From NCBI GenBank assembly GCA_002746135.1, contig NVWE01000008.1:139619-196143 (forward strand): DNA of 56,525 nucleotides, read 5' to 3'. Below the pieces are notes generated by a model. It searched no databases. It saw only the letters and a list, made by a program, of their open reading frames with translations, and was not told where the DNA came from. Within the stretch, counting starts at the first letter, position 1. Each line of letters begins with the position of its first letter. Positions 1 to 56,525 of the stretch are shown piece after piece. The position numbers and the translations under genes were made by a program. Origin of the DNA: Cellvibrionales bacterium. GTDB lineage: Bacteria > Pseudomonadota > Gammaproteobacteria > Pseudomonadales > Porticoccaceae.

Positions 1-140
1 TAATACCATGAAAAATACCATGTTCAAAAATAGTTAGTTAAATCCGCTAAATACTATGGTTAAACAACCATGCAAACGGAAGTAGGATTTAGCTCTACCG
101 TTGTAATTGGCAACACAGCCTGCTATTTCTATTTCTCGGC
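1..140. repeat. Third, partial copy of the 'ataccatgaaaaataccatg' repeat
   Basis: The window opens inside a repeat that is seen again at 5757 and 7138 (shared words: taataccatgaaaaataccatg, then tcaaaaata). The match to the 5757 copy goes on for roughly 130 bases with drift, up to where that copy meets the 3' end of higA; a worn remnant of the higA tail may therefore lie near 120-160. The left part of this copy, which would show whether the guaA-like motif is also present, is cut off by the window edge. Confidence 0.6.
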
Positions 141-197
141 CTCTATCCAGTCATCTTGGTAGTGGTACATATTTACCCATTAATCAGGGGATTATAT

Positions 198-732
198 TTA
201 CGCTTCACTTTTAATGGGGCGCCCGGCTTTTCCAGGGATAACTCGCCTTCCTAAGGTCTTGCCGATCTCTTCTCTAAAACGGTTGTCTCCCAACACGAGA
301 TCATCCCTCATCGCCTTGCGTATTTTATCAACCAGCCCAAGCTCCAGGTCGTATCTGAATAACCCACGATAGTTTGCCTCTCGCGTCGCCTTTGATAAAC
401 CTAAGCCCTCGTACTTAAAATGAGGTTTAACTACTTTGTCCGGCTCTCTTCGCGCATTAGTTCGATTAATATATTGCACATTCCGCTGCCCAAGCCCTTT
501 CATAAAGCTGCCAATGCCCCCCTTATCGTTGGGCGTTAGTAGCAGATGAACATAGTTTGCCCTCAGAATGACAGGCACGAATTATGCGGCCGGTTTTTCG
601 CGAAAACTCCAACAACTAATCAAGATAAATGAGGTAATCATCATTGTGAAAAACAGGGCAGTCGATTATTCCCACTCTGGATAGCACGAAGGAGAAACTT
701 GGGCACAAGCAAACAAGTTCGGCGAGGCTGTT
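198..732 (-). pseudogene. Broken REP-associated (Y1/RAYT) transposase
   Basis: On the minus strand the reading from about 732 down gives the family N-terminus (PRRTCLLVP, then IQSGNNR), then DDYLIYLD followed by a TAG where the family has Trp, and after a frame change NYVHLLLTPNDKGG and GQRNVQYINRT. The central block with GTLWEGRFK and the part up to the catalytic region is missing; the end (LGDNRFREEIGKTLGRRV, GKAGRP) is intact. RAYT proteins are HUH/Y1 single-strand transposases linked to REP palindromes. The stop, frameshifts and internal deletion mean this copy is dead. A second worn copy sits at 8950-9266. Confidence 0.85.
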
Positions 733-952
733 GATTTGAAATCTAGTTGTATTCACTAATTACAATCGATATATTCGTGGTCTGCCTTCTGTTGTCTTCC
801 TGTTATTTCTGATTCTCGCAAGTGAATCTTAATAGGCTAACGGTGTTTTCATGCCTTTAGTCAGCTAATGTTTACTTTCGCCTATTAGAATTGCGAGGCC
901 CATCAACAAAAGCAAATCAACAACGAATCATCGCCACAGGGAGCATTGGAAG

Positions 953-3811
953 ATGCAGGGCAAATCGATGTCTGTACGGACGCATGCAATTTCTATTCGC
1001 GCCGTTTTTTATTCACTTGTATTCATTGCATTCGGGATTCCACTAGCGGCACAGGCAGACGGTCTACCGAGGACGGAGATCGAGCGGCAGTTGCGCGAGC
1101 AACTGGGTTCGACCTACGAAATTCAGGAGTGGTCCGAAAGTCTCGTCAAGCGAACCATACAAGGCCCAGTCACGATAGATCAGCTGTCGGTGACGATAAA
1201 AGCGAAGTTAACGGAGCCGTTATATCTGGGTACAGGCCGCCATCAGAACGGGAAAGCTGTTCTCGAGATGACGCGTGAGCAAGGCAGCATTGTCGATCAC
1301 CAAGCCACGGTGATCGTCGCCGATTCCGGGGGCTTGGTAAAGACTAGTGTACAGGTGGTAATAGGACCGCCTCCGCAGGGGCCGATCGGAAATCCGCTGA
1401 GTCTCTTTCCCACGTCTGGCTATACCATTGGCCATACCAACGCCGCTACAAGCCCTGCTGTTTCCGCACCGACCGGCAGCCCGGCGAGTGCATCGGTTCC
1501 AGGTGCCAACGGCGCACCTGATCCACTCCAGCAGCTTATTGCTCTTCACAACGAACAGGGTGAGATTTGGGGCAGGGAAACCTACGGGAACTATGAGGGC
1601 AGCCCCGTCATATTGCGTGACCTGAACCAGGTAGACGCCTATACGCTAGAAGGGATAATCGACCGTCCCTACCAGTTACTAAGCAACCCGTTCACGCTGG
1701 TCGGCGTTGCGCCAGAGTGGACACTGACGATAAAAACTGCGAATCCGCCCGCTTCGGGTACCAGCCAGATGATTTACGCACTCTCTCTGGAGGCAGAGAC
1801 TTTTGTTGCCCGGCGGGGCCCGATTATCGCGCTCAGCGTGGTCCAGAGTACGTCGATTCAGGACCGCTTCGCCCGCGAATCCGCACCATGGGATTTTGAC
1901 GGTGACATCAGCGACTACGCTCAACTCGGCGGCATGCTGATCAACCTGAACACGCTCGAAATGGTGAGCGATGGCTGGAGCAACCAGCCACTGGCACGCG
2001 TCAAGAATATGCCGGGCCGTTTTTGGCCGGTCAACACCAACTACTCTCTGTCGGTCCAGCCGCTTGGCGCCTATCTGGCAAGCGACGTGCATACCGAGGA
2101 TCGCAAACGGGTATCTCTGAATCCGCTCGCGCACCTCGATGGCCAGGTCTGGGTCGCTGCTGACCTGTCGCGCTACGTGCGCCTGCATGACGGTGATCTT
2201 TGGGCAGGAACACTTGATTGGCAAAACAACTCAGCCAGTGCACCGAGAAATCTTACCAATATTGGCTTGCTGAATAATCTCACTCCGATCAGTTGGTTCG
2301 GCAATCATTTTTATTTCTACAATGCCCAGAGCACAGACAAACCAATGCTGCGGATCGATACCGACAGTGGCGAAATACTCGAACTGGCACAGAGCAAGGC
2401 ACTGAATCTACATTCGCAGGGCAGCCCGGATGGGCGATTTCTGTTTGCCAGCGACGGCGGACAGATGACTTACTCGGCAGCGGGTGAAGAGAGCCTGGTA
2501 CATGTTTTTGATGCCCTCAAGAACACGTCTTTTACACTCGATGCCACGCTTGATAGAAGAATCTACATTGGCACCCAGAAACAGGCTCCAGTGGGCTGGA
2601 ATATTCGCGCCGGGGTCTGGCCCGGGCGCACTCTTTTTCGGGCGTATACCACCGCGGATACTGCCTGGTTCGACCTTGAAAACAGGCAGCGCATTGTGCC
2701 CGGCCAGTTCCCGGACCTGGTCAAGGCCCTGCCGTATAACATTTCCATTTATTCCAATCAGTTCACCGAAATCCCCGGGGGGCGGTTCCTGGATATCGTC
2801 TATGACGGTTTCATGCAGCCTCCGGACGGGCAGTCTCAAACGCTGAAGAAGCGCTTTCGCGTCGATCGGGAGCAGCGCTCCGCTGTACAGTTGCCAATGG
2901 AAGCCGATATCCGGCACGACCCTTTGATGATTACCTGGGTGGATGAAAATCGGTACGTCTATCCAAGACGAAAAGGCTCGCTGAGCGAGGTCGGCACCTG
3001 GTTATACGATATTCGATCGGGGCAGCAGACTCGCTTGACGCCGTTTTTTCAGGATGAGCGCCTGTATGCCGACAACCATGCCTTCACCGGCCCGGAACAG
3101 ACAATATGGACCGATCCGCTGTACATCACTGGTTTGTACCTCGTGTTGCCGGACAAAAACCGCGTGGTGTTCAGTGTGACGCGAGGTGATACGCAGGAAC
3201 TGGTAAGCGTGTCGCTCGATGGCGGGGATCTGTTGCGAAAGCCCATGCCCAGAAGCACAAAGGGTTCGGGACAAGCTCGTTTGCGTCGCCTGCATCCTTA
3301 TGAGGTAACGCTGCCCAGCACTCTTCGGACGTTGTCTCGCAGCGATACTGTGGTAGAGGCGTCTAGCGTCAGCAGCGAGACGACAGGCCTGGCGCCCTCC
3401 TCTGAGGGCCTGGTCAAGAATGCAGAACAGGATGAAGCCGATTCAGTTAAGCAGTGGTGCTACTCAAAGAAAGATATAAGAAACGAAATTGACTGTGAAT
3501 GTCTTGCTGAGAAGTACCTGCTCAAACGTCGCGAGTTAGGCCCGGACATCGGACGCGATATTGTGCTTGGCTCGCTAAATGGTCAGTGCAAGAACCTGGA
3601 ACGGCAGCAAGAAGTTCAATACGCCCATTGTATGGCGCCAGGCGCCATACCAGATACCGGCGGCATAGAGCGGGAGACGTTTTGTAACTGCTATGCCGAT
3701 AAATGGGTTGAGAGATTCGCCGCCCTGCCGGGCAAATTCGATCCGCGACTGAAAGTAAAATTCGGCTCATATGCGCTGGGGTATTGCGCTCGGCCTTCGT
3801 CTTATGAGTAG
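953..3811 (+). CDS. Large exported protein with predicted beta-propeller-like body and C-terminal eight-Cys domain
   Basis: 952 residues. A signal peptide is visible (about residues 1-36, hydrophobic FYSLVFIAFGIPLAAQA). The body is rich in short beta-type blocks such as ENRYVYPRR, GTWLYDIRSGQQTRLTPF and SPDGRFLFASDGG, which recall TolB/propeller repeats, but I do not recognise a named family. Residues about 835-950 form a separate domain with cysteines in the order C, C-x-C, C, C, C-x-C, C (first gap 11 residues), which is repeated in the next gene. The first ATG has GGAAG touching it; the ATG at 968 is an alternative. Likely periplasmic or surface. Function unknown. Confidence 0.75.
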   Translation: MQGKSMSVRTHAISIRAVFYSLVFIAFGIPLAAQADGLPRTEIERQLREQLGSTYEIQEWSESLVKRTIQGPVTIDQLSVTIKAKLTEPLYLGTGRHQNGKAVLEMTREQGSIVDHQATVIVADSGGLVKTSVQVVIGPPPQGPIGNPLSLFPTSGYTIGHTNAATSPAVSAPTGSPASASVPGANGAPDPLQQLIALHNEQGEIWGRETYGNYEGSPVILRDLNQVDAYTLEGIIDRPYQLLSNPFTLVGVAPEWTLTIKTANPPASGTSQMIYALSLEAETFVARRGPIIALSVVQSTSIQDRFARESAPWDFDGDISDYAQLGGMLINLNTLEMVSDGWSNQPLARVKNMPGRFWPVNTNYSLSVQPLGAYLASDVHTEDRKRVSLNPLAHLDGQVWVAADLSRYVRLHDGDLWAGTLDWQNNSASAPRNLTNIGLLNNLTPISWFGNHFYFYNAQSTDKPMLRIDTDSGEILELAQSKALNLHSQGSPDGRFLFASDGGQMTYSAAGEESLVHVFDALKNTSFTLDATLDRRIYIGTQKQAPVGWNIRAGVWPGRTLFRAYTTADTAWFDLENRQRIVPGQFPDLVKALPYNISIYSNQFTEIPGGRFLDIVYDGFMQPPDGQSQTLKKRFRVDREQRSAVQLPMEADIRHDPLMITWVDENRYVYPRRKGSLSEVGTWLYDIRSGQQTRLTPFFQDERLYADNHAFTGPEQTIWTDPLYITGLYLVLPDKNRVVFSVTRGDTQELVSVSLDGGDLLRKPMPRSTKGSGQARLRRLHPYEVTLPSTLRTLSRSDTVVEASSVSSETTGLAPSSEGLVKNAEQDEADSVKQWCYSKKDIRNEIDCECLAEKYLLKRRELGPDIGRDIVLGSLNGQCKNLERQQEVQYAHCMAPGAIPDTGGIERETFCNCYADKWVERFAALPGKFDPRLKVKFGSYALGYCARPSSYE

Positions 3812-4033
3812 CGTTCGCAATGAGGAAGTTTTGGTCCCGGCTCACGGGTATTGCTTGGCGTGGTTAGCGTCCAGCTGCCGGCATGTAAACGAAGAGCGTC
3901 CCGCCCTGGATGATGCACCTCGGATCGGTTTTGACTTATCGATAGCCAGAGAGTGCGACTAGGTGGCACCCCATATCCCATTTTTGCTTGAAACACAGAC
4001 ATGAGATACAGAATGAACAGGAGTAAATCTGCG

Positions 4034-4537
4034 ATGAAAAAGTCTTTGAATAACGTGTGTCATGTCATACGCGCGGGGTTGATCGTCCCACTGTTTTTCG
4101 GCGTCATCTCGATGTCGCAGGCCGTTGCGCAGGATAGCAGCGCCATTGAAACGGAGGCAGACGAAGTCAGAACAAGCTGCTACTCGACGAATTACCTGCG
4201 CTCAGAAATCGATTGCGAATGCCTGGCGACCACTTTTGCGGAGAAACGTCTTGAGCTGGGACCCGATCAGGGGAAGGAGGGAATCATAGCGTCGATCACG
4301 CGAACGGTTAAATGCCTGAATTTTCCTTCCCTTCAGCGCCAGGAATATGCCCAGTGCATCAGCAAAGTTTCATCGGAAGACACCAACGGAATTGAACTGG
4401 AGCAATATTGCCAGTGCCAGTCCCGCAAGATGGTCGAGACCCTTGCTCAACACAAGGGCAAGTATGGCGCCTCTGTCAAAGGCAGCGCGAGTTTTGGTGC
4501 GACGATGTACTGCAGGAAGAAGGAGGCTTATCCGTGA
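4034..4537 (+). CDS. Exported stand-alone eight-Cys domain protein
   Basis: About 167 residues from the ATG at 4034, which has AGGAG ten bases upstream; ATGs at 4001 and 4013 are in frame but less well placed. A signal peptide ends near SMSQAVAQ. The mature part repeats the C-terminal domain of the upstream gene: SCYSTNYLRSEIDCECLA matches WCYSKKDIRNEIDCECLA, both go on with K-R-x-ELGPD, and all eight cysteines line up (C-x11-C-x-C ... C ... C ... C-x-C ... C). Four disulphides in the periplasm would be a natural reading. I know no named family for it. The pair looks like a large carrier protein plus a free copy of its end domain. Confidence 0.8.
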   Translation: MKKSLNNVCHVIRAGLIVPLFFGVISMSQAVAQDSSAIETEADEVRTSCYSTNYLRSEIDCECLATTFAEKRLELGPDQGKEGIIASITRTVKCLNFPSLQRQEYAQCISKVSSEDTNGIELEQYCQCQSRKMVETLAQHKGKYGASVKGSASFGATMYCRKKEAYP

Positions 4538-4673
4538 TTGCCGCAAAGGCTTTGCCGTCACGAGGAGGATATTAAGGTCGCATTGCCGAGCAGTCGCGCT
4601 TCTGCAGACCACCAACTCGCTTGAGTTTCATTGACCAGATTTCGTCCATCAGACTAACATTCGGAGAACTATC

Positions 4674-5477
4674 TTGAAGAGGTTATTGTCAGTTTCTTTT
4701 GGTTTACTAATATTTATTGGCGTTCAAGCTGAGGAGGACCACGGTGTTGCCATGCGAGAGAAGGGAGAAGCATGCTGGGCCAAGGAGTGGGTAGACGAAA
4801 GCGAAAGTTTGGATAGAAAGCGGTGCCTTATTTTTTGTAGACGAGGCGGCGCGAATAAAAATCCCTCTGATGATATGGCAGAGAAATGTGACGCTGCGTT
4901 TTCGGCGTATATGCAAGTTTCCGAGCTTCCGAATGAACCGACACCAGCCCAACGACAGCGCCGCCTCCCTGCTGGGCCGCCGACCGAACTTACGGGGGTC
5001 AATCCTGAAGAGGCGATGAAACTAAAGAATATCGTAATTCAAGGAATTGATTTGACGATGACGCTCGGTGAGATCATATCCACGCTGGAGTCATCGGGCT
5101 ACGTGGTTGAGTGCAGAGCGGGGAGTATTGAATGCCAGGTTTCAGACGCGGAGTTCACACTCAAGATACAACACCAACAAAAGTCGGCCTCGTACAGGAA
5201 TCGTGTTACGGAGCTCAACAAGGACACGCTCCCGCTTAGCATCGCGTATTCAGTGATGGATAGCGCTCAAGCGTGTTCTGTGGCAAGTGATGCAATGCAG
5301 GACTTCTGTCGCGCGGGAGCTACCGAATTTCCCTGTCGTCGTGATCCTTCCGGGCGCTCGTCGGCGGAGATATGGTCAAAACAGAAAAGCTCGGATGGTT
5401 ACGTGTATCACGGCCGATTTTCAATCCCCTCCGCGACCTCTTGTGCCATTCGCGTAGGCAGGAAGAAGGGCAGGTAG
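4674..5477 (+). CDS. Exported hypothetical protein
   Basis: 267 residues beginning at a TTG codon with GGAGA about six bases upstream; no better ATG exists near by. The N-terminus is a short signal peptide (LLSVSFGLLIFIGVQA). The mature part starts with a Cys-containing stretch (ACWAKEW, RCLIFCRRGG, KC) followed by a Pro-rich linker (residues about 85-100) and a second half with paired cysteines (ECRAGSIECQVSD). It lies 136 bases after the eight-Cys gene on the same strand, so the three genes may form one exported module. No family recognised. Confidence 0.7.
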   Translation: MKRLLSVSFGLLIFIGVQAEEDHGVAMREKGEACWAKEWVDESESLDRKRCLIFCRRGGANKNPSDDMAEKCDAAFSAYMQVSELPNEPTPAQRQRRLPAGPPTELTGVNPEEAMKLKNIVIQGIDLTMTLGEIISTLESSGYVVECRAGSIECQVSDAEFTLKIQHQQKSASYRNRVTELNKDTLPLSIAYSVMDSAQACSVASDAMQDFCRAGATEFPCRRDPSGRSSAEIWSKQKSSDGYVYHGRFSIPSATSCAIRVGRKKGR

Positions 5478-5684
5478 GTAGTGCAAGAGCGGTCGAACTG
5501 AATTAGGCATTACTAATTGTTACTTATCGATAATGCCTCAAATCGATTTATCATCAAAAAGTGAAGTTCATTGAACTAACACAACCCCCTCTTTTGAGAA
5601 AAAGTACAGACTATTCTTCGTAGGCTAGCGACATTTCACCGTCATCATTTGCCAGCTGATGCCAGACATTGCCTGTGAGTGCCG

Positions 5685-5794
5685 GTCACTCCCACTCGAT
5701 TATCAATGAGGCTCTGAAGCCCAACAATTGCGGCGTATTGAGCTAGCTGGTAGCACTAATACCATGAAAAATACCATGATCAAAAATAATTAAT
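5685..5794. repeat. Copy A of 110 bp repeat with guaA 3'-end-like core
   Basis: This copy and the one at 7065 align over the whole 110 bases at roughly three in four positions. Both begin gtcactcccactcgattatcaat. Read on the minus strand, ATAATCGAGTGGGAGTGA codes for IIEWE-stop, like the C-terminus of GMP synthase (usually TIEWE), and GAGTGGGAGTGA is the known attachment core of guaA-borne islands. No guaA body precedes it, so it is a candidate outer attachment site rather than the gene end. The right half is the taataccatgaaaaataccatg word also seen at position 1. Confidence 0.6.
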
Positions 5795-5885
5795 TCAAGT
5801 CCTTAAATACTGTGGCGAAACAGCCAGGCAAGCAGGGTTAAAACTGAGTGCTACCGCTATCATTCGCAACGCGATCACCTACACC

Positions 5886-6200
5886 TTACGCTGCTATTGG
5901 TCTGGCCTTTTCAATACGAGCTCGTCGCTTGGGTGTATTTAATGCTTTCCAAATATCATTACGCTGTTGTAGTTTTAACCAAAAATCTGCGGTATTACCA
6001 AATACGGCAGCCAACATTAACGCAGTATCCGCTGTCACGGATCGACGATTAGTGCATAACTCATTCACGGTTTTGCGGCTCACACCCATGGCTTGGGCCA
6101 ACTGCCCCTGGGTGATTCCCAGTGGCACCAGATATTCTTCAGTAATCATTTCACCCGCACTGACGGGCTGTCGTTTTGTGATATTCATTTTCTGCCTCAA
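5886..6200 (-). CDS. higA: HigA-type antitoxin (XRE family)
   Basis: 104 residues with a helix-turn-helix at about 28-60: GITQGQLAQAMGVSRKTVNELCTNRRSVTADTALMLAAVFG, then FWLKLQQRNDIWKA, the standard HigA/VapI layout. It neutralises the partner toxin and represses the shared promoter. Its start overlaps the toxin stop by four bases, and the toxin-first order is normal for HigBA. The pair sits between two copies of the 110 bp repeat, so it may have been carried in by that unit. A worn second HigA-like gene lies at 6740-6900. Confidence 0.92.
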   Translation of the reverse strand: MRQKMNITKRQPVSAGEMITEEYLVPLGITQGQLAQAMGVSRKTVNELCTNRRSVTADTALMLAAVFGNTADFWLKLQQRNDIWKALNTPKRRARIEKARPIAA

Positions 6201-6493
6201 CGATAATCGTGGTTATCTAGATAGATATTACAAGCCTCTCCCCGCTCACCAGACCACTCGAATATTAGTCTCCACTGCTTATTGACGCGGATAGAATGCC
6301 TGGCTGCCAACTGGCCACTCAGCTTTTCAAAATGGTTGCTGGGCGGGGAGCGAAGATCCAGATCACTGGTAGCATCATCGATCAGTTGCAACTTTCTGAA
6401 CAGGCGATTATTAATGCTCGCAGGAATCTTCTTACTGACCTTGTCAGCCAAATAAAAATCCTTTAACCATTTATGTTTAAAACTCTTGATCAA
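6197..6493 (-). CDS. higB: HigB toxin (RelE/ParE superfamily mRNA interferase)
   Basis: 98 residues, normal for HigB. The start MIKSFKHKWLKDFY, the block LQLIDDATSDLDLRSPPSNHFEKLSG and the end INKQWRLIFEW-like core (here RVNKQWRLIFEWSGE) and DNHDYR are family hallmarks; the Arg and the final HDYR Tyr/Arg are the usual active-site region. HigB cuts translated mRNA when free of HigA. First gene of the operon; promoter region with an inverted repeat follows at 6521-6537. Confidence 0.92.
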   Translation of the reverse strand: MIKSFKHKWLKDFYLADKVSKKIPASINNRLFRKLQLIDDATSDLDLRSPPSNHFEKLSGQLAARHSIRVNKQWRLIFEWSGERGEACNIYLDNHDYR

Positions 6494-6520
6494 CCAGCAA
6501 ACCCCTAAGCCTGGATCACT

Positions 6521-6537
6521 GTAACGTACCTAGTTAC
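6521..6537. promoter_or_regulatory. Inverted repeat upstream of higBA, likely HigA operator
   Basis: GTAAC-N7-GTTAC lies 28 bases upstream of the higB start. Five-base perfect arms with a seven-base spacer are the size expected for an XRE dimer site. Assignment to HigA is inferred from position. Confidence 0.5.
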
Positions 6538-6739
6538 CACCTTCAAGTGAATTTATATCCAGCTTTGTTTGGATTAGATCCAATGCATGCCTATCAGTTA
6601 ACGAGTAACCCGAATGGCATACCTGCTCTGGATGTTGCTCTGGATGTTGCTCTGGGTGTCGTTCTTGATGCGCTTGATCAGGGTGCACTAACCTTCTATC
6701 GACCCTTCGACTTGTTCTTGTCATGTTCGGATAACCTTA

Positions 6740-6900
6740 TGCCCCGCATACCGACTGAAACTCACCTGTCGATGTCAAGCAGGACCTCAGGAAGGCACGG
6801 GCTAACCGTAAAAGAGCTGGAGGCCATGATTGGCAAAAGTAATCGTATCTACGAGATATTAAATCACAAGCGCTCGTTGACTTTGAAAGAGCACACGCTG
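6740..6900 (+). pseudogene. Remnant of a second HigA-like (COG5499-type) antitoxin
   Basis: The reading GLTVKELEAMIGKSNRIYEILNHKRSLTLK (positions about 6799-6890) is the helix-turn-helix of the larger HigA class that pairs with HigB2-like toxins. The part just upstream continues the family only after a frame change (SPVDVKQDLRKA), and downstream the frame runs into unrelated sequence. No start or full-length frame exists, so it is a broken gene. It faces the intact higBA pair inside the same repeat-bounded unit. Confidence 0.6.
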
Positions 6901-7064
6901 TTCAGTTTCTCTGTACCATGCCGGCATCTACCCCCCTCTCATGGTATCGATGTTTTCTGCCTTACTACACGCAATAAGCACCATGAAAAACACCATTGAC
7001 GATGCGAGCCATACTGTTTATCAGGCCCAGTTTATTGTTATATTTCAGTATGTTATGAATTAAA

Positions 7065-7174
7065 GTCACTCCCACTCGATTATCAATAAGCCCATGAAAC
7101 CCAATAGCGACGCGGGTCTTGAGATAGCCGATAGCGCTAATACCATGAAAAATACCATGTTCAAAAATAATTAA
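7065..7174. repeat. Copy B of 110 bp repeat with guaA 3'-end-like core
   Basis: Begins with gtcactcccactcgattatcaat like copy A, and ends with taataccatgaaaaataccatg and tcaaaaataattaa. It lies 1,380 bases from copy A in the same orientation, so the two bracket higBA and the HigA remnant as a direct-repeat-bounded unit. The core TCACTCCCACTCGAT at 7066-7080 is the reverse complement of a guaA end. It could be the left end of the element whose genes fill the rest of the window. Confidence 0.6.
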
Positions 7175-7224
7175 AAATATATTACGTTAGCTTAGTTAGG
7201 AAGCTAAGCACCGTACAGCATTTT

Positions 7225-7587
7225 TCATTCAGGATTTTCTTTTAGCCACCAATTATGCATTGCCAAAAACATTTCCTCCAACTCATGGGCCCGCTGTGTT
7301 GCCGTATATTCCACTCTCGGAGGCACTTCTGCGTAAATCTTACGCTCGACGAGACCGTCTTCTTCCAGGGCTCGCAATTGCTTGGTCAACATGGTTTGAG
7401 TCACGCCATCTATCATCCGACGTAGTTCATTGAACCGCTTCATCCCGCGGAAGATCAAAATTTGCAGGATGATCAACTTCCACTTACCGCCAATCAGTTT
7501 AGCAATACCTGGCATGGGGCATAGACCGTCCTCGTTAGCTGGAAATTTTTCCATATCCATCTTCATACCCTTAGTTATCTCCACCAT
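7225..7587 (-). CDS. HxlR-family transcriptional regulator
   Basis: 120 residues (fewer if the ATG at 7560, with AAGGG seven bases upstream, is used). The family pattern is clear: CPMPGIAKLIGGKWKLIILQIL, then GMKRFNELRRMIDGVTQTMLTKQLRALEEDGLVER, a winged helix-turn-helix, and the C-terminal dimer helix. The single Cys before the first helix (LCPMPG) is the residue used for redox or electrophile sensing in many HxlR members. Divergent from a GST gene 114 bases away with a perfect palindrome between them, so it most likely controls that gene and itself. Confidence 0.92.
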   Translation of the reverse strand: MVEITKGMKMDMEKFPANEDGLCPMPGIAKLIGGKWKLIILQILIFRGMKRFNELRRMIDGVTQTMLTKQLRALEEDGLVERKIYAEVPPRVEYTATQRAHELEEMFLAMHNWWLKENPE

Positions 7588-7602
7588 CCTCTCAATAGTA
7601 TT

Positions 7603-7625
7603 ATAAACATACTATGTATGTTTAT
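7603..7625. promoter_or_regulatory. HxlR operator candidate between regulator and GST
   Basis: ATAAACATA-N5-TATGTTTAT is a perfect inverted repeat with nine-base arms, placed 16 bases upstream of the regulator start and 76 bases upstream of the GST. Inverted repeats with a short spacer are typical HxlR sites; a second HxlR/GST pair in this window also has a perfect palindrome with a five-base spacer (27377-27393). Confidence 0.65.
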
Positions 7626-7700
7626 TCTGCCTACTTGTAGAATTGCACCTTCTCCGTATCCTATGCACAACACCACCCACCCTACAAAACGGAGAATATT

Positions 7701-8387
7701 ATGGCGATTACGGTGTACTCGATTTCAGGCGCGCCCAGGGCGTGGCGCATTCTGCTTGGACTGACATTTAAAGGCATAGATCACAACACAATATTGCTAG
7801 AGGCCTCAAAGGGGGAGCACAAATCTCCCGAATACCTGGATATACATCCTCGCGGCACTGTACCGGCGATGGATGTGGACGGACTGATTCTACGAGATTC
7901 TATCGGCATCCTTGCCTGGCTCGATCGGCAATATCTAGATCGACCATTGTTCGGTGCGACCCCTGACGAAGCAGCTCTCGTCTGGCAAATCACTCTGGAA
8001 TCCTGTGATTATTTCCGAGCAGCTACGGATGAAATCCTTATGCCGCTGTTAGTAGAAGGAAAGTCTGTGCCCAAAGCCGGCAGTGTGGAACGGATCGCGA
8101 TGCAAACCTCTGCTGACAACCTTCAAAAAGAATATCAGTGGCTTGAAAACTTGCTCGGAGAGAATTCATTCCTGGCTGGCGATGCACCAAGCGCTGCTGA
8201 CGCGGTGTGTTTTCCAGAAATCCGATTAATAGAGCGTGCCATTGATACCAAATATACAGATATGAAGGCGCTAGATTTGGCCTCGATGGCAAAGAGATAT
8301 CCCAGATTGGAAGCATGGAAAACCCGTGTCAGTAAACTTCCAAGTGTCGACAAAACAATGCCTCCTCACTGGGCTGAATCTACTTGA
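7701..8387 (+). CDS. Glutathione S-transferase family protein
   Basis: 228 residues. N-terminal thioredoxin-like half with ITVYSISGAPRAWRILLGLTFKGI, cis-Pro block RGTVPAMDVDGLILRDSIGILAWLDRQY, and an all-helical C-terminal half with FLAGDAPSAADAVCFPEIRLIERA. The Ser in SISGAP is at the usual catalytic position. It would join glutathione to electrophilic substrates. GGAGA lies 11 bases before the start. Divergent from an HxlR regulator and followed after 85 bases by an SRPBCC gene that may be co-transcribed. Confidence 0.9.
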   Translation: MAITVYSISGAPRAWRILLGLTFKGIDHNTILLEASKGEHKSPEYLDIHPRGTVPAMDVDGLILRDSIGILAWLDRQYLDRPLFGATPDEAALVWQITLESCDYFRAATDEILMPLLVEGKSVPKAGSVERIAMQTSADNLQKEYQWLENLLGENSFLAGDAPSAADAVCFPEIRLIERAIDTKYTDMKALDLASMAKRYPRLEAWKTRVSKLPSVDKTMPPHWAEST

Positions 8388-8472
8388 GCAACAGAACGAA
8401 GTTGGAATATGACCGACAAAAAGTTGTTCGCCAACAGTCAATAAAACATTATCAAACGCCGGGAGGCTTGAA

Positions 8473-8940
8473 ATGAATACCAAAAACTACAGCCGCACCA
8501 TCTCCGTGAACACCACTCCAGATAAAGCCTACCAGGCGTTGACGGCAGACATTGAACACTGGTGGACAAAACCCGATACGCCCCTGACATCAGTGGGAGA
8601 TCTAGCTAAATTCACCTTTTCTCCGGGAAAAACATTTTGGATATTTGAAGCAACTCAACTCCAACCGGGGAAACGAGTCGAGATGCAATGCGTGAAGGCC
8701 TTACACCTACACGACGCAATGCCAAAAGTAATTGAACAAGAATGGCTAGGAACAAAAGTCATTTGGGAAATTATCCGTAATAGTAGCCACACTGATATCC
8801 GTATCGAACATATTGGCCTTGTTCCGTCTCTACATTGCTACGAAATTTGTGAGGCGGGTTGGGATATGTTCTTTGTAGACAGCTTGAAACTGTATCTCAA
8901 TACAGGGGTGGGTAAACCACATCAAAAACCGAACCATTAA
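8473..8940 (+). CDS. SRPBCC (AHSA1-like) domain protein
   Basis: 155 residues. The start NYSRTISVNTTPDKAYQALTADIEHWWTKP is the standard opening of START/AHSA1 fold proteins, followed by a beta-rich middle (FWIFEATQLQPGKRVEMQC) and a C-terminal long helix (GWDMFFVDSLKLYLNTGVG). Such proteins bind hydrophobic ligands in a deep pocket; the ligand here is unknown. GGGAGG sits about seven bases before the ATG. Likely one transcript with the upstream GST. Confidence 0.85.
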   Translation: MNTKNYSRTISVNTTPDKAYQALTADIEHWWTKPDTPLTSVGDLAKFTFSPGKTFWIFEATQLQPGKRVEMQCVKALHLHDAMPKVIEQEWLGTKVIWEIIRNSSHTDIRIEHIGLVPSLHCYEICEAGWDMFFVDSLKLYLNTGVGKPHQKPNH

Positions 8941-8949
8941 CATCCCGGC

Positions 8950-9266
8950 AATTATTTTACGCAAAACTTCGGAACTACCCTTTCCAAAGCGTACCACTGC
9001 TCCGATAGGTTCGATTGATATATTGCACATACCGCTTCATCAGGCTACCAATACTGTCTTCTTGTTAGGCGTTAGTAGCAGAGACACATGGTTAGTCATC
9101 AGAACATTAGAGTGAATTGTGCACTCCGTTTTTTTCGAATACTCCAGCAACCAATCAAGGTAAATGAGGTAATCATCATCGTCAAAAAACAGGCCTGCCG
9201 ATTGTTGCCCCGCTGGATGACATGCAGAGGGATCTTCGGCACAACCAAACGAGCTCGACGGAGCAT
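8950..9266 (-). pseudogene. Second broken REP-associated transposase
   Basis: Read on the minus strand from the ATG at 9266: MLRRARLVVPKIPLHVIQRGNNRQACF, then after one base shift DDDDYLIYLDWLLEYSKKTECTIHSNVLMTNHVSLLLTPNK, then after another shift SLMKRYVQYINRTYRSSGTLWKG and a TAG. The His pair of the HUH motif is partly lost (NHVSL for NHVHL). The C-terminal half is absent. It is closer to intact than the copy at 198-732 at its N-terminus, and the flanks of both copies share the word attcgtggtctgcc. Confidence 0.85.
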
Positions 9267-9362
9267 TAGGTATGAATAGCTAGTTGCGTTGACCGGTTGT
9301 AGCCGGATTATTCGTGGTCTGCCCCCTATTTACCCCAAATTTATCAATACGCCAGCAAGTAT

Positions 9363-10544
9363 CTAGGCGCTCAAGGCTTCCTCCGGGCCAAAAAACTCAT
9401 AATGAATCTGCTTTTCTGGAACCCCAAGTTGCTGGGCAATTTTTAATGCGGCAACCATAAATGGCTTTGGACCGAGGAAATAGAATTCCACATCTCCGTT
9501 ATCGGGTATCTGCTTGGCAATGAAGGCTTTGCTTATGTAGCCAGTAGCATCTGGGCTGCATTGCTGCGTTGGGTCGCTGTAGACGTAATAGGCCGAAACA
9601 TTTTCATGGGTTTTAGCAAGCAGGTCGACATGTGTTTTAAAGGCATGGGCCTGGGTATTTTGGGCGGCATGAATGAACCGAATATCTCGGCCCGAGCCAG
9701 CCTCCGCATTGAGCATGCTAATTGCCGGCGTAATGCCTACCCCTCCGGTGAGTAGTACCAAGGGACGGTTATTTCTAATCAACGTGAATTGTCCGCAAGG
9801 CGGAAGTACGTTGACGCTGCCCCCAGGGGTTAAGTGGTCGTGTAAGTAGTTTGACACGGCACCTTGGGGTTCACGCTTGACACTAATCCTCAGGTAGCGT
9901 TTACCGGGGGCATCAGACAAGCTGTAGTTACGGCGTGCGCAAAGACCGTTGGCATTATCCAGCACGATGGTGAGGTATTGACCGGCTTCAAATAGTGGCA
10001 GCGCCTTTCCATCAGCGGGCTCTAAGTAAAAAGACGTAATCACTGCACTTTCGTCGACTCGCTTGGCTAAGATAAATTCCCGCTCACCACGCCAGCCACC
10101 AAGCTGCTTTTCATTGTTAAGGTATACGGATTCTTCGGCTTTAATAAGAATTTCAGCTAACTGGCCGTAAGCTAATGCCCAGGCATTGATTACTTCATCA
10201 GTTGCCGCCTCGCCCAAGACGGCTTTAATTGCTTGTAGTAGGCAGGAACCCACTGCGTCGTATTGTTCGGGAGCAATGCCCAGAGAGACGTGTTTGTGGA
10301 CAACTTTGGTGACAGCGTCACTTATATTTCCCAGCTGGTCGATATTGGCGCCATAGGCTAATACTGCATTTGCTAACGCCTTCGGTTGAGTGCCTTTGGC
10401 CTGGTTTGTTTGATTGAAATAAGGGAGTACTTCGGGGTGTTGTGCAAACAGTAAAGGGTAAAAATGTTCTGTAATGGCATTGGCGTGAATTTGTAACGCA
10501 GGCACGGTGGCTTTGATTATTTTAACGGTCGTAGGGTCAAGCAT
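9363..10544 (-). CDS. hmp: Flavohaemoglobin, nitric oxide dioxygenase
   Basis: About 393 residues from the ATG at 10544, the usual family start (MLDPTTVKIIKATVP); in-frame ATGs at 10574 and 10607 would add 10-21 residues. N-terminal globin with the proximal His in KVVHKHVSLGI and distal Tyr/Gln region; FAD domain with RRNYSLSDAPG and SNYLHDHLTPG; NAD domain with LTGGVGITPAISML and the end HYEFFGPEE. It oxidises NO to nitrate with O2 and NAD(P)H. Single gene on the minus strand. The NsrR-type site often found upstream was not seen. It directly adjoins the integron cassette array. Confidence 0.95.
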   Translation of the reverse strand: MLDPTTVKIIKATVPALQIHANAITEHFYPLLFAQHPEVLPYFNQTNQAKGTQPKALANAVLAYGANIDQLGNISDAVTKVVHKHVSLGIAPEQYDAVGSCLLQAIKAVLGEAATDEVINAWALAYGQLAEILIKAEESVYLNNEKQLGGWRGEREFILAKRVDESAVITSFYLEPADGKALPLFEAGQYLTIVLDNANGLCARRNYSLSDAPGKRYLRISVKREPQGAVSNYLHDHLTPGGSVNVLPPCGQFTLIRNNRPLVLLTGGVGITPAISMLNAEAGSGRDIRFIHAAQNTQAHAFKTHVDLLAKTHENVSAYYVYSDPTQQCSPDATGYISKAFIAKQIPDNGDVEFYFLGPKPFMVAALKIAQQLGVPEKQIHYEFFGPEEALSA

Positions 10545-10617
10545 AGGAATAGGACTCTTGATGATTGAATTCATGTTCTTTGTATTTCCATAATATTTCT
10601 GCCACAAAGCCGTTCAA

Positions 10618-10674
10618 ACGAGCTGAATTGTCAGTAGATCAGATCCGACTGCATGCGTTTGTTATGTATTATTT
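10618..10674 (-). repeat. Possible partial attC site
   Basis: On the minus strand ATAACAAACGCATGCAGTCGG begins like a classical attC R''/L'' side (TAACAAACGC), right after the end of the gene at 10669. The complementary R' side is not clear in the 60 bases before the hmp gene, so this end of the cassette row is probably eroded. Confidence 0.4.
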
Positions 10675-11154
10675 ACAATCTCCTCGTTTGTTTAGAGTTA
10701 CCTTGGATAAGGTTACCTGACCACTCCAAAACCCAAACCGACCACCATAAAGATCCGAAATACCATAAGTTAAACTAATGTTTGATAAAAGTTTCCTTGA
10801 TCCAAATTTATAACCAATGTCTGTCGCTTCTCCAGGTTGCAACTTAACCAATTCAAACTTGACGGCGCTAGGGATTAGGGGAGTTCCGTTGATATCTATC
10901 ACTGGGTTAAGACCTAAAACCAACTCGTGATTTTCATTCGCTCTTTTTACTAATTTTTTACCACCTATTTTTGAAACTACACTGAGCTCTTTATTTGAAA
11001 CGTTCTTTAAATAAAACCCGACATGATAAAGGTACTTATTAAAAGATCCTTCTTCTTGTTTCTTGCAAAGAAAACTTACAGAGAAAATCTCCAGGTCATT
11101 AGCCAAAGTTGAATAGGAAAATAGTATAAATAAACAAAATAGTGTAGTTCTCAT
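10669..11154 (-). CDS. Exported hypothetical protein, integron cassette gene
   Basis: About 161 residues from the ATG at 11154, which gives a clean signal peptide (MRTTLFCLFILFSYSTLA); an upstream in-frame ATG at 11208 would read through the attC site and is unlikely. The mature part has one Cys pair (FLCKK near the start, GDCK at the end) and reads as a beta-sandwich type sequence (YHVGFYLKNVSNKELSVVSK, VKLQPGEATDIGYKFG). No family recognised. Gene followed by attC on both sides is the form of a mobile gene cassette. Confidence 0.7.
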   Translation of the reverse strand: MRTTLFCLFILFSYSTLANDLEIFSVSFLCKKQEEGSFNKYLYHVGFYLKNVSNKELSVVSKIGGKKLVKRANENHELVLGLNPVIDINGTPLIPSAVKFELVKLQPGEATDIGYKFGSRKLLSNISLTYGISDLYGGRFGFWSGQVTLSKVTLNKRGDCK

Positions 11155-11177
11155 TATCAATAGCTCTCTTGTGGAGA

Positions 11178-11258
11178 CATAACGTCGCAATAAAAGGCGT
11201 GTGAACAAAAGTGTAGCAGAGCGAAGCTTTTGGTTTTCCGACTGCCTTTATTTGTTAT
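11178..11258 (-). repeat. attC recombination site
   Basis: Minus strand reads ATAACAAATAAAGGCAGTCGG ... ACGCCTTTTATTGCGACGTTATG. The two ends are imperfect inverted repeats with TAAC/GTTA outer boxes, the layout of an integron attC site of about 80 bases. The right arm is identical to that of the site at 11804-11883. Confidence 0.75.
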
Positions 11259-11260
11259 TT

Positions 11261-11785
11261 TTATTTTTCAATTACATATTCCATATAATGTACATCATGA
11301 AACTTACCTGCCGCATACAATGCTTGTTGCTCAGTTCCATAAATACTGAACCCGTACTTTTTATAAAAACTAATTGCTGGAATATTTGTTGTGGTTACTT
11401 GAAGCCAAACAATATTTACCTCACTAGAATTAATAGCCGAAGTTAACGAGTACTTCAACAACGAAGCACCAAGATTATATTTGCGATATTTCTTGACGAT
11501 ATACATACCCCAAATAAAAGCACGGTGGCGGATCTTTGGACTTAAGCGTCGACTTGTAGCGATTACCCCTACTAACTCCTCTTTATAAAACGCACCTACT
11601 ATTAAAGTGCCTTGCGCAGGATATGATGTTAGTAGTTCTGCGACACCCTCCGTCCCGGCAAGCAATTCCTTCTCTACACTAGGCCCAACATATTCAGGAT
11701 ATTCTACCTCTGACTCAGCTCTTAGATATAAATATTGATCTGCATCTTTAGGAGAAACTGGTCTTATATTAACTTCAAAATTCAT
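11261..11785 (-). CDS. GNAT-family N-acetyltransferase, integron cassette gene
   Basis: 174 residues with the GNAT fold order: FEVNIRPVSPKDADQYLYLRAESE (beta1-alpha1), TLIVGAFYKEELVGVIATSRRLSP, the acetyl-CoA loop WGMYIVKKYRKYNLGASLLKYSL, and the end NIPAISFYKKYGFSIYGTEQQALY. The pyrophosphate-binding loop K-x-R-x-x-x-L-G-A is a slightly altered R/Q-x-x-G-x-G/A. The substrate is unknown; acetyltransferases are common cassette cargo. Its stop lies within two bases of an attC site. Confidence 0.9.
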   Translation of the reverse strand: MNFEVNIRPVSPKDADQYLYLRAESEVEYPEYVGPSVEKELLAGTEGVAELLTSYPAQGTLIVGAFYKEELVGVIATSRRLSPKIRHRAFIWGMYIVKKYRKYNLGASLLKYSLTSAINSSEVNIVWLQVTTTNIPAISFYKKYGFSIYGTEQQALYAAGKFHDVHYMEYVIEK

Positions 11786-11803
11786 TAACTAATTTCCATT
11801 AAA

Positions 11804-11883
11804 CATAACGTCGCAATAAAAGGCGTGCGTTAGCGAGTCTAGCCCACGTTTTTTGTGAGCGATTTTTTATTGCCTTGTTATAG
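11804..11883 (-). repeat. attC recombination site
   Basis: Minus strand reads TATAACAAGGCAATAAAAAATCGC ... ACGCCTTTTATTGCGACGTTATG. The arms GCAATAAAA and TTTTATTGC pair, with outer TAAC and GTTA boxes. About 80 bases; the stop codon of the following lipoprotein gene overlaps it by a few bases, as is usual for cassettes. Confidence 0.8.
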
Positions 11884-12309
11884 ACTGATGACAACATCGT
11901 CTATTTTCCAACCGCCTTCTTTAACCATTTTTACTACCTGCTTTTCTGTTGATGTCGATTCATTTCCACATACATCTCTCTGCGAAAACTCAAGAGACGC
12001 TGTCTCTGTTGCTATGGTTTCACTTAGCAGCGAGATTTCTTTGCACCTCGCCAAGCCCTTTGTGAATTCTAGATAGACAGTTATCACTTCATCTCGGGAT
12101 TTATTCATCTGTTTCATGTATTGAGGCATTTTCGATTCAACTTCCTGTTGTTTTTTCTTCGAAAAGTAAAGCTTTTCATCGTCAAAGCTCATTCCAGCCA
12201 TGACCCTTGAGTTGTACTCAACGTATACCTGGCTAGGTGATTGCTCTACAGAACAACCGAAAAGAAGGAATGTAAGTAGCGCCGATGATAGTGATTTCGA
12301 GATAGTCAA
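11878..12309 (-). CDS. Small lipoprotein, DUF4878-like shape, copy 1 of duplicated cassette
   Basis: 143 residues with a lipoprotein signal (SSALLTFLLFGC, lipobox Cys at residue 19). The mature part follows the plan of small NTF2-like export proteins: a helical segment (PSQVYVEYNSRVMAGMSFDDEKLYFSKKKQQEVESKMPQYM), then a Cys pair (RCKEISLL ... RDVCGNE) and the end VVKMVKEGGWKIDDVVISL, which is the closing strand seen in DUF4878-type proteins. A near copy (16 differences in 143) lies at 38569-39000. Flanked by attC sites on both sides. Confidence 0.75.
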   Translation of the reverse strand: MTISKSLSSALLTFLLFGCSVEQSPSQVYVEYNSRVMAGMSFDDEKLYFSKKKQQEVESKMPQYMKQMNKSRDEVITVYLEFTKGLARCKEISLLSETIATETASLEFSQRDVCGNESTSTEKQVVKMVKEGGWKIDDVVISL

Positions 12310-12325
12310 AGTAATACTCCTTAGC

Positions 12326-12430
12326 CTATAATGTCTTGCTCACCGGCGTAGTAAGTTGGCGCGCGTTTTTGCGTCTTTTTGCAAAAACCGCGATAACTTA
12401 CGGAGTCCGTGTGCAGCAACTTGTTATAAC
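12326..12430 (-). repeat. attC-like site, drifted
   Basis: Minus strand reads TTATAACAAGTTGCTGCACACGGACTCCGTAAGTTATCGCGG ... CCGGTGAGCAAGACATTATAGG. Long imperfect inverted repeats with an inner pair GTTTTTGCAAAAAGACGCAAAAAC. The cross-over box reads ATTATAGG rather than GTTA, so this site may no longer recombine. About 105 bases. Confidence 0.6.
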
Positions 12431-12435
12431 GGACT

Positions 12436-12834
12436 TTACTCGTACTTTTGTTGTTGCGGTAAATTATCGGTTATCTCATGCCAAGCAGCTTTACTGCCAA
12501 CATAAATATGACGAGTAGGTTTTACTTTAGGATCTGTATCTAAAGTGCCAAATGGAAAACCTAAAATATCAGGGTGCTCATCAAATTTTGTAAATAAGCT
12601 GGATCCGCATTCTGAACAGAAACCTTTGTGCTCTCCAGGAGATGACTCATAAAACTTAATAAATTGGTTACCTTTGATTGTTTTCCAGTCTTTTGTTTTA
12701 ATCTTGGCTCTAGTTCTAAATGCTGAAGCATGTAGTTTACGGCACATACTGCAATGGCAATTCAATACATCTTCAAACTCACCGCTAATCTCATATTGAA
12801 CTTGATTGCACAAGCAACTTCCTTTATTTATCAC
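12436..12834 (-). CDS. GFA/CENP-V family zinc protein
   Basis: 132 residues with all the family cysteines: GSCLCNQVQYEI, NCHCSMCRKLHASAF and GFCSECGSSLF, which hold two zinc ions, and the closing block RHIYVGSKAAWHEI. The family is named after glutathione-dependent formaldehyde-activating enzyme, but most members have no shown reaction. Lies between attC-like sequences and has the orientation of the cassette row; GGAAG lies seven bases before the ATG. One of three GFA proteins in the window. Confidence 0.88.
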   Translation of the reverse strand: MINKGSCLCNQVQYEISGEFEDVLNCHCSMCRKLHASAFRTRAKIKTKDWKTIKGNQFIKFYESSPGEHKGFCSECGSSLFTKFDEHPDILGFPFGTLDTDPKVKPTRHIYVGSKAAWHEITDNLPQQQKYE

Positions 12835-12972
12835 AACACTCTCCGTACGTTATAACTTGTTATTACAAGGAATTATAATTCCCTCTAATTTCTTATGTAA
12901 AAATCCGATTTTACCAGCCGCATAGTCACTTTAATTTTGGCTGGAACAGTGCAGGCCAACCCCTGTGTAAGC

Positions 12973-13386
12973 TTATGCTACCGACGGGAAGCCGGTATAC
13001 GTATTAGCCGTTTCACACTCATCTGCCCATCGTGAACGTTCTGCATAAAAGATTCTGCTAATGGTTTCAACAATGGGCTTTCCGTCCAGGGATCCAGCGC
13101 GTACGATAATCGCCGTGCCGGTTAGATTTAAATAAGGAACTCCTGATCCGCACACTTTACAAAATGCGTTGGTAAATTCGCGACCAGGGTAGTCGAACCT
13201 TTCAATCAAGTTCTCACCGGATAACCAGCTAAGGCTTCCTACTTCACCAATAAGATTAGACACGTAATCCGAGCCAGAAGTTTTCTGACATTGTTTGCAA
13301 TGGCAAAGATAAAGCTGATCAAACCTGTTGTTTATTTCGTAACTTACTTCTCCGCACAGACATGCGCCGTTAATTTTTTCTGTCAT
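12973..13386 (-). CDS. GFA/CENP-V family zinc protein
   Basis: About 137 residues from the ATG at 13386, chosen because AGAGG lies five bases upstream; the TTG at 13404 is less likely. Zinc ligands are seen in GACLCGEVSYEI, LCHCKQCQKTSGSDY and FCKVCGSGVPY. The C-terminus (IFYAERSRWADECETANTYTGFP) is the form seen in the subgroup with a Trp-rich tail. It is only distantly like the GFA gene next to it, so not a recent duplicate. Exact substrate unknown. Confidence 0.87.
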   Translation of the reverse strand: MTEKINGACLCGEVSYEINNRFDQLYLCHCKQCQKTSGSDYVSNLIGEVGSLSWLSGENLIERFDYPGREFTNAFCKVCGSGVPYLNLTGTAIIVRAGSLDGKPIVETISRIFYAERSRWADECETANTYTGFPSVA

Positions 13387-13473
13387 ATCCACCTCTTTCC
13401 CCAATGTATTACACGATATACAGAGTCGAGCTAACCACCAGCAGAGCCTAGAATGCTTACCAACATAGTAAAG

Positions 13474-13941
13474 TTACATAACGATTGGTGGTTTCTTTGC
13501 CATATATAACCCCAAGCCCATCAGCCCAATTCCCACAATACGCGCTGTCGTAATCGGCGTTTTAGGTACATAAAACAGCCCATGGTGATCGATGATTGCA
13601 GCAGCGACTATTTGACCACACAACACTAGGAAAATTGCATTACCAAGACCGATCTTTGGTGCAATCCAGGTAATGGATAAAATATAGAACGCGACAAAGA
13701 GACCGCCAAGATAATAACGAGTAGGTACTTCCATCACTTGGTTGCTGGAAGGTAAGGGATTCATGAGCAGTAACGCAGCAGTAACGGCGAGTGCGAGTAA
13801 AAACAGCACAAATGCTGCGGCAACCGGACTTTCCAGCCGAGCGCCTAGCCCTGAATTTAGCGAAGCCATTATAGGAATACCGATACCCGCGATGAACAGT
13901 ATGGTGCTCAGAACCAGGGTGCTGGAAAGCCAGTTAGCCAT
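13474..13941 (-). CDS. YdcZ/DUF606-type DMT-family membrane protein
   Basis: About 155 residues from the ATG at 13941 (GGAGG eight bases upstream). Five hydrophobic segments can be counted: VLSTILFIAGIGIPIM, AAAFVLFLLALAVTAALLL, LGGLFVAFYILSITWIAP, AIFLVLCGQIVAAAIID and ARIVGIGLMGLGLYMA. The PxxxxLNSGLGARLESPVAAAF start and the GQI-x-AAxIIDHxG block are typical of the DUF606 group, five-TM half-size relatives of drug/metabolite transporters. Substrate unknown. Confidence 0.8.
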   Translation of the reverse strand: MANWLSSTLVLSTILFIAGIGIPIMASLNSGLGARLESPVAAAFVLFLLALAVTAALLLMNPLPSSNQVMEVPTRYYLGGLFVAFYILSITWIAPKIGLGNAIFLVLCGQIVAAAIIDHHGLFYVPKTPITTARIVGIGLMGLGLYMAKKPPIVM

Positions 13942-13977
13942 TACTACGTACCTCCAAATAGTTGTACACACCATGAG

Positions 13978-14187
13978 CTATTGATTACTAAGCGTCTTTC
14001 GGTAGTCCTCTACTGGTAACCCGCCAATTCCCCAGTTCTCCAACTCCACTTCGTCAATCACTACAAATGTTGCTGCTGGTTTTTTGTTAAGCACGTCCGA
14101 GAGTAGCTTTGTTACGCCGTCGATCAGTTTTGCTTTTTGTTCTTTAGATACGCCCTCGCGTGTGATTTTGATATTAATGTAAGGCAT
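13978..14187 (-). CDS. 4-oxalocrotonate tautomerase family protein
   Basis: 69 residues. Pro2 directly after the start Met (MPYINIKITREG) is the catalytic base of the superfamily; the rest (SKEQKAKLIDGVTKLLSDVLNKKPAATFVVIDEVELENWGIGG) is the standard beta-alpha-beta unit, slightly longer than the 62-residue classical enzymes. Such hexamers move a proton in keto-enol substrates. Runs into the NTF2-like gene upstream with a ten-base gap, so probably part of a five-gene minus-strand operon (15198 to 13474). Confidence 0.9.
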   Translation of the reverse strand: MPYINIKITREGVSKEQKAKLIDGVTKLLSDVLNKKPAATFVVIDEVELENWGIGGLPVEDYRKTLSNQ

Positions 14188-14197
14188 CTCCCATCCT

Positions 14198-14572
14198 CTA
14201 TTGGTATGTTTCAGTTATTTGAAAGACTTTCGACATGATCTGCCAACGCTTTTCCAGGCGAACAAGTGTCAAAAAGTCTATAAAGTTTCGCGGCCCTATC
14301 GAACATCGAACGCGAGCAAATGCAGTGTTGTTACCGGCAAATTCGATACCGTCGATAACATCCCGCCGTGCTTCTCCACGGGAAGCTCCCGACTCACGAG
14401 CCGCAACAATGGGAAAATACTCATCCATCGTCCTATAGAGCAAAGGTGATTCATCAGCGGTCGCATATATCGCTTTTGGATGGAACGCTATCGCAAGCCT
14501 ATCTGTATCGCAGTAGTAGAGCGCATCAAAATAGATATTCAATGTCTTATCCACACCACTAAAATCGCTCAT
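14198..14572 (-). CDS. NTF2-like (lumazine-binding type) protein
   Basis: 124 residues. FSGVDKTLNIYFDALYYCDTDRLAIAFHPKAIYATA opens an NTF2-fold cone protein, with RVRCSIGPRNFIDFLTLVRLEKRWQIMSKVFQITE closing it, as in the 'putative lumazine-binding' group. Its start overlaps the GST stop by four bases (ATGA), showing translational coupling. Function unknown; such proteins may bind or turn over small ring compounds. Confidence 0.85.
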   Translation of the reverse strand: MSDFSGVDKTLNIYFDALYYCDTDRLAIAFHPKAIYATADESPLLYRTMDEYFPIVAARESGASRGEARRDVIDGIEFAGNNTAFARVRCSIGPRNFIDFLTLVRLEKRWQIMSKVFQITETYQ

Positions 14573-15198
14573 GATGTTTTGTGATTCTCGATCAGCCCTT
14601 CGGTGGTCATTGCTTTAGTGACTGATGGCCGTTGACTTACACGTATGACATAGTCATTAACAGATGGCCATGGCTCCAAATCAAACTCGACAAACCCCGA
14701 CCAGTTGAGCACCACAAAGGCGTACGCATCGGCAACGGTGAACTGCGCACCAAGCAAAAACTGCCTGCCGTCCTCGAGTTTCGATTCAATGAACCCAATT
14801 CTGCGGGCGATGCCTCTTTCGACTTTTGTTTTGGCCGATGGACTAAGTGTTTCCCCAGAAAAGAACGGGGCGTATGCCTTATGTAATTCCGATGAAATAA
14901 AGTTAAGCATTTCTTGTAGGCGAGTACACTCCATGGTTCCGTTAGCAGGAACCAAATTTGCTTCTGGAGCCAGGTCTCCCAGGTGTTGTAAGACCGCTGG
15001 GTTCTCCGTGATGATTGCCCCAGTGTCCGTCAGCAGAGAGGGAACATAACCGTTGGGATTGATCTGGCGATAATCTACTCCTGTTTCCGTTATGCCACTT
15101 TCAGTATCAACCATCTCTAAATCAAAGGGTTGTTCTATTTCATTAAGCACAATGTGAGATGCCATTGAGCAAGCGCCTGGTTTGTAATAAAGCTTCAT
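14569..15198 (-). CDS. gstA: Glutathione S-transferase, GstA (beta) class
   Basis: 209 residues. MKLYYKPGACSMASHIVLNEIE is nearly the signature start of beta-class bacterial GstA, with Cys10 and the PGACS loop; NPNGYVPSLLTDTGAIITENPAVLQHLGDLAP has the cis-Pro, and FLLGAQFTVADAYAFVVLNWSGFV the C-terminal helix with the conserved Asp. Beta-class enzymes join glutathione to electrophiles and bind antibiotics. First gene of the minus-strand group with the NTF2-like, tautomerase, DUF606 and perhaps GFA genes. Divergent from an HxlR regulator. Confidence 0.93.
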   Translation of the reverse strand: MKLYYKPGACSMASHIVLNEIEQPFDLEMVDTESGITETGVDYRQINPNGYVPSLLTDTGAIITENPAVLQHLGDLAPEANLVPANGTMECTRLQEMLNFISSELHKAYAPFFSGETLSPSAKTKVERGIARRIGFIESKLEDGRQFLLGAQFTVADAYAFVVLNWSGFVEFDLEPWPSVNDYVIRVSQRPSVTKAMTTEGLIENHKTS

Positions 15199-15275
15199 TT
15201 GTAGCTCCGGTCATGTCGTTTCAAAGAATAATCATGGTCTCCTACTGAGTATCCATTGACAACCTACTATCTCGA

Positions 15276-15317
15276 AGTTACCGTAATGGTGGATTACCCC
15301 AGAGTTACTAGGTTACT
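15276..15317. promoter_or_regulatory. Four direct repeats upstream of HxlR gene
   Basis: AGTTACC (15276), GATTACC (15292), AGTTACT (15303) and GGTTACT (15311) lie in a row right up to the HxlR start. TTGACA at 15258 could be a -35 box. Unlike the other two HxlR/GST spacers there is no perfect palindrome here. Regulatory role is inferred from position only. Confidence 0.4.
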
Positions 15318-15320
15318 TTC

Positions 15321-15668
15321 ATGTCTTTAAAAGTACGGCACAATAAGAGTCCTAAACCACCAGAGCCATGCATGCTAACTGAGTGCATGGCGGTCATTGC
15401 AGGTGCATGGGCGCCTAATGTCATCTGGTGCCTAAGAGAGGGCCCGCGACGTTTTAATGAGCTGAGAATAGATATTCCTCCGATTTCAGCGAAGGTGTTA
15501 TCGGCTCGACTGTCGGAACTGGCGGAAAGGGGCGTACTCGATCGTCACGTGCGCCCGACATCACCACCGTCAGTGGAGTATGAATTAACAGAACTGGGGC
15601 AAAAGCTGATCCCTGCTCTGGATGCAATTGTGCAAGTAGGGCATCAACTCAAAGCAGTTCGTGAGTGA
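15321..15668 (+). CDS. HxlR-family transcriptional regulator
   Basis: 115 residues. CMLTECMAVIAGAWAPNVIWCLREGPRRFNELRIDIPPISAKVLSARLSELAERGVLDRHV is a full HxlR winged helix; PPSVEYELTELGQKLIPALDAI closes it. Cys17 and Cys22 flank the first helix. No Shine-Dalgarno sequence precedes the ATG. Divergent from gstA by 122 bases, so the expected target is the gstA operon. Second of three HxlR/GST pairs. Confidence 0.9.
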   Translation: MSLKVRHNKSPKPPEPCMLTECMAVIAGAWAPNVIWCLREGPRRFNELRIDIPPISAKVLSARLSELAERGVLDRHVRPTSPPSVEYELTELGQKLIPALDAIVQVGHQLKAVRE

Positions 15669-15932
15669 ACGAGTGGAATCAAATCCAATAGCAGTCTAGA
15701 TTGCCGAGAGGTAGCAAGGTCGATTTCATGATATTTCGACGGGAAGGACAAGATACGAGTTCTAATATTCCATTTCGGTCCTTCGAATCATTAAACTAAA
15801 CAAACCTACTCACGGCTGACCAAATTGCTTTACCGCCCGGCTCCCCGCCATAGTGCTCGCTCTTAATGTTGGAATGTTAGACCTGCCCCCCACCCGGGTT
15901 GGTTCTTATCTAGATCTGATATCAATGAACCA

Positions 15933-15959
15933 TGTCACAAAACCTGCGGCACAATCGTC
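15933..15959 (+). promoter_or_regulatory. ECF41-type promoter
   Basis: TGTCACA at 15933-15939 and CGTC at 15956-15959 are spaced by exactly 16 bases, which is the published ECF41 target pattern. It lies 40 bases before the start of the carboxymuconolactone-decarboxylase-like gene, with the ECF41 sigma gene directly after it. This predicts that the sigma factor drives its own operon. Confidence 0.88.
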
Positions 15960-15999
15960 ATATGTATATATGATTTCTAAACGGCGAAGGAGCAATAGG

Positions 16000-16431
16000 A
16001 TGAATGACGCAAGCACCGTTAAATATGAGCAGGAAATTCCCGATATTATGAGTTCATTGGCCAACGTACATGAAGTAATCGACACCCACGGGCTAGACCG
16101 GACCGTTCATCACCTTGTGCAGCTGCGTGCTTCGCAGATCAACGGCTGTGCCTTCTGTATCAAAATGCACACCGAGGAAGCCCGTCAAGATGGTGAAACC
16201 AACGAGCGGCTCGATCAGGTAATCGTTTGGGATCAGGTCGGCGATTTCAGCAAACCTGAAGAGGCCGCTCTGGCCTGGACCGAAGCATTGACGGTGCTCG
16301 CGCCCAAAACCGACCTTGGCACACTCCGGGCGCGATTGAGGCAGTATTTTTCCGAGCCAGAAATTGGAGCGCTCACTGCAACGATTGCAATGATCAACCT
16401 GTGGAACCGCATCGGGATTTCAAGGCACTGA
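16000..16431 (+). CDS. Carboxymuconolactone decarboxylase/AhpD-like protein (ECF41 target)
   Basis: About 143 residues from the ATG at 16000, which has AAGGAG eight bases upstream; an open frame extends further up but crosses the promoter. The core QLRASQINGCAFCIKMHTEEAR carries the C-x-x-C-x-x-x-H redox motif of AhpD-type CMD proteins. AhpD-like members are alkylhydroperoxidase or disulphide reductases. The gene ends one base before the ECF41 sigma factor; CMD genes are the most common neighbour and target of ECF41. Confidence 0.93.
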   Translation: MNDASTVKYEQEIPDIMSSLANVHEVIDTHGLDRTVHHLVQLRASQINGCAFCIKMHTEEARQDGETNERLDQVIVWDQVGDFSKPEEAALAWTEALTVLAPKTDLGTLRARLRQYFSEPEIGALTATIAMINLWNRIGISRH

Positions 16432-16432
16432 C

Positions 16433-17320
16433 ATGCTGGATGGAGCGGACGCAAGAACATTCAAGGATGCCAGCCCTAATCTGTTGGGGCTGGCGTACCG
16501 AATTCTAGGTTCACTGTCTGACGCCGAAGACGCGGTTCAGGACACCTTCCTGAAATGGGCCAATGCTGATCGGGCCACAATCGATAACCCACCAGCCTGG
16601 CTAACGACAATCTGTACACGTCGTTGCCTCGATCTGTTGCGCGCCGCTCACCGCGCCCGTGTCGACTATGTCGGCGACTGGCTGCCGGAACCAATACAGA
16701 AGTCCATCGAGAATGAAACAGAGTACAACTTAGAGCTCGCCTCATCCCTGAAGATGGCATTTCTGCTGATGCTCGAACGGTTATCGCCCAAAGAGCGAGC
16801 AGCCTATCTACTGCACGAGATCTTTGAAGTTCCCTATGTAGCAATAGCCGAAACTCTGGAGGTGCAAGAAAGCGCCTGCCGCAAGTTGGTCTCCAGAGCG
16901 AAGGCTAATATTGATCAAGCGAAGATCCGATACACCACACCAATTGAAGGCCAGAACGAACTGCTAAGCGCATTCCAGATTGCTATAACAGGTGGAACAA
17001 CCGGACAGCTGGCGTCACTACTATCGGACGATATACGGCTCACAACAGACGGTGGAGGCAAAGTGCCTGCACTGCTAGAAACCCTACATGGATCGACCAA
17101 AGTGACAACATTTCTTACCGAGAAGCTGCACGAATACTGGCAGGGGTTTCAGTGGGAGACCGTCGATATTAACGGAGGTCGTGGTGTCCTACTACGACAT
17201 CAAGGACACATCGTGGCCACCGTCTCGTTCGCTTATAACGAGAGTGGCCAAGCCACCAACATCTATATCATGCGCAATCCAGACAAACTCGAAAACCTGG
17301 GTGAAATGTCAATAAACTAG
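16433..17320 (+). CDS. sigJ: ECF41-family RNA polymerase sigma factor with SnoaL-like tail
   Basis: 295 residues. Sigma-2 at about 10-75 (NLLGLAYRILGSLSDAEDAVQDTFLKW, NPPAWLTTICTRRCLDLLR), sigma-4 at about 110-165 (LLMLERLSPKERAAYLLHEIFEVPYVAIAETLEVQESACRKLVSRA), then a roughly 100-residue NTF2/SnoaL-like C-terminal extension starting at FQIAITGGTTGQLASLLSDDIRLTTDGGGKVPA. In ECF41 this extension replaces an anti-sigma factor and controls activity. The DGGGK motif region is the conserved one. Follows the CMD gene by one base and precedes a RidA-like gene. Confidence 0.93.
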   Translation: MLDGADARTFKDASPNLLGLAYRILGSLSDAEDAVQDTFLKWANADRATIDNPPAWLTTICTRRCLDLLRAAHRARVDYVGDWLPEPIQKSIENETEYNLELASSLKMAFLLMLERLSPKERAAYLLHEIFEVPYVAIAETLEVQESACRKLVSRAKANIDQAKIRYTTPIEGQNELLSAFQIAITGGTTGQLASLLSDDIRLTTDGGGKVPALLETLHGSTKVTTFLTEKLHEYWQGFQWETVDINGGRGVLLRHQGHIVATVSFAYNESGQATNIYIMRNPDKLENLGEMSIN

Positions 17321-17351
17321 CCTTCAAAAATGCACATCTGAGGACAACCCC

Positions 17352-17846
17352 ATGCAAGCCCTGTTGATCAAAACAGTATTAGCAATAAGCATTCTGGTCA
17401 CCATGAGCACACTAGTCCTATCGAAAGAGGCAAATCATGATAGTGATATTCAATTGACAATCATCAACCCACCTGAGCTTTATGACCCGGCACCCAACGG
17501 CTATAGCCATGCAATCGTGGTCAAGAGTGGTTCAAGGATTGCCTACATAGCAGGTCAGGGCGGGGAAGATGGGAATGGCAAACTACATCCTGGTTTCGCA
17601 AACCAAGTAAGGCAAGCTTATGCCAACCTTCGTACAGCGCTTGATGCGGTTGGGGCCAAGCCAAACCAGGTCGCCAAAATCACAACATATGTGGTTGACT
17701 ATGATCAATCAATGCTCAGTATCCTGTCACAAGTGCTGAAAGATACATTTGGTGACGCGCTACCGGCCCAGACTCTAACCCCTGTTCCACGCCTTGCGCT
17801 CGATGGGATGTTGTTCGAAGTTGACGCAGTTGCGGTTCTTGACTAG
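17352..17846 (+). CDS. Exported RidA-like (YjgF/UK114) protein
   Basis: 164 residues. A hydrophobic N-terminus (LIKTVLAISILVTMSTLVLS) suggests export, unusual for RidA relatives, which are mostly cytosolic imine deaminases. The RidA core is plain: NGYSHAIVVKSGSRIAYIAGQGGEDGNGKLHPGFANQVRQAYANLRTALDAVGAKPNQVAKITTYVVD and the end PAQTLTPVPRLALDGMLFEVDAVAVL. The catalytic Arg usually present near the end is in PVPRLA. GAGGA lies about ten bases before the ATG. Thirty-one bases after the sigma gene, likely in the ECF41 operon. Confidence 0.88.
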   Translation: MQALLIKTVLAISILVTMSTLVLSKEANHDSDIQLTIINPPELYDPAPNGYSHAIVVKSGSRIAYIAGQGGEDGNGKLHPGFANQVRQAYANLRTALDAVGAKPNQVAKITTYVVDYDQSMLSILSQVLKDTFGDALPAQTLTPVPRLALDGMLFEVDAVAVLD

Positions 17847-18485
17847 TTTTGCAGACGTATCTGCACATTCGTAAAGTTCAACAGATCGATCCTGCTATTT
17901 CACCTGACAGACAGCTGCATAACCGTATTCAAGCACTATAACTGCGCTCAGCTGTTTCAGTTGAACTCCGCTGCCGAATAAGGCAATGCGACGATAGGAA
18001 CGGTGCTTTTTTTTGGTCGTCTGAAGCCCCTGGTTAAGTAGTGAATTCATGTGCATTACTAACCAGTTTCAAATGGTTCCGCATCGTCGTAGCTCTCCAG
18101 AACTTGTACAGTACAACCTAATAACGCTTTCGTTAATTTGTCTCGTTGCAAGCCATAATGTTATGTAGGCCACCATCTTGAGCCAAGAGTGGCAAAGTCT
18201 CGGTATCTTTGCGCATGCCTCTTATTCATTTCAGTTCCCTTACGAATGCTTCAAGATCGGGTTAGAAATAACGAAACAAGTATTGGGGACGAGTATCACA
18301 AATAGAGCCTTATCGGGTTTGTAGACCTGTACGAATAAAATACAAAGATGCTTATTACCTAGTCATAAGTGGGAAGCGGTTGAACTTTACCCTCTAGAAC
18401 GAACATATCAACCCCTACCTCCCAACCTCATTGACTTCACCAAAACAGACCAATAAGGTTAGTGTCTCAAGGTTTAGCATGTTGA
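17847..18485. other. Gene-poor 640 bp stretch before the conjugation genes
   Basis: No open frame with a start signal or family match, no tRNA and no attC were seen. It separates the ECF41 operon from the first conjugation cluster, and so may hold an old recombination joint, but no direct repeat pair was recognised. Confidence 0.5.
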
Positions 18486-18740
18486 ATGCACTATGAGTGC
18501 CTGACGATGAAACAGAAAAAAATAGTCCATCTGCTCAAAAATTCGATCGGAGTTATGGTCGCTCTTGTGCTTTTTGTGGGCGAATTCCTTCTAAACGCAG
18601 TATCTCTTCTCGCCTCAGGCACAAAGGCGTCAGGTACAGATGAGGCCTCTGGCAACGCCGCTCAGGACGGCGTACTCAACTATCGAACGGGGCAGCTCGA
18701 CGATGGCACAGATGCCACCGGCTGGTACGAAAAGGACTAA
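18486..18740 (+). CDS. Small single-TM protein converging on traG-like gene
   Basis: 84 residues (77 from the ATG at 18507). One membrane segment (IGVMVALVLFVGEFLLNAV) is followed by a Ser/Gly/Asp-rich tail ending TGWYEKD. The stop overlaps the end of the TraG-like gene on the other strand by four bases, so the two are tail-to-tail. A short gene of this shape facing the transfer operon may belong to the element, but I do not recognise the family, and no Shine-Dalgarno supports either start. Confidence 0.5.
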   Translation: MHYECLTMKQKKIVHLLKNSIGVMVALVLFVGEFLLNAVSLLASGTKASGTDEASGNAAQDGVLNYRTGQLDDGTDATGWYEKD

Positions 18741-20302
18741 CGCTTAGCGCCCTTGGTCACGACTGCTTTTCCGATACTTCCGCCCTGGTTACCTGCATCT
18801 TGAGCGGGTGCCCTAACTGGGTTGGTGGCTGAATCAATCGATCTACCAACCTTCATCCCCGCCCAGGCCATCATCCCGCTCCACAATAAGGGAAGGCCCA
18901 GATAGAGGCTAGTGGTAATCATATTCAGCAGCATCCGCTTAGCGTCGTGCTCACCTGGGTTGGCAAACATCTGTAGGAACACGTTCACATCTGGATACAT
19001 GGAAAGAATCAGATTCTGATCTACCCACATGGCCAGGTACCAAAGCACACTCCAGAATTTGACGGTGAAGATGGCCATCGCACCCACCACCATCATGGCG
19101 ATGGAGTAGCGCGATAACACCACTACCATGGGGAGCAGCGCGTAAATCCCCAACAACATAACCGCCTGCACCATGGGTAGGGCTTGCAATACTGCGGTCA
19201 TGGTGACGGAGAACAAAGCTGATGCGGTGACCACACCAGCGGTTGCCAGGCCTCCTTTGAGGATATTTCCAGCGGCATTTACCACACCAGAGCTACTGGC
19301 ATTGTGCGCGGTTAAATCGTTGTTCGACCAGGATGGCGGCGCATTACTCAGCACGGTTTTCACTACCGCATCGTTTTGTTGTTCGCTGGCCAATGCAGGG
19401 GCAACCGCAACCACTAAGCCGGAAAACCCCGCAGAGGTTGAATCGGCCTCGATGACTAGCTTTTCTCGCAATCCGATTGCAGCATCTTCCCACCACTGTT
19501 TGCAGTAAGGCTTGCCCCAGGCGGGTGGCGTGGTGGGATCGTATTCGGTATCTCTTGCCGCATTGTAGGCCCAGCCGCTGATTTGGCCAGAGGGACGTAA
19601 ACTGTCGTAGTAGCCTGGCGTATCTCGGTATACGTGCGAGCCCATCCAGTCTGGATCATCTGCGCCATAAGTCGTTAGCAATGCGGTGATCGCTGCGGTG
19701 GCTGGCCGCTCAGACTGGTATTTTGATCGTGCCGGGATATAGCATTGACTGAAAAAATCACTGACTTCCTGTCGCAATCGCGGGTCTGCAATGGTGGCCA
19801 ATCGAGCCTGTTGTTCGAAGGAGCGCATATCGGATGTTGTCGGTAAACCTTCTACCACCGCATGACCAAACCCGGAACTCATCGCCATAACGGCATACCA
19901 CCAGGCCGGAACATTGACGGTAGCAGGTGTACCGATAAAACCGGTCGAACCGTAGGTACTTTGAGGCGATGCCACTGTTGCTGTGGGTGGTGTCGCATCT
20001 AACAAGGTGGGCGGAGGTACGTAAGATAGAGTGCCTGCATTCAGCGGCGTCAGTGCCGCCGGTTGGCCCGCCAGCACGACAACTAACAGAGCCATGAACA
20101 TGTCGATCTCCATGCGCCGCAACGATAGACCACTAGCGTGACCCACCTCACCGCCCTGTGCTGGCTCGCGCCAGTTATCGATCAAGATCCCCAGAAACGG
20201 TAGATAGACGATACCGGTACTCACCAATACGTCCCACAGGATGCCGTAAAATGTCCAGCCAAACAGTGTGGTGAAGAGTTCTAGATAGCTATCGACACTC
20301 AT
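18737..20302 (-). CDS. traG: TraG N-terminal domain protein of integrative conjugative element
   Basis: 521 residues from the ATG at 20302, which overlaps the upstream stop as ATGA; a longer frame starts inside the upstream gene. SVDSYLELFTTLFGWTFYGILWDVLVSTG opens the TraG-N family; there are membrane segments near residues 35-55, 85-105, 355-470 (ALLPMVVVLSRYSIAMMVVGAMAIFTVKFWSVLWYLAMWVDQNL) and 490-510. TraG-type inner-membrane proteins serve mating-pair formation and entry exclusion. Last gene of the 23507-18737 cluster. Confidence 0.88.
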   Translation of the reverse strand: MSVDSYLELFTTLFGWTFYGILWDVLVSTGIVYLPFLGILIDNWREPAQGGEVGHASGLSLRRMEIDMFMALLVVVLAGQPAALTPLNAGTLSYVPPPTLLDATPPTATVASPQSTYGSTGFIGTPATVNVPAWWYAVMAMSSGFGHAVVEGLPTTSDMRSFEQQARLATIADPRLRQEVSDFFSQCYIPARSKYQSERPATAAITALLTTYGADDPDWMGSHVYRDTPGYYDSLRPSGQISGWAYNAARDTEYDPTTPPAWGKPYCKQWWEDAAIGLREKLVIEADSTSAGFSGLVVAVAPALASEQQNDAVVKTVLSNAPPSWSNNDLTAHNASSSGVVNAAGNILKGGLATAGVVTASALFSVTMTAVLQALPMVQAVMLLGIYALLPMVVVLSRYSIAMMVVGAMAIFTVKFWSVLWYLAMWVDQNLILSMYPDVNVFLQMFANPGEHDAKRMLLNMITTSLYLGLPLLWSGMMAWAGMKVGRSIDSATNPVRAPAQDAGNQGGSIGKAVVTKGAKR

Positions 20303-20679
20303 CCGTTCTTGCTCACCATGATGGCCGTTAACTTGACGAGCAAACTTTGGCCAAGAATCAATTCGATCACGACCAGCCATCCAACGATACGCCAGCGTAA
20401 CGCTTTCATTTGTTGGGCTTTATCGATACTGATGCGGCCTGATCTGACCAACCAGCGGCAAAAGCCGGGCCAACCGAGCGCCAATCCACTGATCACTGTC
20501 CAGCGTATACCGGCTAAAACCGGCTGCCATTGATGGATGTGCTCGCGGATGGTGACTACCGAGTGAGTTTGGACGCTGCTCCACAGAAAGAATCCGGTCA
20601 ACAGGGTTAGCAGCGCTGTTACCAGACTCAACCATAGGAATCCTTTCCTTTTGGACAGGGCATTACTGAACACGACCAC
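20299..20679 (-). CDS. Small ICE membrane protein
   Basis: 126 residues with three membrane segments (FLWLSLVTALLTLLTGFFLWSS, PVLAGIRWTVISGLALGWPGF, WRIVGWLVVIELILGQ). Overlaps the PFL_4711-type gene by 17 bases and the TraG-like gene by four. A short membrane gene between these two is the usual content of this family of elements. No enzymatic motif. Role in mating-pair formation is inferred from place only. Confidence 0.8.
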   Translation of the reverse strand: MVVFSNALSKRKGFLWLSLVTALLTLLTGFFLWSSVQTHSVVTIREHIHQWQPVLAGIRWTVISGLALGWPGFCRWLVRSGRISIDKAQQMKALRWRIVGWLVVIELILGQSLLVKLTAIMVSKNG

Positions 20680-22003
20680 CCCGTAGCGGATTGGGATCCA
20701 GGGTCGGTACTTCGGGCACCATGAGTGAGCTTTGTCGTTTGGCGGCTGAACGCTTAAGCAGTAGAACTACCGTGTCAGAGACCACCTCCTTGCGCACCCG
20801 GGTTTCGAATAACAGGTTTTCGATTTCCTTATCAAGTTCTGCAATGGAGACATCCGCATGCTCTCTAGCCACTTCAGTGGCATAGACCTCTGGCACTTGC
20901 CTGCCTGATAGTAATAACCGCCGGGCAAACAGTGCTTTTTCAACCGTGCGGGCAGTACTTATTTCAGCCACCAGACGGCCCATGATCAGGCTTTGTTCTG
21001 ACGCGGGCATCGCCCGAATAGCTTCGATCACCTGCCGGGTGATGGCAACACCGGGGGCGGTGATTTTGTCGAGATTGGCGAGGGTTAGCGGTGTGGCACC
21101 ACTGACCAGGCTTTGGATCTCCGTGGTGACAGCGGCCGACTCCTGATAGAGCTTGGGTAATAATCCGGTTCCCGGCACACTGTCTTTGCGGCAAGTATCG
21201 CAGGTGGTAACGATGTTCTCGCCCACCACATCGACTGTCCAGTTACGTGCCTCAATGGGCGACACCCAGATTTCGGATAGACGGGTAGATGATGCCACTG
21301 GCACCGGGCTCGTATCCGTCACTGCGCGGTTCATGTTGATGTTGTAACCGGCCTGGACGATATCACCGGTGAATTCCAACACCGGTTGGCCAGATCCCCC
21401 CGCTTGCCCGCCAATCCAGGGCACGCCATTGTCACCGTTGGATGTCTCCACCGACTCCTTAGCGGTCACGGCGTCATTGCCGCCTACGCCCATTTGTACT
21501 TTCCAATCATTCCCCTTGGACAAAGTAATAAGATCGGCATAAGGGTTCTTGCCCTGGGCAATTTCCGCCTCCATTTGCTCACAGGACTTAGTCGCCAACT
21601 GCATGGTTTCTTCAGCTTTGAGCAAGGCATTTTGAAACAGGTCATAGAGGCCTGGATTGGCGCGCTGCAAAATCAAGGCGGGCAAAGACGCTATGGCACC
21701 GGTAGCGGCCGCAGTCATGGCATTCATCATATTATCGACGCCGGTACCGATATTGTTCAGAGTGTTGGTCACCGCAGCCACCGGATCAAACTTGCCACAG
21801 CTATACCCCAGGCCTAGTTGTGCTGAGCCACCCAGGGTCACAGAAACCACGGAGGGATTGGCCGGTACCGAGACCGGTTCTGCACCACCGATTTCGTAAT
21901 ACCACAGACCGTCTTCGGTCGGCGCTTGTGCGGCATAGGTATCGAAGGTACAGACAATCATGGCTACGCTGACAAAACCGGTGATGCGGAATTTTTTAAT
22001 CAT
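20663..22003 (-). CDS. ICE protein, PFL_4711 (TIGR03755) family
   Basis: 446 residues with a signal peptide (FVSVAMIVCTFDTYA). GLWYYEIGGAEPVSVPANPSVVSVTLGGSAQLGLGYSCGKFDPVAAVTNTLNNIGTGVDNMMNAMTAAATGAIASLPALILQRANPGLYDLFQNALLKAEETMQLATKSCEQME closely follows the family's N-terminal half, which is shared with F-type TraH. Central Cys pair CDTCRKDS. A periplasmic mating-pair component. Starts four bases inside the end of the PFL_4710-type gene. Confidence 0.9.
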   Translation of the reverse strand: MIKKFRITGFVSVAMIVCTFDTYAAQAPTEDGLWYYEIGGAEPVSVPANPSVVSVTLGGSAQLGLGYSCGKFDPVAAVTNTLNNIGTGVDNMMNAMTAAATGAIASLPALILQRANPGLYDLFQNALLKAEETMQLATKSCEQMEAEIAQGKNPYADLITLSKGNDWKVQMGVGGNDAVTAKESVETSNGDNGVPWIGGQAGGSGQPVLEFTGDIVQAGYNINMNRAVTDTSPVPVASSTRLSEIWVSPIEARNWTVDVVGENIVTTCDTCRKDSVPGTGLLPKLYQESAAVTTEIQSLVSGATPLTLANLDKITAPGVAITRQVIEAIRAMPASEQSLIMGRLVAEISTARTVEKALFARRLLLSGRQVPEVYATEVAREHADVSIAELDKEIENLLFETRVRKEVVSDTVVLLLKRSAAKRQSSLMVPEVPTLDPNPLRGGRVQ

Positions 22004-23046
22004 GGTGGGTAGTTAATCCAGTTAATGTCGAACAGAAATAACCCTTCCCGTTCACAACAGGAGTAGGGCCTCCAAAGGTTCCAGACATAATCCCCTCCAG
22101 CATCTACACGCCCTCCACCCCAACCATTCAGAGTGGCCAGGTCATTAGTGCCAAATACAGCACAGTTGGATTCCGCTTTGGGCAACAGCATCTGCCATTC
22201 GCCGGTATCCGGGTCATCCTCAACCAGTGGGCCGGGTGACCAGATTTTTTGGCCAGAGCCGGAAGAACCCGAAATTGACACATAGATATGCGGCTGCCCT
22301 GATCGCGTTACGATGTCGCCCGCCCGTTGCGCATTGATGGCCGCCGCTTTGGGCTCCTCCGCTTGCGTTGTCCAGCCGGTGCGGGGATAGACTCCACCCC
22401 AGGTCTGTAAGGGCCAGCTGCCGATTTCCCGCAACCCTGGAATCAGACTGGCCGGGTAGAACATTTCCGGAATCTCCATGCGCCAGGACAGCGCATCTAG
22501 ACCCGATAGAAAGTAGGGATAGAACGAAGTAGTTTCCGATTCGCACAGGTAGCCAGTCCCAGCCAAAACGCCCGACAACGAACTTAATGGGTGGCCAATG
22601 ACATCCGTTTCTCGAAACACCAGATTTCGATGATCACGATTACCCTGACCCCCTTCAGTTCTATTCCCGGCACTATCAATGGGTACAGATAGCAAACTAC
22701 CTAGCAGACCATTGGCCGCCGCTTTTTGCGCAAGCCCCAGTGTGCTGCGAATTTCCAGCCAGGGATTACCACCCAGCTCGTTGTAACTGCTGACTACCAC
22801 ATCAGGTTGATAATGGCCTACTTTTATAGAAGTCTCGACGCTGCATTCATAGATTGAACACCGCAGCCAAAAACACACTCCGACCGGCATCCAGCGCATA
22901 CAGCTCAAAGCCGCCGAAGTAGTTTGCAAAACAATTTCAGGGCTGGTAATCGTTCCAGATATCCCGCTCACCGGAAGCAGCAAGAGTAAAACCATAAGAG
23001 GGTTCAATAGCACTTTCCGCTTCATCGAGGACTGCTTTCGCGCCAC
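22000..23046 (-). CDS. ICE protein, PFL_4710 (TIGR03756) family, TraU-like
   Basis: 348 residues with a signal peptide (VLLNPLMVLLLLLPVSGISG). Cys-rich start (LSCMRWMPVGVCFWLRCSIYECSVETSIKVGHYQPDVVVSSYNELGGNPW) is the TraU-type signature, many of whose cysteines form periplasmic disulphides, and the end YVWNLWRPYSCCEREG is also conserved. Needed for DNA transfer in relatives. Overlaps its neighbours by 25 and four bases, so the cluster is one transcript. Confidence 0.92.
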   Translation of the reverse strand: MARKQSSMKRKVLLNPLMVLLLLLPVSGISGTITSPEIVLQTTSAALSCMRWMPVGVCFWLRCSIYECSVETSIKVGHYQPDVVVSSYNELGGNPWLEIRSTLGLAQKAAANGLLGSLLSVPIDSAGNRTEGGQGNRDHRNLVFRETDVIGHPLSSLSGVLAGTGYLCESETTSFYPYFLSGLDALSWRMEIPEMFYPASLIPGLREIGSWPLQTWGGVYPRTGWTTQAEEPKAAAINAQRAGDIVTRSGQPHIYVSISGSSGSGQKIWSPGPLVEDDPDTGEWQMLLPKAESNCAVFGTNDLATLNGWGGGRVDAGGDYVWNLWRPYSCCEREGLFLFDINWINYPP

Positions 23047-23507
23047 TGGGTGTAGCGCTTAATGGCTTCTTCGACATCGGTCAGGCCATAAACCACTGCC
23101 CGACCATCAAAGACAATCGCCGGATAACGATCAACGCCGTAATGCAGGGCTTTCGCCAGGCCTTTCCCAGAGTTTTCCAACTGCTGACTAACAGCCGCAT
23201 CCATTAACTGGAAACGCGCCAAAACAAGCTGCTTTGCCTGGGCAGCGTCCTTAGGCAAACCCTCTGACAATTCACCCTGAAACCGACTGATCCGATCAAT
23301 TTCATAGCGGGTGAATTCCATACCCGCACCCATGCTTGATCGCTGAATATTGCTGTTCTTTATGGGAGATTCGGAACTTGTAAATACCTCAATGAGCAGA
23401 GTGTTTGCTTTATTGCTCGTATCACCAAAGCAACTGAGTGATGTTACAAACAGCACAGTGACCGCAATAATCTGGATGTTGCAGGTTTTTGCTATGGGGT
23501 GATTCAT
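23022..23507 (-). CDS. ICE protein, PFL_4709 (TIGR03757) family, thioredoxin-fold
   Basis: 161 residues with a signal peptide. LLIEVFTSSESPIKN opens a thioredoxin-like domain in which the usual C-x-x-C is absent; YEIDRISRFQGELSEGLPKDAAQAKQLVLARFQ and ALHYGVDRYPAIVFDGRAVVYGLTDVEEAIKRY follow, the last giving the cis-Pro and C-terminal helix. It resembles TrbB/TraW-linked periplasmic proteins. First gene of this cluster, where in related elements the VirB4-like ATPase gene lies just upstream; here 16.6 kb of other genes intervene. Confidence 0.92.
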   Translation of the reverse strand: MNHPIAKTCNIQIIAVTVLFVTSLSCFGDTSNKANTLLIEVFTSSESPIKNSNIQRSSMGAGMEFTRYEIDRISRFQGELSEGLPKDAAQAKQLVLARFQLMDAAVSQQLENSGKGLAKALHYGVDRYPAIVFDGRAVVYGLTDVEEAIKRYTQWRESSPR

Positions 23508-23538
23508 GGATATCGACTCTGAATGACTGTCGATATCC
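23508..23538. promoter_or_regulatory. Perfect inverted repeat at head of PFL_4709-type gene
   Basis: GGATATCGAC (23508-23517) and GTCGATATCC (23529-23538) are exact reverse complements with an 11-base spacer, directly upstream of the start codon and where the cargo block begins. It may be a leader hairpin or a binding site, or mark the cargo joint. No T-run follows, so a terminator is unlikely. Confidence 0.45.
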
Positions 23539-23735
23539 TGGGTGACAATGGTCTACAAAAACATGTGAAACCCAGACAAGAAGCGACGTGGTTTTTGTCC
23601 AGCGCCTACAACCACAAAGATAACGCTAAAACCTGTTCGCAAGTTAGCCTCAGTTTTCTTCACAAACCAGTAAGTGCAAAGCGCGCCAGTGAAACGAGGC
23701 AGGCTTAGAAATAATTGACACAATCCAATTTTTAT
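23539..23735. other. Joint between conjugation genes and cargo
   Basis: About 200 bases without a supported gene. A 61-codon open frame (23523-23708) has no start signal or family resemblance. TTGACA at 23715 could be the -35 box of the ArsR operon. Confidence 0.4.
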
Positions 23736-23751
23736 ATAACCATATAGTTAT
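23736..23751. promoter_or_regulatory. ArsR operator candidate
   Basis: ATAAC-CATATA-GTTAT is a perfect inverted repeat placed over the first ATG of the ArsR frame, and CATAGTTATATG follows at 23758 as a half-copy. ArsR-type repressors bind AT-rich dyads of this length at their own promoters. Confidence 0.5.
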
Positions 23752-23767
23752 GGAACAACATAGTTAT

Positions 23768-24121
23768 ATGAATGCACAGCCAAACCTCGACGCCATATTT
23801 GCTGCCCTCGCCGATCCAACACGACGGGCAATTCTTTCGCGACTTGCCGACGGTCAGGCATCGGTCAATGAGATTGCCGCGCCTTTCAAAATGAGTCAGC
23901 CGGCAGTATCAAAGCACTTAAAAGTGCTAGAGCGAGCGGGACTAATCGAGCGAGACATTGACGAACAGCGCCGCCCTGCCCGTTTAAAAGCTCGCGAGAT
24001 GGCTGCTGCAGTTGAGTGGCTAACTCAATTCAAAGCGTTCTGGGGGGCGAGCTTTGACCAACTTGATGACGTCCTCCTCGATATGAAACTAACCCAAGAC
24101 AAGGAATCAGAGCATGAGTGA
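23768..24121 (+). CDS. ArsR-family repressor paired with SRPBCC gene
   Basis: 117 residues from the ATG at 23768 (an ATG at 23750 lies inside the inverted repeat). DAIFAALADPTRRAILSRLADGQASVNEIAAPFKMSQPAVSKHLKVLERAGLIERD is the standard ArsR winged helix. It has no metal-binding ELCVC motif; it belongs to the group that sits before SRPBCC genes. The stop overlaps the SRPBCC start by eight bases, so the two are coupled. Confidence 0.93.
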   Translation: MNAQPNLDAIFAALADPTRRAILSRLADGQASVNEIAAPFKMSQPAVSKHLKVLERAGLIERDIDEQRRPARLKAREMAAAVEWLTQFKAFWGASFDQLDDVLLDMKLTQDKESEHE

Positions 24122-24614
24122 ATTACCAGAATACAAACTAGACCGCACATTTGATGCGCCGCGTGAATTGGTTTGGCGCGCCTGGACCGATCCTGAGATT
24201 CTGAATCGCTGGTATGGCCCTAATATAGAAACCATCATTCACCAATTTGACCTAAAGCCGGGTGGATCATGGCTCAATGAGATGAAAATGGGAGGTAATT
24301 CCGACTTCAGCAAAATGGTTTTTCAGGAAGTGACACCACCCAAGAAACTGGTTTGGCACCACTGTTCTACCGATGCTAACTGGGTTGTGGCCTCCAGCTC
24401 GATGATGCCGAATTGGCCTCGAAAACTGCTAACAACGGTATTGTTTGAGGAAAAAGGCGACAAAACCAGTGTCTGCCTGACTCAGGTTCCCCTTGATGCT
24501 ACCGACGCCGAGATCGCTTGTTTTGCCGAAGCCATGGCCAACATGGATCATGGCTGGGGCGCTGGATATACCATCCTTGATGAGATTTTTTCGGAGTTGC
24601 AAGCTAAGGGGTGA
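24114..24614 (+). CDS. SRPBCC (AHSA1-like) protein
   Basis: 166 residues: YKLDRTFDAPRELVWRAWTDPEILNRWYGPNIETIIHQFDLKPGGSW is the family start, with the Trp-Tyr-Gly-Pro block; the end ANMDHGWGAGYTILDEIFSEL is the long closing helix. ArsR-SRPBCC pairs are common in bacteria; the ligand is not known. Followed by a stem-loop at 24654. Second of three SRPBCC proteins in the window. Confidence 0.92.
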   Translation: MSELPEYKLDRTFDAPRELVWRAWTDPEILNRWYGPNIETIIHQFDLKPGGSWLNEMKMGGNSDFSKMVFQEVTPPKKLVWHHCSTDANWVVASSSMMPNWPRKLLTTVLFEEKGDKTSVCLTQVPLDATDAEIACFAEAMANMDHGWGAGYTILDEIFSELQAKG

Positions 24615-24653
24615 GGTAAAGCAGGGCAGGTTCCCAAAATCTACCGGAGATGT

Positions 24654-24682
24654 TGCTCTATCCGAGAATAAGGGATAGAGCA
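24654..24682 (+). terminator. Stem-loop after ArsR-SRPBCC operon
   Basis: TGCTCTATCC and GGATAGAGCA pair perfectly over ten bases with a nine-base loop, 40 bases after the SRPBCC stop. The T-tract downstream is weak (ctctttc), so termination may be partial. Confidence 0.6.
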
Positions 24683-24759
24683 GCCTCTTTCACATTACAG
24701 AAAAGCATATCAAGCACTAGCTCTCAGGCTGATTTTTCTCCCGCCAAAATGATCCATCT

Positions 24760-25176
24760 TCAATTGCCTTCAACTTCAGGCACGTTTTGTTGGTATTGAG
24801 GGACACCTTCGGGGATGATTTCCCAGCTTGCTTTGGAACCAACAAAAATGTGCCGGCCGAGCTCTATTTCCGGATCTCCATTAACGCACCCCAATGTCAC
24901 ACCATGAATACGACCATCGAAAACACCGCAGAGCGTCGAACCACACTGACTACAAAACTGTAACCCAAACCCATGTTTCCCAACGTAGGATGTGAGGAGA
25001 TCTTCACCAGACAGCCAGTTGAAATCGTTCGATTCAACTAACGCATAAGCTGAGGCTTGCGAACTAAAGGCTTTTCGACAGCGCGAACAATGGCACGACC
25101 TTGCGTCACGCAGTCTGCCATTAATTTCGTATTTTACTTCGCTGCAAAAACACTCACCGCTTATTCCTGGATTCAT
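24760..25176 (-). CDS. GFA/CENP-V family zinc protein
   Basis: About 138 residues from the ATG at 25176 with GAGGGAG eight bases upstream. GECFCSEVKYEI, SCHCSRCRKAFSSQASAY and LQFCSQCGSTLCGVFDG give the zinc cysteines; RHIFVGSKASWEIIPEGVPQY closes it, close in form to the GFA protein at 12436. Head of no obvious operon, but on the same strand and 23 bases downstream of the reductase gene at 25226, so perhaps co-transcribed with it. Substrate unknown. Confidence 0.9.
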   Translation of the reverse strand: MNPGISGECFCSEVKYEINGRLRDARSCHCSRCRKAFSSQASAYALVESNDFNWLSGEDLLTSYVGKHGFGLQFCSQCGSTLCGVFDGRIHGVTLGCVNGDPEIELGRHIFVGSKASWEIIPEGVPQYQQNVPEVEGN

Positions 25177-25225
25177 AAATTTCTCTCCCTCACTCGTTGT
25201 CAAACCGAACCGTTAATCCTCGACC

Positions 25226-25810
25226 CTACTTATTGCCCCTATAGATACTCATAATGGCTCCAGCCGGGCAGATATCTGATTTAATCAGCTTTAGATTTTT
25301 AGGTGCGCCCCCATTTCCAAATAAACGTTTCCCAGAACCAACGATGACAGGGAACGTCCATAAACGATATTCGTCAATGAGATCATGAGCGAGTAAGGTT
25401 TGTATAAGCTGCCAGCTACCATGTACTTGCAGCAAATTTCCTTCTTGCTCTTTTAGCCGTTTAATTTCTGCGACAATATCGCCAGTGATAGCGATTGAAT
25501 TGATCCATTCAAGCTCGTTTAATGTCGACGTTACAACGTACTTGGTAGCACTATTTAACTTCATCGCCACGGGGTTATCACTGGGTGCATCTGACCAGTT
25601 AGGCGCAAACAGTTCATAGGTTTTCCGCCCTAATAACAGATCATATGGGTCAGACATGGCCTCCCGCATTACCTGCTCCATAACGTCATCCCAGCAACTG
25701 GCACCCCAGCCACCGCCGGTAAAACCGCCAGACGGATCTTCTTCCTGGCTGGTTGGTGATTGCATCACTCCGTCCAGTGTCTGAAACGATAAAATTGCAA
25801 GTTTTCTCAT
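25226..25810 (-). CDS. Dihydrofolate-reductase-fold protein (RibD C-terminal family)
   Basis: About 194 residues from the ATG at 25810, the usual start (MRKLAILSFQTLDGVMQSP). Block GGGWGASCWDDVMEQVMREAMSDPYDLLLGRKTYELFAPNW and the end VIVGSGKRLFGNGGAPKNLKLIKSD are standard for the RibD_C stand-alone group, NADPH-binding reductases of unknown substrate. A longer frame (to 25873) would overlap the membrane gene. Cargo gene. Confidence 0.92.
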   Translation of the reverse strand: MRKLAILSFQTLDGVMQSPTSQEEDPSGGFTGGGWGASCWDDVMEQVMREAMSDPYDLLLGRKTYELFAPNWSDAPSDNPVAMKLNSATKYVVTSTLNELEWINSIAITGDIVAEIKRLKEQEGNLLQVHGSWQLIQTLLAHDLIDEYRLWTFPVIVGSGKRLFGNGGAPKNLKLIKSDICPAGAIMSIYRGNK

Positions 25811-25860
25811 CGCATTGCCTTTTATTGTTTCCAGTAAGCCATTATTTATCCACTCGACTG

Positions 25861-26304
25861 CTAGCGCAGCCATCCTTTAGAAACTGATGATTTAGCGTGA
25901 ATAATCAGCCCGGCGCCGATCGCTATAGCGACTAGCGGCATTACTATTGCCATCCATCCCATTAAAGCGACTGAGTTGGAGAGGAAATAGATATACGTTG
26001 TCTGAGCGAGCACACCAAGGAGAGAAATAACAAACAAGGCTAATGCCCACTTTTTTCTTAGCAGTAACCCGACAGAGCCGAGTGTTCCACCAAATACTTC
26101 GAAAGCAAACACGCAGTTAACCCAGAGAGGCGTATCCTGAATTTGTTGCCGGTGATTATCTGACATGGCCAAAAGAGCTTCTTCAGAGATAAATATACGC
26201 ATGAAAAAAGCAGACATATCCATTAAATACCACAGAAAAGCAATTATAGAAATCACCCAGAAAAGAATGGACGGAGATATTTTGTCCTGGTCTTTCGGTG
26301 TCAT
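25861..26304 (-). CDS. Four-TM hypothetical membrane protein
   Basis: 147 residues with four hydrophobic segments (ILFWVISIIAFLWYLMDMSAFF, LWVNCVFAFEVFGGTLGSVGLLL, WALALFVISLLGVLAQTTYIYFL, LMGWMAIVMPLVAIAIGAGLII). It resembles small membrane proteins often found near SRPBCC and DHFR-like genes, but I cannot name a family with certainty. Its start overlaps the stop of the next upstream gene by four bases. Confidence 0.75.
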   Translation of the reverse strand: MTPKDQDKISPSILFWVISIIAFLWYLMDMSAFFMRIFISEEALLAMSDNHRQQIQDTPLWVNCVFAFEVFGGTLGSVGLLLRKKWALALFVISLLGVLAQTTYIYFLSNSVALMGWMAIVMPLVAIAIGAGLIIHAKSSVSKGWLR

Positions 26305-26612
26305 TTTTTGTCTTTACCCTTTGCATAAATTAGGGCTTCATTAATGAAGTCCTCGTATTCATCTTGAAATTCCAAGGGTATTAGCACCCACTCTTTGAAG
26401 CGTTTCTTAGTGAAATTGAATTCCATTCCTGTTCCGCTATCAATCAATTCGCTCACTCTCCCCGGCGAAACTTTAACAATGAGAGCATCTTCTTTTTCGA
26501 ACATCATGGTCAGAAATTCACCTTTGTACCTCAGACAAGTTGTCTTCATCATGGTCGACGGTTCAACACCCTCTTCTTGCATGATGTTTGTTGCAGTAAT
26601 GTCGTAGCTCAT
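26301..26612 (-). CDS. TfoX/MmcQ-like small protein
   Basis: 103 residues from the ATG at 26612 (AGGAG seven bases upstream). The pattern YKGEFLTMMFEKEDALIVKVSPGRVSELIDSGTGMEFNFTKKRFKEWVLIPLE follows the fold of TfoX N-terminal/YjbR-type proteins: a glycine strand, a 'LIVK' strand, an RV-x-E-L-I helix and a 'KEWV' strand. Function of these short relatives is not known. Translationally coupled to the membrane gene. Confidence 0.65.
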   Translation of the reverse strand: MSYDITATNIMQEEGVEPSTMMKTTCLRYKGEFLTMMFEKEDALIVKVSPGRVSELIDSGTGMEFNFTKKRFKEWVLIPLEFQDEYEDFINEALIYAKGKDKK

Positions 26613-26679
26613 AGCTAACTCCTGATGTATCAATCTCCGGGCATTTTCTGCCCGCGATTATTACCGAGACACTAGCGGC

Positions 26680-27330
26680 CTATGCGCTCGGAATTTTCCC
26701 TATATCACCGGAGTCGTTCGGTGCGGTTGCCAGCCAATGCTGCGACTGACGCATACGGTCAAAATAATCGTTAAGGTGAGGGTAAGGAGACCAATCAAAG
26801 GGAACCATCTCTTTGAAAAACTCAGCATTGATCATTGAATAATCAGCGATCGTCATCGTATCGCCCACGACATACGCTCTACCTTGCATCTGCTCATTCA
26901 AAACACTAGCGAATTTACTTAGTTGATCGGCAGACCGATTTATAAGCTCTTGATCCCCTTGGATTTGCATAAAATTTGGCTTGGCAACAGATTCAAAGGA
27001 AAGTGTCCCAAAGGCGTTATTAAAATGCGCCAGCTCCCAAAATTGCCATCGAACGATGTCTGCTCTTTGTTTCAGGTCTCGCGGAAACAAAGTTTGATCC
27101 ATCGAGCTGTCTACCAAATACTGAGTAATTGCATTGGACTCCCACAACTTAAGGTCGCCATCAACCAGCACTGGCACCATTTCATTTGGATTTAGCGCTC
27201 TGTACTCAGGCTTGTGGCAGTCGCCTTCAGAAAGGTCTAGGTATTCGATGTTTACATCGATCCCCAGGTGATGAATAACGGCCAGCACCTTGCGTGAGTT
27301 GGGCGAGCCAACGATAGCGTACAGTTTCAT
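26680..27330 (-). CDS. Glutathione S-transferase family protein
   Basis: 216 residues from the ATG at 27330. MKLYAIVGSPNSRKVLAVIHHLGIDVNIEYLDLSEGD, NPNEMVPVLVDGDLKLWESNAITQYLVDSS (cis-Pro, E-S-N-A-I block) and YVVGDTMTIADYSMINAEFFKEM (C-terminal N-capping box) are all present. Ser in VGSPNS is at the catalytic position. Divergent from an HxlR regulator with a palindrome between them; third such pair here. Confidence 0.93.
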   Translation of the reverse strand: MKLYAIVGSPNSRKVLAVIHHLGIDVNIEYLDLSEGDCHKPEYRALNPNEMVPVLVDGDLKLWESNAITQYLVDSSMDQTLFPRDLKQRADIVRWQFWELAHFNNAFGTLSFESVAKPNFMQIQGDQELINRSADQLSKFASVLNEQMQGRAYVVGDTMTIADYSMINAEFFKEMVPFDWSPYPHLNDYFDRMRQSQHWLATAPNDSGDIGKIPSA

Positions 27331-27376
27331 TTTTTTGTCCCCATAGGTCAGTCCTGAAAGAGCAGTCAAAATATAC

Positions 27377-27393
27377 ACTTGCTTTTAGCAAGT
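27377..27393. promoter_or_regulatory. HxlR operator candidate
   Basis: ACTTGC-N5-GCAAGT is a perfect inverted repeat 47 bases upstream of the GST start and 65 bases upstream of the HxlR start. A further half-site GCAAGC is found at 27425. Its five-base spacer is the same as in the palindrome at 7603-7625. Confidence 0.6.
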
Positions 27394-27457
27394 AAAATTA
27401 CTCTACCCATTTAACTTTCTTTTTGCAAGCATTGTTTGGTCGAGTTAACATGGTCCT

Positions 27458-27871
27458 ATGGTTGATGAACGAACAAAAGATTGGTCGGGCTGCCCCGTGC
27501 GTTTTGGCATGAGCCAGTTCGGCGACAAATGGAGCTTTTTAATTATTCGTGACCTGATGTTCAAAGGCCGCCGGTACAACCATGAGTTCATGGAGGCTGG
27601 CGAAGGAATATCGACCAACATATTGGCTCGGCGTCTTGTTGATTTAGAGCGTAATGGGATTATTCAAAAAAAAACTGACCTGGTAAAAAAATCGAAATTT
27701 GTTTACTCCCTCACCGAAAAAGGCATTGAACTCATGCCTATGATGCTGGCAATGATGGATTGGGCCGAAAAATATGATCCCAATACCGAAGTACCCGAGA
27801 GCTTCATAAAAAGGCTGCGAAAAGACCCAGAAGCGTTACGCCTGGACCTCTTAAAAGATTTACAAGAGTGA
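27458..27871 (+). CDS. HxlR-family transcriptional regulator
   Basis: 137 residues. GCPVRFGMSQFGDKWSFLIIRDLMFKGRRYNHEFMEAGEGISTNILARRLVDLERNGIIQKK is the winged helix of the group with Cys12 just before the first helix, and the C-terminus (ESFIKRLRKDPEALRLDLLKDL) matches the longer YtcD/YodB-type subgroup found next to GST or oxidoreductase genes. Target is probably the divergent GST. Confidence 0.93.
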   Translation: MVDERTKDWSGCPVRFGMSQFGDKWSFLIIRDLMFKGRRYNHEFMEAGEGISTNILARRLVDLERNGIIQKKTDLVKKSKFVYSLTEKGIELMPMMLAMMDWAEKYDPNTEVPESFIKRLRKDPEALRLDLLKDLQE

Positions 27872-27911
27872 GTGGGCAGAACAATACGAACAATTTTCTG
27901 ACCCAACATGA

Positions 27912-28211
27912 TTAGACCAATAATATTTTCACCTCTTTGAAAGCCTTATTACGCATCGGCATGATTCGATTATATTCATCACTAGTAAACGCTTGTCGGG
28001 CTTTATCGCGTGATGGGTATTTGATGATGAGAATAAAATCCGGCTTTTCTCCCTGACCCAGGTTCTCGCTAATTAGGTAGTTTTTGACCACGACTCCTCC
28101 ATGGGCTTCGCCGTTTTCATTAGATCGTCGTGAGTACTCCTCAAATTCGGATGATGCCTTACCATCCTTGCGAAAGATGCCTTCCAGAATAACGGTACAA
28201 CTCGTAGTCAT
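27912..28211 (-). CDS. DUF1330-type protein
   Basis: 99 residues, the usual ~95. CTVILEGIFRKDGKASSEFEEYSRRSNENGEAHGG and FILIIKYPSRDKARQAFTSDEYNRIMPMRNKAFKEVKILL follow the DUF1330 ferredoxin-like fold, with D-E-Y near the end of the helix. Starts four bases inside the stop of the upstream exported gene, so the two are coupled. Function unknown. Confidence 0.85.
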   Translation of the reverse strand: MTTSCTVILEGIFRKDGKASSEFEEYSRRSNENGEAHGGVVVKNYLISENLGQGEKPDFILIIKYPSRDKARQAFTSDEYNRIMPMRNKAFKEVKILLV

Positions 28212-28906
28212 TTCATATCCCCATTTTTTATCTGAGCGGCAAGATAGGTAACCCGTTCAACATGCATTCGATTAAAGCTGCCAATTTCTTTCATTAGCTG
28301 AGGGTTATTTTCACGAAACGACTCTCCCTGGCCTGCCTCCGGGTAGTACAGGAAGGTTAAATTATCGGGTTGAATGACACCTACGGATGCCCTCGGTTCT
28401 AGAGTTGCGTCATCAATCCAGGCGTCCCTGGTTTTTCTGGCGCGTGAATCTATTTTGGCCAGGCTGTTTTGTCGGGCCTTGGGATTGAGGTTGTTGAAGT
28501 AACTGACTTTAATGAGGTATTCAGAATTTTCAGATGGTATTTCATCGGACAAAATAGTTAAGTTACCCTCGGTCAAACTCAGATCATCCGTTATGGTAGA
28601 GAGCTTGCTGATAAAACCCTTGTCCACGAGATCTGCAAGCACCGGTGATTTGCATGTCATCAAAGAAAAATGATCCGAATCTCCCCATTTTAGTGTTCCC
28701 TGCCCTCCGACCAGTTTCCCTGAGCGGAACGGCACGCAACCGTGAGCCTGGAATGTTGATCGAGATGTGTCACGCCATTGTTTGTAGGCTTTAGCGTCAT
28801 TGACCTTAAGAGAAACAAACAGGCCCGTTGCACCACCAGCAAATACCGCGGGTGGGAGGGAGAAAATGGCTACAGCACCTACTAATAACAGTACGTTCTT
28901 GTTCAT
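28208..28906 (-). CDS. Exported hypothetical protein with DUF1330-like half
   Basis: 232 residues with a signal peptide (VLLLVGAVAIFSLPPAVFA). Two similar halves of alpha+beta type are suggested: LFVSLKVNDAKAYKQWRD near the start and YLIKVSYFNNLNPKARQNS in the second half, each looking like a dimeric alpha-beta barrel monomer. Two cysteines (HGCVPF, MTCKSP) could pair in the periplasm. No named family. Divergent from the LysR gene, coupled to the DUF1330 gene. Confidence 0.7.
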   Translation of the reverse strand: MNKNVLLLVGAVAIFSLPPAVFAGGATGLFVSLKVNDAKAYKQWRDTSRSTFQAHGCVPFRSGKLVGGQGTLKWGDSDHFSLMTCKSPVLADLVDKGFISKLSTITDDLSLTEGNLTILSDEIPSENSEYLIKVSYFNNLNPKARQNSLAKIDSRARKTRDAWIDDATLEPRASVGVIQPDNLTFLYYPEAGQGESFRENNPQLMKEIGSFNRMHVERVTYLAAQIKNGDMK

Positions 28907-28980
28907 TTGATTGCCTTCTATCGGTCATTTCTAGATGAGAGCCGATACGATAGTTGCCTTCGCGCAAGAGATAAATACTA

Positions 28981-28995
28981 ATACCGGTATAATAC
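28981..28995. promoter_or_regulatory. Palindrome and -10 box between LysR gene and exported protein
   Basis: ATACCGGTAT (28981-28990) is a perfect ten-base palindrome and overlaps TATAAT at 28988-28993, a good -10 box for the LysR gene at 29031. Placement fits autorepression by the LysR protein. Confidence 0.45.
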
Positions 28996-29030
28996 TATTC
29001 CAAATATCAGGATAGTTAACAGGGGCCGAT

Positions 29031-29942
29031 ATGAGTCTGGATAACCTGCAAGACATCCGTCTGTTCAATCAGGTGGTACGTTCACAAGGTTTTACTGCCG
29101 CAGCAAATATTCTGCAGTTACCTGTGAACAGGGTCAGCCGCCGCGTTGCTCAACTGGAAAACCAAATGGGAGTACGCCTGCTTAATCGAACAACCCGAAA
29201 GCTATCACTTACCGAAGAAGGCAGCCTGTTGTTTGAACGCTCTCAAAAGCTGCTTATAGAATTTGACACCCTGGAAAAAGAACTGACAAAGGGGAGCACA
29301 CTGCTAACGGGCATAGTCCGGATCGCCGTTAGAACGCCTACGATAGAGTTTGGGTTTGTTGAAGAGCTGACCAGAGAGTTAAGCGCTTTAGACCACCTCA
29401 TCGTCCAGTTAATCGTTCGAGACGAACCGATTGACTTTATAGCCGAAGGAATCGACCTGGCCCTGATGATTAATGATTTACCTGATTCGTCACTCATACA
29501 GAAGAAACTCGGAGACGTTATTTTTGCGTTGTGCGCAGCTCCCGATTATTTCCAACGTCAGGAGGAGGTAAAAAATCCTGATGACCTGGAACTTCACCGT
29601 TTTATATCGCCATTAAAAAAGTACCCGCAAAACACTTTAGCGTTAAGGCATGTAGAAAAGAAAACAAACAGCGCCCACAAAATTAAGCCACAATTTCAAT
29701 CCAATGATATCAGGGCAAGAGCGCGGGCCATTTATGCAGGATTAGGTATTGGCAATTTACCCATTGCCGAGGTTCAACAAGGCGTTGAGAACGGATCGCT
29801 GGTTCGCGTACTTCCTGAATATACATTGAAGCCTATTCCAGTCTGGTCGCTAAAAACAGCAGACAGAAAAAATGACCAACGATTGAAATTAATAGAGAAG
29901 CTGCTCATTGATGCCGGAAAGCGTATGTGTGAAACGATCTAA
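29031..29942 (+). CDS. LysR-family transcriptional regulator
   Basis: 303 residues. NLQDIRLFNQVVRSQGFTAAANILQLPVNRVSRRVAQLENQMGVRLLNRTTRKLSLTEEGSLLF is the LysR winged helix of the AaeR/DsdC-like 'CrgA' branch; residues about 90-295 make the effector-binding domain. It faces away from the exported protein/DUF1330 genes with 124 bases between, the normal place of its target. Confidence 0.93.
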   Translation: MSLDNLQDIRLFNQVVRSQGFTAAANILQLPVNRVSRRVAQLENQMGVRLLNRTTRKLSLTEEGSLLFERSQKLLIEFDTLEKELTKGSTLLTGIVRIAVRTPTIEFGFVEELTRELSALDHLIVQLIVRDEPIDFIAEGIDLALMINDLPDSSLIQKKLGDVIFALCAAPDYFQRQEEVKNPDDLELHRFISPLKKYPQNTLALRHVEKKTNSAHKIKPQFQSNDIRARARAIYAGLGIGNLPIAEVQQGVENGSLVRVLPEYTLKPIPVWSLKTADRKNDQRLKLIEKLLIDAGKRMCETI

Positions 29943-29946
29943 ATGT

Positions 29947-29985
29947 TCATGCTATTTCAGTGGCCCTTTCTACAAACCCGCGAAG
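29947..29985 (-). pseudogene. Remnant of an SRPBCC gene 3' end
   Basis: Minus-strand reading LRGFVERATEIA-stop matches the end of the SRPBCC protein at 31297 (LRGSVERATESS); at DNA level the word cagtggccctttctaca and the following acccgcgaag are shared. Only the tail is left; nothing else of the gene is seen in the adjacent 80 bases. Confidence 0.5.
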
Positions 29986-30068
29986 ACCAGCGCTTTGGCT
30001 GTCCAGTGGAAGCACGGTTTTTTTGCGCCGGAACAAAACTTGAGAAATTTGTAATGTAAACTTCTCAT

Positions 30069-30473
30069 TCAAACCCCTAATAACGGCAAATGCTTAATAC
30101 TCTTATACCTGAAAGCTAGCTCTACACAGTGCTGAATGACGCGCTCTGGCAAACACTTATTAATGCTAAGCACGATTGCTCGATTATCGTCGAATTCAAG
30201 GGAATCCGAATATATTTCCCTAAACGTATCGACTAGCTTAGTTTGACAATGAAAGAACAGGAAGTATTGAGTTGGAGTTTTAGGCTTCCAGTCAATTCGA
30301 ATAGCACTGCCATTTTTAACTAAGTAACTTGGCTCCCCCCACTTTAACGTTTCCTCAACTTTACCCAAATTGTGGTCTTCTGCCACTTTTAATATTAGCT
30401 CTCGCAGTTGATGCATAAGAAATGAAATGTGGTCGGGGTAGCTATCAAATTTCTCCTGGACTTCTTTTTTCAT
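30069..30473 (-). CDS. DUF1801-family protein
   Basis: 134 residues. The core YPDHISFLMHQLRELILKVAEDHNLGKVEETLKWGEPSYLVKNGSAIRIDWK is the YdhG/DUF1801 signature (E-T-L-K-W-G-x-P-x-Y), followed by a beta sheet and C-terminal helix. These are small iron-sulphur-cluster-frataxin-like-fold proteins of unknown role. Single gene. Confidence 0.9.
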   Translation of the reverse strand: MKKEVQEKFDSYPDHISFLMHQLRELILKVAEDHNLGKVEETLKWGEPSYLVKNGSAIRIDWKPKTPTQYFLFFHCQTKLVDTFREIYSDSLEFDDNRAIVLSINKCLPERVIQHCVELAFRYKSIKHLPLLGV

Positions 30474-30569
30474 ATCAGGGCCTTCTCATGCACATGACAG
30501 GCGCTAAAGATCACACACAGTAAAGTCCATGCTGGTAATGGCCCGGATAATATTCGTTTGCATGGCTTA

Positions 30570-31274
30570 CTAGTAGGAATCATGATGCCTAACCCAGGCC
30601 ATCGGATTGCCTTCAGCAGGTTCATGTCGGCCTTTGGGCGTCATATCAACGTAGCTATAAGCGGCGTTTGTGATATCCAGACCACGTCCATATGTGGAAT
30701 AGGTGTGGTATATATTTCCATCATCACCGATGACAAACACACTCGTCCCACTCATTTCATCAACATCATCGCTGTCAAATTCACGAAAGTTGTATGTCAC
30801 TGGCTCATCTCTCAACTGGCCCGGGCCGAATCCAACGTGGAAATCTGCATTGAACGCGTTGAGTGCCGACGACACCCAGGTAAAGCTCCAGCCCATCCGT
30901 TTCTTGAATGGAGCAAGTTTGCTCATTGGTGCACGTGAAACGGCGATAAAGGAAATGTCTCGTGCATTCAGGTGAGGAGGAAGACCCTCGAAGCTATCCG
31001 CCCAGAAAGAACAACTCTTGCAGCCTCTTTCCCAGTCTTGGCCAAACATGAAATGGTAAACAATCAGTTGGGAGTTTTCACCGAACAACTCTCTTAAAGT
31101 TGCGATGCCGGCGTCAGTTTCGAATACATAGTCCTCCTCAATCTTAACCCACGGTAAAGAACGTCGCGCTTCAGAAATTGCATCCTTCTCTCTTGTATGC
31201 GCTTTTTCTTTCTCCAGGAGAATCCGGCGGTCGATTAACCATTCTTCACGTGTGGCTGTATTTTTGGGTGTCAT
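30570..31274 (-). CDS. DUF899 thioredoxin-like protein
   Basis: 234 residues. REEWLIDRRILLEKEKAHTREKDAISEARRSLPWVKIEEDYVFETDAG, then YHFMFGQDWERGCKSCSFWADSFEG with C-x-x-C, and DVDEMSGTSVFVIGDDGNIYHTYSTYGRGLD are the family blocks. DUF899 proteins carry a thioredoxin fold and often sit beside ArsR/SRPBCC genes, as here (22 bases downstream of the SRPBCC gene). Probably a redox enzyme; reaction unknown. Confidence 0.93.
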   Translation of the reverse strand: MTPKNTATREEWLIDRRILLEKEKAHTREKDAISEARRSLPWVKIEEDYVFETDAGIATLRELFGENSQLIVYHFMFGQDWERGCKSCSFWADSFEGLPPHLNARDISFIAVSRAPMSKLAPFKKRMGWSFTWVSSALNAFNADFHVGFGPGQLRDEPVTYNFREFDSDDVDEMSGTSVFVIGDDGNIYHTYSTYGRGLDITNAAYSYVDMTPKGRHEPAEGNPMAWVRHHDSY

Positions 31275-31296
31275 CTTCTGCTCCCTCCTTATTTAG

Positions 31297-31743
31297 TCAC
31301 GATGATTCAGTGGCCCTTTCTACAGACCCGCGAAGGTCAGCTAGGTGTTTATCCCAACCTTTATCGAGAGCCATCAGCAGATGCATGGCCGCTTCACCGG
31401 TTGCCTCAGCGATACCTTCATGGATTAGAGTAAGACGTGTACCGCCCGCAGATTCCTCCAATACCCAGGTGACCGTTGTTTCATTTTCACCAAATGGATC
31501 GATAATAAATGTCGTTACCAATTTGTAAGGCGCATTCATTTCCACCACACGCCCCCAGATTTGGCGAATTTTTTCTCCGTTATCTGCCAAGCGGTAGAGC
31601 ACATAGTCCTTGCCAGCTTCAAGATCATTTTCGGCAGGGTGATACCACTCCCCGAGCTTGTCTTTATCGGTCAAGAAAAGCCACACGGATTCGGGTGAAG
31701 CATTGAAGAAAACAGTTTTTGAAATAGTGGTTACTTTTGTCAT
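31297..31743 (-). CDS. SRPBCC (AHSA1-like) protein
   Basis: 148 residues: TTISKTVFFNASPESVWLFLTDKDKLGEWYHPAENDLEAGKDYVLYRL at the start, and MHLLMALDKGWDKHLADLRGSVERA at the end. Starts four bases inside the ArsR gene, so it is coupled to it. Part of a cupin-ArsR-SRPBCC-DUF899 minus-strand operon. Confidence 0.92.
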   Translation of the reverse strand: MTKVTTISKTVFFNASPESVWLFLTDKDKLGEWYHPAENDLEAGKDYVLYRLADNGEKIRQIWGRVVEMNAPYKLVTTFIIDPFGENETTVTWVLEESAGGTRLTLIHEGIAEATGEAAMHLLMALDKGWDKHLADLRGSVERATESS

Positions 31744-32093
31744 TTTTTCTTTCCTTTAGTTTTTTCTTGCCGTTCAACAAGCTCTTTCAATGTCGTCAAA
31801 CGTTCGTCCCAGAAGTTGTTGAAGTAATCCAACCAGTCAGACACAGATTTAAGTCCGAGTGGCTCAAGCCGGTTGACACGCTCACGGCCATTGGGATGTA
31901 CAGAAATAAGGTCACCTTCTTCAAGAACCGTGAGATGTTTTTTAATGGCAGCGCGGGTCATATCGAAACGATCAGACACTTGGGCGATAGTCATGTCTTG
32001 CTCACTGAGTAGCAGCAAAATGTCACGACGTGTTGGGTCAGCTAAAGCGCGAAAAGCGCCTTGAACTTCAGCATTCGAAACTCCAGGGTTCAT
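31740..32093 (-). CDS. ArsR-family repressor
   Basis: 117 residues from the ATG at 32093, which overlaps the cupin stop as ATGA; the longer frame would run into the cupin gene. VQGAFRALADPTRRDILLLLSEQDMTIAQVSDRFDMTRAAIKKHLTVLEEGDLISVHPNGRER is the winged helix. The Lys-rich tail (KTKGKKK) is notable. It most likely controls its own operon from the dyad at 32551-32586. Confidence 0.93.
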   Translation of the reverse strand: MNPGVSNAEVQGAFRALADPTRRDILLLLSEQDMTIAQVSDRFDMTRAAIKKHLTVLEEGDLISVHPNGRERVNRLEPLGLKSVSDWLDYFNNFWDERLTTLKELVERQEKTKGKKK

Positions 32094-32533
32094 TTTGACA
32101 CCGGCACGAAATCGAACTTTCCATCCTGATAAAGGAAGGTCACACAGTCCACACTGGATACACATTTACTGACATGCGGCACGTTTTTCGGAATCGTATA
32201 AAAAGAGCCCTCAGGCAACACTATTTGCTCTTTCAGATCCGACCCCACCACCGTATGGACCATGGCACCAGAAACCATGACACCAAACATGTTGGCGGTT
32301 TTACTGTGGGCCGGGCTTACCAGCCCTGCGGGTAATCTCACCATTGCCATGTACGATTCACTGAATCGGTCACCCTTCAAAGGCGCAAATGCGACCCCTT
32401 CGGGCGTAAGCTCCCAAGCCAATTCTGATGTGGGTAGACTTTTGATAGCGTCAATGGCGAGCGCTGGAGCCGGCACCACAAGCGCTGCAGTGATTAAAGG
32501 GATAGATGCGACGAACATAGATATCTTATTCAT
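32090..32533 (-). CDS. Exported cupin-like protein (DUF4437 type)
   Basis: 147 residues with a signal peptide (FVASIPLITAALVVPAPALA). The mature part is a small cupin: FSESYMAMVRLPAGLVSPAHSKTANMFGVMVSGAMVHTV, with HS in place of the usual HxH, and PEGSFYTIPKNVPHVSKC with the late His. First gene of the ArsR operon. A Cys pair (SKCVSSVDC) may be oxidised. The binding metal and substrate are unknown. Confidence 0.85.
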   Translation of the reverse strand: MNKISMFVASIPLITAALVVPAPALAIDAIKSLPTSELAWELTPEGVAFAPLKGDRFSESYMAMVRLPAGLVSPAHSKTANMFGVMVSGAMVHTVVGSDLKEQIVLPEGSFYTIPKNVPHVSKCVSSVDCVTFLYQDGKFDFVPVSK

Positions 32534-32550
32534 GAAACTCTCCTAATAAT

Positions 32551-32586
32551 ACCATTTGGTATCACTACATTATGATACCAAATGGT
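32551..32586 (-). promoter_or_regulatory. ArsR operator over the cupin-ArsR-SRPBCC promoter
   Basis: ACCATTTGGTATCA and TGATACCAAATGGT are exact 14-base inverted repeats with an eight-base spacer. On the minus strand TTGACA (32589-32594) and CATAAT, 16 bases apart, lie around the first arm, so a bound repressor would cover the promoter. The strongest operator candidate in the window. Confidence 0.75.
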
Positions 32587-32681
32587 TTCATGTCAAGGCA
32601 ATTTCAGCAAGACAGTCAGGTTTTTAGGAATAGCTAGGTTGTACCCTTTCTAGCAGGCATCTAGATGCACTTGAAGAGTCC

Positions 32682-33065
32682 TCAACTTCGGGTCGATACC
32701 AGTCCAATCAGCGCCCCGACAACCAGCACATAACTTGGCCAAGCGGTCAGGAGTGCACCAACCAAACGCTTGTCTCCGGCTTTTCTGTAGCCAAAAAAAT
32801 AAACAACGCGGCCAACTAGAAAAACTGTTCCGATGCCCACTGCCCAAGGTTTATTCACATAATAGGCGAAGCCATAGATAGCCGGGATAAACAAAACCAG
32901 CTGTTCAGCCGTATTGACCTGAATTCGATACAGGCGCTCCCATTGTGCATTCCCGATTGTGGCAGGCGCAGCAACACCATATTTACCTCGTGTCGCGCCA
33001 ACCACAAGAATAAAGACGATGTACTCAATCAATGCGGTCAGTACGACCAGATTTACGTTATCCAA
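32682..33065 (-). CDS. MAPEG-family membrane protein
   Basis: About 127 residues from the TTG at 33065, chosen for GAGAGG six bases upstream; the ATG at 33116 lies inside the sigma gene and adds an un-family-like tail. NLVVLTALIEYIVFILVVGATRGKYGV, then RIQVNTAEQLVLFIPAIYGFAYYV and VGIGTVFLVGRVVYFFGYRKAGDKRLVGALLTAWPSYVLVVGALIGL: four membrane helices with the E-Q-L and R-x-x-Y-x-x-G-Y motifs. MAPEG proteins include glutathione transferases of the membrane. Coupled to the sigma gene. Confidence 0.88.
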   Translation of the reverse strand: MDNVNLVVLTALIEYIVFILVVGATRGKYGVAAPATIGNAQWERLYRIQVNTAEQLVLFIPAIYGFAYYVNKPWAVGIGTVFLVGRVVYFFGYRKAGDKRLVGALLTAWPSYVLVVGALIGLVSTRS

Positions 33066-33093
33066 TGTGTATGCCTCTCTCGATTCGCATTCT

Positions 33094-34365
33094 TCAATCT
33101 TTTGCCTCGAGCTCACCTACTCGCCGCTGCAGGAATTTTTGAACGGAGGCGTTATCAGCCTGACCTATAGCGACTTGATAGGCAGTTAACGCCTCCTCAT
33201 TCCTTCCTGCTCGCCTCAGGAAATCCCCACGTGTTGCGGATAGCAAATGATGACTTTCCAGTGCGGCCTCTTTTCCGAGTTCGGCGAGTTGTTCAAGCGC
33301 TGCCAGGGGCGAGTCGGCAAAGGAAAAGGCAACACAGCGATTCAGCCGATAAACCGCTGAATCTTCGATTTCAAGCAGGCAATCATAGAGCGCAACAATC
33401 GCGCTCCAATCGGTTGCGGCATAGTCGATGGCTTTGGAATGCTCCGCAGCAATAGCCGCCTGGAGTGCGTACCGCCCCGGCGGCTCACACGCTAAAGCTC
33501 GATCTAGATGCTCGAACGCTATCGAGATCACCTCATGGTTCCAACGTGTTCGATCTTGCTCATCAAGTGGAACCAGCATGTCCCCTGCCGTTAAACGAGC
33601 CGGGGTTCTTGAGTCAGTAAACAACAACAAGGCTAACAACCCATGGGATTCGTTATTATTCGGCACCAGCTCAAGGAGTCTGGCAGCCAATCGAATGGCT
33701 TCTCTCGTTAAATCCGGTCGCCTGGCGTCGTCACCCCGGCTGGCCAGATAGCCTTCGTTGAAAATCAAATAAATAACCGCAAACACCTGCCTGAGCCTTT
33801 TATCGATCTCCCCCGCCACTGGCAATTTAATTGGGATACCTGCGCCTCGAATTTTTCTCTTTGCTCTAAGCAGACGTGTGCGAACAGCCTCATTCTTAGC
33901 AAAAAAAGCAGCGGCAATGTCTCTGGGGGGCAAGCCTGCGACTGTGCGTAGGGTCAGCATCACCTGATCTGTCACGGCAATCGCGGGGTGGCAACATAGA
34001 AAGATAAGCGCCAATTCATCGTCCGTCACTAGGGCATCTAACTCTTCAACCCCATTATTTAGAACACTGGGCTGGTCGAGATAGCTCAGGCGCTGCAGAG
34101 CTTCCTGTCGAGTGCGGCTGGAACGTGCTGCATCAATAAAACGATGTTTTGCCGCTTTGCGTATCCAGGCCCCTGGATTGTCTGGAACACCATCACGTCG
34201 CCAATAGACTAGCGCAGACTCAAAAGCATCCTGGACGCAGTCTTCGGCTGCCTGGAGATCGCGGGTGAGCCTCAAAAGGAAAGCCACAGAACGCCCCCAT
34301 TCTGTGGTGTACGTATCATCGACTTGACGCTTAAGCCCTGCTTTTGACGGTAGTTCAGCCGACAT
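33094..34365 (-). CDS. ECF42-family RNA polymerase sigma factor
   Basis: 423 residues, far longer than common ECF sigmas. Sigma-2 (WGRSVAFLLRLTRDLQAAEDCVQDAFESALVYW), sigma-4 (ALIFLCCHPAIAVTDQVMLTLRTVAGLPPRDIAAAFFAKNEAVRTRLLRAKRKI), then a long TPR-like tail (GEIDKRLRQVFAVIYLIFNEGY, ALLLFTDSRTPAR, GRYALQAAIAAEHS, YRLNRCVAFSFADSPLAALEQL). This tail, not an anti-sigma factor, controls ECF42. The upstream YciI/DGPF gene is the known ECF42 partner. Confidence 0.95.
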   Translation of the reverse strand: MSAELPSKAGLKRQVDDTYTTEWGRSVAFLLRLTRDLQAAEDCVQDAFESALVYWRRDGVPDNPGAWIRKAAKHRFIDAARSSRTRQEALQRLSYLDQPSVLNNGVEELDALVTDDELALIFLCCHPAIAVTDQVMLTLRTVAGLPPRDIAAAFFAKNEAVRTRLLRAKRKIRGAGIPIKLPVAGEIDKRLRQVFAVIYLIFNEGYLASRGDDARRPDLTREAIRLAARLLELVPNNNESHGLLALLLFTDSRTPARLTAGDMLVPLDEQDRTRWNHEVISIAFEHLDRALACEPPGRYALQAAIAAEHSKAIDYAATDWSAIVALYDCLLEIEDSAVYRLNRCVAFSFADSPLAALEQLAELGKEAALESHHLLSATRGDFLRRAGRNEEALTAYQVAIGQADNASVQKFLQRRVGELEAKD

Positions 34366-34373
34366 TGCGTTGG

Positions 34374-34736
34374 CTAACCTTGTGAAAAATCTACCGATGG
34401 TCGAATTTCAATAGCACCAAAGCCCCTGTCGACGAGAGGCATCTTTGACGCCCATTTTATGGCCTCATCAAGGTCATCTACTTCAACAAGGTACCAACCA
34501 AGAATAATCTCCTTGGTTTCGGCAAACGGCCCATCATGCAGCTTTACATCGTCACCCACTTTACGAACGGTGGTCGCACGTTCTGGCGGCTGAACCGGTT
34601 CACCACCTCGATGAATCCCTGCTTTAGCAGCCTGTTCGTTCCATGCACCATATGCAGCCGCATAATCTTTCCATTCATCAGAGCCATAAGCAGGCTCGGC
34701 ACCGGGGGTAGCGACCAAAATAAAGGTGTATTTCAT
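34374..34736 (-). CDS. YciI/DGPF-domain protein
   Basis: About 120 residues from the ATG at 34736 (AAGAGG nine bases upstream); the earlier ATG at 34784 lies inside a palindrome. MKYTFILVATPGAEPAYGSDEWKDYAAAYGAWNEQAAKAGIHRGGEPVQPPERATTVRK, HDGPFAETKEIILGWYLVEVDDLDEAIKWASKMP with the D-G-P-F motif. DGPF proteins are the standard gene partner and target of ECF42. Eight bases before the sigma gene. Confidence 0.93.
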   Translation of the reverse strand: MKYTFILVATPGAEPAYGSDEWKDYAAAYGAWNEQAAKAGIHRGGEPVQPPERATTVRKVGDDVKLHDGPFAETKEIILGWYLVEVDDLDEAIKWASKMPLVDRGFGAIEIRPSVDFSQG

Positions 34737-34766
34737 AATGACAGTCCTCTTTCTTTTGAAAGTTAT

Positions 34767-34788
34767 GTACTTGATAAATTTCAAGTAC
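34767..34788. promoter_or_regulatory. Perfect inverted repeat upstream of the ECF42 operon
   Basis: GTACTTGA-N6-TCAAGTAC, eight-base arms, centred about 40 bases before the YciI gene start. I did not find the TGTCGA type -35 box reported for ECF42 upstream, so an additional repressor may act here. No such repressor gene is in the operon. Confidence 0.5.
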
Positions 34789-34995
34789 GTAGCAAAGACG
34801 GATGAGCGAGGCCGAGTGCGTCACTTAATGTAAGAAGAGAGCATTTTTTTGAGCGATCTTCCAGCCGAATCATCAAACTGGTCGAAAAGTATTAATCCAC
34901 TATCGTCAAATTCTTGCCGATTCGTCGTTGCACTGGTGCGGCAGAGCAACTGGCAAAACTGCTGCTCACGCCACAATACTGCCTCTATTTTAGAG

Positions 34996-36210
34996 TCATG
35001 CTAGAGGCTTCAGCGCACTGCGCAAACGTTGGGTTAGATGTTTTGGATAGACTTTAGTCAGAGACACAGAGTCACATTCTTGAAATTGACAGAATTGCGT
35101 GATTGCTTTTACAAATGCAGCGATGACTAACTCTTCATCGAAATTGTGTGGTTCAAAATGAAGTGACCGGATCTCTAACTGACCGGTTTTTCGATGTGCC
35201 TTGCAATCCACCCGCCCAATAAATTCATCGCGGTAAAGTAGCGGCAGGCAAAAATAGCCATACTGGCGTTTGGCTGCGGGCACATAACACTCTATCTGAT
35301 ACTCGTATCCAAACAGTGCTTTGAGCCGGTCGCGCTGAATAACACTGTTGTCGAAGGGCGAGAGAATCAACATGCGGTTGTTCAACCGGGGAAGGGGGCG
35401 TTCGAGCGCGCCGGTTTCCAAAATAAACCGTTCGCCACTGGGCAGCTGCAGTTGTTCTAACGTGCTCTGTGCCAATCTCTCGTTTACCAGGGCTTTTACC
35501 GCTTTGCGTAGTTCAGCATTTCGGCGTAGGTAGGTCAGCCCTTTGAGCGAAACAAAGCCATGGCAGCGTAACTGCTGATCTAGCATGTGCGCTGCAAACT
35601 CTTCCATGCTGGGCATTTTTAGATTCAGGTGAGACGGCAGTACTCGCTCAGCTAGATCATATGTTTTTTGGAAGCCTTCACGGTCGCTGACCATTAGGTC
35701 GCCTTGCATATACAGCTGTTCGAGTGCCTTTTTTGCGGGCTTCCAGTCCCACCAACCTGCCCTTTGTTTGGTATTAGTTTCTAAATCTCGTGATCGTAAC
35801 GGGCCATCAGAACCTATGCGAGCCAACAGCTCACCCATGAGCTTTATGTCAGGGTTCTTAAACCAATGGGTTTGACCGCTCTTGATGGCATGTTTGTAAG
35901 GTAACGAAAAGCGAAAGTCATCAATGGGTATAAATGCGGCCGCGTGCGCCCAATACTCAAAAACGTCTCCATCGATTAACAATTGGTTTGTCATCGCTGG
36001 CTCGAACTTGGGCACCCTGGCGTAAAAAACATGATGGTGCGCGCGTTCTACCACCGATATGGTGTCGACCTGTACATAACCTATATGGTTAATCGCTTTA
36101 CGTGCGCCTTCCAGACCACGCCCAAAAGGCTGAGCTTGCAGTAAACCTTGTGCAGCCAGGGCAAGGCGTCGTAAACGCACAAGCTCTTGCGGACGTTTGA
36201 TTTCTATCAT
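34996..36210 (-). CDS. ycaQ: YcaQ/AlkX-type DNA crosslink glycosylase
   Basis: About 404 residues from the ATG at 36210 (AGGA upstream), the common family start (MIEIKRPQELVRLRRLALAAQGL). Winged-helix repeats form a C-shaped body; the catalytic block HIGYVQVDTISVVERAHHHVF has the Q-x-D motif of the YcaQ branch. FEYWAHAAAFIPIDDFRF and NRMLILSPFDNSVIQRDRLKALFGYEYQIECYVPAAKRQYGYFCLPLLYRDEFIGRVDCKAHR are also typical. It unhooks interstrand crosslinks and removes alkylated bases. In this cargo it fits a genotoxin theme. Confidence 0.95.
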   Translation of the reverse strand: MIEIKRPQELVRLRRLALAAQGLLQAQPFGRGLEGARKAINHIGYVQVDTISVVERAHHHVFYARVPKFEPAMTNQLLIDGDVFEYWAHAAAFIPIDDFRFSLPYKHAIKSGQTHWFKNPDIKLMGELLARIGSDGPLRSRDLETNTKQRAGWWDWKPAKKALEQLYMQGDLMVSDREGFQKTYDLAERVLPSHLNLKMPSMEEFAAHMLDQQLRCHGFVSLKGLTYLRRNAELRKAVKALVNERLAQSTLEQLQLPSGERFILETGALERPLPRLNNRMLILSPFDNSVIQRDRLKALFGYEYQIECYVPAAKRQYGYFCLPLLYRDEFIGRVDCKAHRKTGQLEIRSLHFEPHNFDEELVIAAFVKAITQFCQFQECDSVSLTKVYPKHLTQRLRSALKPLA

Positions 36211-36374
36211 GGCCATACTTCCTAGCGAGGCTGCAGACAAACCTCTGTTCCCATAAGATTCCAGTTTTTCAAACGATGTCTTTTCCGCAGTATGCATTGC
36301 ATCTATTAGTTGGGCTACGCCACGATTGAAACGAACTTAATCAACAACTGTTTACAGTCAAGAGCGGTCATTCC

Positions 36375-37277
36375 TTATTTATTCTGATAATTAGAAAATT
36401 CAGAAACTAAAAAATCGAATACCATTCGAACCCGTCTGTTAGTTCTTAATTCCTTATGTGTAACTAACCAAACTTCAGCTGTAATTGGATCAATACCAGG
36501 AACAACGACTCGTTCAACAAGAGGTTCGGGATCACCTATTTCTTCGAGCGTTCCGCAAATTCCGACACCATGTTTAACCAGTTCCCATTGGACAATATGG
36601 TTTTTTGTTACAACGGGAAAATTGTTTGGGCTTAAATCAAAACCTTGAGCATTAAGTAAAGAAAGCAGACGACCTGACTTTTCGACATCAATAAAGTTTG
36701 CATTATTGAATCCAGCTATAGACTTAGGATTACCAAGGCAATGGAGATATGAAGTTGCAGCGTAGAGGTGACCTGTTACATCACAAAGTTTTTTTACGAT
36801 CAGTTCTGGCTGTGATGGTCGAATGCTGCGTATTGCAATATCAGCCTCTCTACGACTTAAATTGCTTTCATCGTTCGTTGAAATAATTTCAATTTCAATT
36901 CCAGGTTCTGATTGCCGTAGTTTTTGAATCATTGATGGCAAGATAAATGTAGCAAGGAGTTCAGTAGTAGTGATGCAAATATTTCCTTCAAGAGTGTCCG
37001 ATTTCCCCGTAGCTGATAAAGAAAACCGGTTTGCTGCATCACCCATAGCACGTACATGTTCAACCAACTTCATCCCGTTTGGCGTCAGTTCCAACCCTCT
37101 TCCTCTGCGATTGAATAGATCGACTCCAAGCTCTTTTTCTAATGCAGCAACTTGGCGCCCTAAAGTAGGTTGCGTCATATCAAGTGCACGGGCCGCAGCC
37201 GCTAGCGAACCTTCTTCGGCAGTTACCAAAAATGCCCTTGCGCGATTCCAGTCAAATTTTATTGATCGCCAATCCAT
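36375..37277 (-). CDS. LysR-family transcriptional regulator
   Basis: 300 residues. WNRARAFLVTAEEGSLAAAARALDMTQPTLGRQVAALEKELGVDLFNRRGRGLELTPNGMKLVEHV is the DNA-binding half; the rest is the effector domain with RREADIAIRSIRPSQPELIVKKL. It belongs to the branch that begins 'W-x-x-x-x-FDW-N-x-x-R-A-F'. Divergent by 114 bases from the small lipoprotein gene at 37392; the spacer holds the palindrome ATACGTAT near 37287. Confidence 0.93.
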   Translation of the reverse strand: MDWRSIKFDWNRARAFLVTAEEGSLAAAARALDMTQPTLGRQVAALEKELGVDLFNRRGRGLELTPNGMKLVEHVRAMGDAANRFSLSATGKSDTLEGNICITTTELLATFILPSMIQKLRQSEPGIEIEIISTNDESNLSRREADIAIRSIRPSQPELIVKKLCDVTGHLYAATSYLHCLGNPKSIAGFNNANFIDVEKSGRLLSLLNAQGFDLSPNNFPVVTKNHIVQWELVKHGVGICGTLEEIGDPEPLVERVVVPGIDPITAEVWLVTHKELRTNRRVRMVFDFLVSEFSNYQNK

Positions 37278-37391
37278 ACAAATACGTATACCTGTTGTTA
37301 ATTTTACGCTCTATTTTGCGTATTTATGTATTGGTAGTATAGCGGTTAACAGATTACAACCAACTAATAATTGAGACATGAGTAGATAATC

Positions 37392-37712
37392 ATGAAGAAA
37401 GCACTTCTCTTGGCATTAACTCTTTTTATAACGGCTTGTGCCAGCACTATTCAAAGCGCATCCGTCTCTGAGGCTTATAAAAAATATGAGCGTCAAGAAT
37501 TTGAACGTACGTTAGAACTGATCACGCGGGCAGAAAATGCAAAAGAAACGGTTCCTGAAATGAAAGCCGAGCTGACTTATTTAAAAGCACAGGCCCATGC
37601 AAGTTTAGGGCATCAAAAAATAGCTAATACACTTTACGAATATTTAGTAGAGGAGCACAAGGATTCTCAATACGGTTATCTTGCGAGTAAAAAAATGAAT
37701 ACGAAATTATAA
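37392..37712 (+). CDS. Small TPR-like lipoprotein
   Basis: 106 residues with a lipoprotein signal (ALLLALTLFITAC, Cys16). The mature part is two helix-hairpin units (VSEAYKKYERQEFERTLELITRAENAKE, MKAELTYLKAQAHASLGHQKIANTLYEYLVEEHKDSQYGYLASKKM), which is a TPR pattern. Such proteins often act in envelope complexes; the partner is unknown. Divergent from the LysR gene. Confidence 0.8.
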   Translation: MKKALLLALTLFITACASTIQSASVSEAYKKYERQEFERTLELITRAENAKETVPEMKAELTYLKAQAHASLGHQKIANTLYEYLVEEHKDSQYGYLASKKMNTKL

Positions 37713-37765
37713 ATTTCATTAATAGAAAATTTTTTCAGTATCTTGATATTAGGCCAAACGTTTTT

Positions 37766-38443
37766 ATGAAAGAGATAATTGTGTGGTTAATACATACCCC
37801 TGCAGGAACCATTGGACTAGTCGCTGCAACTGTTGCTCTGTTCACAAAGAAAGGAGCGGCTCTTCACCGAAAATCTGGCACTTTTTTTACTATTTCAATG
37901 CTTATTATGCTGATTTCAGGATTCATAGCTGCATTCTTAAAAGAATCAACGGGAGATATGTTATTGAGTGTAGTTGTTCTGTATACCGTGTTTACCGCAT
38001 GGCTAACAGTGCACCATAAAAAAAATGAGACTGGCTTTTTAGAGCAGCTTGCTTTGGTGTGGATAATATCTGTCGGGATAGCGGCATTTTTTATGAATTT
38101 TAGCGAGCGTGAAGTAGGCACCCCAAATCTTTATCTTTTTTGGGCAAGCTTTGCAGTTGTCTGTGCAATGGGGGATGTTCGTAATTTATACCTGTCAGGT
38201 TTATCGGGTATTCAACGAGTTATTAGGCATGTATGGCGAATAGGTTTTTCTTTAATTTGGGCTGCCTTAGCTTTTACAGATAAGATTGTAAAAATGGGGG
38301 GTTCAAACGTTAAAGAAATGCCAGAGGAACAAATGCTATACATTGTCGCTGTCCCAACAATATTTATACTGATAATAATATTGTATTGGATAATTAATAT
38401 TTTGTTTTTTTCCCGTAAGAAATTCGGCAGTTACGGTGGCTAA
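37766..38443 (+). CDS. Multi-TM membrane protein, DUF2306-like
   Basis: 225 residues with seven hydrophobic segments; the first two surround ALHRKSGTFFTISML, similar to the H-R-x-x-G-R motif in the DUF2306/YozB group of membrane proteins. AWLTVHHKKNETGF and IRHVWRIGFSLIWAALAF hold further conserved-looking His and Arg. No firm function. A cytochrome-b561-like role is possible but unproved. Confidence 0.65.
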   Translation: MKEIIVWLIHTPAGTIGLVAATVALFTKKGAALHRKSGTFFTISMLIMLISGFIAAFLKESTGDMLLSVVVLYTVFTAWLTVHHKKNETGFLEQLALVWIISVGIAAFFMNFSEREVGTPNLYLFWASFAVVCAMGDVRNLYLSGLSGIQRVIRHVWRIGFSLIWAALAFTDKIVKMGGSNVKEMPEEQMLYIVAVPTIFILIIILYWIINILFFSRKKFGSYGG

Positions 38444-38494
38444 GTCAACTACTTTTGTAGTCCGCAGGGGGACGAAACTGGGTATTCTTGAAAA

Positions 38495-38574
38495 CATAGC
38501 GCTGCAATAAAAGGCGAGCATTATCGACTCCCGTCCACGCTTTTTATGGGCGAGCTTTCATTTCCTTGCTAGAG
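38495..38574 (-). repeat. attC-like site, decayed twin of the one at 11804
   Basis: Minus strand reads CTAGCAAGGAAATGAAAGCTCGCC ... GCTCGCCTTTTATTGCAGCGCTATG. The outer boxes are TAGC and GCTA in place of TAAC and GTTA: both arms changed together, so pairing is kept while the cross-over triplet GTT is lost. It follows the second copy of the lipoprotein cassette. Confidence 0.65.
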
Positions 38575-39000
38575 ACTGATGACAACATCGTCTATTTTCC
38601 AACCGCCTTCCTTAACCATTTGTACTACCTGCTTTTCTGTTGATGTCGATTCATTTCCACATACGTCTCTCTGCGAAAACTCAAGAGACGCCGTCTCTGT
38701 TGCTATGGCTTCATTTAGCAGCGAGATTTCTTTGCACTTCGCCAAGCCCTTTGAGAATTCTAGATAGACAGCTATGACTTCGTCTCGGGATTTATTCATC
38801 TGTTTCATGTATTGAGGCATTTTCGATTCAACTTCCTGTTGTTTTCTCTTCGAAAAGTAAACCTTTTCATCGTCAAAGTTAATTCCAGCTATGACCCTTG
38901 AGTTGTATTCAATGTATACCTGGCTAGGTGATTTCTCCACAGAACAACCGAAAAGAAGGGATGCAAGTAGCGCCGATGATAGTGATTTCGTGATAGTCAA
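38569..39000 (-). CDS. Small lipoprotein, copy 2 of duplicated cassette
   Basis: 143 residues, identical in length to the gene at 11878 and different at about 16 positions, most of them mild (for example V30I, M37I, K52R). The lipobox (LLFGC) and the Cys pair are kept. The two copies lie 26.7 kb apart on the same strand, each with an attC-like site at the same place after the stop. It is not known whether both are made. Confidence 0.75.
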   Translation of the reverse strand: MTITKSLSSALLASLLFGCSVEKSPSQVYIEYNSRVIAGINFDDEKVYFSKRKQQEVESKMPQYMKQMNKSRDEVIAVYLEFSKGLAKCKEISLLNEAIATETASLEFSQRDVCGNESTSTEKQVVQMVKEGGWKIDDVVISL

Positions 39001-39015
39001 AGCAATACTCCTTAT

Positions 39016-39075
39016 CCTCTAACGCCTAGCCTCACAGGTGTGCGAAGCGCATCCGGTGTAGGCAATTGTTAGCGC
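39016..39075 (-). repeat. attC site
   Basis: Minus strand reads GCTAACAATTGCCTACACCGGATGCGCTTCGCACACCTGTGAGGCTAGGCGTTAGAG. Inner arms CCTACACCGGATGCGC / GCACACCTGTGAGG and outer TAAC / GTTA give a standard short attC of 60 bases. It lies between the lipoprotein and SEL1 genes. Confidence 0.8.
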
Positions 39076-39098
39076 TTTTAGCTGTGTGCATACGCCAA

Positions 39099-39767
39099 TC
39101 ATTCAAGATCTTTAAGTTCTTTTATTGCCATTCTGTTCCCCTGTTTAGCTGCAAGTTCAAACCATTCTCTGGCTAAAGTTTCATTTTTGGCAATACCTGT
39201 ACCATATTGATAAGCCACCCCAATATTATATTGTGCATTTGCATCACCCTGCTCAGCAGCCTTTGTATACCACTTAGCTGCCATAGACTTATCTTGCTTT
39301 ACACCTTTACCATACGCAAACAAAAACCCCACCTTACTTTGAGCATAAGCATCTCCCTGTAACGCTGCGCGCCGATAAAATTGAAATGCCTTACTGTTGT
39401 CAACAACAATTTCATAACCTCCAGCACCACTCCCGTATACTCGACCTAAAAACAGCAGCGCAGAAACATTATTTTGATCAGCTGCTTTATTTAATAGCTC
39501 AAATGATTTCTCTTTGCTTTTATCCACTCCTGTTCCATTTAGGTACAAATTTGCCAATAAATACTGTGCCTCAGAAAATCCTTTATCAGACGCCTGCTTA
39601 ACTAACTGAAATCCATGCTCAACATTTTTTATAACTTCCTGACCTGTAAGATATTTCAAGCCCATATCATATTGAGATTTTGTTTCTTTAATACTGCCTC
39701 CCATTACAGTTGAAGCCGCAACTAAAGGAATGATCATTAATGCTAGTTTAATGTAATCTTTCATCAT
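39099..39767 (-). CDS. Exported SEL1-repeat protein
   Basis: 222 residues from the ATG at 39767. Signal peptide (LALMIIPLVAASTVMGG), then at least five SEL1 repeats, e.g. SEAQYLLANLYLNGTGVDKSKEKSFELLNKAADQNN, AYAQSKVGFLFAYGKGVKQDKSMAAKWYTKAAEQGD, ANAQYNIGVAYQYGTGIAKNETLAREWFELAAKQGN. SEL1 proteins mostly act as protein-binding scaffolds. Followed by an attC, so likely a cassette too. Confidence 0.88.
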   Translation of the reverse strand: MMKDYIKLALMIIPLVAASTVMGGSIKETKSQYDMGLKYLTGQEVIKNVEHGFQLVKQASDKGFSEAQYLLANLYLNGTGVDKSKEKSFELLNKAADQNNVSALLFLGRVYGSGAGGYEIVVDNSKAFQFYRRAALQGDAYAQSKVGFLFAYGKGVKQDKSMAAKWYTKAAEQGDANAQYNIGVAYQYGTGIAKNETLAREWFELAAKQGNRMAIKELKDLE

Positions 39768-39782
39768 AGTTATAATATCCAT

Positions 39783-40145
39783 TTGTCTGCGCTAATAATG
39801 AATTATAAAGCCACTGCCTCTATATCATTTTGGCGATTTTTCACGGAAAGCACGTCAAATACTTTTATTTTAATACCTTTAAAAACAACGGGTTGGTAAG
39901 TTTTTTGAGTTTTATAAACTTGCATAACGCACCATCTATTACTGTAATTATGATTTCCCATGACCTTTTGTCATATTCGAGTATCCTTAAAAATCAATAA
40001 GTTACTGACTATTCTCCTGTGTTATAGAGCCAATGACTCGTGATCTCGGACTTTTTAATCGAATGTGGCGCATAGTAAACAGAGCTTAAAGGTATGATCA
40101 TCCGTTAGCTTTATTATATACAGTACACATTTCCCATCACACCAT
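39783..40145. other. Gene-free joint between cargo and conjugation cluster
   Basis: About 360 AT-rich bases between the SEL1 gene and the ATPase stop. No open frame with a start signal, no attC and no inverted repeat of note. This would be the right joint of the cargo block; no direct repeat of the left joint (23508-23735) was recognised. Confidence 0.45.
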
Positions 40146-42863
40146 TCACCGCGTTTTCGAAATCCGCTCAGCCATTTCATAAACGGCTTCCAGCTCAGAG
40201 CAGTTTTTCTCACGCATGATCGCGGCACGTTCAGCCTTTTCGTGTTTTTCCGTCATCGCCAGTGCAAGTGATAAAGGTGGCGGAACATTGCGAAATAGCG
40301 CCTCAACCTTGTCGGCCAGCACCACCCCTTCAACATATTTACCTGGCTCTTTACGTGCAGACAGCAGCAGGTTGCGTTGCTCATCATTGAGATCCTTGAA
40401 CCGGGCAATCTGCTCGACCTCTTCTTTGGGCATCACCAGGCAGAGCCACCATTCCATCATATTCAGCATTTTGCGGCTGGCATCGGGAAAGTCTTCTAGA
40501 TTCTGGGTGGCAATCCAGAACCAGGCCCCGAGCTTGCGCCACATCTTCGTTATCTTTACGACGTAGCGAGCTAACAAGGGATTAGTCGTAATGATGTGTC
40601 CTTCATCGGTCACCACCAGCGTGGGTCGATCATCATGTTGGTGTCGTTCTACCAGGCCGTTGATATGGCTCATCATCGAAAGGTACGCCACTGTCAGCTG
40701 ATCCTCGTACCCTTCCCTGGCTAAAATGCCCATTTCCAGAATAGTGACATCGGCTTCCGGCCAGGATTTCCCGGGTCGATTAAAGAAATGGCCCGCCAGC
40801 CCGGAGCAAAACAATTCCATCCCGTCGCCCATTTCGATAGCGCGATTGCGGCGATGCTCTGGCAGTTCTGAATCTCGTGCGATGGACTGGAAAGCGGCGA
40901 CCACATCACTAGTCATCACTTGTGGCTGATCGTTTTCTTTTACTGTTTTTGCGGCCAGAAAAATCGCATTACGGATCAGCAATCGGTCAGCACGGGTAAG
41001 CCGCGCATCTTCGCGCTCATCGCCGCCGGTGATCATGATGCGCGCAGCAATCTCCATCTCACCCAGAATATCCCGTCCGCCCGCCTCTTCTTCCAGTTCG
41101 TCTTCTTCATCCACTGGGATATCCAACAGACTGTCTGCGGCTGTTACTTTGTTAAATACCTGCTTCTTATCTAGCAGGCGCAAGGCATCGGCAAACGGTG
41201 GCAGGCTCACATCGACATTGGGATTTAAGGTGATTTGATTCACCGATAAACCGTGGGCTTTAAAGTGCTGGCCCAACAGCGCGAAGGATGCCCCGGCTTC
41301 GATAATAAAAATGCGTGGACGGTGATTGGTCATCATCTGTTGCAACAGGTATACCAGCAGCGCTGACTTGCCCGCACCGGTCGGCCCCAGAATCAACATA
41401 TGGGCATTTTTCTTGCGATCCTCTCGATGCAAGGGATCAAATACCAGGGGCTCGGCACCACGGTTATAAAACACCAGGCCGGGGTGGCCAGTGCCCCGTG
41501 ATCGACCATAAAACGGCAGCAAGTTAGCGGTGTGACGGGAAAACACCAGCCGAGAACGACGCCGTGATTTATCCAGATCCGAATCATAGGCCATCGGTAG
41601 ATTGCGGATATAACTGTCGAGCGTCAGCAGATCCGCTTCCTGGGTAATGGGTTGCAAGCCATTAGGCAGTAATAACGCGTTCAATCGATTGACGTTATTG
41701 CGCAATATTTTCTGGCTCTCTCCCCGCAGGTAAAAAGCAATGCTCAGCGGGTACAACTTATTGCCCTGCACCATTTCTCGCTCTACCTGCTCGGCATCTT
41801 CGCGGGTAATCATCGCTTCCGCCGTATCACCAACAGAGGCACGTTTGATCTGAGTAATATGGTTGCGGGTGGTGTCCTGGGGTTTTATGGTCAGGGTCAA
41901 CGCCATGATGGTGTGCTCGGGCAAACGATCAAAGAGCGAAAATACCTGATCCCCAACCTGACGCTCTGCGGTGAAATGGCCAATGTCCGGGGCACGGCGC
42001 AAGCCCTGAATGGTGACGACTGTGTGAGGCAGATTATCGAACAACCAGCTCGAAGTAGCCTGGTCGGAACGCGGTAATGAAAGAGTTAGCTGTTCGGCAA
42101 AATCATAGCCAAAGGGTAAATTATCGTCCCCCGGATACGGCGCAAGCTTCAGCAGGTTACCCATGTCACCTTGGGCTATTTCTGGGTTGGGATTAAACCA
42201 GCACAACATCCATTCATAAAAGGCCTTACCAGTCGCCCGGCTAGCTTTTACACCCGCTGAAGCGAGGGACGCCACCCACTTTGTGGCAACATCGTTTAGT
42301 GCTTCTTCCACCTCTATCGCAGCAGGCTGTTTGCCATTGGATTTTAAGCGACGATAAAGCACAACCCTGACTCGCCGAATCTGGCCCTGCCAACGCGATC
42401 CGGTCACGGTGGTGTCTTCAAACAGTCCGCCTTTGCGGGAGATGTCCTTTAGATGCGCTGACATAACGGATTGATAATGGCGCGTAAAATCAGACGACCT
42501 GGCATTGGGTTGCACGTAGTCTGCTAACGATTCTGCAAAGCCCGAAAGGCTGGGTTCATCCTGCACGTAAATCTGAAGTATCCAGGGGGCACTATCTAAT
42601 TCAGGTAGTGCTTCGTTGATGGCCGTTTGTATGGCATCACGCAGCCGTGCCATGAAATCGGGTGTGCGCGCTTCGCAGCCTACCGGCTCAATCTCGAATA
42701 AGGCCCCCAGACTAACGCCATCCTCCAATACAAAGGTTCGGCTATCCGCATGGTATTCAACCCACGGCAGCAAATCGGTAAAAGAGGCTGGCCGTTCATA
42801 GCAGTGTTTTACCGCTGCGCTAGTCAGTGGCGGTGCGTTATTGTCGGTCTCTTTGCTTGTCAT
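40146..42863 (-). CDS. traC: Conjugative transfer ATPase, PFL_4706 (TIGR03744) family, VirB4/TraC-like
   Basis: 905 residues. The N-terminal third contacts the channel (FVLEDGVSLGALFEIEPVGCEAR); the ATPase has Walker A in MLILGPTGAGKSALLVYLLQQ (about residue 492) and Walker B in RPTLVVTDEGHIIT (about 755), followed by VKITKMWRKLGAWFWIATQNLEDFPD. It powers pilus assembly and DNA transfer. Overlaps the lipoprotein gene start by four bases. Last gene of the 47692-40146 cluster; the cargo block follows. Confidence 0.96.
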   Translation of the reverse strand: MTSKETDNNAPPLTSAAVKHCYERPASFTDLLPWVEYHADSRTFVLEDGVSLGALFEIEPVGCEARTPDFMARLRDAIQTAINEALPELDSAPWILQIYVQDEPSLSGFAESLADYVQPNARSSDFTRHYQSVMSAHLKDISRKGGLFEDTTVTGSRWQGQIRRVRVVLYRRLKSNGKQPAAIEVEEALNDVATKWVASLASAGVKASRATGKAFYEWMLCWFNPNPEIAQGDMGNLLKLAPYPGDDNLPFGYDFAEQLTLSLPRSDQATSSWLFDNLPHTVVTIQGLRRAPDIGHFTAERQVGDQVFSLFDRLPEHTIMALTLTIKPQDTTRNHITQIKRASVGDTAEAMITREDAEQVEREMVQGNKLYPLSIAFYLRGESQKILRNNVNRLNALLLPNGLQPITQEADLLTLDSYIRNLPMAYDSDLDKSRRRSRLVFSRHTANLLPFYGRSRGTGHPGLVFYNRGAEPLVFDPLHREDRKKNAHMLILGPTGAGKSALLVYLLQQMMTNHRPRIFIIEAGASFALLGQHFKAHGLSVNQITLNPNVDVSLPPFADALRLLDKKQVFNKVTAADSLLDIPVDEEDELEEEAGGRDILGEMEIAARIMITGGDEREDARLTRADRLLIRNAIFLAAKTVKENDQPQVMTSDVVAAFQSIARDSELPEHRRNRAIEMGDGMELFCSGLAGHFFNRPGKSWPEADVTILEMGILAREGYEDQLTVAYLSMMSHINGLVERHQHDDRPTLVVTDEGHIITTNPLLARYVVKITKMWRKLGAWFWIATQNLEDFPDASRKMLNMMEWWLCLVMPKEEVEQIARFKDLNDEQRNLLLSARKEPGKYVEGVVLADKVEALFRNVPPPLSLALAMTEKHEKAERAAIMREKNCSELEAVYEMAERISKTR

Positions 42864-43378
42864 TCGGTTGCCATGGGTTGGTTATTTTGCTTCGGTGGAA
42901 CCGCCGTTTGATCACCCTTTGTTTTATCTACTGCATCGTCCGCAAAGCCCTTCACGAAGCGCCCTGGCACCTCACCCGGCAAGGCATACTCCGTGCGTTC
43001 GTAGAACGTAAATGTCGTCACGTAACCCGGCACCGGCGTTCGCTCATCACCTGACAAATGGGGAAATATGTACATGACCAGGGTGGGATTGGGTAAGCGG
43101 GGAAAGACCGTATCGATTTCATTGGCCGCCTCTCTGACAAAACCAACGTAATGATCGATACCTTGCCGAGGCAGCGGTTGCCCTCTACCTGGGCCAGCCG
43201 TTGACACATGAAGATCAGCCATATGCCCTTCATAAAGTTCTTTCATGGTCGGCCCGTCTTGTGGAAGCACCGACTCTTTTGTGCTGGCACAGCCGGTCAT
43301 AGTCAAACTCAGTAAAGCCAGACTAATCAAGGCCAGTGATAGACGGAGTACGTGTTTGAAAACCATAGGTGTTTGCAT
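42860..43378 (-). CDS. Conjugative transfer region lipoprotein (TIGR03751)
   Basis: 172 residues from the ATG at 43378 (AGGAAA seven bases upstream). Lipobox LTMTGC at about residue 30. DGPTMKELYEGHMA and the middle FPRLPNPTLVMYIFPHLSGDERTPVPGYVTTFTFYERTEYALPGE are the family core. It plays the part of TraV/VirB7 in the outer-membrane ring. Overlaps the PFL_4705-type gene by 56 bases. Confidence 0.93.
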   Translation of the reverse strand: MQTPMVFKHVLRLSLALISLALLSLTMTGCASTKESVLPQDGPTMKELYEGHMADLHVSTAGPGRGQPLPRQGIDHYVGFVREAANEIDTVFPRLPNPTLVMYIFPHLSGDERTPVPGYVTTFTFYERTEYALPGEVPGRFVKGFADDAVDKTKGDQTAVPPKQNNQPMATE

Positions 43379-44768
43379 GATGGAGTTTCCTGCCCTTAGC
43401 GTGAAAATCGATGGGGAGCTCGTGATCAACGTGAATCGCTAATTCGATACCAGCCGGAACGAAAACGGCGTCAAAACTTTGTGCCTGGCGTTCCTGCAGC
43501 CATCGAGCAATCTCCTTGCTACTGCCACTCAAAGTTTTACCGAGGACGTATTTTCCGGTGGCACCGGTGACTGTATTTGAGACCGTGCCCGAGTCACTCA
43601 GTAGCGTCGTAGTCTCAGACTGCGCGGCAGCATTGGCGGCTGCCTCCATTGCGGAGACACCAATGCGCTGGCTTAGAAATGCCGGGGCATTGGATTTTCG
43701 CTCACCGGTAATGCAAGGGATACCACGGGCATCGGATATCCAGCCTAACGGCTTGTCACTCTGTCCAGAGGTTCGACCGCCACTAGCACTGCTTCCACTG
43801 GAACCACTGAGACTGTTGTCGTCACTGGACAGTGTTTGTATGGTGCCGTCTTCAAACACGAAGGTGACCGACTCCAATTGCCCTGACACACAGGACAACG
43901 TCCAGTCACCGATTGCGGTACCACTCCAGATCATGCCCTGCAGGCCGGGAATCATGAGTCCATTGGCCGCGAGGTTGTCCTTGCCCGCAATCACTTTGAA
44001 AGGCATGGGATCATGCACCTGGCCCTTCACTGGCACGCGTCCAACCAATGCCGTCATCGCCGTTGAGCCGATCAAGGTGGCATTACGGGGGATGGTGTAC
44101 ACCGGCGTGGGGCTATCTACAGCCTTGGCACCGACATCAAGCAGTTTCTCTCCATGGGGTTTAGCGAGCGCCAAGCCATTCTGAGCGGAACGTCCAAAAC
44201 GGTTAAGTAAATTGCCACTATCATCCGATGGCTGAGTGCTTTTCTCTAGGGGTTCAGTCCAGACCCAGTTATCACTAGTACCGACTCCATCCAAACCATC
44301 TCCACCTAAACCCAGGCCCACCGGGATATCCGATTCTGTAGAGAACTTTGCGCTGGCTGCCAAGGATTGGGCCAGCGAATCAACCCGGACGGTTAATGCG
44401 GCAATCGTCGAGTTATCTAGTTGCTCACTGGCTGAATCTTTTGCCTCAACAACTCTTTGCAAGCGAGTCAGTACGTTGTCTTCGATTGTGCTTCGATCTT
44501 TTAGCAAGCTCTGATTGTCCTGCTGTAACACCGCGTTATCGCGGCGCAGTGCGTTCACTTCTGCGGTCATGGCACTAACATTTGCGGTGAGGGTTTTAAT
44601 GGTGTCGGCGGGTGTATCCGCATCCGGCTTTGGGGCCTGAGGTACGGCATCGAGCAGCTGCGCATTGCCACCCTCTGGCGAGCAAGATTTAACCGTCACG
44701 AATACGGTCAACAACAGCACAGAGCCAACCAAAATAGGCAGGAGCCGGTTACTAGTGACCATCGACAT
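43323..44768 (-). CDS. ICE protein, PFL_4705 (TIGR03752) family, VirB10/TraB-like
   Basis: 481 residues. One N-terminal membrane helix (LLPILVGSVLLLTVFVTV), a coiled coil (residues about 55-105: TIKTLTANVSAMTAEVNALRRDNAVLQQDNQSLLKD), a Pro/Gly-rich linker, and a C-terminal VirB10-like beta barrel (YTIPRNATLIGSTAMTALVGRVP, VIAGKDNLAANGLMIPGLQGMIWSGTAIGDWTLSCV). Links inner membrane and outer-membrane ring. Fits the family in length. Confidence 0.94.
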   Translation of the reverse strand: MSMVTSNRLLPILVGSVLLLTVFVTVKSCSPEGGNAQLLDAVPQAPKPDADTPADTIKTLTANVSAMTAEVNALRRDNAVLQQDNQSLLKDRSTIEDNVLTRLQRVVEAKDSASEQLDNSTIAALTVRVDSLAQSLAASAKFSTESDIPVGLGLGGDGLDGVGTSDNWVWTEPLEKSTQPSDDSGNLLNRFGRSAQNGLALAKPHGEKLLDVGAKAVDSPTPVYTIPRNATLIGSTAMTALVGRVPVKGQVHDPMPFKVIAGKDNLAANGLMIPGLQGMIWSGTAIGDWTLSCVSGQLESVTFVFEDGTIQTLSSDDNSLSGSSGSSASGGRTSGQSDKPLGWISDARGIPCITGERKSNAPAFLSQRIGVSAMEAAANAAAQSETTTLLSDSGTVSNTVTGATGKYVLGKTLSGSSKEIARWLQERQAQSFDAVFVPAGIELAIHVDHELPIDFHAKGRKLHHANTYGFQTRTPSITGLD

Positions 44769-44792
44769 CGCCTCTCCTCAAATCCCAGTTAT

Positions 44793-45605
44793 TCAAAACG
44801 ACACTTCAAACGGCCTATCTGAAACGAGATAGACAGCGGTGGAATCGGCCTCATCACCTGAGGGCAACAAACGATTGTGCTGGAATGTCGCCGTGAGCCA
44901 GGATCCACGTAATTGCCGTGGGTCGAGCACAACCGGGTGAGAAGATTTATTTCGTAATTCGACAGCGGTAACCGTGTGCAAACCTGCACGCCAGGCTGCC
45001 ACAGGGATAGCTTCTACCTGCCCGCCCATCACCAGTTCAAACGACACCAGCGGAACAGGCATCCGAACGATACCCGGCATACTTGGCAGTAATCGTGCGG
45101 GAGCGTAGAGCTGCTGAGCGGCATAGCGCGTGAGCGCAACGTATCCCCATTGAGGCACTGTTGTTTCTGTGGTGTCAGATACCAGGCCGACCGGTGCCGG
45201 CTTTGCATCCAGAATCTGAACCATTGGCAGGGACGGACTCTCTGGATCGGCATCAGTGGCTGAAACATCCAGAACGTAGACCGGCCCATCGCCTTCGGCG
45301 CGCACTAATACCCGCGTAGCTTCAAAAGGCTCGTGCGCCGTTAGGTAAAGCGTCCCGTTTATACTTTGACTGCGCAAAAGCGATGCCAGACCAGGAGGCA
45401 CCCCCACACTGACCGAGGAAGGAAAGCGCACCAAACGCTCCTTATCTACGTTGAGATTTACGGCAATAGGCGTGTTTTTCCAGAGAACGCGCTCTGTCAA
45501 TTCAGCGTTATCAATCCCGCCATTCTCGGCTGTCGCTAGTAACGGAAATAAAAGCATCACCGCCAAAAAGTGGGGGACCCAATAGTGCTTTTCAGTGTGC
45601 TTCAT
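44793..45605 (-). CDS. ICE protein, PFL_4704 (TIGR03749) family, TraK/VirB9-like
   Basis: 270 residues with a signal peptide (FLAVMLLFPLLATA). ERVLWKNTPIAVNLNVDKERLVRFPSSVSVGVPPGL is the family opening, TraK-like; the second half (VALTRYAAQQLYAPARLLP, AVELRNKSSHPVVLDPRQLRGSWLTATFQHNRLLPSGDEADSTAVYLVSDRPF) is also conserved. Periplasmic member of the outer ring. Twenty-four bases before the VirB10-like gene. Confidence 0.94.
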   Translation of the reverse strand: MKHTEKHYWVPHFLAVMLLFPLLATAENGGIDNAELTERVLWKNTPIAVNLNVDKERLVRFPSSVSVGVPPGLASLLRSQSINGTLYLTAHEPFEATRVLVRAEGDGPVYVLDVSATDADPESPSLPMVQILDAKPAPVGLVSDTTETTVPQWGYVALTRYAAQQLYAPARLLPSMPGIVRMPVPLVSFELVMGGQVEAIPVAAWRAGLHTVTAVELRNKSSHPVVLDPRQLRGSWLTATFQHNRLLPSGDEADSTAVYLVSDRPFEVSF

Positions 45606-45629
45606 GATTATTGACCTGGTTTTTTTGTC

Positions 45630-46349
45630 TCATTGGTTTGGATCAGCGGATTTGGCAATTTCATCCTTCGTTAATCGCCGTGGGCCGTCACCTTCATAGC
45701 CGTCCAGCGCTAGCGCCCAGGGATTCGATTCCGGATCAACGGCATGACGCACCACCCTCAATGGATAACGGATCGTGGTTTGCTTGACGGTCATGCCCTT
45801 AACCGATTCCAGCAGCTCCAAATCCAGCCATACCACCCACACGTCAGGGGCCAGCACATCGACTCGTCGCTCTTCAAACCCGTGGCCCGGCAGTTCCTGC
45901 ATGCTGCGCGTTCGGTAAGCGAGTTCACCGCGCCTGGCCTTCAACTCCATATCAGCAATCAAGTCATTGCGATAACGGGGAGTCAGATAGGGCGAAATGC
46001 GAAAAATAGCTTTGCCATAATCGCTGGCACCATTTTCAGACCAGCGATTAAGTTGCTGAAAAATATAGAAGGCAAACGCATAGACATTGGCAGGCGGTAC
46101 TTCTTCAACAGCCAAGTTTGCACCTGAACGCAAATCAGGTGGCACATGCACCCGCAAATGCTTGGGCGACTGGCTCCAACCAATCCACAAAGCCACGATC
46201 ACCAAAGCCTGAAAACCGATAACGACCCACAGTGATCTCAGGTGGGAACGGACGTTATCGATCTCGTAGCGATATCGCCTCACGGCTCGTCCTCCCAATA
46301 TCCCAGGCACCGCTACGGCGTACCCATGGCGATCGTCGTAAGCCCACAT
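45630..46349 (-). CDS. ICE protein, PFL_4703 (TIGR03746) family, TraE/VirB8-like
   Basis: About 239 residues from the ATG at 46349; a longer frame starts at 46400. One membrane helix (VVIGFQALVIVALWIGW) and a periplasmic NTF2-like domain with VYAFAFYIFQQLNRWSENGASDYGKAIFRISPYLTPRYRNDLIADME and VWVVWLDLELLESVKGMTVKQTTIRYPLRVVRH. VirB8-type assembly factor. Its start lies within the TIGR03750 gene, a 95-base overlap, as in relatives. Confidence 0.93.
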   Translation of the reverse strand: MWAYDDRHGYAVAVPGILGGRAVRRYRYEIDNVRSHLRSLWVVIGFQALVIVALWIGWSQSPKHLRVHVPPDLRSGANLAVEEVPPANVYAFAFYIFQQLNRWSENGASDYGKAIFRISPYLTPRYRNDLIADMELKARRGELAYRTRSMQELPGHGFEERRVDVLAPDVWVVWLDLELLESVKGMTVKQTTIRYPLRVVRHAVDPESNPWALALDGYEGDGPRRLTKDEIAKSADPNQ

Positions 46350-46635
46350 CGTGGAGACGAATTTGGATCTGTTGCTGGTAATACCCTTCGGGCCGACCAC
46401 GTTTTATCCGCTGAAAAAACGTGGCACAAGTCACCACGGTCACCACAACACCCACTCCGGCAAAACCGAAACCCATCGTGACAGCGCCCAACAACCAGGC
46501 TAATAACAGACTCAGTGGCAGCCAAATCAGCCCAGATATGCAGACGATCATGCCCAACTCAGATGAAGAGCAACCCCTGAAAATAGCGGGTTCGGAATTG
46601 AGCCGGTCGGCCAGGATTTCCTGTTGATGGAACAC
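46255..46635 (-). CDS. Conjugative transfer region protein (TIGR03750), TraL-like
   Basis: About 126 residues from the GTG at 46635; the frame is open further up but overlaps the upstream gene. FHQQEILADRLNSEPAIFRGCSSSELG, two membrane helices (MIVCISGLIWLPLSLLLAWLLG, VTMGFGFAGVGVVVTVVTCATFF) and the tail KRGRPEGYYQQQIQIRLHDVGL with the R-P-x-G-Y-Y/W motif. Small inner-membrane part of the system, TraL/VirB3-like. Confidence 0.9.
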   Translation of the reverse strand: MFHQQEILADRLNSEPAIFRGCSSSELGMIVCISGLIWLPLSLLLAWLLGAVTMGFGFAGVGVVVTVVTCATFFQRIKRGRPEGYYQQQIQIRLHDVGLRRSPWVRRSGAWDIGRTSREAISLRDR

Positions 46636-46675
46636 TATGGATACCCTCGTTTCAGATTCTGATTTAGTTTTATAT

Positions 46676-47053
46676 TTAGATGACGCCAGCGGCTTCTGTG
46701 AGCAGATAGCTCGCAAAAATCAACACGATGGCACCGACAATACCCAGCACGCCGACCTCCGCCCATTCCGCTTTGCCCTGCCGCGCTTCGTTGAATTTTG
46801 CGAATCCGAGATAAGCGATCCAAAGAAAGCCCAGTACGGCTATCGCCAGACCCAACACCAAACCACCGTCCTTGATGTAACCCTGAATCAAACCAATCCA
46901 GTCACCTGCTGGGGGCCCAGTGCTTGGTGCCACAGGCGTAGGTAACGCCGCCCATAAAGGCAGCGGGAAAACAACAAACAGCAAGCTGAAAATCGTCTTC
47001 TTTAGCTGTGCCGGTTTTCTAGATCTTTTTTGCATTTTTGAATTAACCATCAT
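46676..47053 (-). CDS. ICE membrane protein, PFL_4702 (TIGR03745) family, pilin-like
   Basis: 125 residues. A signal peptide (IFSLLFVVFPLPLWA), then two membrane helices (GGLVLGLAIAVLGFLWIAYLGF, VGVLGIVGAIVLIFASYLLTEAAGVI) with FNEARQGKAEWAEV between. Layout of a VirB2/TraA-type pilin. Position between TIGR03758 and TIGR03750 genes is the family order. Confidence 0.93.
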   Translation of the reverse strand: MMVNSKMQKRSRKPAQLKKTIFSLLFVVFPLPLWAALPTPVAPSTGPPAGDWIGLIQGYIKDGGLVLGLAIAVLGFLWIAYLGFAKFNEARQGKAEWAEVGVLGIVGAIVLIFASYLLTEAAGVI

Positions 47054-47149
47054 GTTTAACCCTCTATGTAACGTCTAAAAAGTGGGACCGATTCCCGCGT
47101 GTTGTTTCGGAATACCATTCCGACTAACAGCTAAGCCTTAACCAGCGAT

Positions 47150-47380
47150 TCACCGCAGATAAAAACCCAATACCATCAGCACAATGCTGGCTCTTAACGA
47201 GCCCCAAGCAACATCCAAAATGGTGGCCTGCCCGTCCTGCCACGCTCGGAAGGTTCCCAGGGTGATCCAGATAACCCACACGAACGCCAATATCATCACC
47301 ATTGAGGCAATGGCCGTCAGCAATGTGCCAGGGGCAACACCGGATCCATTTTGGAAAACTGTGTTTTGGGCAGGGGTCAT
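47150..47380 (-). CDS. ICE protein, PFL_4701 (TIGR03758) family
   Basis: 76 residues with two membrane helices (LLTAIASMVMILAFVWVIWITLGTF, GSLRASIVLMVLGFYL) and the family word FRAWQDGQATILDVAWGSLRA. Small inner-membrane protein of the transfer operon, nine bases after the RAQPRD gene. Confidence 0.92.
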   Translation of the reverse strand: MTPAQNTVFQNGSGVAPGTLLTAIASMVMILAFVWVIWITLGTFRAWQDGQATILDVAWGSLRASIVLMVLGFYLR

Positions 47381-47389
47381 ACCGGAACC

Positions 47390-47692
47390 CTAGCGACGGT
47401 AGTCGCCGCGCAGGGGAGGGAAAGATCGAGGCTGTCCCCGGGGCGTATTGATGTGGGACTGAATGCCGTTTTTAATCAGTCCCAGGTCCTCGCGTAACCA
47501 GCGATATTCGAACCGAATGCGGGTGTCTTCTTCACTCTGGGCTTGGGCTTTATCAATGAGCGACTCGACAGCCTGCAGCTCATGAATAATGTTAGAGAGC
47601 AATTCGCGCTCGGCATCCACGTCCGCATACATAACAGGCGAAATAGAAATGCCAAGAATAAGATTGATGATCTGCCAGAGGTGGCGCGACAT
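47390..47692 (-). CDS. RAQPRD-family ICE protein (TIGR01690)
   Basis: 100 residues with a signal peptide (IINLILGISISPVMYA). ERELLSNIIHELQAVESLIDKAQAQSEEDTRIRFEYRWLREDLGLIKNGIQSHINTPRGQPRSFPPLRGDYRR is the family core; the name motif reads RGQPRS here. First conjugation gene seen at this end. In related elements the coupling protein and PFL_4697-type genes lie upstream; here qatD does. Confidence 0.94.
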   Translation of the reverse strand: MSRHLWQIINLILGISISPVMYADVDAERELLSNIIHELQAVESLIDKAQAQSEEDTRIRFEYRWLREDLGLIKNGIQSHINTPRGQPRSFPPLRGDYRR

Positions 47693-47911
47693 GTCACTGA
47701 TGCTCCCTTGTGTTGTTACGGGGCATAGTGGGGAATTAGGTGCTAGATAACGATGGGAAATCTATACGGTTGGTGGGGTGGTTTTCAACTTGAGGCATTG
47801 CCTGCTTTCGGGCAATAGCGAACATTAACCTTCATATACGAAAACCGAAAATGCAATAAGTAAGCCGCTCTCACTTACCTATTCAAAAACTGTTATCGCC
47901 ACGCTTAAACA

Positions 47912-48646
47912 CTACGATTTGGATTCAATTAACGTCCTAAAATTAGAATATAAAATTTCTTGAGTGTTAGATGGAGTCATATTCCATATACGACTTAAGC
48001 CTATGACCGCCGATTCAACATCCCAAGGCATTAGAGGTTTCCCGGAAACTTTAGCGAAAGGTCCATCACTCTCCGTTAATATTCTATCTTCCGGTATACA
48101 CTGCACCATTTCTATCGACCTTTTTGATTTCAACATGGCAGGGCCAATGCTAAACCAAGCGTTTTTCTGAATTGCTCTTTTAAGCTCGCCTTTCCCACCT
48201 GTAAACCAATGAAAAACCGGAATCCCAGCATCTGGATGCTCCTCAAGGATATCTATTACATCACTAGCCGCCCGCCTGCTATGCAAAGAAATTATCTTAC
48301 CTCCAGAATTACTACAGGATTTTAAGATATGCTTTAAAACTGCCAATTGAGATTTTTTATGCTTCGAAAACTCCGGAGACCCATCTAAACCGACTTCTCC
48401 AACATAATCTGTTTCATTAATAAAAGTATCAAACAACGGAAGCTCTGGTATCCGCTCATGAGCTAGCTGAGGGTGAAGGCCAAGAGCTGTTTTAATACGT
48501 GGATAGCGTTTTGAAATAGAGTACGTCCCTGTCCAAGCACTAGGGGTTGTTGTAACTGACAAGACATACATTTTTCGTCTCTCAATTTCTTTAACAACTT
48601 TATTTGGCTCAGGGTACAAATCTATATGGGCATGAAAGTCGATCAT
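47912..48646 (-). CDS. qatD: QatD, TatD-like nuclease of the Qat anti-phage system
   Basis: 244 residues. TatD-type TIM barrel with metal ligands in DFHAHIDLYPEP (H-x-H), GEVGLDG, IISLHSRRA, FHWFTGG and LTESDGPF. Fourth protein of QatABCD. Overlaps qatC by four bases. It is needed for defence in the known system; exact substrate not settled. The shorter, divergent sequence versus housekeeping TatD and the operon context fix the name. Confidence 0.95.
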   Translation of the reverse strand: MIDFHAHIDLYPEPNKVVKEIERRKMYVLSVTTTPSAWTGTYSISKRYPRIKTALGLHPQLAHERIPELPLFDTFINETDYVGEVGLDGSPEFSKHKKSQLAVLKHILKSCSNSGGKIISLHSRRAASDVIDILEEHPDAGIPVFHWFTGGKGELKRAIQKNAWFSIGPAMLKSKRSIEMVQCIPEDRILTESDGPFAKVSGKPLMPWDVESAVIGLSRIWNMTPSNTQEILYSNFRTLIESKS

Positions 48647-49935
48647 TCAGCACCTTGAGAATTGAGAAATCCTTCAATTTCTCCAAGCCCTCTCTTAATC
48701 ATTTCAGCTAGCTTGTCTTTGTCTTCGACCAAAGACGAACTTATCGACGCGCCAAGCCACCTCTGAATTCCTTGTTCCTTAGCATCAGCTATTGCTAACA
48801 GCATAGATCGAACATCATCAAAACCAGCATGTTTTTCATCCTTAATACTTAAATCGTCATAGCGGTACGTTGTCAAATCCCCATTACTTTTCCAAGCATA
48901 GAATGCTGAACGCCTGACCATGCAGGGTACACATCGGCCACAGTGTACATATTGACCATCAATTTTATTTGTCAAAATCCGACCGCAGCTAGTTGCTTCC
49001 CATACCAAGGACGACATCAGCTTTTTATTTTTACACTTTTTTAGCATTTCACCTTTTGTTTTATGCCGATAAGGATTAACTATGCTGACATTAAGGTTGG
49101 CGTTATTCAAAACTTGCTGTAACAGCCCTATAACTACTGGATGCGTAGTTCTGGTGCTTAAACTGCCGACACGATTTGTGGTTAATGAGGGGTTTATAGA
49201 AATAAAACCGTTTTCACATACATATAGAGGAACATTATTTCCTTCTTTATATGATTTCAATGACGTGGCTACAAGAACCCCATAGGCCATAAAAATAATA
49301 GATCTTGCTCTTTGTGATTGAGGCCGCTCTTTGTTTGGTATCCTTACACAATGACTTGCTTGGAAAATATTTAGACCTTCACCGATTTTTTTGGCGAAAT
49401 AATTCTGCTTACTTGTATCCGGGGCTACTCTTTGGCTAACTGCATATGGTTTTTCACCCTCCGTAACCAGATCAATTACTCCAATGAGGCTATCTACCCC
49501 ACCAGAAAGTAACGCGACACTATCTTCACTTGGAAAAACAGGTGATTTTGGCGGTGTTGGCAGCATACCCCCATCAAAAAAATTCAGCTTCCACCTGTCT
49601 GTTGTCAAAAAAGCTAATAAATCTTGCAAGATAGAATCATTGCTTTGCCAAAATTCTGGATCGTTTACTGAGACAGTCAATTCAAAAGACCTAGTCCAGC
49701 CATCAGGACTAAGCTTTCTATGGCCAGCAGAATCCGCGCTAATAACTGCCAATGCGATGGATAAAAAATCCCAAGCCCTTGCTTCAGGAACAAGCTTTTT
49801 ACGCTGCACTTCACGTTTAAGCGAGCCTCCAATAGATCCTTGAGAACCCTTATTAGCCTGACCATATAGGATGACATCAAGATCTGATTCCCTTGAGTCA
49901 AAATCGAAATCAGAAAGAGCACAAGTAATTTTCAT
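48643..49935 (-). CDS. qatC: QatC, QueC-like protein of the Qat system
   Basis: 430 residues. An adenylate-forming P-loop, SVALLSGGVDSLIGVIDLV (about residue 141), and the zinc block CGRILTNKIDGQYVHCGRCVPCMVRRSAF are those of QueC-type 7-cyano-7-deazaguanine synthases. QatC is the second-to-last gene of the system and acts on QatB in current models. The N-terminal 130 residues are specific to the Qat branch. Confidence 0.96.
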   Translation of the reverse strand: MKITCALSDFDFDSRESDLDVILYGQANKGSQGSIGGSLKREVQRKKLVPEARAWDFLSIALAVISADSAGHRKLSPDGWTRSFELTVSVNDPEFWQSNDSILQDLLAFLTTDRWKLNFFDGGMLPTPPKSPVFPSEDSVALLSGGVDSLIGVIDLVTEGEKPYAVSQRVAPDTSKQNYFAKKIGEGLNIFQASHCVRIPNKERPQSQRARSIIFMAYGVLVATSLKSYKEGNNVPLYVCENGFISINPSLTTNRVGSLSTRTTHPVVIGLLQQVLNNANLNVSIVNPYRHKTKGEMLKKCKNKKLMSSLVWEATSCGRILTNKIDGQYVHCGRCVPCMVRRSAFYAWKSNGDLTTYRYDDLSIKDEKHAGFDDVRSMLLAIADAKEQGIQRWLGASISSSLVEDKDKLAEMIKRGLGEIEGFLNSQGAE

Positions 49936-50813
49936 TCCGCGTACCCCTCAAAGACTTCACATGTTTCCTTAATCGAATTTTGTACAATGCCAACCACAGT
50001 ATTATTGGTAATTACATGACCTATTTCTTTTAAACTTCTAAAGGCCGAAGAAACTGTTTCTCGAACATATTCCTTTATTTCCTTTAATCGTCCAAGAGCA
50101 GCAGAAGTGTTGGGAACTTTCTCTCTAATACATTTACCTAAATCCAAATCTATACGCCGAAAGACATCTCCTGACACAAAGCGCTCTATCGCCAGCTCTT
50201 TTTGTTCCGCTGATAAATCATCTAAATTCGCATCAGGATGTGCATTTAACAAATCAGCTAATGCATCTTTGATTGATTCTCGGCTTGCTTCGGTATCCTG
50301 TGTGCCGTCTACAGGAGCTACAGCTTCAACAATGATGTCCATAACCTCATACGCTGTTTTTCCTGACAAAGCGGCCGGGGCGAGCGCGCCACCTTCTCCT
50401 GAATAACTATTATTATCTCCAGTAGAAAGCGCTGAAAATAGTGACTGCGCGGTTGTTGCTGTACTTGCTAGTCTACGTGTCGCTGTTGCACTACCGCCAT
50501 ACCCTTTTCGGACATATTGCCCCAGTCCTTTTTTCATACTAGAACTGTCGCCAGTTCGGGCATAAACACCCATATTTCTTCTAGCACCAGCAAAGCGAGA
50601 CGGAGGCGCTATAGGAGAGCCTTTATTGTCGCCCTGATCTGGTGAACCTTCATTTCCATCTGTGGGAGGAGTTGTGCCCGTGTCTGGCGAACCATCTGAT
50701 GCATCTCCATCAGCACCTACGTCAGGTTGCTGAGATGAAGGTACATCAGGAGTCCACGGCGGAACCATGGGCGTCCCAGAAGGCGAGCCATTACTTGATT
50801 GAGACGTTCCCAT
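49932..50813 (-). CDS. qatB: QatB of the Qat system
   Basis: 293 residues. Starts MGTSQSSNGSPSGTPMVPPWTPDVP, a family mark, then a low-complexity Gly/Ser/Pro/Asp part (residues 25-75), RFAGARRNMGVYARTGDSSSMKKGLGQYVRKGYGGSATATRRLAS, and a helical C-terminal half. Overlaps qatA by 23 bases and qatC by four. Its biochemical role in other systems is as a target of QatC. Confidence 0.95.
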   Translation of the reverse strand: MGTSQSSNGSPSGTPMVPPWTPDVPSSQQPDVGADGDASDGSPDTGTTPPTDGNEGSPDQGDNKGSPIAPPSRFAGARRNMGVYARTGDSSSMKKGLGQYVRKGYGGSATATRRLASTATTAQSLFSALSTGDNNSYSGEGGALAPAALSGKTAYEVMDIIVEAVAPVDGTQDTEASRESIKDALADLLNAHPDANLDDLSAEQKELAIERFVSGDVFRRIDLDLGKCIREKVPNTSAALGRLKEIKEYVRETVSSAFRSLKEIGHVITNNTVVGIVQNSIKETCEVFEGYAE

Positions 50814-52674
50814 TTTTCCCCCTTAATTTCATTGATTTTTTTACGGGCGGCCCAATATCCTCATCTTCCAGCCAGAAGTTGAATAAACCAATAGCCCAAT
50901 CTTCGCCGTCAAGTTTTGGAATAATACTTGCTTTTACTTGGGCTGCTGGTCGATCTTTCAAAAAATCTACCAATCGCTGTGCTTGAGCGGGGTCTGATTG
51001 TGCGATCAAAATACACGGCTCTAGTATTGGAGGGGTTCCCCATTCTTGCTCTTGATGTGCTTTGGCTAATAAGCGATCCATGATGACAGAAAGTTCAGGT
51101 TTCTGAATAGTTTGTAGCTGTTCTCGCGTGCTGTATGCCATATCAGGATGGTCAAGATACGCTTGGAGAATTTCTGCCGCCTCTGGCGACAAACGATCTG
51201 CCGGTGTAATCAGAGGAGCATGCTCGCGGCTTACATATAATGCGCCGCGTAAATCTTGGTCTCCTAATGGTGGTGACAATCTGAGCCACTCTAAGGCAAA
51301 GCCATCATCCCAAGGAGCATTAAGTTCAGGAGTATTTCCTGAGCTTATGCCCTCTTCCCATTCAGATATGAATAGTGGCTTACCGTCATCGCCCTCAGTA
51401 ACTGCCTTGACCAACTCGGCATAGGCTTTGGGGTTTCCACATCTTTCAAACAGGAGTATCTTTGCAAGAGATGCTTCATCTACTGTAACGCCTTGGGACT
51501 TTGCCATGGCCATGCGTATTGAGAGAGCATTCATGAAACGTTTGATTAGTCTCGGATTTCCGGAAATTCCCGTGGCGCTGGTCATGAGAGGGGCTAGCCT
51601 ATCAGCCGCATCCAATTTGGCAACAAGTTCATTGGGTAACTCTCCATTCAGTTCGCGTAGAAATTTAAGATCGACTCGTTTCCCCTGCCATGTTTTGCTT
51701 AATTGTTCACATACTCCCAAACGTAAACTTTCTTTTTGTTCGTCAGCTAAGTTGCTATTTTCCACATGTAGCAACATCATGTATGCTCGGACTTCCTGCG
51801 TACCTAGAGGTGGCACACGAATCGGCACTTGAATTAACTTGTCAAAGTAGTTGGTGACAATTTCGCCTTCAACGCCTTGGAAGTGACGCTTTACTGCGTG
51901 TTTTATCATTTGATCGTCAGCCGCAATAACAAAAGCAGTGTGCTTAAGAAATAGTAGAAGACGGATGGCTTCAAGCGTAGATATAGTAGTCTCAGGCAAA
52001 CATCTATCTAAATCATCGATTAAAACTACAAGTGTAACGCCCATCTCTTGCAATGTTTCTTCGAAACTCTGCCTGAGAGCTTCTATTTGTTGGGGCGGTG
52101 TAGTTATGCGCTTTGGCGAGATTAAACTTTTGGCTTTACCTGAGACTTTCTGTGCGACACCCTCTGCCTTCTGAAGGTCGGGCTGATCTAAATCGCCGTC
52201 AACCAAGCCTTCGCCTGTATCAATGAATTCTTTGACCAGCCCAACAGGTGGCAATCCCAATCCTAGAGAAACAGCAGTACTTGCTGACATTTTAATCGCA
52301 CGAAACCAATCCACTCTGGCAAACAGGTCTTTTGCCTTATCAAGTCCTGTCCGCCTAGCTTCAGCCTCTTTTAGCAAAGTTGAAGCAACAACTTCGATTA
52401 AAGCAGCCCTAGCATCATCATATCCTTGATATAACCAAGCATTAAATTCGACAAAAACATATTTATTTTCCTCAGACGATTGGGAATCATCTGATTTCTT
52501 TAACTCATTTCGAATAAGCTTAATCATTGAGGATTTTCCTATACCCCATGCACCTGAAACACCTATTGATACTGGTTTTTCATTGGCATCCTCAATAACT
52601 TGAGAAACAGTCTTTGCAACACTACCAAAATTCAAGAAGTCGTATTCAGTTTCGTTATCTGTCCACATTAGCAT
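50791..52674 (-). CDS. qatA: QatA, KAP-type P-loop ATPase of the Qat system
   Basis: 627 residues (ATG at 52668 is an alternative). KAP NTPase: Walker A GVSGAWGIGKSSMIKLIRNEL (about residue 40), Walker B TLVVLIDDLDRCLPETTISTLEAIRLLLF (about 215). Two hydrophobic stretches inserted in the NTPase are weak here (STAVSLGLGLPPVGLV). First gene of qatABCD, all on the minus strand with overlaps, so one operon. Confidence 0.95.
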   Translation of the reverse strand: MLMWTDNETEYDFLNFGSVAKTVSQVIEDANEKPVSIGVSGAWGIGKSSMIKLIRNELKKSDDSQSSEENKYVFVEFNAWLYQGYDDARAALIEVVASTLLKEAEARRTGLDKAKDLFARVDWFRAIKMSASTAVSLGLGLPPVGLVKEFIDTGEGLVDGDLDQPDLQKAEGVAQKVSGKAKSLISPKRITTPPQQIEALRQSFEETLQEMGVTLVVLIDDLDRCLPETTISTLEAIRLLLFLKHTAFVIAADDQMIKHAVKRHFQGVEGEIVTNYFDKLIQVPIRVPPLGTQEVRAYMMLLHVENSNLADEQKESLRLGVCEQLSKTWQGKRVDLKFLRELNGELPNELVAKLDAADRLAPLMTSATGISGNPRLIKRFMNALSIRMAMAKSQGVTVDEASLAKILLFERCGNPKAYAELVKAVTEGDDGKPLFISEWEEGISSGNTPELNAPWDDGFALEWLRLSPPLGDQDLRGALYVSREHAPLITPADRLSPEAAEILQAYLDHPDMAYSTREQLQTIQKPELSVIMDRLLAKAHQEQEWGTPPILEPCILIAQSDPAQAQRLVDFLKDRPAAQVKASIIPKLDGEDWAIGLFNFWLEDEDIGPPVKKSMKLRGKNGNVSIK

Positions 52675-52866
52675 TCAACCCTTAAACTAATATAAGAACC
52701 CATACCGTTGACCTTATTGTTATTACTGAAACTATTCATCATGCTTATCATTCTGGTTAACATCCTTAATTCACAAATATAATATTCCCATCAGGCATAT
52801 GTTTAATAATGTCCACGTTGGGTCGAAATGAACTTCCCCCAAACCTAAATCACCAACGCCCAAGAG

Positions 52867-53472
52867 TTAAGTCTCACCCATATTCCCATAATGCCTCATC
52901 ACTTCAACCACCAACGCAGCCTGGCAACTATCTATCTTCGCCCCATGAATCCCCTCCCCTTTAGCTCTGAGATCTTCAACATCAAACGTTTTCGTCAGAG
53001 TATCTAACGATGGCCCTCTCTCGCTACACGGGAGGTTTATTGCCTGCGCCCAGGGAATAGCCGCTTTCTGGCTACAAAAGACCCCTTGAATTTTTGGTAG
53101 TACCAGATCCCACCGATCAACATGATCGAACAGAATGGGCCAATCAAAGCTCGCATTATGAATCACGATAAGCTGATCGTTCAGGTATTCGGCTATTCTC
53201 TGCCACTGGAAGTCGAAGGATTCAAACTTGGCAGCCTGTACGTTACTGATGCCGTGTACTGCCTGTGCTTCTTCTGAAATGCGTCGCTGCGGTCGAATTT
53301 CAAACTCTATCGATTCAACAGTCTCTCGGTTTCTAACCACTGTGATACCCAGAGAGACGATATCCGGCAGACCCTTTTCATCGGGAAGGCCTGTGGTTTC
53401 GGTATCAAGAACTACGTAATCGTGCGGGAGTTGGGTAAAGATCCATAACAGTTCGTTGTACCGAGATGTCAT
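52867..53472 (-). CDS. DnaQ-like 3'-5' exonuclease in RES/Xre operon
   Basis: 201 residues. Exo I DTETTGLPDEKG, Exo II VIHNASFDWPILFDH, Exo III HGAKIDSCQAALV (H-x-x-x-x-D) give the DEDDh active site of the DnaQ family. It is not the size of epsilon and has no second domain. Its start overlaps the RES stop by four bases (ATGA), so it is made from the same transcript. Function in that operon is not known. Confidence 0.92.
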   Translation of the reverse strand: MTSRYNELLWIFTQLPHDYVVLDTETTGLPDEKGLPDIVSLGITVVRNRETVESIEFEIRPQRRISEEAQAVHGISNVQAAKFESFDFQWQRIAEYLNDQLIVIHNASFDWPILFDHVDRWDLVLPKIQGVFCSQKAAIPWAQAINLPCSERGPSLDTLTKTFDVEDLRAKGEGIHGAKIDSCQAALVVEVMRHYGNMGET

Positions 53473-54164
53473 CTCCTGCCACTCTCACCCAGGGATTCAA
53501 CCTTTACGATGGCTCCCGCTTCATAGTGATAACGTAAATAGTGCCAGTGAATGGCATCGGACAAAGCTTTCGGTCGCATGACACCGATGCATTCACCTTC
53601 AGTTCGAACACTTTGATAATACACACCGAAGCTTTTGGTGTTTTTGAGTGCATCCCCAATCTGCTGCGATTCGCCATAATCATCGAGATCGTAAATTGCA
53701 GCGCCTTCCATATGACGAACATCATGCAGGGTTACCGGACCAAGGTGTGCGCGAATAACGCGCATCTCCTGGGTGGTTTGTTCGATCCGGGATTCGCGCA
53801 GGAAGCGGGCTCGATGGAATGAGGATTCCGCGATCGCAACCGACTCATCAGTCGAACAATAGTAGAGACCAAAGTCCCTGTTGAAGCGCCCCCCTCGACC
53901 ATCGACCGGAGGGTGGGTAAAAGCCGCCATGATCCAGGATGCTCCATCGCCATAGACACGATCCTCGGATGCGACCAGGCGGATATCGCCGACTTCATTT
54001 CGCAATCTTGGGTTGGTCAGCGACTCCACTACAAACAAGACTTCCCAATCTTCGGGAGAAGACACCCGTTCAAAAAGGTCAATTTGAGGATAGCGAGACA
54101 AAATCACCCTGTAGACAAGGTCATCGACCTCACTCAGTGGTAATACGCTCGGATCAATCACCAA
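53469..54164 (-). CDS. RES-domain toxin (NAD+ phosphorylase type)
   Basis: 231 residues beginning at a TTG/GTG pair overlapping the antitoxin stop. DGRGGRFNRDFGLYYCSTDESVAIAESSFHR is the RES signature (R-x-N and Y...E) and gives the NAD-binding cleft; VYRVILSRYP at the start supplies the first Arg. Toxins of this type destroy NAD+. The gene order antitoxin-toxin is normal; the added exonuclease gene is not. Confidence 0.93.
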   Translation of the reverse strand: MVIDPSVLPLSEVDDLVYRVILSRYPQIDLFERVSSPEDWEVLFVVESLTNPRLRNEVGDIRLVASEDRVYGDGASWIMAAFTHPPVDGRGGRFNRDFGLYYCSTDESVAIAESSFHRARFLRESRIEQTTQEMRVIRAHLGPVTLHDVRHMEGAAIYDLDDYGESQQIGDALKNTKSFGVYYQSVRTEGECIGVMRPKALSDAIHWHYLRYHYEAGAIVKVESLGESGRR

Positions 54165-54559
54165 CCGCCCCGCTCAGCATCAAGAAAATTCCTGACCAGG
54201 GCCAAATCAGTGACCTGCCCAGCCAACACGCGATCCAACGGCACGGTGCCGTTAAAAACCGGATTGTCATTGGGCGTTGTTAGCCAGCGATCTGCCAGCA
54301 CGGAATCAGGCAACAGGATTTCTAAAGACTTGAAGATGCCGAGAATATAGCTGGCTCGCTCCAGCAGATCCCGTGTCAATTTGGCTTTTTCCGGATGGTT
54401 TTTCCAGTTGTACAGCGTTTTCTCGTTACTCAAGCCCAGCAATGTCATTTGCTGCACACCCGTCAGACTCCATTGGCCGAAAATATTGAAGATGGCAGGC
54501 AGTAAGGAGCCAGCAACGGCTGGGCCACGCTGAAGTAGCTGTTCTGCTTGAGCTATCAT
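54158..54559 (-). CDS. Xre/MbcA/ParS-like antitoxin
   Basis: 133 residues from the ATG at 54559 (AGAGG six bases upstream). The helix-turn-helix half (FGQWSLTGVQQMTLLGLSNEKTLYNWKNHP) is followed by ERASYILGIFKSLEILLPDSVLADRWLTTPNDNPVFNGTVPLDRVLAG, the DUF2384 toxin-binding domain. First gene of the operon with the RES toxin and the exonuclease. Two identical-spacing operators lie just upstream. Confidence 0.94.
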   Translation of the reverse strand: MIAQAEQLLQRGPAVAGSLLPAIFNIFGQWSLTGVQQMTLLGLSNEKTLYNWKNHPEKAKLTRDLLERASYILGIFKSLEILLPDSVLADRWLTTPNDNPVFNGTVPLDRVLAGQVTDLALVRNFLDAERGGW

Positions 54560-54571
54560 AAGCACCTCTCA

Positions 54572-54629
54572 ACTATAGTAGTACAGTGTAAATATATAGA
54601 CTCAACCTAACAAACTGTAGCAATACAGT
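54572..54629. promoter_or_regulatory. Paired operators upstream of the Xre/RES operon
   Basis: ACTATA-N4-TACAGT at 54572-54587 and ACTGTA-N4-TACAGT at 54614-54629: the second is a perfect inverted repeat, the first differs at one base. Centres are 42 bases apart, four helical turns, so two Xre dimers could bind on one face. The first touches the antitoxin start region. Confidence 0.7.
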
Positions 54630-54662
54630 CAAGTAGCTTTGTTGCATCAGCTATAGAAATAA

Positions 54663-54836
54663 GTGGATGTGCGCGGCTGGGTTGATTCATCGAACGATAA
54701 TGGACCTAAACACTGGCTAGAGGAGCGCTCAGATCACAGTTATCTGATCTTCGAGGTAGACAAACCCTGCGTTGAGTTTGTGGTTGGTTCCTCGATCCAA
54801 TCGAATTATATATTTACTTGTATATTATTCTTCTAG
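54663..54836 (+). other. Doubtful 57-codon open frame
   Basis: GTG-initiated frame between the divergent toxin-antitoxin operons (starts VDVRGWVDSSNDNGPKHWL). Its first two-thirds read like real protein, its end (NYIFTCILFF) does not. No Shine-Dalgarno. Could be a gene remnant; not enough to call a gene. Confidence 0.25.
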
Positions 54837-54851
54837 GTGTATAGTTGATCG

Positions 54852-55172
54852 ATGAAACCTATTGAATTCTGCGGTCGGTCACTGGAAGTTGTTCGCCAAT
54901 TTCCCGCTGCGGTAAAAAGGGAATCTGGTTACCAATTGGACCGGGTGCAACATGGCCTTGACCCGCAAGATTGGAAACCCATGACCTCCATCGGAACTGG
55001 CGTCCGCGAAATCCGCATTCAGGATCAGGGGCAATACCGCATTATTTATGTCGCTAAATTTAGTGACGCAATTTATGTCTTACACGCGTTTCAAAAGAAA
55101 ACGCAAAAGACACGAAAAACCGACATAGATACCGCCAAACGTGAATATGAGGCACTAAAGAGGAGATTGTAG
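54852..55172 (+). CDS. HigB-like toxin, phage Gp49 family
   Basis: 106 residues. FCGRSLEVVRQFPAAVKRESGYQLDRVQHGLDPQDWKPMTSIGTGVREIRI, then YRIIYVAKFSDAIYVLHAFQKKTQKTRKTDIDTAKREY: the Gp49/RelE core with F-x-K-K-T-x-K-T. Toxin-first order with the antitoxin two bases downstream. An mRNA-cleaving toxin is expected. Weak Shine-Dalgarno. Confidence 0.93.
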   Translation: MKPIEFCGRSLEVVRQFPAAVKRESGYQLDRVQHGLDPQDWKPMTSIGTGVREIRIQDQGQYRIIYVAKFSDAIYVLHAFQKKTQKTRKTDIDTAKREYEALKRRL

Positions 55173-55174
55173 AA

Positions 55175-55453
55175 ATGAAGACCAAGCAACGATTTGACAG
55201 TATCTGGGATGCCATCGAAGACGATCCCGTTCGAGTGGAAAACCTGAAATTGCGCTCTGCTGTTTTAATAGAAATTACAGAAGCCCTTAAAAGCCGTGGG
55301 TTAACTCAACAGCAAACGGCAGAACTTTTACATATTACTCAACCACGAGTAAGTGCATTGCTAAAAGGTAAAATCAACGACTTTCGTTTGGACAGCCTGG
55401 TCGACATAGCCCACCGCCTTGGCCTGCATGTAACATTAAATGTTGCCGCTTAA
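55175..55453 (+). CDS. XRE-family antitoxin (HigA2-like)
   Basis: 92 residues. FDSIWDAIEDDPVRVENLKLRSAVLIEITEALKSRGLTQQQTAELLHITQPRVSALLKGKINDFRLDSLVDIAHRLGLHVTLNV is the full small XRE antitoxin paired with Gp49-type toxins. GGAGA is seven bases before the ATG. Third toxin-antitoxin module in the window. Confidence 0.94.
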   Translation: MKTKQRFDSIWDAIEDDPVRVENLKLRSAVLIEITEALKSRGLTQQQTAELLHITQPRVSALLKGKINDFRLDSLVDIAHRLGLHVTLNVAA

Positions 55454-55661
55454 AATGAACTAAAGGTATTTCTTGAAGGTACTTGCAGTCACGGTGACAG
55501 TAAGACCAAACCCTGTTAAAAATAAACTTTCCTTCGGTACTTTTTCACTCTGGCAGACATCGAGACTCAAAGTCACTCGAAGCATGTTGCTCAGCTTCCT
55601 TCAAAATCACAAAATCTAGACTCTCTCCAGGACGCTGTAGACTTTCAGCCGGTGTAAATTA

Positions 55662-56333
55662 TTAGCTTGATACTTTACCGACCATTATTAGGGATGCGAC
55701 TTTCCCGGTTTTGGGGTTAATGGGCTCTTTGAACTGAATTAGCTTATAGCTACTCATATGGAAAAGTTCAAACCATGATTCGGTAGTCCTAAAATACCAA
55801 GGTGGCGGATCACAAAATTCGCTATTGAAACCAACCCAGGATCCTTCTCGCCAACCGTCCTTATAATTATGTTGCTCAATACTGGGGTGGAGTGTTTGCA
55901 CGATTAAATAGCCATCTGCTTCCAAAATAGTCGGCGCTACTTTAAAAATGTGTTCGACGGACTCTTTCCCAAGAAGCGAAAAATTGCAAACAACGGCACC
56001 AAACCTTTCAGTTATCGTGCTATCGGAAATTTCTTCGTAAGCCAGTACTTGAAATTCAGCGCCTCCGAATTTTTTAGCCTCTTGCACCAAGCCTGGAATA
56101 ACATCCAATCCCGTTACTGACAAACCTAAAATTGAAAGCTCTCGAGCCAACCACCCCTCACCGCAACCCATATCCAATATTTTTTTGGTGGAGACTGACA
56201 TCACTGTGTCAATGATGGCTTGGTTTGTTACAAGCCTTCGGCTCTCAATTTGATTTTCATGGACGGCAGCAATCCAAGGAGCAGAATTTTTTCTCCAAGA
56301 GTCAATGATGTCTTTATCACAAGATACGCTCAC
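55662..56333 (-). CDS. Class I SAM-dependent methyltransferase
   Basis: 223 residues. Motif I KILDMGCGEGWLARELSILGLSVTGLDVIPGLVQEA, FGAVVCNFSLLGKESVEHIFKVAPTILEADGYLIVQTLHP are the SAM-binding core; the tail (PPPWYFRTTESWFELFHMSSYKLIQFKEP) is that of small-molecule methyltransferases. Substrate unknown. Single gene on the minus strand. Confidence 0.9.
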   Translation of the reverse strand: MSVSCDKDIIDSWRKNSAPWIAAVHENQIESRRLVTNQAIIDTVMSVSTKKILDMGCGEGWLARELSILGLSVTGLDVIPGLVQEAKKFGGAEFQVLAYEEISDSTITERFGAVVCNFSLLGKESVEHIFKVAPTILEADGYLIVQTLHPSIEQHNYKDGWREGSWVGFNSEFCDPPPWYFRTTESWFELFHMSSYKLIQFKEPINPKTGKVASLIMVGKVSS

Positions 56334-56434
56334 AACTTATATTGGGAACTAAAACCTAGGACAGTGACAAAATAACGGAAAGCAGATCCCGTATTTTTCC
56401 GGATGAAACTTTTCGGCATTTTTCTACAGTATCC

Positions 56435-56525
56435 TCATGTCAAATTCAGCCCACCATCAGAAAGCACAATTTCGCCTGTAAGATAACTGCTGGCAACAAG
56501 CATAGATGCAGTATGTGCAATCTCG
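56435..56525 (-). CDS. 3' end of an SDR-family oxidoreductase (partial)
   Basis: The last 30 codons, read on the minus strand from the window edge: EIAHTASMLVASSYLTGEIVLSDGGLNLT-stop, the usual short-chain dehydrogenase end (A-S-x-x-x-L-V/A-S-S-Y-x-T-G-x-x-x-x-x-D-G-G). The catalytic part lies beyond the window. Confidence 0.8.
   Translation of the reverse strand, partial: EIAHTASMLVASSYLTGEIVLSDGGLNLT

Follow-up and report, generated by a model that had tools for sequence, protein, structure and literature searches.

Two adjacent genes of a Cellvibrionales bacterium share an exported eight-cysteine domain in a setting that looks mobile

Setting of the locus

Genomic islands at the 3' end of guaA, with the core GAGTGGGA, are described in two papers (PMC9376610 and PMC7775301). 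GIsul2 has three att sites (PMC9376610), and ICERspD18B is a conjugative element (PMC7775301). The window analyzed here – the whole stretch of 56,525 nucleotides at positions 139,619 to 196,143 of contig NVWE01000008.1, from a Cellvibrionales bacterium – shares with both, as far as they are described there, the core GAGTGGGA, several attachment copies and accessory cargo. As with ICERspD18B, there are also conjugation-type genes on the same contig. The window differs from both in that the cargo is unrelated and in that no integrase was found among the ORFs of L022, read by eye, or among 20 ORFs of the window searched with Pfam.

The cargo considered here is a run of three genes, P1, P2 and P3 (953–5477, with no N in the sequence; Table 1). 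The ORFs of P1 and P2 are present where a first-pass annotation, made from the sequence alone, had placed them. The N-termini of all three proteins are of the export type, judged by hydropathy and AXA-like sites and not by a signal-peptide program. P1 has a hydrophobic start (residues ~13–35), a conserved region (~37–140) and an Ala/Pro/Ser linker, followed by a beta-rich core with SPDG-like stretches and an eight-cysteine tail. P3 has a weak PHROGs match to phrog_31702, a family of unknown function (E 0.0013).

Table 1. Features of the window and their positions (1 is the first nucleotide of the window)
Feature	Positions	Strand	Evidence or remarks
P1, 952-aa exported protein	953..3811	+	listed ORF; 51% identical to the G191, G489 and L027 proteins
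Eight-cysteine domain, copy fused to P1 (residues 831–952)	3443..3808	+	comparison with P2, profile match, cysteine count
P2, 178-aa exported protein, signal-peptide-like start and one eight-cysteine domain	4001..4537	+	listed ORF; domain comparison
Eight-cysteine domain, free copy (P2 residues 55–178)	4163..4534	+	profile match
P3, 267-aa exported protein, ten cysteines, TTG start, third gene of the unit	4674..5477	+	listed ORF; cysteine count
Attachment-like direct repeat, copy 0	-69 to 114 (contig start 139549)		74% over 184 nt to copy 1
Attachment-like direct repeat, copy 1	5685..5870		begins with a guaA-3'-end-like word, minus strand (IEWE stop)
Attachment-like direct repeat, copy 2	7065..7174		83.6% over 110 nt to copy 1
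HTH antitoxin	5886-6200	-	PF01381, E 1.5e-10
HigB-like toxin	6197-6493	-	PF05015, E 4.9e-31
TraG_N	18737-20380		Pfam
TraU	22000-23046		Pfam
TraC	40146-42863		Pfam
DUF3438 and DUF2895	44793-46400		Pfam

The core GAGTGGGA is found in all three direct repeats, which are 110–186 nt long. In copy 0 it lies upstream of the window, and the upstream part of that copy also contains 15 N. On the minus strand, copies 1 and 2 can each be read as a guaA-like end; the window repeats have only 16 exact nucleotides in common with a true guaA end. The P1–P2–P3 unit sits between copies 0 and 1, and the toxin/antitoxin pair HigBA between copies 1 and 2. Conjugation-type genes begin 13 kb and more downstream of the unit; with TraG_N, TraU, TraC, DUF3438 and DUF2895 all present, the window therefore holds part of a conjugative element.

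Other repeats were seen in the window. A 300-nt direct repeat, 90% identical, lies at 11801–12100 and 38492–38791, 26.7 kb apart. A short ORF at 198–578 (-) is reminiscent of a REP-type transposase; it has no Pfam match at 0.001, and a diverged repeat of its upstream end is found at 9058–9188.

The shared eight-cysteine domain

A cysteine-rich domain common to P1 and P2 had been proposed in the first-pass annotation, and the comparison bears this out. The P1 tail is identical to the mature part of P2 at 47 of 122 positions (39%, E 2e-28), and the KR-x-ELGPD word is found in both. The domain is at the C-terminus of P1 as proposed, though its length is about 122 residues rather than ~115. The spacing in the two window copies is C-x11-C-x-C-x28 or 30-C-x13-C-x17-C-x-C-x31-C; over all four domain sequences found, the intervals are 11, 1, 28–30, 13, 15–18, 1 and 26–31. 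When one sequence was shuffled with its cysteines held fixed, the maximum over 300 shuffles was 49, against 224 observed, so the likeness between the P1 tail and P2 exceeds that of the cysteines alone.

All eight cysteines of P1 are in the tail, with none in the core. P2 has nine, of which one is in the signal-peptide region and the other eight in the domain. With signal-region cysteines left out, the cysteine number is even in the exported part of each of the nine proteins counted. The eight-cysteine domain is a real exported domain that has not been curated, and its cysteine pattern suggests that four disulphides most likely hold it together once it has been exported.

The expectation that the domain fits no known family held up, as profile searches gave no meaningful match. 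Searches of P1 and P2 against Pfam, NCBIfam, PHROGs and PADLOC gave no family. The best family match to the four domain members was TMEM141 (E 0.4, with one member only), the relatives in G191 and G233 gave only MgtE_N (E 0.18) and Spaetzle (E 0.71) in Pfam, and P2 of G191 reached E 0.005 with NF003377, at 15.9 bits against a cut-off of 527. Four P1 core sequences matched 0 Pfam families, and the domain and P1 core profiles had zero matches among PDB sequences. The best E among viral models was 0.59, no relatives were found in plasmids and viral contigs, and titles and the opening parts of abstracts held no literature on the P1–P2 pair. One candidate for P1, allophanate hydrolase subunit 1 (a weak pair of matches to the whole-P1 profile, E 0.005, profile positions 37–169), was judged a chance match; it is absent with P1 alone, where only EssC appears (E 0.74).

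From the two window rows, AlphaFold2 predicts P2, at modest confidence, to be all-helical (mean pLDDT 62.9, pTM 0.42), with helices at 39–62, 64–69, 72–86, 92–101, 108–119, 131–149 and 157–172. The domain cysteines are at 60, 72, 74, 105, 119, 137, 139 and 171. If the short helix 64–69 is left out, the two halves of the model are alike, each with a cysteine ending its first helix, a CxC in the second, and a fourth cysteine within or just after the third. The sequence signal for an internal duplication is weak (hhalign E 0.039 over 10 columns; half against half, z 0.1–1.7 with cysteines fixed and 1.4–3.3 with full shuffling). A PDB search with the P2 model had a best Z of 5.4 (3.4 A over 68 residues of a sigma-factor fragment), which is within the noise for helical models.

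The AlphaFold2 model of P1, from three sequences, was unusable (mean pLDDT 37.9), and comparison of P1 with itself pointed to a repeat at a distance of 70 residues, but with an E of only 0.18. P1 would probably be a beta-propeller or similar beta-repeat scaffold, judging by the SPDG and similar beta-rich stretches of its core, read by eye, which we take to be like those of TolB/PD40-like propeller proteins. In contrast to those proteins, P1 has no Pfam or NCBIfam match, and its core matches nothing in Pfam or among PDB sequences.

Relatives and distribution

Homologs of the P1–P2 pair were found in few genomes. P1 is present in 1 of the 112 genomes of the window's family, the source genome itself. 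P2 had matches in 2 of the 112 at E 0.001, one of which (G073, E 6.7e-4), a frame with two stops, was dropped. Among 369 genomes of the class, four passed E 0.01 with the four-row domain profile – G000, G191, G233 and G397 – and the last was dropped from the count (E 0.004, three stops). G191 and G233 are not products of their own rows, since both were also found with a profile from the two window rows only (E 5.8e-20 and E 3.5e-7). Nine weaker class matches (E 0.0096–0.098) were left uncounted. The P1 core is found in 2 of the 369, G000 and G191; G233 matches in the domain only. Within their own families, P1 occurs in 2 of the 20 genomes for G191, and the domain in 1 of the 11 for G233. Across 398 genomes of the phylum, a set partly overlapping that of the class, four passed E 0.01 and only G000 was convincing; G645, G540 and G698 (E 0.004–0.006) were dropped as short. 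A further match, in G238 (E 7.9e-4), was dropped for an internal stop. A scan of 84,980 species genomes with short exact words, a method that gives a lower bound, found at least 2 P1 loci and no P2 locus. By these searches, the pair is rare but not unique.

The complete genome G191 has the same gene order as the window: P1, an eight-cysteine protein and an exported cysteine protein. Its P1 is 787 aa long, 51% identical to that of the window, and lacks the tail. The P1–P2 gap is 17 or 68 nt, depending on the start chosen, and P2 (244 aa) carries the domain. The third gene, for a 183-aa exported cysteine protein, is in the same place as P3, with no significant likeness between the window's P3 and either the G191 P3 or the C-terminal part of the G233 protein (z 0.3–1.8). 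A second relative is in L028, one of the two P1 loci from the scan with short exact words; it is letter for letter the contig of G489, a metagenome-assembled genome named Thiohalobacter sp. There, a gap of 29 nt separates P1 from a P2 homolog, of which the first 45 residues are present, 78% identical to that of G191; the contig ends before the P2 cysteines, and the homolog is known from these residues only. G191 would also belong to Thiohalobacter, since its genus label is the same as that of L028/G489. The order P1–P2 is thus common to two genera and, by kinship label, two bacterial orders. Upstream of the intact P1 in L028 is a decayed inverted remnant (2178–2324, -), in which a P1 end continues into residues like the last ones of P2.

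The fourth P1 gene is on L027 (JALUUK010000628.1), an Acidobacteria-labelled contig. Its product is also 51% identical to P1 of the window and lacks the tail, and unrelated sequence follows it. The contig agrees with Thiohalobacter from ~100 bp before P1 up to about the P2 ribosome-binding site and then diverges; it may be a chimera or a truncated transfer, and it was counted as P1 without P2. In all, three of the four P1 genes are followed by a P2 homolog, one of them recognized by 45 N-terminal residues only, and the window's P1 is the only one with a tail. The dN/dS ratios among the P1 genes of G191, G489 and L027 are 0.146, 0.169 and 0.176, and by this measure these genes are under purifying selection. 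Selection of this kind is established for these relatives only, because comparisons with the window's P1 are at or near saturation, with two infinite dS and a value of 0.194 against L027.

In G233 the domain opens a 367-aa protein, after a 790-aa protein unrelated to P1. The domain is therefore not tied to P1. The pair is at L021:5796–9290, where the 790-aa protein looks exported and the domain is fused to another cysteine-bearing part.

The setting in Thiohalobacter also recalls guaA. The G191 genome has one exact match to ATNGAGTGGGAGTGA, 180 bp before P1, although the rarity of this match is no independent test, because the pattern was picked after the window repeats and the G191 sequence had been seen. 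The site is an orphan guaA tail that reads GKPPATIEWE stop, with the rest of guaA absent, and it is 88% identical over 34 nt to the true guaA end of G489 (E 1.1e-6). The sequence 60–150 nt after guaA in G489 aligns with the window at 6914–7005 (73% over 92 nt, E 2.6e-8). No second guaA end was found around the G191 P1 in the 18 kb read, and no such guaA-end word was found in G233. Judged by the repeats and these guaA-like ends, the P1–P2–P3 unit looks like mobile-element cargo, and we infer that it was once moved by an integrase. An orphan exported gene pair is thereby tied to transfer on mobile elements, and this would explain why the other 111 family genomes that were searched lack it.

How the two proteins may be related

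The reading preferred here, tentatively and at somewhat short of even confidence, is a mobile three-gene unit for exported proteins, in which P1 and the domain belong to one complex, with the domain fused to P1 in the window genome and supplied in trans in the relatives. P1 would be a large secreted or periplasmic scaffold, and the domain a small helical module, perhaps of two similar four-cysteine units. In relatives with P1, the second gene would supply the domain; in the window genome the domain would have been doubled, with one copy becoming the C-terminal tail of P1, and the whole unit would have moved horizontally. On the simplest reading P1 and the domain are partners in a single complex of the envelope or the extracellular space, where the domain would be a rigid module for docking or for ligand binding. 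That two proteins are fused in one lineage and separate in another is a classical sign of joint action, and it suggests that these two act together; they may also physically bind.

The first-pass annotation had pictured a large carrier with the domain and a free copy beside it as a bound pair, and this interpretation is partly supported. Both genes do occur together elsewhere, whole and in the same order in G191 and in part in G489/L028. The window genome does have a domain-bearing carrier next to a free copy, but G191, G489 and L027 do not, since P1 ends before the domain in all three. A free domain in the relatives and a fused copy here fit a trans-acting partner that was doubled and fused once. 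The domain sequences do not date the doubling, as each window copy is 36% identical to the free domain of G191, nearly the same as the 39% between the window copies, and a four-tip tree pairs the window copies with a support of 68 only. A lineage-specific duplication was not adopted on these figures.

A somewhat unlikely alternative is that P1 and P2 are functionally unrelated cargo, moved as a block by islands, and that a duplication joined the tail to P1 by accident. The sporadic spread of P1 (1 of 112 family genomes, with the core in 2 of 369 in the class), the island-type repeats and the toxin/antitoxin neighbors are what such cargo would look like, as are the domain without P1 in G233 and P1 without an adjoining P2 in L027. 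On the other hand, the P1–P2 order has been kept in two orders though P1 is only 51% identical, the gaps in G191 and G489 are short, and the in-frame fusion retains all eight cysteines.

A competing partner, as the first-pass annotation had proposed, or a regulating one is improbable; here the P1 tail and the free P2 would vie for a single binding site, or P2 would control P1. The window genome is the only one seen with fused and free copies together, and its two copies could have specialized, since they are nearly as far from each other as from that of G191. However, P1 has no tail to compete with in G191, G489 and L027, and nothing inhibitor-like or protease-like was matched; nothing speaks for the "processing" partner that had also been suggested.

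A metal-binding domain without disulphides, with the CxC pairs holding metal in the periplasm, is very unlikely. Each domain has two CxC motifs, but no exported part counted has an odd number of cysteines, the four domain sequences conserve all eight, and cysteines of exported proteins are as a rule oxidised. The domain alignment also lacks an invariant histidine, and D17 and E92 are its only invariant acids.

A previously uncurated protein domain is defined here along with an immediate candidate partner, and the genomes provide a natural experiment, with the domain in trans in Thiohalobacter and both in cis and in trans in the window genome. A broader proposal is rather doubtful: the domain would be a helical module of a new kind, locked by disulphides and made of a doubled four-cysteine unit, recruited by secreted scaffolds in trans or by fusion and spread between orders on guaA-type elements as an envelope system.

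A single four-cysteine unit was also considered as a widespread form, and a profile that included a protein of G434 gave nothing new in 215 genomes. This protein, a small exported C..CxC..C protein (L023:7062–7424) with no Pfam or NCBIfam match, was among the weak class matches as a look-alike only; its E of 0.022 against the domain profile is not significant over 369 genomes. It has the same four-cysteine order as the domain after a signal-like start, but with one four-cysteine unit rather than two.
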